Of a stretch of DNA of 64,000 bases, positions 1 through 64,000 are shown piece by piece. The stretch spans positions 31,538,024 through 31,602,023 of the forward strand of contig CAIIXF020000006.1 in NCBI GenBank assembly GCA_903813345.2, in the 5' to 3' direction. Within the stretch, counting starts at the first letter, position 1. Each line of letters opens with the position of its first letter. The translations under genes and the position numbers were made by a program. The DNA comes from Owenia fusiformis (taxonomy: Eukaryota > Annelida > Polychaeta > Sabellida > Oweniidae). A model generated the notes under the pieces. The model was not told the origin of the DNA. It did no database searches and worked only from the letters and a program-made list of their open reading frames with translations.

Positions 1-1430
1 AACGATGGTAATATGTGTTGCATATGGCTAGATTTAATTTAAATAGTAGGCTTATAGGGGAGAATGTTCAAATCATGGGTCAAAGTTATTATCAAAAACT
101 TGTGTGGGGTACTATAATACTGATCCTACAGTAAACTCACACTCTATGTACAGTACTTGTAAAATGTCTAAATATGACAAAAAAATTGCAACCGAAAAGG
201 ATATAAAGATCACAACAAAAGTTTGCAAAGATAACTATCCCGTATATTCCAATCAACCCCTACTGAAATCAATCTACTGAAATATTTGTCACTCAAAATA
301 GATTTAAAAAACGGTTGGAAATATTTGAGATAGCAGCATTCTTTCACAGTACTCTACATTAAAATTACTGATAGATCCAAGGCTTTAGATGGATTCGATA
401 AATAGTACTATTAAATGATAAAGTTTGCTACATTTAAAATGTAAAGTGTAACGTATTCTCTTAAAAGAAGTTTGGTTTCTTCTATTACTGTAAACTCTTT
501 ATATTAGCTTAATCTTTCAGAAATAAATCAACAAAATCTCATCCTTTTAAATAATCTAACAATGATCTTTTAACAGTATGCATTCTATTTATTTATAATT
601 TGTCAAAAGACTAAGGGAAATAAGATAAATAACATGATTATCTCAAAAACCTAAAAGATGAGAAATGAAATATATTTCCCTGTGTACAGTAACACAGATC
701 TGAGTTCTACCAAAACCCTAATTCTGCTTTGAGAAGCAACTTCAGCAACTTGCTGGAATATGAGACCACATTAATGTTTGCGTTGACAGCTTAATGGACC
801 TAGATAGGGATTTAACATGCAGCATAGTTATACTGGTAGCGGTATACGCGTTTCTTGATTTGTTATGCGTGCGCGCGCAGCTCATCCAATGAACGAAACG
901 CCACTTCCCGCTGAAATCACCGGGTATTGATCTTTCCCTTGATTTAATGAGTCTTACATTCTCTATGTACATTTAATTACATAATATATTCAGTATATTG
1001 TAACTCTAAAGAAACGATCGATCAGATCATTGAATTTCAAATCGGGAAGATTGCTTTGCTTATGCAGGTCAACCTGATAACGTTTTGATTGGTCAATCAG
1101 CCTGAAGTCACACGTCGTGTCCACGCGTACATCTGTTAATCAATAAGGTTTCGCGATACCCCTGATAGCGTAGGTATTATTGAAATCTCGAAACCGTTGA
1201 ATAACTCTGCATAATATCAGCGCAGGTGTATTGGATTGTACAAGGCGGTAATAATTCAAGATCAGATAAGTAAAAAATACCGACTTGGGCAAGGCTAAGT
1301 ATGATACCCCGGCGCCGTTTTCAATAGCTTTTACTCTTAGGTCAGATGGCTAGCTAAATGTATATTACTCTCCCGGGATTACTCTACAACGGCAGAAATC
1401 TGGTGCACGCAGATAAGTGCAAAAAACATG
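1..1430. other. Intergenic DNA, no gene recognised
   Basis: AT-rich sequence with a somewhat more GC/CpG-rich patch at about 840-1400. I find no coding exon, RNA gene or clear terminal inverted repeat. The short open frame on the minus strand at 742-972 has no recognisable domain and looks like chance. Confidence 0.5.
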
Positions 1431-1434
1431 TTTG

Positions 1435-2760
1435 ATTTTAAGAAGAAAATTGAAAATATACAAATAAAGTGCTGCAGATGGATTCTTGATGTCAAACACA
1501 ACTGCAGTAACCTGGCAATATTGAGTGAGACTGGCAGACTACCAATGTCATATCATATTCATTTGAGTGCAATTAAATGATACTGGACGCACATAAGCAT
1601 GCTGCCAAAGACTTCTCTAATGAGCAAATTACTTTCACACATGAAATACAAAAAATTCAGTCTGTGGTACAATTTCATTGCAAAGTCACTGCAAAGTATT
1701 GACATTGATATAAATGATGTTAAACTTCCTGATTCATCCTTAAAAAATACATTCTTAAAATCTGTTTAACAAAAACTTATCACTAAATGCAATGACCAGT
1801 GGAAGATGAAAATAAACGCTGGTAGCAAACCAAGTAACAATAGTAAAATGAGAACCTACGTAAAATTCAAAAATAATATACATCTTGAAGAATATCTCAC
1901 TACTGAAACTAACTTTAAAAAAAGAAAACTATTTACAAAGCTGAGACTCAGTGACCATTCATTAGAGGTTGAAGCAGGAAGATACAAAAATAAAAATGTA
2001 GAAGAACGGCCGCATGTACAAACTGTTCAGATAATAGTATAGTTTCCATATAGCTTTTGAAATCTCGCTAAATCTCGTTTTTCGTGAGATTTTAAGAGAC
2101 TTGCATATTAGACCTCTAATGACTTACATTACCTTCTTTTAAATGGCATATTTGAATTCAGTGAAATGTTTTCTCCTTTAATAGCTTTGATTTACACAGT
2201 TATGTAATTTGAATAATTTTCTATAACAATTAAAAAAAACTTGGGCCAAATGTCCATAGATGCAATGCTAAAATTCTTTAAATCTGTGGATAATTTGTAT
2301 GTCAATCAACATTTGCATGTTTAATCACATCATGTACATAAACAGGGTCATCATGTGGTATATCATTCAAGTTTTATACAGATTCAACAAACACACTTTG
2401 ATAAATCATGAAATTAAGCCACTTTTCCAAGATTTTAGCATGTAAATGAATGGAGCTCTAGCCCGAGTTAAAAGCTGAATAAAAGATGGCAGCACGAGAT
2501 TTCATTGATTTTTCTGCTATTTAGAAACTATCCTATTGTGTTGAAGATGAGCTGCACTTTGTTATGAGATGCATATTCTACGAAAGTGAGCGCACTTTAT
2601 TATTAGATAAAATTCAAACGTCAAATAAGGACTTTTCTAACATGACTGAGGAAAACAAGTTCCTATACATTATGTCATAAATGATCAAATATGGAGGAAG
2701 TCCTGCACTTTCAATGACATGATGTGCCAAGAAAAGAAGTCTATAACATCGCAACCATTA
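1435..2760 (+). mobile_element. Decayed LINE (non-LTR retrotransposon) ORF2 C-terminal remnant
   Basis: Conceptual translation across several frames gives the C-terminal region downstream of reverse transcriptase in animal LINE ORF2 proteins. Readable pieces include SNLAILSETGRLPMSYHIHL near 1505-1575, a stretch ending LRLSDHSLEVEAGRYKN at 1806-2000, a CxxC-type motif (CTNC) near 2015, and VEDELHFVMRCIFYESE at about 2538-2590. Known families keep the order 'LRxSxHxLxIExGRY', a zinc-knuckle-like CxxC, then 'VEDExHFxxxC', and that order is kept here. Stops, frame changes and an internal insertion (about 2043-2531) show it is dead. The frame at 1806-2042 is part of this remnant, not a host gene. 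Confidence 0.75.
2043..2531. mobile_element. About 490-bp insertion splitting the LINE remnant, imperfect inverted ends
   Basis: The LINE protein reads up to ...CTNCSDNSI at about 2040 and resumes with VEDELHF at about 2532, so the DNA between is an insertion. Its left end (GTTTCCATATAGC, then TGAAATCTCG) and right end (CGAGATTTCA, then GCTATTTAGAAAC) are imperfect inverted repeats, as in a short non-autonomous DNA transposon. I could not define the target-site duplication cleanly, so the exact edges and class are open. Confidence 0.45.
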
Positions 2761-2764
2761 CAAC

Positions 2765-3380
2765 ACAATATCTTTGTAGATTATTTAACGTGACTGTATA
2801 AATGTTACTGTATAAATGTAGTTTGTATAATTGTAGTCTGGCCATGCCCTGATAACACAGTGGCCGTGCCTTAATAAATTCTAAATTTTAACTAAAATTC
2901 TATAAGAGGCCCGAACTCCCGTGTAGTGATATAGCGAGACACTGCATTGGAGTTCGTATTAGCCCATTTTTATCTATAAGACTATCTGAATATACAAACT
3001 TTTTATAAGAGCCCCCTTTTATCTCTAGACAATAGGCCTAATCAATGCCCAACATGCCCGAGTCACAAGTATTCGGAAGGCTGAAGGGGGAACAACCCCC
3101 GGGGAACAACCATGCCAGTAAGGGGGTATGTTGAAGACTAGCAATGCCACGGAGTATGCACGGAGTATTCTCCAACGGCTCTTCTCCTCAATGGAATATT
3201 GAATGGAAAATACAAGACTTCATTTTCTAGACTGATTTCAACTAAGAAGTTGATATTTTTCTATTTTTCCGAGCCAAGCTTCTACCCTGTTTGATATAGC
3301 ATGACCTTGCTCAGCGCCTGTAACTCGCATATAAATTTAAACCCGGGAATAAGTTCATTATCATAGGGAGGGTGAGCAAT
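2765..3380. other. Intergenic DNA upstream of ferritin
   Basis: No gene or recognisable transposon end seen. A purine-rich and C-rich patch lies at about 3060-3130. This is the proximal upstream region of the ferritin promoter. Confidence 0.4.
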
Positions 3381-3401
3381 AGCTAGACGAGCGCCATGTA
3401 A

Positions 3402-3440
3402 TATATAAACGACCAGCGCCGGAATCCTGAAACATTCAGT
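3402..3440 (+). promoter_or_regulatory. Ferritin core promoter: TATA box and initiator
   Basis: TATATAAA at 3402-3409 is followed by an initiator-like TTCAGTC with its A at 3438. The 36-bp spacing is close to the expected TATA-to-start distance of about 30 bp. A start here would place the iron-responsive element within about 10-45 nt of the cap, the position needed for translational block. The transcription start is inferred from spacing only. Confidence 0.65.
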
Positions 3441-3446
3441 CGTATA

Positions 3447-3480
3447 TTTGTCTTGCAGCGTCAGTGAACGTTCAGACAAA
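3447..3480 (+). promoter_or_regulatory. Iron-responsive element (IRE) in ferritin 5' UTR
   Basis: The loop is CAGTGA (3462-3467). The upper stem is AGCGT/ACGTT, five pairs including one G-T wobble. The internal loop is TGC opposite a single C (3454-3456 against 3473), the form typical of ferritin IREs. The lower stem is TTTGTCT/AGACAAA, seven perfect pairs. Known role: iron-regulatory proteins bind this hairpin when iron is scarce and block ribosome entry; iron releases them and ferritin is made. The start codon lies 75 nt downstream. Confidence 0.95.
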
Positions 3481-3554
3481 GTTCGGCATCACGTATCACT
3501 TATTTTTTATAAAATTTCAAAGTTCATACCATCTGAAACAAGAGATATAAGAAA

Positions 3555-3662
3555 ATGGCGACACAAACTCAACCCCGTCAGAACTACCACCAGGACAGTG
3601 AAGCAGGAGTGAACAAGCAAATCAACTTGGAGTTGTATGCCAGTTACACTTATCAGTCGATG
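3555..3662 (+). CDS. Ferritin coding exon 1
   Basis: Encodes residues 1-36, ending in YTYQSM, with the first two ferroxidase ligands. The donor GTAAGT follows at 3663. The 5' UTR runs from about 3438 without an obvious intron. Confidence 0.95.
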
Positions 3663-6600
3663 GTAAGTTGATTTCGCAACACTTTTCATGTATATTTCAG
3701 TATTATTTGAGGTAAATTATTTGTTTCAGGGATAGGTAAGTTATAAAGGAAAGTCATAATTTTCTCTATATGGCTGCTTATCGGTTAGTTATTTTAAATT
3801 TCGTGCTGAAAAGGGGTTACGTATTTTTCTATTCATGTACGTCGTGACAAACATTCAAGATGGCGGCGAAGTTCATTGAGTAAAAGGGGGCGTGGTCAAA
3901 ACATTCACGAGTCTTGAAACGTGACTTGCAGTTTTGGGCATGATTCATCAATAATCTGACATCGAGCCCTTCCACCAGGAAGAACATTGGCTGCCTGTAT
4001 TTTATTATATTCTATGGCCACTGAGTGTGGCCATACAATATAAATTAAGACACTCTTTGTTGTTTTGAATTTGCCTTTAAGGTGACATTTAAGTTAATCA
4101 AAAGTACAAAAACATGGGAGCCATATTTTTCTGATAAAGTCAGAAGATTTTGTATACTGTTTTCCTTGTATGTGAATGCATTTCCTGACTAAAGAGACAC
4201 ATAAAAGAAAACCTCACATTTAAACGCATTTTTCATAACTATGAATTGGAGGTGTATGGCTCCAAAAAGCTAGCATGAAGAGTGCGAAGTGAGGCTATTT
4301 TTTGAAAGTTTCAAGGAGTAGCCTTGCAACAGTCACACATTTGCAAGAATTCAAAATTTCTAGATATAGTCTTACCTTACCAAGGAACAACGAAGGAGCA
4401 CGAAAATGTGTACTTCTTGCATTGTTAGAGTATAATAAAGCTCAAACCATTGTGAATTCTAAATATTTCATGTCCACCATTTTGTTTCCTGGAACTATTT
4501 TTTAGTCCAGAGTTATCTTCATTCATGTTTCCATTGTTTATCATTCATAAAGCCTCTATCATGTATCTATCATGATAATTACACTGTAATAGATAAAACA
4601 TACAAGTGATAATCCATGCCACTTGGTGTAGTCACAAAACTTGCATGAGGATTAATCAGGAAGTCTAGAAGTAGTTCCGGCAAACAAAATGTAGACATGA
4701 AATATTTAGAATTTACAATGGTTTGTGCTTTATTATACTCTAACAATGCAAGAAGTGCACATTTTCATGCTCCTTCGTTGTTCCTGGGAAAGGTAAGATG
4801 ATTTGTGGAAATTTTAGACTCTTGCAAATGTGTGACTGTTGCAAGGCTACTCCTTGAAACTTTCAAAAATTAGCCTCACTTCGCACTCTTCATGCTAGCT
4901 TTGGGGATCCATGCACCTCCAATTCATAGTTTGGAAAAATGCGTTTATGTGTGATGTTAACTTTGACATGTTTCATTAGTCAAGATACACAATTCATATA
5001 CAAGGTAAACAGATTTTAAAAACATGTGTCTTTATCAAAAAAATATGGCAGTCATTTTTTGTACTTTTTATTTAATATAGCGTCGCCTTAATTTTTATTG
5101 ATGTAAACATAATAAACTCATCTTCATTGATCTTTACACATAGTCCTATTTCATAAATTGGTCTACTTCGCAGGATATTTTTACAACCAGCGGCCATCTT
5201 GACTAAATCGTTATAGCGAAAAAAAGGCATGCTTTCAAAATGGAGAACGAGACGACGTCTATTTTAAATGAAAACGTTCAATATCTCATCAACAAGACAA
5301 ACCGTTACCATTTCAATTCATGAAATATTAACAGAACGATTTTTAGAATGTTACATAAATTTATTGAACGACGGCTTACGATTTTACAATAGTTCAAGGT
5401 GTTCCAGATGGAATCACTTCTACAGTAGCCAAGAATTGGCTAGAGACTCGAGTAACCTGTATTAACCATTCTCTTGAGACAAGAGAGTAAACAGACTAAT
5501 TTTTAGGAAGAACCTGTTATCTGCAGATATATAGAGGTTATTATTCGATAAAAACAATACATCAACCCTCGTTCCCTACGGTCCCCCGGGTAGATATATT
5601 GTATTTCCCTCAGATATACCCTTAGTTTTTATCGCACTTTGAAAAAGTGCTATATTGTCGTCGTCTTGTGCTGTTGGGCGGGCGGGCGGTCGTGCGGGCG
5701 GGCGGGACATAAACCAAATCTTGTCATCAAATTTCCAGGATAACTGCTTACCTGTTCAACTTGAAATTTTTACAGATGCAAGAGCAGACTAGTACCAAGA
5801 TCTGATTAGGTTAAGGGCATGCTGGGTAAACTACGTGGCGGCCATTTTGAATTTTTCAACAAATCTTGTCATCAAAATTCCAAGAAAACCACTTATCCGT
5901 TCAACTTGAAATTTTTACAGATGCAAGAGCAGACTATTGCCAAGATCTGATTAGGTTTTGGGTATGCTGGCTGAATTACATGGTGGCCATTTTGAATTTT
6001 TCAATTTGGCGGCCATTTTGAATTTTTCAACTTGCTCCAAATTGACCAAATTTTTTTTTTAAAAACATCTACAAGTTCTCAGAAGTTCGAATCTGACCTT
6101 AGATTTTAGATTTGACCTTTCATTCACCTTCAGTGACCTTGAAAAGGTCAAAAAAATTGATTTTCTAAATTGATATTTTGGATTTAAATTTAGGTCAGCT
6201 TAATTACAAAACACCTACTGAGGTTTGAAAAAGTTAAATTTTCAAGGTCGAAGGTCAAGGTTATTAAACTAGGTCACAAATGATGTTATCCAAGTTTCTC
6301 AAAGTTTGAGACTACAAATCAATTCTTGTCATCAAAATTCCAAGAAAACCGCTAACCTGTTCAACTTGAAGTTTTTACACATGCAATAGCAGACTAGTGC
6401 CAAGATCTGAATAGGTTTAGGGCATGCTGGGTAAACTACGTGGCGGCCATTTTGAATTTTTCAACAAATCTTGTCATCAAAATTCCAGGAAAACCACTTA
6501 TCCGTTCAACTTGAAATTTTTACAGATGCAAGAGCAGACTATTGCCAAGATCTGATTAGGTTTTGGGCATGCTGGCTGAATTACATGGTGGCCATTTTGA

Positions 6601-8527
6601 ATTTTTCAATTTGGCGGCCATTTTGAATTTTTCAACTTGCTCCAAATTGACCAAATTTTTTTTTTAAAACATCTACAAGTTCTCAGAAGTTCAAATCTGA
6701 CCTTAGATTTCAGATTTGACCTTTCGTTGACCTTCAGTGACCTTGAACAGGTCAAAAATTTGATTTTCTAAATTGATATTTTGGATTTAAATTTAGGTCA
6801 GCTTAATTACAAAACACCTACTGAGGTCTGAAAAAGTGAAATTTTCAAGGTCGAAGGTCATCAAATTAGGTCACAAACAATGTTATCTAAATTTTCCCAA
6901 AGTTCAAGACTACAAATAAATTCTTGTCATCAAAATTGCAGGAAAACCGCTAACCTTGTCAACTTGAAATGTTTACAGATGCAAGAGCAGACTAGTGCCA
7001 AGGTCTGATTAGGTTTTGGCCTTGCTGGGTAAATTGCATGGTGGCCAGTTTGCTCTTCAGAGTGCGATATTTATCACTGTGTGTCTTGTTAATTTTATTT
7101 GTTCCACTTACCATTTACATGACCAGGGTGACAACAGTGAATAGTCAATGTGATAAGAATGCTACAGTTGGATTCAAATTCTGTAAACAAATTTGAATTT
7201 AAAAAATAAGCAATCAAAGGACCACATGGCAACAGTGAATGAAAAAATAAAAACATATGTACAAGACCTATTTTTGGGGGTTTATTTTGTAGTTTGGCTA
7301 TCATATTATATGATTTATTTGATGCTTCTCTGCAATGTTATTTTTGAAAAAATCCGTTGACATAATTTTGAATTCAGAACAATTACTATCATGATGAATA
7401 TTTTAAGGTTTTATTAAAAAAGAATTATAAGTAAGTTATGTGTCAGTTTTCATGAAGAAGTCAATTAAAAGGTTTCTACCCTAGATGTAGTTTTTCAAAA
7501 AACTTTATCTATTGCAGGCTTTTCACTTCGACAGAGATGATGTAGCCCTGAAAGGTTTTGCAAAGTTCTTTAGGAAAAACTCGGAGGAAGAACGTGAACA
7601 TGCTGAAAAGTTCATGAAGTTCCAGAACCAGCGTGGTGGTCGCATTGTTCTTCAGGACATCAAGGCTCCAGAAATGGAATGGGAATCTCCTTTGAAAGCA
7701 ATGCAAGCTGCACTTGCCCTGGAGAAGAGTGTCAACCAGTCCCTGCTAGAGTTGCATGAGGTGGCAGACAAACACAAGGACTTTCAGGTAATCTTTGATA
7801 AGCCAAAATACCAGTTTATGAATTTGATTAAATTTTATATACATATGAGGTGCCACTGACTTTCAAAATGGCCACCGTGCTGATTAAATAATTACTTGAT
7901 TAGTTATCTTTAAAACCATAGGATAACATTACTGTCTCATATCCATAGAAGAATAGTCTCTAGCCTTCAGAAACCAGAGAAGATGGAAGAGGATGTTAGC
8001 TTATTTCTCTACTGTTACTTTGTCTGCTAAATTTTCTAGAATAATCCAAGATTTCTATTGCTATTATATGTTGATATCATATTTACACTTGGACACACTA
8101 CCACATAGTATCTGTATAGTGACTGTTCAATTGTCCTACAGGGAGAGGGGGGGGGGGTAATTCATTCAGACTTGATTAAAACTCAGCTGTATATAATCAT
8201 ATTGGCTTTGAAGGTTAACTTTCCTTATTGCAGGTTTTAGAACAGCCAGATTTTATTTAATCAAAACAATCCTGGTTTGTGCGTCTTAAGTGTTTATACA
8301 TAGTCCTGTTTTTGTCATGTCTTAGGTTATCTTGTTTTTGTTTTTATCTGTTTTATTAACACATTTATTTTCTCTATTTACAGTTTGCTGACTGGATTGA
8401 GTCCAACTTCCTTACAGAGCAAGTAGAAGCCATCAAGGAGATATCTGATCACATCACCAACTTGAAGCGCAATGGTCCTGGTCTTGGAGAATACCTCTAT
8501 GACAAACACACCATGGATAGCAGCTAG
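3555..8527 (+). CDS. Ferritin, heavy-chain type (3 coding exons)
   Basis: Cytosolic iron-storage subunit; 24 copies form a shell that oxidises Fe(II) and stores it as ferrihydrite. Coding exons are 3555-3662, 7518-7787 and 8384-8527, joined in phase 0 at GT-AG introns to give 173 residues, the normal length. Ferroxidase ligands of H-type chains are all present: E26 and Y33 (exon 1), E61 and H64 in [11 protein letters not shown], the glutamate of LEKSVNQSL (exon 2) and Q of FLTEQVEAI (exon 3), so it should be catalytically active. There is no signal peptide, so it is the cytosolic rather than the secreted type. The ATG at 3555 is the first after the IRE and gives the usual N-terminus. Translation should be iron-regulated through the IRE. 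Intron 1 (3.9 kb) is full of repeats; intron 2 is short and clean. Confidence 0.96.
4077..5091. mobile_element. Foldback (MITE-like) element with TTAA target duplication, in ferritin intron 1
   Basis: TTAA at 4077-4080 and 5088-5091 flank an element whose ends are GGTGAC... and ...GTCGCC. Long arms (about 4081-4500 and 4660-5087) are inverted copies of each other; for example TATAATAAAGC near 4430 answers GCTTTATTATA near 4728. TTAA duplication with a GGYGAC end is the hallmark of piggyBac-type elements. No transposase is present, so it is non-autonomous. A diverged partial copy lies at 11690-12249. Confidence 0.75.
5630..7070. mobile_element. Dispersed repeat element with about 605-bp internal tandem units
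   Basis: The left end TATCGCACTTTGAA runs into a small hairpin (GCACTTTGAAAAAGTGC) and a GGGC-rich microsatellite at 5677-5705. The right end TTCAGAGTGCGATA is its inverted match. Inside, a unit of about 605 bp with TTGTCATCAAAATTCCA and AAGGTCA-rich sequence repeats slightly over two times (starts near 5711, 6318 and 6917). Related AAGGTCA-rich sequence occurs at 9560-10095 and 49050-49700. No protein is encoded. Confidence 0.6.
7518..7787 (+). CDS. Ferritin coding exon 2
   Basis: Encodes residues 37-126 (AFHFDRDD to KHKDFQ), bounded by TTGCAG and GTAATC. It corresponds to two separate exons in vertebrate ferritin H genes, so an intron present there is absent here. Open reading past 7787 is intron read-through. 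Confidence 0.95.
8384..8527 (+). CDS. Ferritin coding exon 3 with stop
   Basis: Encodes residues 127-173 ([10 protein letters not shown] to TMDSS) and the TAG stop at 8525-8527. It includes the ferroxidase-centre Q and the last helices. The acceptor is TTTACAG ending at 8383. Confidence 0.95.
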
Positions 8528-8945
8528 ATTCCCAATGGAATGCCAGCAGAAGGATCAAAGACTCTGAGACATCTATAAATATATATATATCTGTATACAT
8601 ATAGACTTCTATAATTGTTGCCCATTAAGTGAACCTTCACTACTTAAAAGCTTATTGGAATAGAATATTGTCATCATTTTTATTGCAAGAATGGTTCTTT
8701 GTGATAAGTGGTGAATGGATTTAAGATATAACATGCCTTGAAGCACTTGAGTCTCCTTCTGTTGAGAGAATTTTCTCACCTCACTGTTGATGAGCTTATT
8801 TTCTTAATTCTTTAGTTTCAATATTGTTGTTTCTAATCTACATCACTTTCTAAACCAGACATCTTAATTTTGTCTTAAACATTGGTTATAGATAAAAACT
8901 AGCTTCACCATCACATATCAGTGTTGTATAGAATAAGTTGAAGAT

Positions 8946-8951
8946 AATAAA
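8946..8951 (+). terminator. Ferritin polyadenylation signal
   Basis: AATAAA, 419 bp past the stop codon, is followed by GT/T-rich sequence (TATGTGTGTAG near 8968) as expected of a cleavage region. The 3' UTR is therefore about 440 nt. Confidence 0.75.
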
Positions 8952-8971
8952 CAGCAAAGAACTTTGAATAT

Positions 8972-9560
8972 GTGTGTAGTTATTTATATTAATCTTCATT
9001 GGATATGTCCCCCGAGATCATGTCATTAGTATAAGGTTATCAGGCCCATACAGATTAATCATGATTTGATTTGAAAACAAAGTTAAAAGGACAAGGTAAC
9101 CAGACTTTTATCTCAAAACTTTAATATTGGGATTGACTTAAAATTTTGACTTATACTTATACAACAAGGACTGTAGAGAGAAAAATCGAATTTTTTTTAT
9201 TTTTTCTGAGCTATCGGGTCAATATTTGGATTAACATCTTCCTTGACATACCTATTTTCTTAAAATGTATGGATAAACTCTCAATTTCAGCATTAAGAAG
9301 TGTAAATTCAGTTCAAAGCTTCTATAAAGGGAGTCCCACTTACAGATTTTTAGGATTCACCAAGTTTCGAGAGGAATATCCGCTGAAATAATGTTAATCC
9401 TTGGGGTTTCTTTGTAGATAATAAAAATATATGTTAGTCTTTATGAAATATCCAAACTTAAATATATTTTGACACTGGTCGATGATTGTTGTATGGCCCC
9501 CCTGCACTAATTGTTGCATCTGAAGATTTCAAAGCTCTTGGAATTACAGTTTTTGGTGTT
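8972..9560. other. Intergenic DNA after ferritin
   Basis: AT-rich, with no gene recognised. The open frame at 9146-9391 has no domain or splice-bounded context that I can support. Confidence 0.4.
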
Positions 9561-10095
9561 TACTCTATAAAATTTTACAAAAAGTAGAACTTCATCATTT
9601 TCAGGAAACTTTCTCATATATAAAGTCAATGGCAGGTTTTGTGATTGACAAGTTTCTCAAAGTTTGCCTTAAACTTGATCATTTCTTGCAATGAATTACA
9701 TCATTACTAGATTTAAGCATTTCCTACATATTGCTCAATATATGTCAGGATCAAATTTTTACCATTTTTGAGATATTTGACGTAAAAAAACAGTAAAAAT
9801 AAGTTATTTTTCAACTTGCTTTAATTTGACCAAATTTTTTTGAAAATCATCTACAAGTTCCCAGGAGTTCAAATCTGACATTAGTTTTAGGATTTGACCT
9901 TCAGTGACCTTCGAAAGGTCAAAAAAGTTGATTTTTCAAATTGATTTTTGGATATAAATTTTGGTCACCGTAATCACAAAAGACCTTACTAAGCTCTGAA
10001 TAAGAAAATTTTCAAGGTCAAAGGTCATCAAACTAGGTCACACAACTTTGCTATCTAAGTTTCTCAAAGTTCGGGACTACAAATCCAAATCAATA
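9560..10095. repeat. AAGGTCA-rich dispersed repeat, copy 2
   Basis: Shares blocks such as CATCTACAAGTTC, TTGACCTTCAGTGACCTT and TCAAAGGTCATCAAACTAGG with the units at 5709-7070 and the copy at 49050-49700, in the same order. Truncated at both ends; no coding potential. Confidence 0.65.
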
Positions 10096-10199
10096 TTTTT
10101 GTTTGAAAGTCAGGATATACATTCCTCTGAAGGTTCCAAACTGTGTGAGCACAGGACCGTGGGTCCTATTTTTGATAATGTCACAAGATTTTGTATCTG

Positions 10200-10790
10200 T
10201 TTTCCTCATATGCTACGTATGTGAGGCCCTTGAGGTAAATAAACAACTGACAGATATGAATAAACAATCATGGCTCACGCACATCAATTATGTACTTAAA
10301 TATATCTACAATGGTACTTCGCAAAACTATTTAAACCTAAAACCAAGAGAAATTAAGAAATTACTGGAAAATAGATACATACAATTTTGGGAAACTAAAA
10401 TAAAATCAAATAATGGTTAATTGAAATGGAACAAGGAACCCTACTTGGATTTAATCAAAAATGAAATAGACAGAAATAACTTGACAAAGCTAAGAATTAG
10501 GCACATAAATTAGAAATCGAAACAGGTCGTTACACAAAACCAATTACCCCTATTGAAGAAAATGTTTAATGTGTAACAAGAAAACCGGTTCAGAATGCAA
10601 TAAATTAAAAGATGTTCGGTCAAATTACATGGATAAAATAAAAAAAAACATTGTCAAAATTTAGAAAACATGAATAACGTGGAACATAAATTAATGTTTC
10701 TATTTAATTCAGAGGGAATAATATTAAATATTCTCGCAAAATATATAACAAATATTTTTATCGAGAGAGATAAAAACACGAAATGCATCC
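10200..10790 (+). mobile_element. Second decayed LINE ORF2 C-terminal remnant
   Basis: Frames at 10200-10420 and beyond read EALEVNKQLTDMNKQSWLTH, then LKWNKEPYLDLIKNEIDRNN, then a corrupted LTKLRI..HKLEIETGRYTK at about 10480-10545 and EHKLMFLFNSEGIILNILAK at about 10682-10745. This is the same part of ORF2 as the remnant at 1435-2760, from a related but different copy. Many stops and frame changes; dead. Confidence 0.65.
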
Positions 10791-10852
10791 AATAAAATCT
10801 TGCAATGATCAAGCACCCTTTGATTAGTTAATATAATATATAGTAGGGATAT

Positions 10853-11602
10853 AGTGAAGCCTTCCGTCCGTCAGTCAGTCCGTCCATCCGTCTGTCCGGA
10901 AGATAACTCGAATACTAGTTGACATATTTTCTTCATATTTGGTGGAAAGATGTATATTGGTGAATAGTTCACGCAAAAAGATGGCCACCGGTTTCAAAAT
11001 GGCGGGAATTTTTTGCAAAAGTCTTATGTTTTTCATTTAAACAAAAATAATAAATATTATTATTTGAAATGTTGGTAGTATATTCACAAGATCTATCTAT
11101 ATCACATATACTCCGTGTTTTTCACCCTGACCCCCAGGTGCCGTAAATAATGGGGGGAATTTGCATTAATTTTGAGATGCTTTTAAAGTATAGCTTTATA
11201 CTCAAAGGAAAGGTAATTTAGAGTAGATTGCAACTATTGTATCTTTTTCTGATTGGGCCTCGTAGAATTCAAAATGACCGGTTAATGTGGGATTTCCCAA
11301 TTATTTTTTGATCTCTTAAAGTATGGCAATATTATATTCAAATTGAAGGAATTTCAGAGTAGATCACAATTATGGTATTGTTTTTCTGATTTGTGCCTCA
11401 GAAAATTCAAAATGGCTGTCTAGAGCAGGAATTCACCATTACTTAGAGTTATCTTGAAAGTATGGTAAAATGACACTCCAATGATCTCAAATATTTATTG
11501 AAGGAAAGAGTAGATGGTAAATATTACAGTGTGACTGTACAGATTCATGATTAATATAGTGTTCGTTGGGATTTGCTACTCCGTGGAGTTGCCGTTTTCT
11601 AA
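10853..11602 (+). mobile_element. Helitron/HINE-like element, copy A (5' end truncated)
   Basis: Begins inside the family at AGGGATATAGTGAAGCC, then a GTCCGTCAGTC microsatellite (10867-10900) and the shared body (GAAGATAACTCGAATACTAG and onward). Ends with GTTCGTTGGGA, a hairpin ACTCCGTGGAGT and CTAA at 11599-11602. The terminal TCCCAACGAAC of intact copies is missing. Confidence 0.65.
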
Positions 11603-11689
11603 TTAGTTAAGCTTTTTCATTTTTTCTGCTTAAGCTGTACACTTTGCCCAAATGTGGGATACACGTATAATAAAGCTCATAATAATATG

Positions 11690-12249
11690 TGAATGTATTT
11701 CCTGACTAAAGAAAACATCACTTGTATATTTTATTTATTTCAGTATAATTATCATGATAGATACATATTTGAGGCTTCGGAATGATAAACAATGGATACA
11801 TGAATGGCTTGGGATTACTCTGGTCCCAGCAAACAAAATGGTGGACAAGAAATATATAGAATTCACAATGGTTTGAACTGTATTATACTCTAACAATGCA
11901 AGAAGTACACATTCTCATGCTCTGCTTTGATGTTCAGGTAAGATGATTTGTGGAAATTTTGGAGTAATACAAATGTGACACGAAGCACCCCTACTCCTTG
12001 AACTTTTCAAAAATTAACCTCACTTCACAGTTTTCATAGTTAGCTTTAGGGACCCATACACCTCCAATTCATAGATATGAAAAATATGTTTATGTGTGAT
12101 GTTAACTTTGACATGTTTCTTTAGTCAAGATATACAATTCATACAGATACACAGATATAAGGTAAACAAATTTTAAAACCATGTGTCTTAATCAAAAAAA
12201 ATATGGCTGCCGTTGTTTGTACGTTTGATTTACTTAGCATTCGCCTTAA
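11690..12249. mobile_element. Partial second copy of the TTAA foldback element
   Basis: Sequence from about 11690 (GAATGTATTTCCTGACTAAAG) to TCGCC followed by TTAA at 12246-12249 matches the element at 4077-5091, mainly its right arm, with a shortened and rearranged left part. The left TTAA end is not identifiable. Confidence 0.6.
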
Positions 12250-12259
12250 TTAAGACAAA

Positions 12260-13250
12260 ACTTGCAATCTGTTGTCATCCAAATGAATTAGTTGACACAA
12301 TCTGTGTGATTATACCAATTTGAGGAAAATATATAGTACGTTTAAAATTGGTTTGAAATTCATTGATTATGCCTATGAAAGATAACACCAGTGTTTATTA
12401 TCACAATTTTTTTTGAACAAAGATGGTCACAATGGGCGGGTTCAGAATGAAAGAACACGATGAAATAGCTTTTCATCCTTCTGAAAATGTGACTGAAAAA
12501 TAGTTAAGTTTCACTTTCGGAAACGTCACAAAACAAAATATTTTGATAACTTCAGAATATGTGCTCAATGTAAATGCTTTAAATGATTTGAAAATTATCT
12601 GAAAAAATGGAGGTCATAAAAGGAGAATAGACAGGTTTTCAAATCATTTTTTTCTATTTCTAGGAACGAATTCAAATTTTCAAAGCTGCTTTGTCACCAA
12701 ATATACGTGCAGTGTCGGGGTTTCTCTTTAATAAGCCCAGTGGTGGTTTATTTGAAATGAATGCCAATGGACGCGGGCGTTATTAGGGGTGTAACGTTGC
12801 TTTTCCAACCCAGTGGGCCAGTGGACGTTTATTTGGAGGCAGAAGTTTGGAGGGATATTCACACCGGAATAGCCTGACAGCGGTAAAGTCAAATGGTGAC
12901 CGTTTTCACAAGTGGCGGACATAATCACTTTAATCACTTGGTCCTCATTTCATGGGATTTTATCGTCGCTAATTCTGTGAATGTATTAAGCTCTTGTGAT
13001 GATGTATCATATGAAATCTCAGTTTCGAGGTGTGAATCGCCACTATCTAGCGTCTTCGATATCGTCAATAACAACGCCGAATCTGAATTTGAAATAATTT
13101 TCATCTTCTATTTCATAATTATTCTCATTTATTTATTAACTGTAATTTCATTGGTACCATCAATTTGAAAAATCAAGCATGTTACGAAAACTCTTTGTGA
13201 CAGTCTAAGCTCAGAAGTCACGATCAAAGTCCAAGTGTCTTCTTGGCTTT
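12260..13250. other. Intergenic DNA, nothing recognised
   Basis: Unique-looking sequence; small open frames at 12728-12937 (minus) and 12893-13168 (plus) show no domain. No clear repeat boundaries. Confidence 0.35.
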
Positions 13251-13253
13251 GTA

Positions 13254-13874
13254 TGTTACGCGGTAAACACGATACAAAAATATGTCATATTCCGCAACGA
13301 ATATGGCATATTCACTTGCGGTGTATGACAGATTCACCTGCGGTATATAGCATACACACTAACCAATGAGAACGTGATACGGAAGTACGTGATTGTCAAT
13401 TGAATCGATTGAACGACCAAGTAAAGCGCTATAGATTATTATAATGATTACTGAATCAACAGTTCTGTGTATCGAATATATTAACTTAGCAGAATTATCA
13501 GTCACCAATCTCGCGTAATAAACAATCCAGGATTTATATATTATTACTCGACGCACTAACTATATTGGTAATCCAGCGTAGTTTTACATTTAGAGTCGAC
13601 TCTTGCAACCAATCAAATCAAGGCTTTTTGTATCACGTTTTCACCTGCGGTATATGTCATATTCACCTGCGGTGTATGGCATATTCCGCAAGTGAGTATG
13701 ACATATTCCGCAGGTGAGTATCGGGTATTCACTGAAATCCATGTATCGCATATTCACTGCGGAATATCGCATACTCACCTGCGGAATATGCCATATACCG
13801 CAGGTGAGTATGGCATATTCACCCGTATCACAAATACCGCACAACCATGAATATATGCCATATACCGCGTAACA
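13254..13874. mobile_element. 621-bp element with 12-bp perfect terminal inverted repeats and TTGTA duplications
   Basis: TGTTACGCGGTA (13254-13265) and TACCGCGTAACA (13863-13874) are perfect inverted repeats, flanked on both sides by TTGTA. Inside are many short, often palindromic copies of a CACCTGCGGNATATGNCATAT-like motif in both orientations, and a nested segment bounded by AACGTGATAC and GTATCACGTT (about 13371-13640). TG...CA ends with a 5-bp duplication also fit a solo LTR; the palindromic interior favours a non-autonomous DNA element. Confidence 0.65.
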
Positions 13875-13889
13875 TTGTACATCAAAATA

Positions 13890-15040
13890 TCCCTTCTTAA
13901 TTTCACTGTTGTGTGCACTATCTCTTGGGTATTTTCTTGCACCATTTACACAGCAGAGCAATTTATATAGTCTAGCTACAAGCTCTGTGTGAGAAGATGT
14001 TTACTCAAGTGTAGTGGCATCACAGAGGCTTGTTGCTAGACCACCTTAATAGTAAGGAATTGACAAAAAATTTTAAATTACCTCCTGCTCGGCTCCTGTT
14101 CAAGTTGCAATCATTTTTATAGATTATATTGATATATTTAATATCACTGAATATGGAATTGCTAATTGATAAAATCAAAAAATCAAATTCATAACCCTGG
14201 TAGGAACGTTAGGTACCCGGTAACCCAGCTACCCGGTTACCCAGTCACCCGCTTTTTTACACAAACCAATCTCACAAATGTTTTGTAAGATATAAAGGAG
14301 TAGTTTGATACAAGTCTTTTGGGTGCTCGCCAAAATGTAAGAAGTCACTCTTTCTAGAGGAATTTTATTTGATAATATTCTAGACTATAAATTTTATTAA
14401 AGCTCTATCAATCTTCCTTGTTGACTTCTCTAATTTCGTTTTTACAGAAATTATACATAAATAAGAATCGCTTTCTCGAATGTTTCGCCCACCGGGCATT
14501 ACGTACATCTCTTTTAAATAAACGCCCATAGGCCCATTAGTGTACGGATGTCACCAAATATTTCACATAAAATAAATACGTATGTTATGTAATAGTATTA
14601 ATTAGGACAACTACTACTAGATCAACAAGTTTTATCGGGATATGATGCATATAAAATGAATTTACGTCGTAATATGATGATGTATTCGTTTTTGAATAAG
14701 AACAATACACACCGGGCCCGTAGCCAGCTTTTACCAAGGACGGGGAGGCGGTTTTGATTGGGTTTTATCAAGGGGGAGCTTTTGTCAAGGCGGTTGGTTT
14801 TTTGACAGTTTGGGCTAAAATCATGCGAAAAGTGCTCAGAATGGTGAAAACTGCATTTAGAAAGAATTTCTGGCGGGGTGTGCGGGGCCGGGGGGGGGGG
14901 GTACGGGTACACTTTTGTCTATAGGCCTAAGAGGCACAGACACGGGAACAAGAGTTCATCTCCCTCCCACTCACTATGTTTTAGGTTTTCTTATAAGCTT
15001 AGTGAGTGGGGGGATTAAATCTTCTTTCTAGGCCTGTGAT
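13890..15040. other. Intergenic DNA with a short ACCCGGTAACC-type repeat
   Basis: At 14210-14252 a short imperfect tandem of TACCCGGTTACCCAG-like units occurs. A G-run lies at 14885-14900. Otherwise nothing is recognised; the minus-strand open frame at 14622-14912 is low-complexity. Confidence 0.35.
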
Positions 15041-15052
15041 GATAGGCTAGGG

Positions 15053-16174
15053 TTATCCCGTACCAGGACTAGGGGAACATGGGGCAAAACGGCCCTCTGG
15101 GGCAAAGTGGCCCATCGAAATATCTTTTGAACTATAAAAAGATGGTTCTTCAAAAGTCACAAAATCGAATTTTGAAATATCTGCCACCTTCTCGAGCGTC
15201 CATTTTTAACCAAGCAGCGTCTCGCTTTACGTAAGAGGTAATTCTACTTTTCACCCTCTTTTTTGGAAATTACCCCTCTCACGAGAATCTCTAAAAAATC
15301 CGGCAACAATAGAATATCGTTTTGATTTAACATTTTACATAGAGTGTGCACATTTATTATTTATTTGTAAAAATTTCGAGCTTCAAATATTAGGCAAAGT
15401 AAAATGACGTCTATTTGAAAATTCACATGTCTTTGGGGCAAAACGGCCCACACATGTTATAACATACAAAAATCGTATTGTGCAAGAACAATTGGTTTTC
15501 AAATGTAACAATTTTAACATCTGGCTTGTGCCTAATTTCCTTCCGACACATATCGAATGACTAGAATTATGGTAGGGGTTAAGAATACTTTATCTGTCAA
15601 AGCAAGTCAAGCTATGTGGTTGATCGAAGCATCCTATAGCTCCCATATTAAACTTATCTACCTAATTGAACATAAAGCTGTCAGCATTAACATTAAAAGG
15701 TCATGTAAGGTCACGCCACTGTGTTGGAGAATTGTAGCCAGCCGAAATTTGATACCTTTTTAATCTTTTAAATTGCTTCTAGCACAAGATAGCTTCGAAC
15801 ATGCGTTTAGGCCAAAATAGCTTGGCTTGGTTTGAACGTCTGAGATAAGATGTTTGTGGACGAGTCTTGTAATTGATTAATTTTGGTTTCAAAACCCATG
15901 TAACAGAGGGTGGGCCGTTTTGCCCCACCCATGGGCCGTTTTGCCCCACTCTCGACAATATTTTTGACCATTGAAAAATCACAGAAGATAGTCCTAGGAA
16001 AGTATAAAACACTCGAAAAATGTAAACCACAAACCATTAATAAAGTGGAACATCAAAGTGCGCGATGATTGACAGTAACGAAAATACCCCGTACAGAACA
16101 ACTTAAAATTAAATTTTTTGGGCCGCTTTGCCCCATGTTCCCTTAGTAGACTAGTCCTCAGTGGCACGGGATAA
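15053..16174. mobile_element. hAT-like non-autonomous element with 8-bp target duplication
   Basis: GGCTAGGG at 15045-15052 is repeated directly at 16175-16182. Between them the ends are TTATCCCGT...ACGGGATAA, followed inward by AGGGGAACATGGGGCAAAAC and its imperfect inverse at about 16124-16145. An 8-bp duplication with short imperfect inverted repeats is characteristic of hAT-superfamily insertions. Motifs GGGGCAAAACGGCCC and its reverse occur several times inside (15078, 15435, 15912, 15935). No transposase frame is seen. Confidence 0.75.
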
Positions 16175-16182
16175 GGCTAGGG

Positions 16183-16770
16183 CTCTCAATCCAGGTGTAA
16201 AAGGGTAGGAGGTCCTATCAATTTATGGTCCTACTCTCCAACTATATGGTGACCTCTTTCCCTTATTATCTTGTACAGAATCAGAGCCAGTAAGGGCCGT
16301 TAAGAAGGGGGACCATAATCCCCGGGGGACCATAATTTCTTTCATACCGGGAAATAAACATCTTCAAGAGAGGAAGTAGGATTGCACTGAACGAAATGAT
16401 CAGATAATAAAAAAGTTGTGGTACAAACTTCAAAGTTGTAATTTATGCGTGTCCGCAGTAAGCTAAAGTACTAACAATTTGACAAGTTCTGATTTCGACG
16501 AAGAGATATGGAATTCATTATTTGTCCCATGTGTCAAAGCAGGTAAGTTTCGAAGAAGTTAGGTCCATTTGAAACTTATTGAAACTGTCAAAGCATTTTG
16601 GAACAAAAATAATGACACATGGATTTGCTGAAGTGAGGATTTCCCAGTGAAGAATTTTCCCAGAGAGAATTTTCAAGAGGTCATACGATACATCAGTGGA
16701 TGACAGTATACAAAATGTAAAATATACAAATTTTAGGGATGTGTATTTAGACAATATTTGAGACTTTAGG
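16183..16770. other. Intergenic DNA, nothing recognised
   Basis: No coding or repeat structure that I can define; the minus-strand open frame at 16518-16826 has no recognisable domain. Confidence 0.3.
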
Positions 16771-16775
16771 GCACG

Positions 16776-17758
16776 GACGTCATGTAAGTTTCTGGCGAAA
16801 GACATCCTCCGATCACAGGGCTTCAAAATCCAGAATACTTCTTTCTTTTTACCCCCTGCGATAAGCAGTTACCTTTTCCCCGATTAAGAACTCGCAATCT
16901 GATTGGCTGTCGCAACACTGCGACAGAAATCATGTATAAGTCATTGCGCATAATTAGATCACGTGATTCAGTTAAATCGGGCGCTTCCAAATTGGTTATA
17001 GCAGGGGGAAGAAGGAGGTACGGATTCTGGACACCTGCTTAGGAGGATGGGCGAAAGAGGACTGGAAACAAGATGGCAGTCTATTTCAAATCTGCCAACT
17101 CGTGTTGGCCTATTTATCACTATTGACTCAGTTGTTCATCTAGTTTTACTTACCTTAGATGTTTCCCAGATAGCACAACGACGTTGGGCCAACGTTGGTC
17201 CAACAGCATGCCGGCCCAGTGGGCCAACAGTGGCTGCCAACGTTGGCCCATCGTTGGCCCACTGTTGACACAATTTACTTTTTTGTACAGCTATTGTTGG
17301 CTCCCTGGTATTAGCAGCAGCCAACGACGGGCCAATGTTGGCCCAACTACAATTTGCCAACTGCGACCATGCCAACCAATAGCCACCAGTAGCGACGTTG
17401 GCCCGACGTCTTTGTGCTATCTGGGTTAGTAATTTATTTAGTATAATATTGTTTCCAAAATTATTGTCATTTGCGATAATTAGTACTAAAAGTACTTTGA
17501 ACAGGTCAGCTGCCATTTGCTTGGCCCAATCGTACCAGTCCACAAAAACAGTGAAATCATATTAAAAATACCAATAAAACTTTAAAATTGAGGCAGACGC
17601 GATACAAAGAGACTCTATTAATACAGATATACAGGTTACAGTCACCAAGATGAGCTAATTTCAGGCGAGATTCGGGAAATAAAAAGGTAGGTCATTCTTG
17701 TTTCCAGTCCTCTTAAATAATCTATGCTCCGGCTTTCGCCAGAAACTTACTTGACGTC
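16776..17758. repeat. Pair of nested inverted repeats around a MITE
   Basis: A 26-bp sequence (GACGTCATGTAAGTTTCTGG...) at 16776-16801 recurs inverted at 17733-17758 with one mismatch. AGAGGACTGGAAACAAG at 17056-17072 recurs inverted at 17697-17713. The two pairs nest and enclose the MITE at 17165-17425, suggesting a decayed foldback element that later received the MITE. Confidence 0.55.
17165..17425. mobile_element. 261-bp MITE with CCCAGATAGCAC terminal inverted repeats
   Basis: Left end CCCAGATAGCACAACGACGT and right end GACGTCTTTGTGCTATCTGGG are inverted matches over about 34 bp with few mismatches. The interior is made of GTTGGCC/GGCCAAC motifs in both orientations. No protein; open frames on both strands here are by-products. 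The target duplication could not be fixed. Confidence 0.75.
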
Positions 17759-18155
17759 TGGGCTTTAGGGCTTTCATTCAAAACACCATGGTTTGGATAT
17801 GGTGATAGAAAATCCACCTGTCATTTATTTTGTTCCAAACTGTAAAAAGATCTATTTACTTTCATTCATTTTTGTATGACTATACTGATAAGTCTTTTAT
17901 TGGCTCAACTAGGCCTACTATACATGAACATGTTATTTGGTTCAAGTGGTTCGTTGGTTTAGGCATGGCATCCATGCTCCGTATCACTTGGTTACAAAGT
18001 TCCTGAAGGGAGAAGGGCTTTGTATAAAAAACCTACTACCTCATAACCACCTACGTGGAACATGATACAGTCATTGAAGCGTTCAATTTTAAAGATTATT
18101 AAATCTCAAAATAGCTCAAATTATTAACATTTCTACTATTCCGGCTTTATTTTAT
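17430..18155. other. Intergenic DNA, nothing further recognised
   Basis: Apart from the inverted-repeat arms at 17697-17758, no gene or repeat is supported. Confidence 0.3.
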
Positions 18156-18164
18156 GACTAACAG

Positions 18165-18515
18165 TACTGTCAACCCCCAAAGATTTTCTCGCGGGACAGA
18201 TTTTTCAGAGATAGTGCCTCAAACTCGCGGGAATTTGCGGGACATCCACCTAAATTCGCGAGATTTTGCAGGATATTTAAGGGATTTGTGTGATTGCGCT
18301 AATAGGCCAAATTTTGATCAAATTCGCGGGATTTCACGGGACCATTCTAGGGACAAACAGGCTAATTGAGGGACAGTTAACAGGGTAACCACCAAAGACT
18401 TCACAGAGGGACAGATTTTTGAGGCAAAGTGCCCCTAATTCGCGAGATTTCACGGGACATCCACCTAAATTTGAGGGATGTCGCGGGACATTCAAGGGAT
18501 TTGCGTGATTGGGAC
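18165..18515. repeat. CGCGGGA-rich tandem duplication (about 210-bp units)
   Basis: Two diverged units (18170-18300 and 18385-18515) share CAAAGA..., GGGACAGATTTTT, GGGACATCCACCTAAATT and AAGGGATTTG in order. Related motifs (ACTCGCGGGA, TTCGCGGGACA) recur at 19540-19635, so 18165-19640 may be one larger element whose weak ends share CTGTCAA/TTGACAG. Between 18520 and 19500 I see no gene. Confidence 0.5.
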
Positions 18516-19679
18516 TTAATATAAAAGTAGTCAAATCAAACTTTCAGATACTGATTAATCCAAGATATATTAAATAATGCACTTAACTAAATAAACGTCA
18601 ACACAATTTCACACAATACGCATAGGAATATAACAAAAACCATGGCTCAGGTGTGAGTACCGTAATCCAACACGAAATTCAAAAATTCTGACACTACTAT
18701 GACCAGCTATGAAATGTTTACTCCCATAGTGTTATATATTAAAATGTACCTATTCATATAGGGGTTCGATTAATCTACATCAAATTATAGGGAGTCAGGT
18801 TACTGTTGGAGATATCAGCGTCCATTTATTGTAACTCGCATTTGTTAACATTTACTCAGTTCTGGGACATACGTAGTAAAAGGCCAATGTTGAACTATTT
18901 GCGACCTACATCCTTATTTTCGCAATTAAAATGAAAGTTGAACTCTTCCTCTTTATTTTGACACAAAATAACACAGTGTTCTCCCCCAAAATTTCAACTT
19001 GGTGCAAGTTTTCAAGTCAGAAAAAATCAGCGCTCGGTACGCTCACAATGTCTCAATGTACGTGCTTACTTCACTCATTTTTCAAATCAGAAGGTGAAGT
19101 GCAGGTTGCCAACCGGGTGCCAACTGGGGGGCCTTTTGTTTCAAGTAGGGGGGTCCCCGGTAAAAGTGACATGGAGAGATCACTGTAACAGCATACTAGG
19201 TACCTGATAATTATTTGGATCAAAATCACAGTTTTTTAAATGGACTATATTGGGCCCTTTGGCGGATGGATAGGGAACCTCACACTTTCACCACTTTCTC
19301 TTTGGTACTCCGTCGTCAACTTTTGTGTAGGGCACTGAGCGAAAAACGATCAGTAATTCCTCCAAAAGCAAGAGCTCTTTCCAAAAGCAGTCGTCGATAG
19401 TCTGATGCACTGGCAGTTTGGCAGCACTTTTCAAATTAGGTAAACTTAACTCAAAAGTGCAAAAAACTTAGCTTCTTATATCACAAGATAATCACAATAT
19501 AGCCTAGGGGATTGCAACAATTTTGGAATTTGCGGAGATCAAAGCCGACATTTGCAGGACTTCGCGGCACATGCGAAGTAGCTTAATTTTGATCAAACTC
19601 GCGGGATAATCCCACCATTCGCGGGACACTTGACAGCTCTGGACTAGACAGATCCATAAATAAAGGCATATGGATGCAT

Positions 19680-19865
19680 TTTAATGTGTAATGGCCCGTG
19701 GCCGCCCCGGGGAATAAATAACTTACGACAGCGAGGATAGGTTCAACAAGCCGGATAAAGAAATTGAAAGAAAGTGTGCAAAATCGATGCCCCGAGTGGG
19801 AATCGAACCCAGCTGGGATGTACATGTAGTAGCAACTGCAACTTGCTATCAAGGGTCGTTACAAA
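19680..19865 (-). mobile_element. tRNA-derived SINE fragment
   Basis: On the minus strand a perfect RNA polymerase III B box, GGTTCGATTCCCA, lies at 19797-19809, followed by CTCGGGGCA, as in a tRNA T-arm and acceptor. An A-box-like TAGCAAGTTGC lies about 50 nt upstream of it. The sequence then runs into non-tRNA DNA, so this is a SINE head rather than a functional tRNA gene; the full cloverleaf does not pair well by eye. Confidence 0.55.
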
Positions 19866-19879
19866 TGCATCTATAGTTA

Positions 19880-20673
19880 TCCCAACGAACGAAGTTCGTT
19901 AGGGATATAGTGAAGCCCTCCGTCCGTCTGTCCGTCTGTCCGTCAGTCCGTCAGTCTGTCAGTCCGTCAGTCAGTCAGTCAGTCAGTCCGTCCGTCTGTC
20001 CGGAAGATAACTCAAATACTAGTTGACAGATTTTCTTCATATTTAGTGGAAAGATGTATATTGGTGAATAGTTTTACGCAAAAAAAAAATTTTTCAAGAT
20101 GGCCGCCGCTTAAAAAATGACGGGACTTTTTCGCAAAATCATAAATTTTTCATTCTAAACCAAAGTAATTAATATTATTGTTTGAAATTTTGGTAGTGTA
20201 TTCACAACATTTATCTATTTCACATATATTCCGTGTTTTTCATCCTGAGCCCCAGGGGCCATGTATGGGGGGACAGGAAAACAGAAATTTTCGCTAATTT
20301 TTTTTTAAAATTATTATACTCAAATTAAAGGCAATTAAGAGTGGATTGCAAATATTGTATCTTTTTTCTGATTCGAGCCTCGTAAAATTCAAATTGGCCG
20401 TCTAATGTACGATTTCGCAAAAATTTTTCGATCCCTTCAAAGTATGGCTATATTATACTCAAATTGAAGGAATTTTGGAGTAGATCACAATTATGGTATT
20501 ATTTTTCAGATTTGTACCTCAGAAAATTCAAAATGGCTGCTTTGCAGGAATTCGCAATTCTAAAATCTAATTTTTTCATTTTCAACCAAAGTAATGAGTA
20601 TAATTGATTGGAATTCGGTAATTGATATTTTGTTCGTTGGGATTCGCTACTCCGCGGAGTTGCCGTTATCTAG
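19880..20673 (+). mobile_element. Helitron/HINE-like element, copy B (complete)
   Basis: Starts TCCCAACGAACGAAGTTCG after an A and ends ATCTAG before a T. A GTCC/GTCA microsatellite lies at 19920-19993. GTTCGTTGGGA near the right end is the inverse of the left end, followed by the hairpin ACTCCGCGGAGT. TC...CTAG ends with a 3' hairpin and A/T insertion are Helitron features; the subterminal inverted repeat plus microsatellite core is typical of Helentron-derived HINEs. No Rep/helicase, so non-autonomous. 794 bp. Confidence 0.75.
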
Positions 20674-20902
20674 TTCATCATAAACTAAGATTTAATAAAC
20701 TAAGATCTTTAAAATTGAACCCTTCAAAGACTGTATCATGTCCCACGTACGTGGGTAGGTGAGTATGAGGTAGGAGGTTTTTTATACAAAGCCTCATCTT
20801 TTGAATGGTAACAATATAATTTGAAATATATATATATACTTTCATTTTTATTGTTTTAGAAAACACATCAAACACTTGTTTTGTTTTTGGTATCATGTTT
20901 CC

Positions 20903-21200
20903 AGAGTGAAATGAAACATCTTTTCGAACCTCATTGGAAGAAAACGGCATAAATACAACATGTTTAGGTCTCTCAATATTGTAATTGTACAAAGGAAATT
21001 TTGGTTGATTTTAAAAAAGTATCTTGTTAATGAAATAAAAGGTTTATCCTGATTTTTATCTATTTTGGGGTGATTTTGTTTTAATTTTTTGAATACTTTT
21101 TTAAATTCAACCAAAACTTACTTTGTATAACTATAATATTGAGAGGTCTAAAAACATGTTGTATATGCTATTTTCGGAAAGACATTTTATTTCATTCTCA
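20903..21200. repeat. About 300-bp long hairpin (inverted repeat)
   Basis: Arms 20903-21029 and 21091-21200 pair along their length: ATACAACATGTTTAGG against its inverse at about 21150-21166, CTCTCAATATTGTAAT against ATTGAGAG with flanks, and TTTTAAAAAAGTATC against GAATACTTTTTTAA. The loop is about 60 bp. Most likely a MITE, just upstream of the oxidase gene. Confidence 0.65.
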
Positions 21201-21485
21201 AGAATTGGTAGAAAAGAGCAAAAACAGTTGCACTAAAAAAACAAAAAATGTTAACAAATACAGTTATATAAAATATTTCTAAATAATTTTCGAATTAAAT
21301 TGTTGTCAATCAGTCAACATTACATAAAATACTGTGTTTTTTTACAGAATGTTTTCAATGATTGGTTTAAGAGAAAAACATTGTTGAATTTAGTTCTCCA
21401 TATCGATACCACTCCTTTATCCATATAGAATATCAACTTTATTTTTAGACACCTTCCTCTGAATGATGAGAATGCTTCAGGGACC

Positions 21486-21588
21486 ATGGCTGGGTCATGT
21501 CAGAATTGTAAACACATATTCAAGTTCAGACAAATCCCAGAATCCGCATCAAAGATAACATTCTCCATCAATGGTACACCCTTCACAG
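21486..21588 (+). CDS. Oxidase exon 1 (start codon)
   Basis: Residues 1-34 plus one base: [15 protein letters not shown]... to [11 protein letters not shown], the first strand of the plant-type ferredoxin fold. The frame is open upstream to 21429, so an earlier start on another exon is possible. The donor is GTTGGT, weak, but required by the reading frame of the next exon. Confidence 0.8.
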
Positions 21589-24500
21589 GTTGGTATTCAC
21601 CGTGTATTTATTATTGTGAGGACTTTTGAGGATCTGTACTTTACAGACCTTATTAATCCTTAGTAACTACAACAGGATATTTAGGTGTAAAAAGCAAAAT
21701 TTTGCACCAATTCCTCTTTGATGTCCAAGGCTTTTTAGAAAAATGCATGAACCATTTAGGGACATCATGAACTTAATATTCCTATAGTTATAAGGATTTC
21801 AGGAATAAAGAAAGATTATGCAGAGAATATTTATGTTAATTATGTGAACGTGAATTTCATGAACTTAATATTCCTATAGTTATAAGGATTTCAGGAATAA
21901 AGAAAGATTATGCAGAGAATATTTATGTTAATTACGTCACTGAGTGGCATACAGTATTCTTCACTCTCTGATTTGCCCAAACCATACACAAGTGCCTGAC
22001 ATCATATATAGCCTTACACAGGGGTACATTAATGTTGTACATCTGATTCTTTGTTTCAGTTGACAGCAACCAGGCAGTGTCCACGCGGCTCAGTGAGTTT
22101 ATTCGTGATGTTGCATGTCTGAAGGGAACTAAGGTAATGTGTCACCAGGGAGGATGTGGGGCCTGCATAGTCCTCGTAAAACATACAGTTCCAAGCACTG
22201 AGGCAGTAGAGTTTAAAGCTATCAATTCAGTGAGTACAGTATTTACATCATTTACACCATTGAGGGGTGCAGAGCAGGGCTTTTTAGAATCCCATATTTT
22301 GTCCATTTGACAACACTCGTCAGGCAAATGAAAACAGCAATTCATCTTACCAATGTCCAGCATACAAGTAGCATGGGTGTCCATACTACTGTAACGAATG
22401 ATCTACATCAAATCCTCCAAAATTACTACAAGTAACTGAAGTCAGACAAAATGAAACTGCTAGTTCATCTGGTCTGATATAATCCTCTTAACCTCATATA
22501 ATATGGGGGTCTACAGATTACTGGCATTTTTCACCATTGGCCCAAGCTTCTGCTTGACATATTGTCATCGGCCAATTGTTTATTTATTATATAAAGTACT
22601 TTGCACCAGGACTTTGCATTCAGTGGAAAAGCATCTGTTGAAATATTTTTTAACTTTTATGAGCTAAACTTCATTTTCATAACAATTTTCTGGTTATATA
22701 TATTTTGCAAGTGGATCCAAGAGAATAAGTCGGCGAGTTCATTATTTTGCAGTGGTGGCAAGATACACACATTCCAATTTACATTAATTGATTGTCTGCC
22801 TCTAAAATGAATTTTGACATTATGATAAGAAGACAATTGGCCCAAAGACTAGACATTTGTCCAGTCGAAAGTAAATGAAAAATGGATCACTATTTGCTAA
22901 TATTGCAGGTGTTCAATAGAATAGCCTCATGTATTCACTGGGCACATATCTTCTCTGAAGGCCCTAAAGAGGTGTTCATTATGACAGTTTTACTGTACTG
23001 AAATCACTGTCTGGGAATCAGTGTTCACTACACACAAGTGTTCAATAGAGTAGACTCATGTGTTCACTGGGCACAGATCTTCACTTAAGGCCCTAAAGAG
23101 GTGTTCTACTGTACTGAAATCACTGGCTGGGAATCAGTGTTCACTACACACAAGTGTTCAATAGAGTAGACTCATGTGTTCACTGGGCACAGATCTTCAC
23201 TTAAGGCCCTAAAGAGGTGTTCATTATGACAGTTTTACTGTACTGAAATCACTGGCTGGGAATCAGTGTTCACTACACACAAGTGTTCAATAGAGTAGAC
23301 TCATGTGTTCACTGGGCACAGATCTTCACTTAAGGCCCTAAAGAGGTCTTCATTATGACAGTTTTACTGTACTGAAATCACTTTCTGGGAATCAGTGTTC
23401 ACTACACACAATTGTTCAATAGAGTAGACTCATGTGTTCACTGGGCACAGATCTTCACTAAAGAGGTGTTCATTATATCAGTTTTACTGTACTGAAATCA
23501 CTGTCTGGGAATCGGTGTTCACTACACACAAGTGTTCAATAGAGTAGACTCATGTGTTCACTGGGCACAGATCTTCACTTAAGAGGAGTTCATTATGACA
23601 GTTTTACTGTACTGAAATCACTGTCTGGGAATCAGTGTTCACAACACACAAGTGTTCAATAGAGTAGACTCATGTGTTCACTGGGCACAGATCTTCACTT
23701 AAGGCCCTAAAGAGGTGTTCATTATGACAGTTTTACTGTACTGAAATCACTGGCTGGGAATCAGTGTTCACAACACACAAGTGTTCAATAGAGTAGACTC
23801 ATGTGTTCACTGGGCACAGATCTTCACTTAAGGCCCTAAAGAGGTGTTCATTATGACAGTTTTACTGTACTGAAATCACTGGCTGGGAATCAGTGTTTAC
23901 TACACACAAGTGTTCAATATAGTAGACTCATGTGTTCACTGGGCACAGATCTTCACTTCAGGCCCTAAAGAGGTCTTCATTATGACAGTTTTACTGTACT
24001 GAAATCACTGTCTGGGAATCAGTGTTCACAACACACAAGTGTTCAATAGAGTAGACTCATGTGTTCACTGGGCACAGATCTTCACTTAAGGCCCTAAAGA
24101 GGTGTTCATTATGACAGTTTTACTGTACTGAAATCACTGGCTGGGAATCAGTGTTCACAACACACAAGTGTTCAATAGAGTAGACTCATGTGTTCACTGG
24201 GCACAGATCTTCACTTAAGGCCCTAAAGAGGTGTTCATTATGACAGTTTTACTGTACTGAAATCACTGGCTGGGAATCAGTGTTTACTACACACAAGTGT
24301 TCAATATAGTAGACTCATGTGTTCACTGGGCACAGATCTTCACTTCAGGCCCTAAAGAGGTCTCCATTATGACAGTTTTACTGTACTGAAACCACTTTCT
24401 GGGAATCAGTGTTCACTACACACAAGTGTTCAATAGAGTAGACTCATGTGTTCACTGGGCACAGATCTTCACTTAAGGCCCTAAAGAGGTGTTCATTATG

Positions 24501-27500
24501 ACAGTTTTACTGTACTGAAATCACTGGCTGGGAATCAGTGGTCACTACACACAAGTGTTCAATAGAGTAGACTCATGTGTTCACTGGGCACAGATCTTCA
24601 CTTAAGGCGCTAAAGAGGTCTTCATTATGACAGTTTTACTGTACTGAAATCACTGGCTGGGAATCAGTGTTCACTACACACAAGTGTTCAATAGAGTAGA
24701 CTCATGTGTTCACTGGGCACAGATCTTCACTTAAGGCCCTAAAGAGTTGTTCATTATGACAGTTTTACTGTACTGAAATCACTGGCTGGGAATCAGTGTT
24801 CACTACACACAAGTGTTCAATAGAGTAGACTCATGTGTTCACTGGGCACAGATCTTCACTTAAGGCCCGAAAGAGGTGTTCTACTGTACTGAAATCACTG
24901 GCTGGGAATCAGTGTTCACTACACTCAAGTGTTCAATAGAGTAGACTCATGTGTTCACTTGGCACAGATCTTCACTAAAGAGGTGTTCATTATGACAGTT
25001 TTACTGTACTGAAATCACTGGCTGGGAATCAGTGTTTACTACACACAAGTGTTCAATAGAGTAGACTCATGTGTTCACTGGGCACAGATCTTCACTAAAG
25101 AGGTGTTCATTATGACAGTTTTACTGTACTGAAATCACTGGCTGGGAATCAGTGTTCACTACACACAAGTGTTCAATAGAGTAGACTCATGTGTTCACTG
25201 GGCACAGATCTTCACTAAAGAGGTGTTCATTATGACAGTTTTACTGTACTGAAATCACTGGCTGGGAATCAGTGTTTACTACACACAAGTGTTCAATAGA
25301 GTAGACTCATGTGTTCAATGGGCACAGATCTTCACTAAAGAGGTGTTCATTATATCAGTTTTAATGTACTGAAATCACTGGCTGGGAATCAAGAATTCAC
25401 TTTACACAGGTATTCAATAGAGTAGACTGATGTGTTCAATGGGCACAGATCTTCACTAATGAGGTGTTCATTAGGATATTTTTACTGTACTGAACTCACT
25501 GGCTGGGAATCAAGAGTTCACTTTACACAGGTGTTCAATAGAGTAGACTGATGTGTTCAATGGGCACAGGTCTTCACTAAAGAGGTGTTCATTATGACAG
25601 TTTTACTGTACTGAAATCACTGGCTGGGAATCAAGAGTTCACTTTACACAGGTGTTCAATAGAGTAGACTGATGTGTTCAATGGGCACAGATCTTCACTA
25701 AAGAGGTGTTCATTATGACAGTTTTACTGTACTGAAATCACTGGCTGGGAATCAGTGTTCACTACACACAAGTGTTCAATAGAGTAGACTCATGTGTTCA
25801 CTGGGCACAGATCTTCACTTAAGGCCCTAAAGAGGTCTTCATTATGACAGTTTTACTGTACTGAAATCACTGGCTGGGAATCAGTGTTCACTACACACAA
25901 GTGTTCAATAGAGTAGACTCATGTGTTCACTGGGCACAGATCTTCACTTAAGGCCCTAAAGAGGTCTTCATTATGACAGTTTTACTGTACTGAAATCACT
26001 TTCTGGGAATCAGTGTTCACTACACACAATTGTTAAATAGAGTAGACTCATGTGTTCACTGGGCACAGATCTTCACTAAAGAGGTGTTCATTATATCAGT
26101 TTTACTGTACTGAAATCACTGGCTGGGAATCAAGAGTTCACTTTACACAGGTGTTCAATAGAGTAGACTCATGTGTTCACTGGGCACAGATCTTCACTAA
26201 AGAGGTGTTCATTATGACAGTTTTACTGTACTGAAATCACTGTCTGGGAATCAGTGTTCACTACACACAAGTGTTCAATAGAGTAGACTCATGTGTTCAC
26301 TGGGCACAGATCTTCACTTAAGAGGAGTTCATTATGACAGTTTTACTGTACTGAAATCACTGTCTGGGAATCAGTGTTCACAACACACAAGTGTTCAATA
26401 GAGTAGACTCATGTGTTCACTGGGCACAGATCTTCACTTAAGGCCCTAAAGAGGTGTTCATTATGACAGTTTTACTGTACTGAAATCACTGGCTGGGAAT
26501 CAGTGTTCACAACACACAAGTGTTCAATAGAGTAGACTCATGTGTTCACTGGGCACAGATCTTCACTTAAGGCCCTAAAGAGGTGTTCATTATGACAGTT
26601 TTACTGTACTGAAATCACTGGCTGGGAATCAGTGTTTACTACACACAAGTGTTCAATATAGTAGACTCATGTGTTCACTGGGCACAGATCTTCACTTCAG
26701 GCCCTAAAGAGGTCTTCATTATGACAGTTTTACTGTACTGAAACCACTTTCTGGGAATCAGTGTTCACTACACACAAGTGTTCAATAGAGTAGACTCATG
26801 TGTTCACTGGGCACAGATCTTCACTTAAGGCCCTAAAGAGGTGTTCATTATGACAGTTTTACTGTACTGAAATCACTGGCTGGGAATCAGTGGTCACTAC
26901 ACACAAGTGTTCAATAGAGTAGACTCATGTGTTCACTGGGCACAGATCTTCACTTAAGGCGCTAAAGAGGTCTTCATTATGACAGTTTTACTGTACTGAA
27001 ATCACTGGCTGGGAATCAGTGTTCACTACACACAAGTGTTCAATAGAGTAGACTCATGTGTTCACTGGGCACAGATCTTCACTTAAGGCCCTAAAGAGGT
27101 GTTCATTATGACAGTTTTACTGTACTGAAATCACTGGCTGGGAATCAGTGTTCACTACACACAAGTGTTCAATAGAGTAGACTCATGTGTTCACTGGGCA
27201 CAGATCTTCACTTAAGGCCCTAAAGAGGTGTTCTACTGTACTGAAATCATTGGCTGGGAATCAGTGTTCACTACACTCAAGTGTTCAATAGAGTAGACTC
27301 ATGTGTTCACTTGGCACAGATCTTCACTAAAGAGGTGTTCATTATGACAGTTTTACTGTACTGAAATCACTGGCTGGGAATCAGTGTTTACTACACACAA
27401 GTGTTCAATAGAGTAGACTCATGTGTTCACTGGGCACAGATCTTCACTAAAGAGGTGTTCATTATGACAGTTTTACTGTACTGAAATCACTGGCTGGGAA

Positions 27501-30500
27501 TCAGTGTTCACTACACACAAGTGTTCAATAGAGTAGACTCATGTGTTCACTGGGCACAGATCTTCACTAAAGAGGTGTTCATTATGACAGTTTTACTGTA
27601 CTGAAATCACTGGCTGGGAATCAGTGTTTACTACACACAAGTGTTCAATAGAGTAGACTCATGTGTTCACTGGGCACAGATCTTCACTAAAGAGGTGTTC
27701 ATTATATCAGTTTTAATGTACTGAAATCACTGGCTGGGAATCAAGAGTTCACTTTACACAGGTATTCAATAGAGTAGACTGATGTGTTCAATGGGCACAG
27801 ATCTTCACTAAAGAGGTGTTCATTATGACAGTTTTACTGTACTGAAATCACTGGCTGGGAATCAAGAGTTCACTTTACACAGGTGTTCAATAGAGTAGAC
27901 TGATGTGTTCAATGGGCACAGATCTTCACTAAAGAGGTGTTCATTATGACAGTTTTACTGTACTGAAATCACTGGCTGGGAATCAAGAGTTCACTTTACA
28001 CAGGTGTTCAATAGAGTAGACTGATGTGTTCAATGGGCACAGATCTTCACTAATGAGGTGTTCATTATGACAGTTTTACTGTACTGAAATCACTGGCTGG
28101 GAATCAAGAGTTCACTTTACACAGGTGTTCAATAGAGTAGACTGATGTGTTCAATGGGCACAGATCTTCACTAAAGAGGTGTTCATTATGACAGTTTTAC
28201 TGTACTGAAATCACTGGCTGGGAATCAGTGTTCACTACACACAAGTGTTCAATAGAGTAGACTCATGTGTTCACTGGGCACAGATCTTCACTTAAGGCCC
28301 TAAAGAGGTCTTCATTATGACAGTTTTACTGTACTGAAATCACTGGCTGGGAATCAGTGTTCACTACACACAAGTGTTCAATAGAGTAGACTCATGTGTT
28401 CACTGGGCACAGATCTTCACTCAAGAGGTGTTCATTATGACAGTTTTACTGTACTGAAATCAGTCGCTGGGAATTCAGTATATACAAAATTGGAATGTGT
28501 GTATCCTGCCACCCCTGCAAAATAACGGACTCGCCCACAATGGACTGAAGTTGTCGATAGTGGCAGCAATATAGATGCAATTTACCTAGACTTTAAGAAA
28601 GCATTTGACAAAGTCCCCCACGAGAGCATCTTATAAAGAAAATTGAAAATCTTGAAATTATGGGTAATGCCCTCGAATGGTTGAAATCCTTCCTCGGAGC
28701 AAATACAGGAAATGACCAACTCGACCCCGCAATTCGAACCTCAACAGACAATGCTGAGAATGGAAATTCACAATTAAGGAAACAACGAATAATAATCAAT
28801 GGAGAAGCATCATCATGGAAAGACGTCACTTCTGGGATCCCGCAGGGAACCGTTTTAGGACTGGTAATGTTTCTCATATTTGCAAATGACATACCCCAGA
28901 CCGTTAACAGCCCTCTGATAATGTTTGCAGACAATACAAAACTGTACAGGGAAGTGACATGAACACCACGGATGACTGTGACGAGCTGCAGGAAGACATC
29001 CAATCCCTAATGAATTGGACAAATGATTGGCAACTTCAATTTAACAGTGAGAAATGCAAGGTCCTAAGAATTGGTAAATCTTCTCCAGACTACAGTTACA
29101 CTATGGGTAATACAGTTCTCCAGGAATCTGAATGTGAAAAAGACTTGGGAATGATGGTGGCGAATGACTTAAAGAACAAAACACACATACAGATGGTGGT
29201 AAAAAAGGCCAACCAAATTCTTGGTCTTATCCGAAGAACTTTCCAGTATTTGGATCCTTCAAATATGATGATGTTATATAAGGCTATGGTCAGACCACAC
29301 TTGGAATATGCAAACACTGTATGGTCACCATACTTATTACAGGATGTTGAAGCTATTGAAGCAGTCCAGAGGAGAGCAACTAGATGCATACCAGGATTCC
29401 AAGAAAAAGAGTACTCCCAAAGACAAAGTTACCATCACTTGTGTTCAGGCGCTTAAGAGGGAATATGCTTGAAACTTGGAAAATCCTCATTGAAAAATAT
29501 GACATTCCAATTAGCAATATACTACCTCCATCACACAACATAGGAAGGACCAGAGGCAACAATAAGAGAATCTCGAAAAAACAAAGCAGATTGATTTTAA
29601 GACACGGATTCTTTACCCAAAGGGTAGTAAACACTTGGAATTCCCTCCCCCTAGAAGTAGTGGAAAGTAGTATACGGCGGGCCTTTCGACCTGCAACCTG
29701 CACCTGCACCTGCCACTACCACCGGACGTGACGTCATAGGTCACGTGCACCGGAAGTGACGTAATAGGTCAGGTGCACAGGAAGTGACGTCATAGATCAC
29801 GTGATAAGGTGATGCACCGGAAGTGGAAGTGACGACATAGGTCACATGGTTACTGATATAACTGGACAAGGTTACTGATATAACTGGACAAGGTTACTGA
29901 TAAGAGAGAGATAATAAACTGATAACACACTGAAAAAGATGGTCAAAGGTTACTGATAATTGATAAGAGAGAGGTAATAAACTGATAAGACAGTGAAAAA
30001 GATGGCCAAAGGTTACTGATAATTGATAAGAGAGAGATAATAAACTGATAAGACAGTGAAAAGATAACTACCATGGTTTCTGATATAACTGGACAAAGGT
30101 TACTGATAATTGATAAAAGAACATAGGTTTGAGTTGAATGCATAGAAATGATGTCATACGTCACATGGTTACTGATATAACTGGTCAAAGGTTACTGTTA
30201 ACTGATAAGAGAGAGCTCAATTGATAAGATAATCAAACAAACACTGTTAAGGTAACCTGGTGACTATGTGATAAGTTATCTTGTCTACTTCATGGATGTT
30301 TCATTGTTATAGGTCAAAGGTGGATAACAAACTGATAAAACAGTAAAAAAGATAACTGCAGAACCATTTTAACCAGACGGGTTTCAACTTGCAGAATTAT
30401 GTTAACCGATCCCAGTACAGTATGTTTCAACCAATCAGGTTTTGAGTTGCAGAATCATTTTAACCAATAAGGGATAATATGCTTGGACTATGTTAACCAA

Positions 30501-31148
30501 TCGTGGTACAGTATATTTTCATCCATATAAGATATCATCAGATATAAGAAAATCGAGCAATAGGAGAATATTTGTACAATTTAACCAGTTCAGACAGGTA
30601 TTGAAGTTTTTTAACCAAGAGTCAATTTAAAGCATTTTTCCAATCTTCATGCTTGAGTGATTTTGGATGATTTCTGGAGTTTGAGATATTTTTTCACCAA
30701 ACGGTCACTTGATTCTTACTCCCGAGTCAATTTAGAGCATTTTTCCAATCTTCACGCTTGAGTGATTTTGGATGATTTCTGGAGTTTGAGACATTTTTTC
30801 ACCAAACGAGCACTTGATTCTTACTCCTAAGTCATTTTAGAATATTTTTTAAAGTGTCACGTTTGGGCAATTTCAGTCACTGTTGATCGATTTCTGCTAA
30901 TTTTTGGAGTTTAAGGCATTTTCACAAAATAGACACCCACCCACTATACAAAATAACACGCTTTAATAGGCATCTGTTAATTTAACATGCCACTGATAAA
31001 AATATAAACCCCTACAAGATAAATAATAAAAAATGCTAACGTTAACAGTTTTACAGCAGAACATTTTCGACCAATCAAAGTGTATATGCAAATGAGCTGC
31101 AGAACCATTTCAATCAATCAGATCAGATTATTGCACTCTTTGACCCCA

Positions 31149-31180
<32 letters not shown>

Positions 31181-31199
31181 GCCGCCACCACCACCACCG

Positions 31200-31231
<32 letters not shown>

Positions 31232-33400
31232 GCCGCCGCCACAGCCGCCACTATCAACAACAACCCAACAATAACAGTAAAATGCATTTTAGTGCTTTAG
31301 TTGTTTATTTAATATACATATTGTCATTTATACAAATTATTTCATAGTCCATTGTTGATGATCACTGTCTGCGTTGACGTTTTCCAGGTGGGCCAGAATA
31401 CACCATAACATCCCTCTTTTTCTTAGGTTTCTTAAAAAGTCTATTCATCACATTTCCATTATAGGTGTGGTCAAAGGAATCATTGTCACTCATTTGTCTG
31501 TAAACTCTCTTTGATGGCAGATCCCGTTCAGCCATTTCTTTCTGCTGCTTGTCAATTTCTGCCTTTGCCCTCTGATAAACAGCTTCAGTGGGACTGACGT
31601 GTTGAACAATTGGTTCGCGGACTGATGACACTGGTATCCACTTGAGTTTTCCTCGCCTACCATGTCCAGCGTGTTCTATGACTCTACCTTCTACCTGGGC
31701 TCGTATAAACTTCTTCCACACTTCTGGGTCATCCACATAAGGCACTATCTTAGGCATTGTTGCTTCCTCAGTTTCTCTCAAATATATGATGCTCATGTCT
31801 AAGGTTTCTCTTTATATTCTCATCGTAGTGACTAAAAGGGACTACGGAACGTTCATTCACAAAATCTCACTACGTTCTTCTTCCATCTCACCAGATGTAT
31901 CTGTATCTTCTGAATCATGTCCGTCAATAGACGCTTCATCGTTAAACATTTCATCAGCGATATAAGAATATTTGGCCAAAGTTTTTCTGATAGCTCTCGA
32001 CAGAGACATGTCTTGATCAACTAAGAATTCAATTTCTTCTACTATTTCTCGATGTACATCGGCATCTTTGACTTCAATAAATAACCTCAGAATTTCACCA
32101 TAGTCATTTAAAAACTCAGATTTTGCTTTGGGATAAAGTTTTGCTTTGAGCCTTTGAGTAATTTCCTTCTCTGGTAATCCCCTGGTAGTGTATTTTTCAT
32201 ACAAAGTGTCAGCTTCTTTTTTCAATACATCCAACACGTTCTGCTTCAGAGTAGAAAATGTATAATTTTCCTTCAAATCTTCAGCATGGGGTTCATTTTT
32301 ACCAGAGTCTTCATATTGGCAATATTTTTGATGTATGTCTGCATGTTTTGTGGTAATCAACACTGTTCCACAGTCTTTACAATGGGGGAGATGTAAAACG
32401 GAGGGGTTTCTTAGAGTAACATCATCCATTGGACCTGGATACGTAGCATCCATCTGAGTTGGTTGAACAATGGTATTTGGTCGGAATTCCGACATATCTT
32501 GCCTCTGTTGAGCAGTGGAGCTCCCTGCCGTGTTATAAAAATGTTGAAATGATGTATATGGAACACTTTCTGCAACTTGCTGCAATGCATTAGGCTTAAG
32601 CCTCGAACCATCTTCAGTTTCTTGCTTCAGATCCACCACTAAGTAACCAAATGGATTTTCCGTAGCTTGTCTGTAAATGTCAAGTAAAATATGTGTCTTT
32701 CCAGGATACATTTGAGATGCCAAAACACTTATCTGTCTTTGATCCCTCGGGTTCTTGAACAGAACCAAGTAATGGCTGTTTAAGCTCATTGTTCTGCTTT
32801 CTCCATTGGGTGGGAAAATATTTTGTTGTAGCGTGATAATGGATATATTTTTGTGATGAAAACCCGCTGTGTATAGCAATGTAACTGCCTTGTTAAGGTC
32901 CGCCATGAGGTCATCTATCACAACCAAATTGGTCACATTTCCATCGAAGTAATCGGGCTTCATCAAGTCATCGCAAAGTCCCATAACAAACTCGATATGA
33001 GGCTGTTTTCTCTTTATTTCTGCATACAAAGGCTGCCATTGTTTGAAGAACCATACTATTCTTTGTGGTGGTGGATTGATTAATTGTTCGGCTCTATCAA
33101 TAAGGTCGACAACATAGGTTGTCTTTCCACATCCAGTAGGACCTGCAACAATTTTAGTAAATGGATGCCTGAACTGTATAGGTGAGTCGAGATCGAAGTT
33201 AGTCTCATCTTTTGTGTGAATGTTTCTCATATGTCTCAGAAGAATATCCTTCCTGGCAAATGTGCCAGAACACACGGAGCAAATATAATCCATGTTGCCA
33301 CGTAGATGAGGTTGCGCTGAATGAATGAATCAAGCCTGCTTTTCACTTATATAGTTTTAATACATCCCTCTGTTGAATAAAATATGATAAAGGCACAAAA

Positions 33401-33487
<87 letters not shown>

Positions 33488-36400
33488 GGCGGTGGTGGGG
33501 TCGAAGAGTGCAATAATCTGATCTGATTGATTGAAATGGTTCTGCAGCTCATTTGCATATACACTTTGATTGGTCGAAAATGTTCTGCTGTAAAACTGTT
33601 AACGTTAGCATTTTTTATTAGACTCCAGATGTCAATCTGGAGTCTATTGTTTTTGTCAGTATTCTTATTATTCTTTATTATTCTTTCTTATTATTCTTTC
33701 CCAGTTTTCTCGATAACCATAAGGCTTCCAATAAAGATCATTATTCAGTCAATTTATGTCCAGTATCTAGTTCCTCGGAAATTGGGTCAAATTTTTATCT
33801 AGGTCAAAGGTCAAGAACTAGGTCAAATCCAGTACTTTGTCACTTTTTTCGATTTTCTCGGTCGTCCTTCAATATTTTCAATCCGGTTTTTTTTCATTGT
33901 GTTCCTTATAAAAAACTAGGATATCTAGGGTCGATTTAGTTTTTTGATATCTCAAACCGATTTCGAGATATCAGTGTCCGAAAACGAGGTCCAAAAAAAA
34001 GTTCTCCGAATCAAATGTCCAGGATATTAGTCTTATAGGAAATTTTCTCAGGATTCCGAATCTGAAAACGAAATTTGGATCTGACTTCCGGTTCGGAAGT
34101 TATGGCGTTTTGAAAACTCAAAAATCGCTAAATTTGGTGCCCATGTTAAGTCAATGGGAAAAAATATTTTTTTGAAGTGAAAAATACGGAATATAGACTG
34201 AGTTCAGCTTCACATAATCAAAGCATTTAAAAGAAGGGGACCTCAAAAGCCATTTAACTTCACAATTTGGACACCGAAATGCCTAGGTCAAAATCTAGGT
34301 CAAATTCATAGGTTTTCCTTATTTTTTCGATTCTGACACTACACTTTAATTATATTCTTCGAAATTCTGTATACATGTAGCCAAGAATATGCTAATAGTG
34401 TTAGCCTTTTGCCGTCAGAAAGTATTTTGACCCACTTTTGAGATATGGTGTCCGAAAAGTAGGTCAAAATAAAAAGTTCTCCAAATTGAATATATGAGTT
34501 ATGAATTAAGGGTAGAATTCTGTCAGGATTTTGAATCTGCAAACCAAATTTCAATCTGACTTCCGGTTCGGAAGTAATGGCGTGTCCGAAAAGTAGGTCA
34601 AAATAAAAAATTTAACGTATGAGTTATGAATTAGGAGTAGAATTTTGTCAGGAATCCGAATCTGAAAACCAAATTTCGATCCGACTTCCGGTTCGGAAGT
34701 GATAGCGTTTTGAAATTTCGAGAAAAATCGATCTGATGGTATCCTGATAGAAAGTCAAGAGTAGAGAAGAAAATATTGAAAAATTCATCCATCCTTCCTA
34801 TCTCATCCTACCCTATCCTTCCTATCTATCCTTCCTTCCTATCTTTTCCTTCCTATCCTATCCTATCCTATCCTTTCTTCCTATTCTATTCTATCCTATC
34901 CTTCTTTCTTATTCTATCCTATCGTTCTTTCCTATTCTATCCTATCCTACCTTCCTATTTTATTTATCCATCTCTTTCTAGATGACTCAGCTTATTCTGG
35001 ATGACTCGGCTTATTCTGGATGACTCGGCTAAAAAAAAGTCTAGATCTGGAGTCTGAAATTGAACTTCGTTCAATTTCCAAAATCTAGTTATTTATCTTG
35101 TAGGGGTTTATATTTTTATCAGTGGCATGTTAAATTAACAGATGCCTATTAAAGCGTGTTATTTTGTATAGTGGGTGGGTGTCTATTTTGTGAAAATGCC
35201 TTAAACTCCAAAAATTAGCAGAAATCGATCAACAGTGACTGAAATCGTCCAAACTTGACACTTCAAAAAATACTTTAAAATGACCCAGGAGTAAGAATCA
35301 AGTGATCGTTTGGTAAAAGAATGCCTCAAACTCCAGGAATCACCAAAAATCACTCAAGCGTGAAAATTGTAAAATGTATCGGGAGTAAGAATACAGTGTC
35401 CATTTGGTGATTAAATACCTCAAACTCAAGAAATAAGCGAAAATCACTCAAGCGTGAAGATTGGAAAAATATTCTAAAATGACTCCAAAGTAAGAATCAA
35501 GTAATCGTTTGGAGAAAAAATTAGCACAAATTGATCAACTTGACAATTTAAAAATATTCTAAAATAACTCAGGAGGCTTTTTGGTTATAAATATTCAATA
35601 CCTGTCTGAACTTGTTAAATTGTGCAGAAATTCTCCTCTATTGGGAGATTTTCTTTTATCTGATTGGATGAGAATATACCGCAACCCGATTGGTTAAAAT
35701 TATTCTGAAACTCTAAACATAATTGGTTAAAATAATCCAAACATACTGTGCCCTGATTGGTTAAAATGATTCTGCAAGTCAAAACCTGATTGGTTAAAAA
35801 TTACTGTACTCTGATTGGTTAAAATAATTCTGCAAGCTAAAACCTGTTTGGTTGAAATGGTTCTGCAGTTATCTTTTTTACTATTTTATCAGATTGTTAT
35901 CAACCTTTGACCTATAACAATGAAACATCCATGAAGTAAACAAGATAACTTATCACATAGTCACCAGGTTACCTTAACAGTGATTGTTTGATTATCTTAT
36001 CAATTGAGCTCTCTCTTATCAATTATCAGTAACCTTTGACCAGTTATATCAGAAACCATGGTAGTTATCTTTTTCATTGTCTTATCAGTTTATTATCTCT
36101 CTCTTATCAATTATCAGAAACCTTTGACCAGTTATATCAGTAACCATGTGACCTATGACATCATTTCTGTGCATTCAACTCAAACCTATGTTCTTTTATC
36201 AATATAACCTTTGTCCAGTTATATCAGAAACCATGGTAGTTATCTTTTCACTGTCTTATCAGTTTATTATCTCTCTCTTATCAATTATCAGTAACCTTTG
36301 ACCATCTTTTTCAGTGTGTTATCAGTTTATTATCTCTCTCTTATCAGTAACCTTTGACCAGTTATATCAGTAACCATGTGACCTATGACGTCACTTCCAC

Positions 36401-39400
36401 TTCCGGTGCATCACCTTACCACGTGATCTATGACGTCACTTCCGGTGCACGTGACCTATGACGTCACGTCCGGTGGTAGTGGCAGGTGCAGGTGCAGGTT
36501 GCAGGTCGAAAGGCCCGCCGTATACTACTGTGGAAGCTGATGTCCTGAATCACTTTAAGACTAAGCTTGACAGACTATGGAGTGACCACCCAGCCAAATA
36601 CAACTATAGAGCCTTAAAGTAAACACAAGTCGATTAATTGGGGTCAATGCTAAACGATTATGCTCTTTTTATCTTAAGAACGGCCAAAGGTCAAGACGAC
36701 CTAAGCAGTGAAAACTATAACTATAACTACTATAACTATAACCCAATTTTCTGTTTGAATTATAATATTATATATGAAGTGAAAACCAATATTGCATATA
36801 CAGTGTATAATGGGAGATATGATATTATATTTCAGTGCCTATGCCCTATTTTCTCCTGTGATGGCTGGGAAATCACCACTACAGAGGGCCTAGGCAATCA
36901 GAAGACAGGATTTAATGTAATCCAGCAGAGTTTAGCAGACTTCAATGGAAGCCAATGTGGTTTTTGCAGTCCGGGGATGGTTATGAGCATGAAAGGGTAA
37001 GTAAAATATATTTAGTTTGTTGTTTACCCGGAACTCATGAAACTAACTTTACATAATGAAGCAAGAAAACATTTTGATCCCTTATGTTAGGGAATAGGAG
37101 TGTAAGGGATTAAGAGACTGTTTTATCTCCAAAACTGAACGATAGTGATACTCTTAGGCTACTATGTGCAAGATTTTAGTGAATTTGGTTCATCAGTTGC
37201 TGAAAAAATACTTATCTAAAAGTGTCTCATTTTTTGGAACACCTGATATATTTGAATGAAGATACTGACCTTTACTGTGTTATTTTGCAGGTTATTTTCA
37301 AATAACAAGAAACCCACTGCTGACCAGGTGGAGAGGGCTCTAGATGGCAACATCTGTAGATGCACAGGTAAAGTGCAGAATGTATTGATATGTCTCATTA
37401 TAGGGCACTTTATCAGCTCTTAGGGCTGTTCCACAACATTACAAAATTATCTGCAATTCATTGCTAATTGATATGAAACAACACTGAATCTGAATTACTA
37501 TGATATTTATAGGGTTCTGTCCCATACATGTATATTGCATTAGGGAATTACTGAATCTGAATTACTATGATATTTATAGGGTTCTGTCCCATACATGTAT
37601 ATTGCAATGGGGAATCACTGAATCTGAATTACTATGATATTTATAGGGTTCTGTCCCATACATGTATATTGCATTAGGGAATTACTGAATCTGAATTACT
37701 ATGATATTTATAGGGTTCTGTCCCATACATGTATATTGCATTAGGGAATTACTGAATCTGAATTACTATGCTATTTATAGGGTTCTGTCCCATACATGTA
37801 TATTGCAATAGGGAATTACTGAATCTGAATTACTATGATGTTCATAGGGTTCTGTCCCATACATGTATATTGCAATGGGGAATTACTGAATATGAACCAG
37901 AACAACGGCAACGCCAAAGCGTAGCGAATCCCATCGAACAGAAATGGCTGGCATTTTTACAAACGAAGCGCAAATATCATAAAACAACACACCAGAAAAA
38001 AGGCCACCATTTTCAAAATGGTTGCTCACTAGCCAAGTTGTCATCAGAAGAAATAATATGCTTTTAAGTAGCCATCTCTAAAATTTTTGAAAAATCGCAC
38101 ACATACTTGTAAAATAGCACACATAAAAATGGTGGCCATTTTTCAAAATGGCCGACTACTCCCCAAAGTTTTATTAGACAATGTGCCATGCTTAAAGTAT
38201 TCACATATCAAATATGAACAAAATCGCTCCACTACTTTTCGAGTAATAGTAAAAAACATTAAAATGGCGGCCATTTTACAAAATGGCCACCTTCTACCAA
38301 AAGCGTCATTAGAAATAGACAGTGTGCCATCGGATGCTTATAGTATTCACATACCAAATATGAACAAAATCACTCCACTACTTTTCGAATTATAGTGAAA
38401 TACGTTAAAATGGCGGCCATTTTTCAAAATTGTTTTCAAAATGGCCACCTTCTACCAAAAGTGTCATAGGACAGTGTGCCATGCTTAAAGTATTCACATA
38501 CTAAAAATGAACAAAATCGCTCCACTACTTTTCGAGTTATAGTAAAATATGTTAAAATGGAGGCCATTTTTCAAATTTATTTCAAAATGGCCACCTTCTA
38601 CCAAAAGTGTCATAGGACAGTGTGCCATGCTTATATTATTCACATACCAAATATGAACAAAATCGCTCCACTACTTTTCGAGTTATTGTAAAATACATTA
38701 AAATGGCGGCCATTTTGAAAAATGGCCGCCTTCTACCAAAAGTGTCTTTAGACAGTGTGCAATGCTTTTAGTATTCACATACCAAATATGAACAAAATCG
38801 CTCCACTATTTTTTGAGTTACAGCAAAAATCGTAAAATGACGAGTAAAGGCCGCCATTTTTCAAGATGGCTGCCATGTGCTTCTTTAATATCTACATTTG
38901 TAGTATTATTAATGTCCTTTATAATTTTTTTACATTTAAAACATATTGCTATTGCAGTTTTACATATTGCACCTAAATTACTGAAAAATCGTCACTAAAA
39001 TGGCCGCCATTTTGAAATGAGCGGCCATTTTGAAAATCGGCTTTCGAGCAGAACTTCTACCCCCATAGGGTATATGTGTACAAAATATGAACAAAATCGG
39101 GCCAACGGTATTTGAGTTATTGCCCGGACGGACAGACGTACGTACGGAAGGACGGACGGACGGAGGCGTTCCCTATATCCCTCCGAACTTAGTTCGATGG
39201 GATAATTACTCTGATTGTCTAGGGTTCTGTCCCTTACATGTATATTGCAATGGGGAATTACTGAATATGAATTACTATGATTTTCTAGGGTTCTGTCCCA
39301 TACATGTATATTGCAGTGGGGAATTACTAAATATGAATTACTATGATTTTCTAGGGTTCTGTCCCATACATATATATTGCAATAGGGAATTACTGAATAT

Positions 39401-42400
39401 GAATTTCTATGATTTTCTAGGGTTCTGTCCCATACATGTATATTGCAGTGGGGAATCACTGAATCTGAATTACTATGATATTTATAGGGTTCTGTCCCTT
39501 ACATGTATATTGCAGTGGGAAATTACTGAATATGAATTTATATGATATTGATAGGGTTCTGTCCCATACATGTATATTGCAGTGGGGAATTACTGAATAT
39601 GAATTACTATGACATTTATAGGGTTCTGTCCCATACATGTATATTCCAGTGGGGAATTACTGAATCTGAATTACTATGATATTTATAGGGTTCTGTCCCA
39701 TACATGTATATTGCAGTGGGGAATTACTGAATATGAATTACTATGATATTTATAGGGTTCTGTCCCATACATGTACATTGCAGTGGTGAATTACTGAATA
39801 TGAATTACTATGACATTTATAGGGTTCTGTCCCATACATGTATATTGCAGTGGGGAATTACTGAATATGAATTACGATTATATTTATAGGGTTCTGTCCC
39901 ATACATGTTTATTGCAGTGGGGAATTACTGAATATGAATTACTATGATATTTATAGGGCTCTGTCCCATACATGTATATTGCATTAGGCAATTACTGAAT
40001 CTGAATTACTATGATTTTCTAGGGTTCTGTCCCATACATGTATATTGCAGTGGGAACTTACTGAATCTGAATTACTATGATATTTATACATTCCGTCTCA
40101 TACATGTATATTGCAGTGGAGAATTACTGAATCTGAATTACTATGATATTTATACTGTTCTGTACCATACATGTACATTGCAGTGGGAATTACTGAATCT
40201 GAATTACTATGATATTTACAGGGTTCTGTCCCTTACATGTATATTGCAATAGGGAATTACTGAATCTGAATTACTATGATGTTCATAGGGTTCTGTCCCA
40301 TACATGTATATTGCAATGGGGAATTACTGAATTTGAATTACTATGATATTATAGGGTTCTGTCCCATACATGTATATTGCAATAGGGAATTACTGAATTT
40401 GAATTACTATGATATTATAGGGTTCTGTCCCATACATGTATATTGCAATAGGGAATTACTGAATCTGAATTACTATGATATTTACAGGGTTCTGTCCCTT
40501 ACATGTATATTGCAGTGGGGAATTACTGAATATGAATTACTATGATATTTACAGGGTTCTGTCTTTTACATGTATATTGCAGTGGGGAATTACTGAATAT
40601 GAATTACTATGATATTTATACTGTTCTGTCCCTTACATGTATATTGCAATAGGGAATTACTGAATCTGAATTACTATGATATTTACAGGGTTCTGTCCCA
40701 TACATGTATATTGCAATAGGGAATTACTGAATTTGATTTACTATGATATTTACAGGGTTCTGTCCCATACATGTATATTACAGTGGGGAATTACTGAATA
40801 TGAATTACTATGATATTTACAGGGTTCTGTCCCTTACATGTATTTTGCAGTGGGGAATTACTGAATATGAATTATGTACTATGATATTTATAGGGTTCTG
40901 TCCCATACATGTATATTGCAGTGGGGAATTACTGAATATGAATTACTATGATATTTATACTGTTCTGTCCCTTACATGTATATTGCAGTGGGGAATTACT
41001 GAATATGAATTACTATGATATTTATAGGGTTTCGTCCCATACTTGATGCAATGAAAAGTGTGGCAATGAAAGTAGCAGACCTTGAGGTAGGACAATTGTC
41101 ATTGTTTTCTTATGGGAATGCTTTGAAGACATTATTTTAAAATACTATTTTGAGTCTGGTTTTATTAAAAGGGGACCTTAATTTTCAAAGGGGAAGGCAG
41201 ATTAAATAAGTATTTGTTATTTTTTTAGGCTTAATGTATTTCAAAACATATGAGATATTTACCCAGAATGTTCAAGACCACTGAGAAGTAGTTTTTATGA
41301 AATTAACAGAAGACATATTTCGAAGATAAATGTAAAGCATCCCAGTATTGTTTCCACCAGGAAATTGTGACATACATGTAGTGGTGTCACCTCCAATGTT
41401 ATAGTCAGTTGCAATATGTGTTCAGCAATTGTTGCAGCAAACTTGGTAATCTTCTGTTTGACTTGAGCTTTCTGTGAGGACATAACAAAAAAAAGTTATT
41501 ATGTTATCAAGAATTTAGAATTTGAATTGTGTACCCTAACTTTATCTTTTGAGGAATATGATGTGCAATTTGTTTCAATTCCCTTCCATGTAAGTGAAAC
41601 ATGTATGCAATGCTGTACATATATGTACGTACACCTTGTAGGACATAGCGAAATGTAGTGGATCAACCAGTTGTAAGCAGAGCTGTTCAGCAAAAAGAGA
41701 GTTTCAGAAAAAGGTGGAGCCTGTGCATATGGTTTTCACTTCCAGCCAGTGGTACAGGCCAACCTCAATTGATCAGCTCTATGATGTCATGAAGGCAAAT
41801 AGAGACAAACTCATCAAGCTTGTTGTTGGGAACACTGCACAAGGTAAAAACCTGTTGTCAGGGGCAAGTTGGAAATAATCTTATCAGAATTAGTAAAGAA
41901 CCTAATAACATTTGGAAGGCATGAACGTATTTTCTAAAATGGTAAAGGGCAGGCAGTAACCATGAATGTAAATGAATGTATAAATAACTTTGTAGATATT
42001 TATTCATGATGACTGTTTTGTATGCAGGTGTATATGGGGATGGTGCAATAGATGTATATATTGATACAAAGTCAGTACCAGAGCTCTACCACATAAAGGT
42101 ATGTACCAACACATTCTCACCATATAGATCTAATGCATCAAGGATATGTACCAACACATTCTCACCATTTAGATCTAATGCATCAAGGATATGTACCAAC
42201 ACATTCTCACCATAAAGATATAATGCATCAAGGATATGTACCAACACATTCTCACCATTTAGATCTAATGCATCAATGATATGTACCAACACATTCTCAC
42301 CATTTAGATCTAATGCATCAAGGATATGTACCAACACATTCTCACCATAAAGATCTAATGCATCAAGGATATGTACCAACACATTCTCACCATTTAGATC

Positions 42401-45400
42401 TAATGCATCAAGGATATGTACCAACACATTCTCACCATTTAGATCTAATGCATCAAGGATATGTACCAACACATTCTCACCATTTAGATCTAATGCATCA
42501 AGGATATGTACCAACACATTCTCACCATTTAGATCTAATGCATCAAGGATATGCACCAACACATTCTCACCATTTAGATCTAATGCATCAAGGATATGCA
42601 CCAACACATTCTCACCATTTAGATCTAATGCATCAAGGATATGCACCAACACATTCTCACCATATAGATCTAATGCATCAAGGATATGTACCAACACATT
42701 CTCACCATAAAGATCTAATGTATCAAGGATATGTACCAACACATTCTCACCATATAGATCTAATGCATCAAGGATATGTACCAACACATTCTCATCATTT
42801 AGATCTAATGTATCAAGGATATGTACCAACACATTCTCACCATTTAGATCTAATGCATCAAGGATATGTACCAACACATTCTCACCATATAGATCTAATG
42901 TATCAAGGATATGTACCAACACATTCTCACCATTTAGATCTAATGCATCAAGGATATGTACCAACACATTCTCACCATATAGATCTTATGCATCAAGGAT
43001 ATGTACCAACACATTCTCACTATTTAGATCTAATGTATCAAGGATATGTACCAACACATTCTCACCATTTAGATCTAATGCATCAATGATATGTAACAAC
43101 ACATTCTCACCATTTAGATCTAATGTATCAAGGATATGTACCAACACATTCTCACCATTTAGATCTAATGCATCAAGGATATGTACCAACACATTCTCAC
43201 CATAAAGATCTAATGCATCAAGGATATGTACCAACACATTCTCACCATAAAGATCTAATGCATCAAGGATATGTACCAACACATTCTCACCATTTAGATC
43301 TAATGCATCAAGGATATGTTCCAACACATTCTCACCATATAGATCTAATGCATCAAGGATATGTACCAACACATTCTCACCATATAGATCTAATGCATCA
43401 AGGATATGTACCAACACATTCTCACCATTTAGATCTAATTTATCAAGGATATGTACCAACACATTCTCACCATAAAGATCTAATGCATCAAGGATATGTA
43501 CCAACACATTCTCACCATAAAGATCTAATGTATCAAGGATATGTACCAACACATTCTCACCATTTAGATCTAATGTATCAAGGATATGTACCAACACATT
43601 CTCACCATTTAGATCCAATGCATCAATGATATGTACCAACACATTCTCACCATTTAGATCTAATGTATCAAGGATATGTACCAACACATTCTCACCATTT
43701 AGATCTAATGCATCAAGGATATGTACCAACACATTCTCACCATAAAGATCTAATGCATCAAGGATATGTACCAACACATTCTCACCATAAAGATCTAATG
43801 TATCAAGGATATGTACCAACACATTCTCACTATTTAGATCTAATGTATCAAGGATATGTACCAACACATTCTCACCATTTAGATCTAATGTATCAAGGAT
43901 ATGTACCAACACATTCTCACCATTTAGATCTAATTTATCAAGGATATGTACTAACACATTCTCACCATAAAGATCTAATGCATCAAGGATATGTACCAAC
44001 ACATTCTCACCATAAAGATCTAATGTATCAAGGATATGTACCAACACATTCTCACTATTTAGATCTAATGTATCAAGGATATGTACCAACACATTCTCAC
44101 CATTTAGATCCAATGCATCAATGATATGTACCAACACATTCTCACCATTTAGATCTAATGTATCAAGGATATGTACCAACACATTCTCACCATTTAGATC
44201 TAATGCATCAAGGATATGTACCAACACATTCTCACCATTTAGATCTAATGCATCAAGGATATGTACCAACACATTCTCACCATAAAGATCTAATGTATCA
44301 AGGATATGTACCAACACATTCTCACTATTTAGATCTAATGTATCAAGGATATGTACCAACACATTCTCACCATTTAGATTTAATGCATCAAGGATATGTA
44401 CCAACACATTCTCACCATTTAGATCTAATGCATCAAGGATATGTACCAACACATTCTCGCCATTTAGATCTAATGCATCAATGATATGTACCAACACATT
44501 CTCACCATTTAGATCTAATGCATCAAGGATATGTACCAACACATTCTCACCATAAAGATCTAATGCATCAAGGATATGTACCAACACATTCTCACCTGAA
44601 GATCTAATGCATCAAGGATATGTACCAACACATTCTCACCATTTAGATCTAATGTATCAAGGATATGTACCAACACATTCTCACCATTTAGATCTAATGC
44701 ATCAAGGATATGTACCAACACATTCTCACCATATAGATCTAATGCATCAATGATATGTACCAACACATTCTCACCATTTAGATCTAATGCATCAAGGATA
44801 TGTACCAACACATTCTCATCTGAAGATCTAATGCATCAAGGATATGTACCAACACATTCTTACCATTTAGATCTAATTTATCAAGGATATGTACCAACAC
44901 ATTCTCACCATTTAGATCTAATGCATCAAGGATATGTACCAACACATTCTCACCATATAGATCTAATGCATCAAGGATATGTACCAACACATTCTCACCA
45001 TTTAGATCTAATGCATCAAGGATATGCACCAACACATTCTCACCATTTAGATCTTATGCATCAAGGATATGCACCAACACATTCTCACCATTTAGATCTA
45101 ATGCATCAAGGATATGCACCAACACATTCTCACCATATAGATCTAATGCATCAAGGATATGTACCAACACATTCTCACCATTTAGATCTAATGTATCAAG
45201 GATATGTACCAACACATTCTCACCATTTAGATCTAATGCATCAAGGATATGTACCAACACATTCTCACCATTTAGATCTAATGCATCAATGATATGTACC
45301 AACACATTCTCACCATTTAGATCTAATGTATCAAGGATATGTACCAACACATTCTCACCATTTAGATCTAATGCATCAAGGATATGTACCAACACATTCT

Positions 45401-48400
45401 CACCATATAGATCTAATGCATCAAGGATATGTACCAACACATTCTCACCATTTAGATCTAATGCATCAAGGATATGTACCAACACATTCTCACCATTTAG
45501 ATCTAATGCATCAATGATATGTACCAACACATTCTCACTATTTAGATCTAATGTATCAAGGATATGTACCAACACATTCTCACCATTTAGATCTAATGTA
45601 TCAAGGATATGTACCAACACATTCTCACCATTTAGATCTAATGCATCAAGGATATGTACCAACACATTCTCACCATAAAGATCTAATGTATCAAGGATAT
45701 GTACCAACACATTCTCACTATTTAGATCTAATGTATCAAGGATATGTACCAACACATTCATACCATATAGATCTAATGCATCAAGGATATGCACCAACAC
45801 ATTCTCACCATTTAGATCTAATGTATCAAGGATATGTACCAACACATTCTCACCATTTAGATCTAATGTATCAAGGATATGTACCAACACATTCTCACCT
45901 GAAGATCTAATGCATCAAGGATATGTACCAACACATTATCACTATTTAGATCTAATGTATCAAGGATATGTACCAACACATTCTCACCATATAGATCTAA
46001 TGCATCAAGGATATGCACCAACACATTCTCACCATTTAGATCTAATGTATCAAGGATATGTACCAACACATTCTCACCATTTAGATCTAATGTATCAAGG
46101 ATATGTACCAACACATTCTCACCATTTAGATCTAATGTATCAAGGATATGTACCAACACATTCTCACTATTTAGATCTAATGTATCAAGGATATGTACCA
46201 ACACATTCTCACCTGAAGATCTAATGCATCAAGGATATGTACCAACACATTCTCACCATTTAGATCTAATGCATCAAGGATATGTACCAACACATTCTCA
46301 CCATTTAGATCTAATGTATCAAGGATATGCACCAACACATTCTCACCATAAAGATCTAATGTATCAAGGATATGTACCAACACATTCTCACTATTTAGAT
46401 CTAATGTATCAAGGATATGTACCAACACATTCTCACCATTTAGATCTAATGTATCAAGGATATGTACCAACACATTCTCACTATTTAGATCTAATGCATC
46501 AAGGATATGTACCAACACATTCTCACCATAAAGATCTAATGCATCAATGATATATACCAAAACATTCTCACCATTTAGATCTAATGCATCAAGGATATGT
46601 ACCAACACATTCTCACCATAAAGATCTAATGCATCAAGGATATGTACCAACACATTCTCACCATTTAGATCTAATGCATCAATGATATGTACCAACACAT
46701 TCTCACCATTTAGATCTAATGCATCAAGGATATGTACCAACACATTCTCACCATATAGATCTAATGCATCAAGGATATGTACCAACACATTCTCACCATT
46801 TAGATCTAATGTATCAAGGATATGTACCAACACATTCTCACCATTTAGATCTAATGCATCAAGGATATGTACCAACACATTCTCACCATTTAGATATAAT
46901 GCATCAATAATATGTACCTACACATTCTCACCATTTAGATCTAATGCATCAAGGATATGTACCAACACATTCTCACCATAAAGATCTAATGCATCAAGGA
47001 TATGTACCAACACATTCTCACCATAAAGATCTAATGCATCAAGGATATGCACCAACACATTCTCACCATTTAGATCTAATGTATCAAGGATATGTACCAA
47101 CACATTCTCACCATTTAGATCTAATGTATCAAGGATATGTACCAACACATTCTCACCTGAAGATCTAATGCATCAAGGATATGTACCAACACATTCTCAC
47201 TATTTAGATCTAATATATCAAGGATATGTACCAACACATTCTCACCATATAGATCTAATGCATCAAGGATATGCACCAACACATTCTCACCATTTAGATC
47301 TAATGTATCAAGGATATGTACCAACACATTCTCACCATTTAGATCTAATGTATCAAGGATATGTACCAACACATTCTCACCATTTAGATCTAATGTATCA
47401 AGGATATGTACCAACACATTCTCACTATTTAGATCTAATGTATCAAGGATATGTACCAACACATTCTCACCTGAAGATCTAATGCATCAAGGATATGTAC
47501 CAACACATTCTCACCATTTAGATCTAATGCATCAAGGATATGTACCAACACATTCTCACCATTTAGATCTAATGTATCAAGGATATGTACCAACACATTC
47601 TCACCTGAAGATCTAATGCATCAAGGATATGTACCAACACATTCTCACTATTTAGATCTAATGCATCAAGGATATGTACCAACACATTCTCACCATTTAG
47701 ATCTAATGTATCAAGGATATGCACCAACACATTCTCACCATAAAGATCTAATGTATCAAGGATATGTACCAACACATTCTCACTATTTAGATCTAATGTA
47801 TCAAGGATATGTACCAACACATTCTCACCATTTAGATCTAATGTATCAAGGATATGTACCAACACATTCTCACTATTTAGATCTAATGCATCAAGGATAT
47901 GTACCAACACATTCTCACCATAAAGATCTAATGCATCAATGATATATACCAACACATTCTCACCATTTAGATCTAATGCATCAAGGATATGTACCAACAC
48001 ATTCTCACCATAAAGATCTAATGCATCAAGGATATGTACCAACACATTCTCACCATTTAGATCTAATGCATCAATGATATGTACCAACACATTCTCACCA
48101 TTTAGATCTAATGCATCAAGGATATGTACCAACACATTCTCACCATATAGATCTAATGCATCAAGGATATGTACCAACACATTCTCACCATTTAGATCTA
48201 ATGTATCAAGGATATGTACCAACACATTCTCACCATTTAGATCTAATGCATCAAGGATATGTACCAACACATTCTCACCATTTAGATATAATGCATCAAT
48301 GATATGTACCTACACATTCTCACCATTTAGATCTAATGCATCAAGGATATGTACCAACACATTCTCACCATAAAGATCTAATGCATCAAGGATATGTACC

Positions 48401-49851
48401 AACACATTCTCACCATAAAGATCTAATGCATCAATGATATGTACCAACACATTCTCACCATTTAGATTTTCTGTCCTAAAATCTTGTCTGTAATGTCATT
48501 TCTACATGTTTTTTGGTGAATCGTTTAACCATTGCTATTATATGTCCCCTCCTCTTTTCCCCCTTCTCTCCCCTTTCCTCCCCTCTCCCCTTCCCTTCCC
48601 CTCTCTACTTCTTGCTGAATATACAATGAAGCGTTTTCTACACACATTCTATGACATATTAAAAAATACTTTCAGTATGATCCAGAGTTTACCATTGCGA
48701 GTAATGTGACATTGTCTCGGTTGATTAGTGTGTTGACAGAACAGGGCAAGAGGGATGGCTACACCTACTGTACAACACTGGCTGATCATGTACAGAAAGT
48801 TGCTTCTACTCCAGTAAGAAATGTAAGTACCGTGGTAGTTGACCCCAAATCAATTTGCAACACGTTTTGAAACAAAGTTCAAATAGATTGAAATTGTTTT
48901 AAAAACTTTTTCACACTTTTTCTACATACTTCCTTCTACATTTCAACTAGCTAATATATGCACCTACTAGGGACATGGGCTGTTGGCGGGAAATGAATTT
49001 TCTCTGTCAAGGTCAGATGTCTAAATCTAGATGAAATCTAATTTTTCGAGACAAGTTTTCTTTACATCAAAAAATGGTAAAAATAACTTGTTTCAACTTG
49101 CTTCAGTTTGACCAATTTTTTTTTTAATTTACAAGTTCTCAGGAGTTCAAATCTGACCTTACATTTGAGATTAGACCTTTACTTGACTTTCAGTGATCTT
49201 CAAAAGGTCAAAAAAGTTGATTTTTCAAATTGATTTTTTGGATTCAAATTTAGGTCAGCTTAATCACAAAAGACCTTGAGAAGCTTGAGAAGGTTAAATT
49301 GTCGAGGTCAAGGTCATTAAAATAGGTCACAAACTGGGCTACTAAGTTTCTCATATTTTTGGTTGAAAGTCAGAATATACAATCCTCTAAAAGTTCTACA
49401 CATAAACGCAATTGAGAATCTATAAAATTTTGCACCGGTTTTGAGGAGTAGAGCTCAAAAACTAAAAAAGGTCAAATTTCGAAAAATATTTTGAGCATTT
49501 TAAAAAAAATCATCTACAAGTTCTCAGGAGTTCAAATATGACCTTAGATTTGAGATTTGACCTTCAAAAGGAATTTTCTAGATTAAATTTTCAGGGAAGT
49601 TTCTCATGAATAAAGTCTATGACACGTTTTGTGATCGAAAATTGTTTTAATGTAACTTAGTAACTGAGTAACTAACTCTACCTAACTAATTCATGTAATT
49701 GAAACAAAAAGAATTTTTTGTGTATAAAGTTAATCCTTTTCAAACAATGTGGTTGCAATTCATTGTGTGAGCACAGTGCCGTGGTTCCTTTATTATCCCA
49801 ACGAACGAAGTTCGTTAGGGATATAGTGAAGCCCTCCGTCCGTCCGTCTGT

Positions 49852-49883
<32 letters not shown>

Positions 49884-52800
49884 CAGTCAGTCAGTCAGTC
49901 AGTCCGTCCGTCTGTTCGGAAGATAACTCAAATACTAGTTGACAGATTTTCTTCATATTTAGTGGAAAGATGTATATTGGTAAATAGTTTTACGCAAAAA
50001 AATTTTTTTTCAAGATGGCCGCCGCTTTAAAACTGACGGGACTTTTTCGCAAAAATCATAAATTTTTCATTCTAAACCAAAGTAATTAATATTATTGTTT
50101 GAAATTTTGGTAGTGTATTTACAACATTTATCTTTTTCACATATATTCCGTGTTTTTCATCCTGACCCCCAGGGGCCATGTATGGGGGGACAGGAAAACA
50201 GAAATTTTCGCTAATTTTTAGATCTCTCTGAAGTATAGCTTTATTATACTCAAATGAAAGGCAATTAAGAGTAGATTGCAAATATTGTATCTTTTTTCTG
50301 ATTCGAGCCTCATAAAATTCAAAATGGCCGTCTAGTTTACGATTTCGCAATAATTTTTCGATCGCTTCAAAGTATGGCTATAGTATATTATACTCAAATT
50401 GAAGGAATTTTGGAGTAGATCACAATTATGGTATTATTTTTCAGATTTGTACCTCAGAAAATTCAAAATGGCTGCTTTGCAGGAATTCGCAATTCTAAAA
50501 TCTAATTTTTTCATTTTCAACCAAAGTAATGAGTATAATTGATTGGAATTCGGTAATTGATATTTTGTTCGTTGGGATTTGCTACTCCGCGGAGTTGCCA
50601 TTATCTAGTTTTGATAATTCTGGCAGGATTATATTACAGTACATGTTTACATCCATGAATAAAGCCATTCTTTTTTGTACATTTGAAAATCATTGAATCG
50701 CAGGCACAGGAACAGAAAAATTGAATTGTTCTCAATGAAAATACATCCCCGGCCCCACACATTGTGTGGTACACAGATGGAAATCAAGTTTTCCTATATG
50801 TTATTTTCCCACAAAGACTTTTTTGACCTATGGTAAAGTTATCTCAGACTGGTAGTGGTACATTCTCTGTAACAAAGTCTTGAACTAATTTTCTACACAC
50901 AAAAAAGCGCATATATCAAAAATATAAATATTCTGCACCTTATTCTAAAAGTTCCAACATGTTTAATACGAAAAACTTTACTTTGTGAAATGACTATCAT
51001 GATAAATGATGATCATTATTAACTAGAATATACATGTACAATATATTGTAATAAAAATGTACATACAGTATGTATGTATATGTAAGGTGTATATTAATGA
51101 TGTTTCTTTTTGACATTAGATGGCATCATGGTCGGGAAATTTAATGCTAAAGAAACAACATCCAAGTTTTATATCAGACATCTATGTGATTCTAGAGACT
51201 GTTGGTGCTACACTTAGTATAGGTGGGTAGTGTCAATTTCAATGTAAAAGTAAGACATCAGATTGTTGTTTACATGCACTTGGAACAACAAATGATATAA
51301 CAACTTAAACCAAGTTATACTATACCCTGCATGCATAGTCTAGTTAAACTACACTCTGCCTAGTAGAGACCATATTACAGTTTAGTAGCCCCGCCCCAAC
51401 GACGGGTAACGGTGACAGTTTGGGTAATAAATCACTTTTGACCTACGCGCTGACCTTTCTTCTACCAATCAGCGAGCTTGAAGAAACATACGCCAAATAT
51501 GTTCTATGCGCATGTCATTGGTCAATTGCGGGCTCAACGATGACGTCAGAAGGAATGACCATATATAGAACGTCGGTCAAATATGGCCGACGAACACTGA
51601 TTGGCGCGGTGAGTTCACAGGTTTATTTTAGTTTGAAAGAGTGAAGACGAAGCTCTCTTTTAAGAAGTGAAGTCAAACGAATGCAAAGGGTAGTTATACT
51701 AATAATCAGCTCAAATTGTTAGAAAGCTGTAAGGCAACTGAGCATGAGTAGGGTTATTATTAATCATTTTGAATGGTCCTGCATTGTCTTAATCACATTA
51801 TAATGATTTGGGGATTTTTAAAAAAAGATATAGTATAGTAGGAACAAGGGGTTCCCATGCACCCATAAGGTGTGAATAAGTTACATACATTTTTGTAATC
51901 CCTAGGGTGTCTATTTAATGAATTCATTTGTTAACATTGCCAACTAATGTCCCATAGTACTTTTATGGCGGCATTCAGTTACCATGGTTACGCGTCTTTA
52001 GATATCTCACCTTGGTATTTTAAATCATTTGTAGCTCTGTCATTATTTGGTCTATAGAAATGATATTGGTACCAAATTGAACCTCGTTAAATTTCCAATA
52101 AATTTCTGATATTCAATTATGCAAATTATCTAATTTGCATAAATTATGACGTCATCAATCTATTTTGGGTTCAGAATTTCCAACTATAGCAAAGAATCTA
52201 TTAGAACTGAGGCCGTATGGCAAAATTTCTGAAAGGTTTTGTCCTTTATTCTATTAGTAGAAGGTATAAGCAACATAAAAGTGAAAACAGATTCAAAATT
52301 GAATCAGTATTACGAAAGTTATGTAAATTTCGAGGCAGCTATCGTGAATGTCATTATTTGACAATAATATACATACGTCTTACCTTGGAGTCTTGAATCA
52401 ATGTAGCTTCGCCATTATTTGGTCTATAGAGATGATATTGGTATCTGATTAAACCTTATTAAATTTACTATATGTTTACAATATTCAGTTATGCAAATTA
52501 GCTAATTTGCATTAATTGTGACGTCATCAATCCATTTTTTGTTCAGAATATCGTAGTATAGCAACATATCTATTAGAACTGAGGCCGTATGACAGCCCCC
52601 ATATTTGAAGATTTTGGTGAAACCTGGCAAAATACATTAATTATTAGGTTCCAGAAGCTCCCAGAAGCTATATGATGGCCCCCAGTGGCCCCAAGAATCT
52701 ATACAGGGGCCCCAAGTGGCCCCCAGAAGCTATACTGTGCTCCCCAGAGGCTATATGTTGACCCCCAGAAGCTGAATAGTGGCCCCCAGGAGCTATACGG

Positions 52801-55800
52801 TGGCTCCCAGAAGCTATACAGGAAACCCTGTGGCCCCCAGGAGCTATACGGTGGTGCCCAGAAGCTATACAGGGGCCCCCAGTGGCCCCAAAAAGCTATA
52901 CGGTGGCCCCCAGAAGCTACACGGGGGCCCCCAGAAGCTATACTATGGCCCCCAGAAGCTATACAAGGCCCCTTGAAACTATACTATGGTCTCCAGAAGC
53001 TATATGGTGGCCCCCAATGGCCCTTGGAAGCTATATGATGGCCTCCAGAAGCTAATTAGTGGCCCCCAGGAGCTATATGGTGGCTCCCAGAAGCTATACA
53101 GGGGACCCCAGTGGCCCCAAGAAGCTAAACGATGGCCCCCAGAAGCTATACAGGAGCCCCAAAAAGCTACACGATGGCCCCCAATGGCTCCCAGAAGATG
53201 TGAAGGGCCCCCAGTAGCCCCTAGAAGCTATACTGTGGCCCCCAGTGGCCCTCATAGGCTATATGATGGCCCCTAGAAGCTAAGTAGTGACCCTCAGGAG
53301 CTACATGGTGGTTCCCAGAAGCTACACAATGGCCCCCAGAATCTATATGGTGGCCCCCAATGGCTCCCAGAAGCTATAAAGGGCCCCCCAGTAGCCCCTA
53401 GAAGCTCTACGGTGTCCCTCAGTGGCCCCGAAAGCTATATAGTGGCCCCCAGAAGCTATACAGGGGCCCACAGTGGCTCCCAAAAGTTATACGATGGGCC
53501 CCAGAAGCTATGCAAGGGCCTGCAGAAACTGTACTGTAGCCCCCAGAAGCTATACAGGGGCCCCCAGTGGCTCCCAGAAGCTATAAGATGGCCCCCAGAA
53601 GCTATGCAAGGGCCCGCAGAAACTATACGGTAGCCCCCATAAGCTATACGATGGCCTCCAGAAGCTATAGTGTCCCCCAATGGGCCACCATATAGCTTTG
53701 GGGGCCACCGTATAGCTTCTAGGGGCTACTGGGGGCCCTGTATAGCTTCTGGGAGCCATTTGGGGCCATCATATAGATTCTGGGGGCCATCGTGTAGCTT
53801 CTTTGGGCTGCTGTATAGCTTCTGGGGGCCATCGTATAGCTTCTTGGGGCCACTGGGGTTCCCTGAATAGCTTCTGGGTGCCACCATATAGCTCCTGGGG
53901 GCCACTAATTAGCTTCTGGGGGCCATCATATAGCTTCTGAGGGCCACTGGGGGCCACCATATAGCTTCTGGAGACCACAGTATAGTTTCTGTGGGCCCTT
54001 GTATAGCTTCTGGAGGCCATCGGATACCTTCTGGGGGCCACTTGGGGCCCCTGTATAGATTCTTGGGGCCACTGGGGGCCATCATATAGCTTCTGGGGGC
54101 TTCTGGAACCTAATAATTAATGTATTTTGCCAGGTTTCACCCAAATCTTCAAATATGGGGGCTGTCAGGAGGGGGTTAAATTAAGTTATAATTTTTTTTA
54201 AACGAATTCATGTGACTATTTATCTCTAAAGCAAAGGGAGAAAACCTTCTTTTAACTCATTAAAAACGTGAAATGTAAAAACCTCATTATCAAGTGATGT
54301 TACCATAGCATCTGAAATGTTAGAAATATTACATAAACCATATGATGAATCATCTTCACTTCTAATCATGCTTTATACTTCAAGAATTAAGAATATGAAG
54401 AATATGATGAAAATCAGACTATATGTATACTATTCATATGAATCATTGAAAGTGCATGGTAAATTATAAAATTGGATCTTTAATATACAGGGTCGAGATA
54501 ACCGTTTTGACCCCTGTGAATGATAGTCAAAATACATGTAACCTTTCCACATACTTATTAGTTCAGTTCAATACATGCACATTTTTACTCAATAAGATTG
54601 AAACAACTATGGTTGTTACTTTTTTTGTTAATTTAATATTCTTTTTTTAATTGTCCAACAATGACGTTCACAGTAGCTGCCTCCAAAGCTGGATAATTTT
54701 GTTAATTCTGATCCAATTTTGAAGATTTGTCTTCTCTTTAATGTTGCTTATATCTTCCACTCGTCAAATAAGGGACAAAACTATGCACACATTCTATCAT
54801 ACGGCCTCAGTTCTAATAGATATGTTGCTATACTACGATACTCTGAACCAAAAATGGATTGATGACGTCACAATTAATGCAAATTAGCTAATTTGCATAA
54901 CTGAATATTGTAAACATATAGTAAATTTAATAAGGTTTAATCAGATACCAATATCATCTCTATAGACCAAATAATGGCGAAGCTACATTGATTCAAGACT
55001 CCAAGGTAAGATGTATGTATATTATTGTCAAATAATGACATTCACGATAGCTGCCTCGAAATTTACATAACTTTCGTAATACTGATTCAATTTTGAATCT
55101 GTTTTCACTTTTATGTTGCTTATACCTTCTACTAATAGAATAAAGGACAAAACCTTTCAGAAATTTTGCCATACGGCCTCAGTTCTAATAGATTCTTTGC
55201 TATAGTTGGAAATTCTGAACCCAAAATAGATTGATGACGTCATAATTTATGCAAATTAGATAATTTGCATAATTGAATATCAGAAATTTATTGGAAATTT
55301 AACGAGGTTCAATTTGGTACCAATATCATTTCTATAGACCAAATAATGACAGAGCTACAAATGATTTAAAATACCAAGGTGAGATATCTAAAGACGCGTA
55401 ACCATGGTAACTGAATGCTGCCATAAAAGTACTATGGGACATTAGTTGGCAATGTTAACAAATGAATTCATTAAATAGACACCCTAGGGATTACAAAAAT
55501 GTATGTAACTTATTCACACCTTATGGGTGCATGGGAACCCCTTGTTCCTACTATACTAATATAGTCATGGCAATGGATTCTGTCATGAGTCACAATCACT
55601 ATTTATTTAAATTGATACACTCTATTTCGTATTCCAATTTTGATTTTATGTCTAATTGGTATGATGTTGCAGTTGATGTTGAAACAAAGGTTGCAGCAGA
55701 GACAAATCTATCAGATTTTCTCAAGTTGAACATGCAATCGAAGATGATCGCCTCAGTGAAGCTACCCAAGATGTCTGAAGACAACAATCAACATGTTCTG

Positions 55801-58800
55801 ACATACAAGATCATGCCAAGGGCAGAGGTATGTATTGAAGCCCAGAGATGTATCATTGTAGTGTTTTCATACTACTTACATACCCCAATTGACCATTTGC
55901 CAAGGGCAGAGGTATGTATTGAAGCCCAGAGAAGTATCATTGTAGTGTTTTCATACTACTTACATACCCCAATTGACCATTTGCCAAGGGCAGAGGTATG
56001 TATTGAAGCCCAGAGATGTATCATTGTAGTGTTTTCATACTACTTACATACCCCAATTGACCATTTGCCAAGGGCAGAGGTATGTATTGAAGCCCAGAGA
56101 TGTATCATTGTCATGTTTTCATACTACTTACATACCCCATTTGCCAAGGGCAGAGGTATGTATTGAAGCCCAGAGATGTATCATTGTAGTGTTTCCATAC
56201 TACTTACATACCCCAATTGACCATTTGCCAAGGGCAGAGGTATGTATTGAAGCCCAGAGAAGTATCATTGTAGTGTTTTCATACTACTTACATACCCCAA
56301 TTGACCATTTGCCAAGGGCAGAGGTATGTATTGAAGCCCAGAGATGTATCATTGTAGTGTTTTCATACTACTTACATACCCCAATTGACCATTTGCCAAG
56401 GGCAGAGGTATGTATTGAAGCCCAGAGATGTATCATTGTAGTGTTTTCATACTATTTACATACCCCAATTGACCATTTGCCAAGGGCAGAGGTATGTATT
56501 GAAGCCCAGAGATGTATCATTGTAGTGTTTTCATACTACTTACATACCCCAATTGACCATTTGCCAAGGGCAGAGGTATGTATTGAAGCCCAGAGAAGTA
56601 TCATTGTAGTGTTTTCATACTACTTACATACCCCAATTGACCATTTGCCAAGGGCAGAGGTATGTATTGAAGCCCAGAGATGTATCATTGTAGTGTTTTC
56701 ATACTACTTACATACCCCAATTGACCATTTGCCAAGGGCAGAGGTATGTATTGAAACCCAGAGATGTATCATTGTAGTGTTTTCATACTACTTACATACC
56801 CCAATTGACCATTTGCCAAGGGCAGAGGTATGTATTGAAGCCCAGAGATGTATCATTGTAGTGTTTTCATACTACTTACATACCCCAATTGACCATTTGC
56901 CAAGGGCAGAGGTATGTATTGAAGCCCAGAGATGTATCATTGTAGTGTTTTCATACTACTTACATACCCCAATTGACCATTTGCCAAGGGCAGAGGTATG
57001 TATTGAAGCCCAGAGATGTATCATTGTAGTGTTTTCATACTACTTACATACCCCAATTGACCATTTGCCAAGGGCAGAGGTATGTATTGAAACCCAGAGA
57101 TGTATCATTGTAGTGTTTTCATACTACTTACATACCCCAATTGACCATTTGCCAAGGGCAGAGGTATGTATTGAAACCCAGAGATGTATCATTGTAGTGT
57201 TTTCATACTACTTACATACCCCAATTGACCATTTGCCAAGGGCAGAGGTATGTATTGAAACCCAGAGATGTATCATTGTAGTGTTTTCATACTACTTACA
57301 TACCCCAATTGACCATTTGCCAAGGGCAGAGGTATGTATTGAAACCCAGAGATGTATCATTGTAGTGTTTTCATACTACTTACATACCCCAATTGACCAT
57401 TTGCCAAGGGCAGAGGTATGTATTGAAACCCAGAGATGTATCATTGTAGTGTTTTCATACTACTTACATACCCCAATTGACCATTTGCCAAGGGCAGAGG
57501 TATGTATTGAAACCCAGAGATGTATCATTGTAGTGTTTTCATACTACTTACATACCCCAATTGACCATTTGCCAAGGGCAGAGGTATGTATTGAAACCCA
57601 GAGATGTATCATTGTAGTGTTTTCATACTACTTACATACCCCAATTGACCATTTGCCAAGGGCAGAGGTATGTATTGAAACCCAGAGATGTATCATTGTA
57701 GTGTTTTCATACTACTTACATACCCCAATTGACCATTTGCCAAGGGCAGAGGTATGTATTGAAGCCCAGAGATGTATCATTGTAGTGTTTTCATACTACT
57801 TACATACCCCAATTGACCATTTGCCAAGGGCAGAGGTATGTATTGAAGCCCAGAGATGTATCATTGTAGTGTTTTCATACTACTTACATACCCCAATTGA
57901 CCATTTGCCAAGGGCAGAGGTATGTATTGAAACCCAGAGATGTATCATTGTAGTGTTTTCATACTACTTACATACCCCAATTGACCATTTGCCAAGGGCA
58001 GAGGTATGTATTGAAACCCAGAGATGTATCATTGTAGTGTTTTCATACTACTTACATACCCCAATTGACCATTTGCCAAGGGCAGAGGTATGTATTGAAA
58101 CCCAGAGATGTATCATTGTAGTGTTTTCATACTACTTACATACCCCAATTGACCATTTGCCAAGGGCAGAGGTATGTATTGAAACCCAGAGATGTATCAT
58201 TGTAGTGTTTTCATACTACTTACATACCCCAATTGACCATTTGCCAAGGGCAGAGGTATGTATTGAAACCCAGAGATGTATCATTGTAGTGTTTTCATAC
58301 TACTTACATACCCCAATTGACCATTTGCCAAGGGCAGAGGTATGTATTGAAACCCAGAGATGTATCATTGTAGTGTTTTCATACTACTTACATACCCCAA
58401 TTGACCATTTGCCAAGGGCAGAGGTATGTATTGAAACCCAGAGATGTATCATTGTAGTGTTTTCATACTACTTACATACCCCAATTGACCATTTGCCAAG
58501 GGCAGAGGTATGTATTGAAACCCAGAGATGTATCATTGTAGTGTTTTCATACTACTTACATACCCCAATTGACCATTTGCCAAGGGCAGAGGTATGTATT
58601 GAAACCCAGAGATGTATCATTGTAGTGTTTTCATACTACTTACATACCCCAATTGACCATTTGCCAAGGGCAGAGGTATGTATTGAAACCCAGAGATGTA
58701 TCATTGTAGTGTTTTCATACTACTTACATACCCCAATTGACCATTTGCCAAGGGCAGAGGTATTTATTGAAACCCAGAGATGTATCATTGTAGTGTTTTC

Positions 58801-61800
58801 ATACTACTTACATACCCCAATTGACCATTTGCCAAGGGCAGAGGTATGTATTGAAACCCAGAGATGTATCATTGTAGTGTTTTCATACTACTTACATACC
58901 CCAATTGACCATTTGCCAAGGGCAGAGGTATGTATTGAAACCCAGAGATGTATCATTGTAGTGTTTTCATACTACTTACATACCCCAATTGACCATTTGC
59001 CAAGGGCAGAGGTATGTATTGAAACCCAGAGATGTATCATTGTAGTGTTTTCATACTACTTACATACCCCAATTGACATTTGCTATATAGATGGGTAAAT
59101 ACTTGTAGATGGCAGCATGTGTTGTTGGGGCTACATATTAGTATTTACAAAATGGAAAAACTAACAATATTTTGAATAATTCAAAATGGAATAATGTAAA
59201 ACTCAAATGGCATACAATTTGATGATCTTGTTGACATTTAAATTGTGATTAAACCTAAAAGTGTAACCCTTAAAAGAATGAATCAACTTTTAACATTGTG
59301 TCAATGGGGATTTAGCCCAACCTTTTTCAGAAAAGTTAAAAATTGAATGAAATAAAATAACTATGTAAAATTATGTAAAGTGCACAGAATTCAAATATGT
59401 CATCAAATAGAAGTAAATGTCCTTAGTGGTTATTCAAAAATGTTAAAATCTTGTTAAAAATGAGTACCAAATGGTTACTTAGACAGTGCACAGACTAGGA
59501 TCGTATTCTATTTCATTGTCTATTCCATGTTCTTGTAGAATGCTCATGCGTATGTGAATGCTGGATTCAGGATGGAAATACATCCAAACCATCTAAATTA
59601 TTTGGTTGTGAATAAACCCTCCATAGTCTATGGGGGAATATCACCTGGCTTTGTAAGTATATAAGTTTCTGCTTAAAGTGACAATGTAATACAGAACTGT
59701 TTTTAATGGCGAACAAAAAATGTTCAGTAAAAACAAAGTGGCTATGTAGCTCAGTACATCCTGGCCTGGATCAGTTTATTCATTGTAACTTCATTTTTGG
59801 TATTATCATTTAGGTTCTCATGTTTAATCCATTAAGACCTTAAAACACCTAAAAAAATAACATTTTAGAGGTCAAAGGCCAAGGTCATTAACTTAGGTCA
59901 TCTAAAAGAACCTCTCTTGGATTGCTGTGATTATTTCATGTTTTGTATTTATGTCACCAACACAAGTGATGACTTGTTATAGTCTCCAACTTTTTTGTGG
60001 ATGACGTTTGGCATTCAGCAGTTGGCATCTGTAACAAATGGCAGGTTGTGGCATTTTGCATGTTAATGCCTTGTTATATTGTAAGGTTACACTGATATCA
60101 TGTAATTATGACATATTCTCTTTATGCTGTTCTTTGCTTTTGCTTTGATCAGGTACATGCATCTAAGACGGAGGAATACCTGACTGGTAAATGTCTTGGA
60201 GATGTCAAAGTTTTGCAAGGTATGTCCATGGAAATTGTTCAGTTCCCTCATTGTTAAAGGTTTATCTTTGGGTTTTAAGCTTAAATCTAACAAATTTCCA
60301 TCATTAACTGCATGATACAAAATCTATTAAAATTTAAATTTAGTCAGATGTTACCTCAATAGAATAATAATAGTTATCATTGTGGGTTTTAATATGCCAC
60401 TTTGAATGTAAGGAGAAATTAATACAATTTGGGATTAGTCATTATGATTGAGACCATTTGATGTTTTTCAAAAGTCTTGCTATCATAACAAATCAGTGTT
60501 AATTTGAAAATAATTTAAGCAATTTTGTAAGAAATATGTGAAATTTTGTGAAAAGGTTAATGTTTCAAATATGAGTGTTCACTGTAACTCAAAGAAGAAG
60601 GTGTTCAGATTCATGTTTTTTAACATGGGTCAATGGGAGGAAAAATGGGACTTGAAAAAAGTGTTTGGATTGGAAGTTGTTCAGATTAGCAGGTGTTCGG
60701 ATATACAGGTTTCACCGTACGTGAACTCTATGTGTCCATCTCCTTTTTAATCATAATATATATTGATATATTAGGTAGGTTAGGCTACATGTTTTCAAGA
60801 GAACCACATAATGTTTTGATCCCAGGGACTTCTGTCCTGCTCTCAATCAACTTTTTCAGGGACCAAATTACAATTATTTCCATATACCTTGAGACTCAAT
60901 CAACCAAGTAAATAGTACAAGTTGGAGAACTTATCCACAGAGGACCATAATTCTACATGATCACTTGAAAGTTCTTTAAAAAATGTGTATCTTAACCTCA
61001 CTATTAACTAACGTTCCACTACAGGTGCCTTACATGTGCTAGCCAGTGAAGTAGTACCTAATGAAGACCCAGTGCTATCCAGCCCACAGTACAGAAAGAA
61101 TCTAGCCCTCTCTCTTCTTTACAAGGTACCATATTATCATGTAATTAATATGTTATATTTTGCAGAGTTAATGTTTGCCTGCCAGAGCAGTTAAACATTT
61201 CAAGAAAATAAACATTAAAGTTTACATTTTATATAGCAGAGAGATTTCACTTCTGACCTAGCCTAAGGTTATTTAAGTTATATAATTTTAAGATTAATTA
61301 TAATTATTGGTTACATAATAGACTTGTCTGATGGAAACATAATTTTTAGAAAAAGTATGTCTCTCAATTATATTTAGACAATGATTGTAAGTAATTTAAA
61401 AGTATATGTTACAACAGTGAGTCTTATTCTTATTGACTGTGTTGGTTGCATCTAGTACAACTCGCCGAGCATGTCTATTTTTGATTCATATTTTAAATAT
61501 TTTTCATTCTGTATTATATTTTCAGTTTGTGCTAAACATTTGTCAGGAAACAGTCTCAGCAAGATTCAAATCAGGGGCAGATTGCATTCAGCGCCCCCTT
61601 TCTAGTGGCAAACAGAGTTATGATACACACAAAAAACAATGGCCCCTCTCTGAACCCATACCCAAACTTAAGTCCAAACTCCAGGTCAGTATAGTCTCAT
61701 TTATGTGTGTGGTCTGTTGAGACATACATGTAAGGAAATCCAAACAATTTATAAAAACAGGACTGAAGTCTGGCATTTGATTTGTTGAGATAAAATAAAA

Positions 61801-62171
61801 AATATAAAAATTTCTCTAAAATTTTGCTGAGCCAATTGTCTTCCTTGGTTCACACCTCTGTAGGGATGGTTCAGTTTACCTAAATGTTTGTTTGAGACCC
61901 CCACCCACACATGAACCTAGTAAGTCAGTCTCCCTTGGCCAATAGGGGAGGGGGGGGGCAGTTTTCTATAGCAAATGTGCTTGAATCCTGTTCAAATCAA
62001 AACGTGGATTTTCCCCTTGCTTTATTTATTTGGGTGCTCATCTTGTAGGCATCTGGAGAGACCGTGTATCCATCAGACATGGCAAGTCAGTCCAAGGAAC
62101 TACATGGAATGTTTGTTCTGGCAACAGTTGCTAATGCTACCATAGAAACATTGGATGCTCCAGAAGCTTTG
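21486..62171 (+). CDS. Xanthine dehydrogenase/aldehyde oxidase family molybdo-flavoenzyme, N-terminal 604 residues (15 exons, 3' partial)
   Basis: The family oxidises purines or aldehydes at a molybdopterin centre and passes electrons through two 2Fe-2S clusters to FAD. Exons: 21486-21588, 22060-22229, 36836-36996, 37291-37367, 41028-41086, 41642-41843, 42028-42098, 48676-48822, 51120-51222, 55673-55827, 59539-59652, 60153-60219, 61025-61125, 61526-61684, 62049-62171. All join in frame at GT-AG introns, 1812 nt in total. Cluster ligands: C62, C67, C70, C92 (plant-type domain) and C132, C135, C167, C169 (helical domain). The FAD domain follows, with KLVVGNT near residue 250; [13 protein letters not shown] opens the molybdopterin part. 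That remaining half is beyond the window, so substrate residues separating xanthine dehydrogenase from aldehyde oxidase cannot be read. The ATG at 21486 gives a short normal N-terminus; an acceptor-like TTTTTAG before 21449 suggests an upstream non-coding exon. Confidence 0.92.
21765..21936. repeat. Two tandem copies of a 92-bp intron sequence
   Basis: TCATGAACTTAATATTCC at 21765 recurs at 21857, and about 80 bp that follow are nearly identical. A recent simple duplication within intron 1 of the oxidase gene. Confidence 0.85.
22060..22229 (+). CDS. Oxidase exon 2 (first 2Fe-2S cluster)
   Basis: Residues 35-91. Contains CHQGGCGAC (C62, C67, C70), three of the four ligands of the plant-type cluster. 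Bounded by GTTTCAG and GTGAGT. Confidence 0.93.
22731..22783. repeat. Left inverted flank of the 129-bp array
   Basis: About 50 bp including TTGGAATGTGTGTATC (read on the minus strand) recur inverted at 28483-28537 with about 90% identity by eye. The two copies bracket the array. Confidence 0.75.
22908..28474. repeat. Tandem array of 129-bp units (about 45 copies)
   Basis: The unit contains GTGTTCAATAGAGTAGACTC, TTCACTGGGCACAGATCTTC and TTTTACTGTACTGAAATCAC. Exact 129-bp spacing is seen, for example from 23154 to 23283. Shorter variants lack AAGGCCCT-containing or GTGTTCATT-containing blocks. A higher-order copy exists: the series from about 23391 repeats from about 25999 (offset 2608, falling to 2352 by 24606/26958, so two units were gained or lost). 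Stops in all useful frames; not coding. Confidence 0.95.
28483..28537. repeat. Right inverted flank of the 129-bp array
   Basis: Inverse copy of 22731-22783, beginning AAAATTGGAATGTGTGTATC. Immediately followed by the LINE reverse-transcriptase fragment. Confidence 0.75.
28545..29665 (+). pseudogene. LINE reverse transcriptase fragment (main part)
   Basis: Non-LTR retrotransposon reverse transcriptase, CR1/jockey-like by its motifs. Visible: [19 protein letters not shown] (28562 on), [10 protein letters not shown] (about 28830-28860), [13 protein letters not shown] (28915-28955), then the thumb and C-terminal region [41 protein letters not shown] and [11 protein letters not shown]. The catalytic FADD motif reads FADN (28924-28935), which should abolish activity. 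Frameshifts occur near 28630, 28960 and 29440. The N-terminal endonuclease is missing. The C-terminus is cut after EVVE by the Polinton and resumes at 36536. Confidence 0.9.
29700..30390. repeat. Tandem GGTTACTGATAA/GATAAGAGAG repeats in left Polinton TIR
   Basis: Units with TTACTGATAA, GATAAGAGAGA and AATAAACTGATAA repeat through this part of the TIR, preceded by alternating GTGACGTCATAGGTCACGTG-type blocks. The inverse array lies in the right TIR at about 35870-36470, a useful check that the two TIRs belong to one element. Confidence 0.8.
31147..31242. repeat. CCG/CCA trinucleotide tract at inner edge of left TIR
   Basis: About 95 bp of CCG/CCA triplets. The open frame across it (poly-proline) is a by-product. 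The mirror tract is at 33402-33497. Confidence 0.9.
31362..31796 (-). CDS. Small basic protein of the Polinton derivative (144 aa), function unknown
   Basis: Intact 144-codon frame directly downstream of the ATPase gene on the same strand (61-bp gap), consistent with co-transcription. No catalytic motif seen. The middle is charged ([16 protein letters not shown]) and the C-terminal 25 residues are very basic (FKKPKKKRD, then GKRQRRQ), suggesting nucleic-acid binding or nuclear targeting. The position beside the packaging ATPase would suit a virion or core protein of the Polinton/adintovirus gene set, but I cannot assign it to a named family. A start at the second methionine ([12 protein letters not shown]) is also possible. 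Confidence 0.7.
   Translation of the reverse strand: MSIIYLRETEEATMPKIVPYVDDPEVWKKFIRAQVEGRVIEHAGHGRRGKLKWIPVSSVREPIVQHVSPTEAVYQRAKAEIDKQQKEMAERDLPSKRVYRQMSDNDSFDHTYNGNVMNRLFKKPKKKRDVMVYSGPPGKRQRRQ
31857..33293 (-). CDS. Polinton packaging ATPase (FtsK/HerA, A32-like) with N-terminal zinc finger, 478 aa
   Basis: P-loop ATPase of the FtsK/HerA type that, in Polintons and related viruses, pumps DNA into capsids. Walker A is GPTGCGKT at residues 51-58 and Walker B LVVIDD at 123-128, with a polar residue sensor region after it ([11 protein letters not shown]). An N-terminal C2H2 finger (C5, C8, H21, H26) precedes the ATPase, and a second CxxC...H...C finger-like motif (HCKDCGTVL) lies near residue 300. 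The C-terminus is acidic ([17 protein letters not shown]). The frame is uninterrupted although the partner genes are gone, so the copy is young or its ATPase has been kept. A full-length, two-finger version is longer than minimal Polinton ATPases. Confidence 0.88.
   Translation of the reverse strand: MDYICSVCSGTFARKDILLRHMRNIHTKDETNFDLDSPIQFRHPFTKIVAGPTGCGKTTYVVDLIDRAEQLINPPPQRIVWFFKQWQPLYAEIKRKQPHIEFVMGLCDDLMKPDYFDGNVTNLVVIDDLMADLNKAVTLLYTAGFHHKNISIITLQQNIFPPNGESRTMSLNSHYLVLFKNPRDQRQISVLASQMYPGKTHILLDIYRQATENPFGYLVVDLKQETEDGSRLKPNALQQVAESVPYTSFQHFYNTAGSSTAQQRQDMSEFRPNTIVQPTQMDATYPGPMDDVTLRNPSVLHLPHCKDCGTVLITTKHADIHQKYCQYEDSGKNEPHAEDLKENYTFSTLKQNVLDVLKKEADTLYEKYTTRGLPEKEITQRLKAKLYPKAKSEFLNDYGEILRLFIEVKDADVHREIVEEIEFLVDQDMSLSRAIRKTLAKYSYIADEMFNDEASIDGHDSEDTDTSGEMEEERSEIL
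33402..33497. repeat. CGG/TGG trinucleotide tract at inner edge of right TIR
   Basis: Inverse of the tract at 31147-31242, with different triplet order. The poly-proline frame on the minus strand here is a by-product. Confidence 0.9.
33621..35088 (+). mobile_element. Helitron/HINE-like element, second family, inside the right Polinton TIR
   Basis: The Polinton's two TIRs let the empty site be read: the left TIR runs uninterrupted where the right one is split, with TTA on both sides (33618-33620 and 35089-35091). The element starts GACTCCAGATGTCAATCTGG (itself a hairpin), has ATCTGGAGTC (inverse of the start) at 35045-35054, then the hairpin AATTGAACTTCGTTCAATT, and ends AAAATCTAG. A TATCC/TTCCT microsatellite lies at 34787-34975. 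The body has imperfect tandem blocks such as GACTTCCGGTTCGGAAGT (34082, 34559, 34683). No protein. 1468 bp. Confidence 0.75.
36536..36622 (+). pseudogene. LINE reverse transcriptase fragment, C-terminal end
   Basis: After removing the Polinton and one GTGGAA, the frame continues from EVVE into [20 protein letters not shown] and ends YRALK followed by TAA at about 36620, the usual C-terminus of this LINE type. This joins it to 28545-29665. Confidence 0.88.
36836..36996 (+). CDS. Oxidase exon 3 (cluster 1 last ligand, start of cluster 2)
   Basis: Residues 92-144 plus two bases. Begins CLCPIF with C92, the fourth ligand of cluster 1; [13 protein letters not shown] gives C132 and C135 of the second cluster. 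Bounded by TTTCAG and GTAAGT. Confidence 0.94.
37291..37367 (+). CDS. Oxidase exon 4 (cluster 2 ligands)
   Basis: Residues 145-170 plus one base: [20 protein letters not shown] then ICRCTG, with C167 and C169. Bounded by TTTGCAG and GTAAAG. Confidence 0.94.
37440..41027. repeat. Tandem array of about 67-bp units carrying acceptor-site copies (about 34 units)
   Basis: The unit contains GAATTACTATGATATTTATAG, then GGTTCTGTCCCATAC and ATGTATATTGCAATGGGG. Spacing is 67 bp (for example 37512, 37579, 37646), a little shorter in places. The array runs directly into exon 5, whose own acceptor and start are TTTATAG/GGTTTCGTCCCATAC followed by ...TGCAATG. Each unit is therefore a copy of the 3' end of intron 4 plus the first 25-30 bases of exon 5. 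Split at 37897-39202 by a Helitron-like insertion. Confidence 0.93.
37897..39202 (-). mobile_element. Helitron/HINE-like element, copy C, inserted in the 67-bp array
   Basis: On the minus strand it starts TCCCATCGAACTAAGTTCGG after an A, has a GTCC-type microsatellite (39125-39165), GTTCGATGGGA near the other end, a hairpin ACGCTTTGGCGT and a final CTGG before a T. The body is a tandem of about 115-160-bp units, each with AAAATGGCGGCCATTTT and ATGAACAAAATCGCTCCAC. Same terminal architecture as copies B and D, but a diverged sub-family and larger (1306 bp). Confidence 0.75.
41028..41086 (+). CDS. Oxidase exon 5
   Basis: Residues 171-190, [20 protein letters not shown], equivalent to the conserved 'CRCTGYRPIL' stretch that ends the second 2Fe-2S domain. 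Its acceptor and first bases are the source of, or derive from, the adjoining array. Confidence 0.92.
41642..41843 (+). CDS. Oxidase exon 6 (start of FAD domain)
   Basis: Residues 191-257 plus one base. A Cys-rich linker ([12 protein letters not shown]) precedes the FAD domain: [15 protein letters not shown] and [13 protein letters not shown], the latter matching the pyrophosphate-binding loop of the family. Bounded by TTGTAG and GTAAAA. Confidence 0.93.
42028..42098 (+). CDS. Oxidase exon 7
   Basis: Residues 258-281, [19 protein letters not shown] then YHIK, FAD domain. The donor AAAG/GTATGTACC at 42099 is the first unit of the 45-bp array. Confidence 0.93.
42099..48466. repeat. Tandem array of 45-bp units (about 141 copies) starting at the exon 7 donor
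   Basis: The unit is GATATGTACCAACACATTCTC followed by ACCATTTAGATCTAATGCATCAAG, each containing a BglII-type AGATCT. The real donor reads AAG/GTATGTACCAAC and the repeats CAAGGATATGTACCAAC, one extra A that removes the GT. Variants alternate ATTTAG, ATATAG, ATAAAG, and TGCATC/TGTATC; a CCTGAAGATC variant is 2 bp shorter. A higher-order copy exists: the CCTGAAG marker at 45898 and 46212 recurs at 47156 and 47470 (offset 1258). Because 45 is divisible by 3, long open frames occur on both strands; none is a gene. Confidence 0.96.
48676..48822 (+). CDS. Oxidase exon 8
   Basis: Residues 282-330: [20 protein letters not shown] to VASTPVRN, the FAD-domain segment that in xanthine dehydrogenase reads 'ITFGAACPLS...' and ends before the conserved 'VRNVAS'. 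Bounded by TTTCAG and GTAAGT. Confidence 0.93.
49050..49700. repeat. AAGGTCA-rich dispersed repeat, copy 3
   Basis: In oxidase intron 8. Shares with 9560-10095 the blocks TTCAACTTGCTT, CAAGTTCTCAGGAGTTCAAA, TTCAGTGA, AAAGGTCAAAAAAGTTGATT and TAGGTCACAAACT in order, and is partly duplicated within itself (49135 and 49515). Confidence 0.65.
49796..50608 (+). mobile_element. Helitron/HINE-like element, copy D (complete)
   Basis: In oxidase intron 8. Nearly identical to copy B (19880-20673): TCCCAACGAACGAAGTTCG start after A, GTCAGTCAGTC microsatellite 49835-49905, GTTCGTTGGGA, hairpin ACTCCGCGGAGT, and ATCTAG end before T. 813 bp; the high identity to copy B implies recent activity. The open frame at 49718-49942 is by-product. 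Confidence 0.78.
51120..51222 (+). CDS. Oxidase exon 9
   Basis: Residues 331-364 plus one base: [20 protein letters not shown] then [14 protein letters not shown]. Corresponds to the 'VASLGGNI...SDLNPVL...GA.L.L' part of the FAD domain. Bounded by CATTAG and GTGGGT. Confidence 0.92.
51461..51620 (+). promoter_or_regulatory. Possible intronic promoter cluster
   Basis: Within 160 bp of oxidase intron 9 lie CCAAT (51465), ATTGG (51517, inverted CCAAT), a perfect CRE TGACGTCA (51541-51548), a TATA/CArG-like CCATATATAG (51559-51568) and ATTGG (51600), followed by a good donor sequence GCG/GTGAGT at 51609. The patch is more GC-rich than its surroundings. It could start an alternative transcript lacking the Fe-S domains, or be the promoter of an old retroelement; no transcript evidence is available. 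Confidence 0.35.
52645..54115. repeat. GC-rich minisatellite, inverted about 53680
   Basis: The left half is built from CCCCCAGAAGCTATACNGTGG-type units of about 25-40 bp with AGTGGCCCC spacers. From about 53685 the same motif appears inverted as GTATAGCTTCTGGGGGCC. Many open frames on both strands, none plausible as protein. Confidence 0.9.
54168..54799. mobile_element. Insertion (about 630 bp) in right palindrome arm only
   Basis: The left arm reads GGCTGTCATACGGCCTC across the site (on the complementary strand). In the right arm the same sequence is split after GGCTGTCA and resumes at TACGGCCTC, with TCA on both sides. The inserted DNA is AT-rich and has no recognised ends or gene. A deletion from the left arm is the alternative. 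Confidence 0.6.
55673..55827 (+). CDS. Oxidase exon 10
   Basis: Residues 365-416: [20 protein letters not shown] to [11 protein letters not shown]. The C-terminal FAD-domain segment; family members read '..YK.MPRAQN..A.VNAG'. The acceptor GTTGCAG lies 115 bp past the palindrome end, and the donor GAG/GTATGT opens the 84-bp array. Open frame before 55673 is intron. Confidence 0.93.
55813..59090. repeat. Tandem array of 84-bp units with intact splice donors (about 39 copies)
   Basis: The unit starts TGCCAAGGGCAGAG/GTATGTATTG (the last 14 bases of exon 10 plus its donor) and continues through TGTAGTGTTTTCATACTACT and ACATACCCCAATTGACCATT. All copies keep GAG/GTATGT except one with GTATTT at about 58759. 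The exon frame is open through the unit (28 residues each). One unit near 56135 lacks 8 bp (AATTGACC), so the exon frame ends at a stop at 56164-56166, and a different register is open from there to 59098. GAAGCCC units dominate early, GAAACCC units from about 57090 on, showing local spread of variants. Confidence 0.97.
59539..59652 (+). CDS. Oxidase exon 11
   Basis: Residues 417-454: [20 protein letters not shown] to [10 protein letters not shown]. Equivalent to '[10 protein letters not shown]...' and 'I.YGG..P' of the family's FAD domain. Bounded by CTTGTAG and GTAAGT. Confidence 0.93.
59940..60075. repeat. Dispersed repeat, copy 1
   Basis: Shares GTCACCA-CACAAGTG-TGAC, CCAACTT, TGTGGATG, TCTGTAAC and AATGGCAGGT-GTG in order with 63480-63602. 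About 125 bp; no coding content. Confidence 0.65.
60153..60219 (+). CDS. Oxidase exon 12
   Basis: Residues 455-476 plus one base: [20 protein letters not shown] then LQG. FAD-domain C-terminus. Bounded by GATCAG and GTATGT. Confidence 0.92.
60220..61024. other. Oxidase intron 12
   Basis: No mobile element ends found. Scattered GTGTTC/GTTCAGATT motifs at about 60570-60710 loosely recall the GTGTTC-rich 129-bp array but show no regular period. Confidence 0.4.
61025..61125 (+). CDS. Oxidase exon 13
   Basis: Residues 477-510: [20 protein letters not shown] then [13 protein letters not shown]. The helix 'YR..L...L.YKF' closes the FAD domain. Bounded by CTACAG and GTACCA. Confidence 0.92.
61526..61684 (+). 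CDS. Oxidase exon 14 (linker)
   Basis: Residues 511-563: [40 protein letters not shown] and [13 protein letters not shown]. Corresponds to the linker with 'RP.S.G.Q.Y' that joins FAD and molybdopterin parts. Bounded by TTTCAG and GTCAGT. Confidence 0.93.
62049..62171 (+). CDS. Oxidase exon 15 (start of molybdopterin part)
   Basis: Residues 564-604: [12 protein letters not shown] then [20 protein letters not shown], equivalent to 'QASGEA.Y.DD' and the first strand of the a/b hammerhead domain. Donor GTGAGT. No further exon is visible to the window end, so about 650-700 residues should lie to the right. Confidence 0.92.
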
Positions 62172-62867
62172 GTGAGTAAAGTTGAGCAATAAAAGGAGCA
62201 TTTCTCAAATGACCCAACAGGTTGATAATGAAATATAATTCTGTTTTTTTAATTTTCTAATTTTTCGCTGGCTGAAAAAAGTACTGGAAATGTTAAGCTC
62301 CCAAGAGAAGGAAATTGTGACAGAAATTGTTATAGGGCTTACTAGTGATCTTGTTTATGGGTTATCCTGCCATCAATATAAGTTGTGATGAAGAACAACT
62401 TCAAATTTCTGAACTCAAACCATTATTAATCAATGTGTAAACTTTATTCTCTTTTTATAATGATTACCAATAATTGCAATGCCAATTCTAATTGAGGATT
62501 TGGGTGATTTATGTATTTTGAGAATGATACAATTATATTGGAGGAATCGGGCAGAGCACATTTGATTGCCAAAATTGCTTACTTTTTACTTTCTAAAGGA
62601 CAAGGTGCAATTATTGGCAAATATCCCTATGGTCAAAATGAATCATTCGTAGGTGTAACATGAAGAATAAAATGTCATATAATACTTTGAAAAATATTAA
62701 AGTGCTCAGACACACATAAGCTGAGATAGGGATCATTTCGTTCAGTAAGGTTGTATTGACTTACATGGGGCTGTGCACCATTGACTTAACATGAGGGTAT
62801 CAGCAGATCCCAATAGAGGCCATTGGTTTCAATTGATTATCACATAAATACCAAAAATACACTATGA

Positions 62868-62962
62868 CCTGAATCGATTGCAAACTTAATAATTTCACAA
62901 TCCGACACAAATGGTTTATCTCATCAAATGTGCAAATATGAAGTTTGCAATCGATTCAGGTC
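62868..62962. repeat. Short inverted repeat (about 21-bp arms)
   Basis: GACCTGAATCGATTGCAAAC near 62870 recurs inverted as GTTTGCAATCGATTCAGGTC near 62943, separated by about 50 bp. Could be a small hairpin or the two ends of a tiny MITE. Confidence 0.8.
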
Positions 62963-63479
62963 ATACTTAAAAGTAAAAGATTGTACATTTTTTCATCATT
63001 TTTTCCCTACAAAATGGCTATAGAAAAATGCTCCAAAAACAACTTTTACACTTATCAAATATCATACAAGTTTGTAAAACCAAAGATTATACTATTATAT
63101 TTCATTATGTAGTAACATATTTGGATAAGATGCAGGGATGCGTATGATGTAAATGGATTTTGACAGGCACAAAAATATTTCCTGGTTTGGAATCTATGCC
63201 TCTACACTTCATGATTGAATTATGACCCTCATAAGTGGTCTATACATCAATACAGTGCTGAATATAGGTCAACAAGATACTAGTGTGCATATAAATGTAA
63301 TAATTGAAGCAGAATACTCATTTTGAAAAATCAGATGAATTATTTTTTTCCCATGGGGAGATCCCAATGGCGGGTGTATAAGGTCCTTTTCAAGATATAG
63401 AAATATTTGTTGATTGTCTATTGCATTTCCTTGATCAAGTTACTTGCATCTGATTAAAAAATGTAAAGGTTTTAGGTTT

Positions 63480-63602
63480 TTATGTCACCACTACAAGTGT
63501 TGACATATTGTTATGGTCCCCAACTTGTGGATGGTGTTCGGCAGTAGGTGTCTGTAACTAATGGCAGGTGGTGACCTTTTGCATTTTAATGCTTTGTTGT
63601 TT
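63480..63602. repeat. Dispersed repeat, copy 2
   Basis: Second copy of the sequence at 59940-60075, same orientation, in oxidase intron 15; ends in ...TTAATGCTTTGTTGTT. Confidence 0.65.
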
Positions 63603-64000
63603 TTATCATGGATAAGAGAAATCACATATTGTATATTGCTAACTTTGATGATTACACACCTGTATTAACATTTTTTCAACATTATTTATTTATTTAAACT
63701 TAGGATTATACTTTTATTGACATACATGTATACTAGATTACATTAGTCATAACTACATGGTAAATTACATATCTAAACTACAAAACACTTCTAGCTAAAC
63801 TAAAAATATAAAAATATGTTATGTTTAAGGTAACTACTAATAATATTTACATTTTCTTCATTATATATTGATTGTGATATACTATTTAAAGTTACGTTTT
63901 TGAGATCTCTTCAAAACATGATTTTGGTCATTCTGAATGAAGGTATTGAATGTGATTTAAAAGTACATGGAAGTATTGTCACATAATTCAGATTCAAGAA

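Follow-up and report, generated by a model that had tools for sequence, protein, structure and literature searches.

The aldehyde oxidase/xanthine dehydrogenase homologue of the annelid Owenia fusiformis and a paralogue of it carry eight minisatellite-like tandem arrays whose units span an exon-intron boundary at eight junctions, on the donor or the acceptor side, and these arrays are a real, new and unusually dense annelid instance of the phenomenon known in amphioxus as mirages. A sequence-only reading of the same DNA had pointed to three exon-edge arrays in one gene and knew of no described class for them. The three independent arrays are confirmed and the total is larger, with five in the main gene and three in the paralogue; the absence of a described class was an error, since the arrays match the amphioxus mirages as set out in the available text of PMC3087553 and PMC3902484. 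The window, that is, the whole stretch of 64,000 nucleotides analysed, corresponds to C6:31538024-31602023 of the 498-Mb, 525-contig Owenia assembly.

The gene and the arrays of the window

The best match of the gene product among solved structures is aldehyde oxidase 7px0 (E 3.9e-109). The part of the gene inside the window and the first exons of the spliced model are the following, in window positions:

16508-62171, plus strand: in-window part of the aldehyde oxidase/xanthine dehydrogenase gene, E1 to E16 of 31 modelled exons
16508-16542, plus strand: E1
21449-21588, plus strand: E2
22060-22229, plus strand: E3
36836-36996, plus strand: E4
37291-37367, plus strand: E5

The spliced model is 100% identical across 569 aa to the annotated Owenia fusiformis protein P0121, which is truncated and ends inside intron 16, whereas the genomic frame goes on. 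When the window was extended by 100 kb on each side, the full model comprised 31 exons and 1285 aa, was free of stops through the exon-attached splice sites and showed GT-AG at 30 of 30 introns, and the main gene has a further terminal exon beyond this model. The exon numbers given earlier were one too low because the first exon, at 16508, had been missed, and the exons then called 5, 7 and 10 are E6, E8 and E11. These exons and the arrays of the window are:

23103-28479, plus strand: 129-bp array in intron 3 (TRF), 43 copies, large, touching no exon, nearest junction 874 bp off
37483-37896, plus strand: 67-bp array, left block (TRF), units carrying TATAG|GGTTCTGTCCC, which resembles the E6 acceptor
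37897-39203, no strand assigned: insertion in the 67-bp array with ends ATCCCATCGAAC / GTTCGATGGGAT and 146-bp repeats of its own (direct sequence reading and TRF)
39204-41042, plus strand: 67-bp array, right block (TRF), terminating within E6
41028-41086, plus strand: exon E6, its acceptor at the right end of the 67-bp array, junction score 55
42028-42098, plus strand: exon E8, its donor at the start of the 45-bp array, junction score 44
42092-48467, plus strand: 45-bp array (TRF), about 142 copies
55673-55827, plus strand: exon E11, its donor at the start of the 84-bp array, junction score 68
55814-59083, plus strand: 84-bp array (TRF), 39 copies

The coordinates and unit lengths first read for the 67-, 45- and 84-bp arrays hold under TRF, and so does the claim that each reaches an exon edge, namely the acceptor before 41028, the donor after 42098 and the donor after 55827, respectively. 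The alignment of units to junctions with shuffling, which had been proposed as a check, was carried out and gave a similarity clearly beyond chance, the three junction scores listed above all exceeding 24, the 99.9th percentile for shuffled sequence. Among the 28 in-window junctions scanned, these three had 31, 126 and 38 junction-spanning copies (67-, 45- and 84-bp arrays, respectively); 24 of the other 25 were without any such copy and one had a single weak match.

The further claim that the unit includes the splice signal is true of the 84-bp array, mostly true of the 67-bp array and wrong for the 45-bp array. The 84-bp array shows GT at the donor position in 39/39 copies and the entire GCAGAG|GTATGT in 38/39, the 13 exon-derived bases being invariant across the 37 full-length units compared; its units are of six types in mixed order, and the E11 reading frame stays open until a 76-bp unit shifts it. 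The 67-bp array is one array split into two blocks by the inserted element, and AG is retained in 29 of 33 listed copies, both blocks together, the final copy being the start of exon E6 itself (TATAG|GGTTTCGTCCCATAC). Within the 45-bp array, which contains many unit variants, CATAAAG|GTATGT occurs solely in the exon copy, and GT is absent at that position in 124/125 exactly anchored copies, mostly through an extra A. Judging from the units themselves, the copy that gave rise to this array had probably lost its donor already.

Further arrays and their likeness to amphioxus mirages

For the automated test of each junction, its surrounding 40 bp were locally aligned with 250 bp of intronic flank; 300 single-base shuffles built from P450 and myosin loci put the 99.9th percentile at 24. 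Five of 61 junctions of the main gene were positive: the three of the window, the donor of E22 and the acceptor of E26, both of the latter lying beyond the window. At the E22 donor the unit is 61 bp long, about 37 bp of it exonic; GT is present in 25/28 copies (the exon copy probably counted), and the TRF end of the array lies 93 bp away from the junction. The array at the E26 acceptor has a 32-bp unit and AG in 12/15 recognised copies. As P0121 is truncated before E22 and E26, splicing at these two exons was placed by homology only. The paralogue, at C6:25148001-25175000, 6 Mb away, gave 3/59 positive among the tested junctions, in a list that misses a few exons and to which the counterpart of E22 was added later; all three are acceptors, with units of 23, 23 and 21 bp and with AG in 12/24 (23-bp) and 20/20 (21-bp) copies. 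The eight positive junctions are thus 3 donors and 5 acceptors with scores of 37-75, and their arrays have units of 21-84 bp and copy numbers from about 7 to 142. A further array, with a period of 50 bp and 31 copies split over two blocks, sits in the main gene's terminal exon, and its unit contains the final bases of the coding sequence together with the stop codon region; since this exon edge has no splice site, founding is not confined to splice sites.

To cover unrelated families, we took 40 exons from 106 P450 matches and 20 from 92 myosin-head matches, with flanks of 150-250 bp. The automated test found 0/69 P450 junctions and 1/35 myosin junctions positive, the latter being an acceptor (L090) at which about 100 bp, of which about 54 bp are exonic, is duplicated (x2). 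The feature is not limited to the two oxidase genes, yet it is much rarer in the P450 and myosin samples. By eye, two myosin donors looked like weak cases, with 17 bp x2.2 (L088) and 33 bp x3.9 (L076); both failed the automated test and are excluded from the counts. Two P450 arrays end about 7 and 11 bp from the exon, with the splice site not clearly inside. It is possible that L090 and L088 represent early stages of array formation.

In the available text of PMC3087553 and PMC3902484, mirages are minisatellite-like arrays that repeat the exon-intron boundary of one or the other exon end, with AG or GT in many but not all copies, and regular splicing is reported; the described cases include Branchiostoma Adh3 and the globins BflGb6 and BflGb9, to which PMC3902484 adds PGBD5 and troponin C, and Canestro 2002 is cited there as the first paper on the subject. 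The traits of mirages include allelic length instability and somatic instability, and instability is reported for Adh3. The Owenia arrays likewise keep AG or GT in many copies, the exception being the 45-bp array, whose broken decoy donors set it apart from the mirages as described there. They further differ in that the host is an annelid and not a chordate, known here from one haploid assembly, in that five occur in one gene and three in its paralogue, and in their size, which reaches about 142 copies against the 6 and 3 units given for two BflGb6 haplotypes. No mirage outside amphioxus was found in the open-licence literature searched, a weak indication as subscription papers are mostly absent from it. 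Intron gain by duplication of AG/GT proto-splice sites, as treated in the available text of PMC2891723 (see also PMC4974935), also involves tandem duplication of splice motifs, but the Owenia introns already stand at matching positions in the paralogue, and none of them is a new gain. Earthworm metallothionein genes likewise offer annelid intronic minisatellites, although units with a splice site are not described in the available text of PMC12783039.

Origin of the arrays and competing explanations

We consider it likely that the arrays are a by-product of tandem duplication across an exon edge, followed by expansion towards the intron, with the exon-attached copy being the one spliced. The process would start with the duplication of a short segment comprising about 7-37 bp of exon, the splice site and the adjoining intron. 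The extra copies on the intron side would leave with the intron and hence be nearly neutral, so that they could multiply through slippage or unequal exchange, whereas selection for an intact protein and for correct splicing would preserve the exon-attached copy, and the splicing machinery would take this copy and ignore the decoys. The intron positions concerned are common to both genes, and the eight counterparts of the array junctions in the other gene all score below threshold, which makes the arrays younger than the introns. The residues encoded by the exonic portion of the units occur in both paralogues and, given the arrayless counterparts, this argues that exon sequence was copied into a pre-existing intron. 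The annotated proteins P0121 and P0123 run through the exon-attached sites at 6/8 junctions (three each), and the Owenia annotation pipeline drew on RNA-seq splice junctions, according to the available text of PMC9977687; together these two points support, without proving, that the decoys are ignored. The state of the decoys varies freely, GT being kept throughout the 84-bp array and lost almost throughout the 45-bp array, as expected of unselected copies.

Whether arrays are also favoured at birth at exon edges, beyond mere tolerance, through an active mutational bias (e.g., transcription- or chromatin-linked breaks), is a separate question, and the alternative to it is plain chance in minisatellite-rich Owenia genes, where some arrays would land on exon edges. 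For array counts we required a TRF period of at least 15 and at least 5 copies, merged split arrays and took uniform founding as the expectation; this rule and uniform founding are our assumptions, and the two genes are related, one of them having been picked for its arrays, which weighs against reading the resulting probabilities as proof of a bias. A junction lies inside 5/13 arrays of the main gene against 0.61 expected (P 1.5e-4) and inside 3/4 of the paralogue against 1.18 expected (P 0.010). With the 67-, 45- and 84-bp arrays excluded, the two genes together still give 5/14 against 1.63 expected (P 0.002), while the main gene alone drops to 2/10 (P 0.07). Strict TRF ends at most 30 bp from a junction tell for the bias as well (6/13, P 2e-5; 3/10, P 0.012, without the same three arrays), and so do the two P450 arrays that stop just short of an exon. 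Probabilities came out smaller with arrays chosen by hand, a list that was not relied upon. Coverage, in contrast, favours chance: junctions as hotspots of repeat coverage were rejected, coverage there being no higher than at control points. The one-sided 40-bp test was positive at 5/61 junctions against 7-12/61 points placed 30-300 bp inside introns; in its two-sided form it was positive at 7-13/61 such points and at 1404/3840 random intronic points, or 148/2493 outside TRF arrays. Local spanning copies were found at 5/61 junctions, and at least 3 of them at 957/3000 random gene positions (321/2352 outside the main arrays). Big arrays dominate coverage and, in our view, founder counts are the fairer measure. 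Chance also gains from the density of arrays (46 in 264 kb) and from the P450 and myosin surveys, which show no general excess and thereby speak against a bias; it is at odds with the founder-placement probabilities, even without the three arrays of the window. The earlier suggestion of a process seeding duplication at exon edges thus receives moderate support from array counts, none from coverage and little from the P450 and myosin genes. A bias is plausible for these two genes, the figures being confined to these loci and not genome-wide; we regard it as a tentative possibility, and chance as a slightly weaker one. As a counterpoint to unbiased duplication, random founding predicts fewer edge arrays than are seen in the two genes.

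That the copies serve a function, regulating splicing or adding in-frame stretches of variable length to the protein (each 84-bp unit would give 28 aa), is improbable, and the earlier idea of selection using the copies is unsupported, as the 45-bp decoys lost their donor while the 84-bp decoys keep GT. This retention in all 39 donors, the 84- and 45-bp units being multiples of three and initially open in the exon frame, and a predicted accessibility in the 84-bp array of 0.027 for the exon donor against a decoy mean of 0.0019 would fit a function; units of 67, 61, 32 and 23 bp are not multiples of three, and a one-repeat isoform was not found in protein collections, a weak search in which a close transcript of the gene was not found either. 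In this prediction, the later 84-bp donors are perhaps less accessible through pairing with TACATACC flanking them on either side. Hairpins as array founders were tried and rejected, the best inverted repeats of the units being no better than in shuffled units (fraction of shuffles equalling or exceeding the hairpin of the unit: 45 bp 0.96, 67 bp 0.905, 61 bp 0.295, 32 bp 0.795, 129 bp 1.0, 84 bp 0.05). An exon edge that moved into an older array could in principle find splice-like motifs in its units, but the exon-derived part encodes residues common to the paralogue, whose matching junctions are without arrays, and we hold such capture to be very improbable. Repeats assemble poorly and exact copy numbers may be off, but an artefact of assembly is the least credible reading of all, considering the PacBio reads with N50 of at least 25 kb, optical map and Hi-C data given in the available text of PMC9977687, the six mixed-order unit types of the 84-bp array and the many variants of the 45-bp array.

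Splice-site choice and the distribution of mirages

The arrays constitute natural competition tests of splice-site choice. At E11, one real donor is followed by another 38, of which 37 share its GCAGAG|GTATGT exactly, and at E6, 33 near-copies, 29 of them with AG, lie upstream of one real acceptor. A first-come rule predicts the use of an upstream E6 acceptor and the annotated protein takes the last one, as would fit a choice governed by exon definition or by proximity. Gene models, too, may be led astray by arrays of this type. A broader reading, in which exon edges of some animal genomes are true birth sites of minisatellites, a mutational process starting tandem duplications there at a far higher rate than in other parts of genes, independently in annelids and cephalochordates, and the spliceosome prefers the exon-attached copy over the decoys, is one we would put forward with some reserve. 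The eight annelid cases suggest that mirages are not a chordate oddity and are more widespread.

Coding end of the gene and arrays near P450 exons

P0121, the public protein model of the aldehyde oxidase/xanthine dehydrogenase homologue, is truncated and runs into intron 16. The remaining exons lie past the window end, and the coding end is accompanied by a minisatellite whose 50-bp unit is composed of the gene's last coding bases and the stop-codon region, in two blocks separated by about 5.6 kb. Positions on contig CAIIXF020000006.1, with the fetched stretches in brackets, are:

31602024 to ~31648500 (L008-L012), 15 more exons and the terminal exon
31648481-31648630 (L012), 50-bp array, block 1, 3 copies
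31654280-31655678 (L013), 50-bp array, block 2, 28 copies

Near the P450 exons of stretches L037 and L050, arrays with 50- and 49-bp units end, respectively, about 7 and about 11 bp short of the exon edge, and the splice site is not clearly inside them.

Ferritin neighbour and intron 3

The neighbouring ferritin 3' exons have P0001, from an assembled-read source, as their closest match (97% identity).

~7520-8527, 3' exons of the ferritin gene
28609-29731, ORF pieces
31857-33329, minus strand, 490-aa ORF inside intron 3

By their motif, the ORF pieces resemble the terminal part of a non-LTR reverse transcriptase; a Pfam search with one piece returned no match. The matches of the 490-aa ORF to an Adeno_IVa2-like ATPase and to a zinc finger are weak and fall under the Pfam cut-off, and simple-repeat ORFs adjoin it; to us, this region looks like a portion of a Polinton-type element.

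Elements with similar ends and inverted repeats

37897-39203, element housed by the 67-bp array
49790-50580, element with similar ends
52663-54100, extensive field of imperfect inverted repeats built from CCCCAGAAGCTATAC units

Both elements contain CCGT-type repeats and are bounded by ATCCCATCGAAC and ATCCCAACGAAC together with their reverse complements. The inverted-repeat field is fold-back-like in character.
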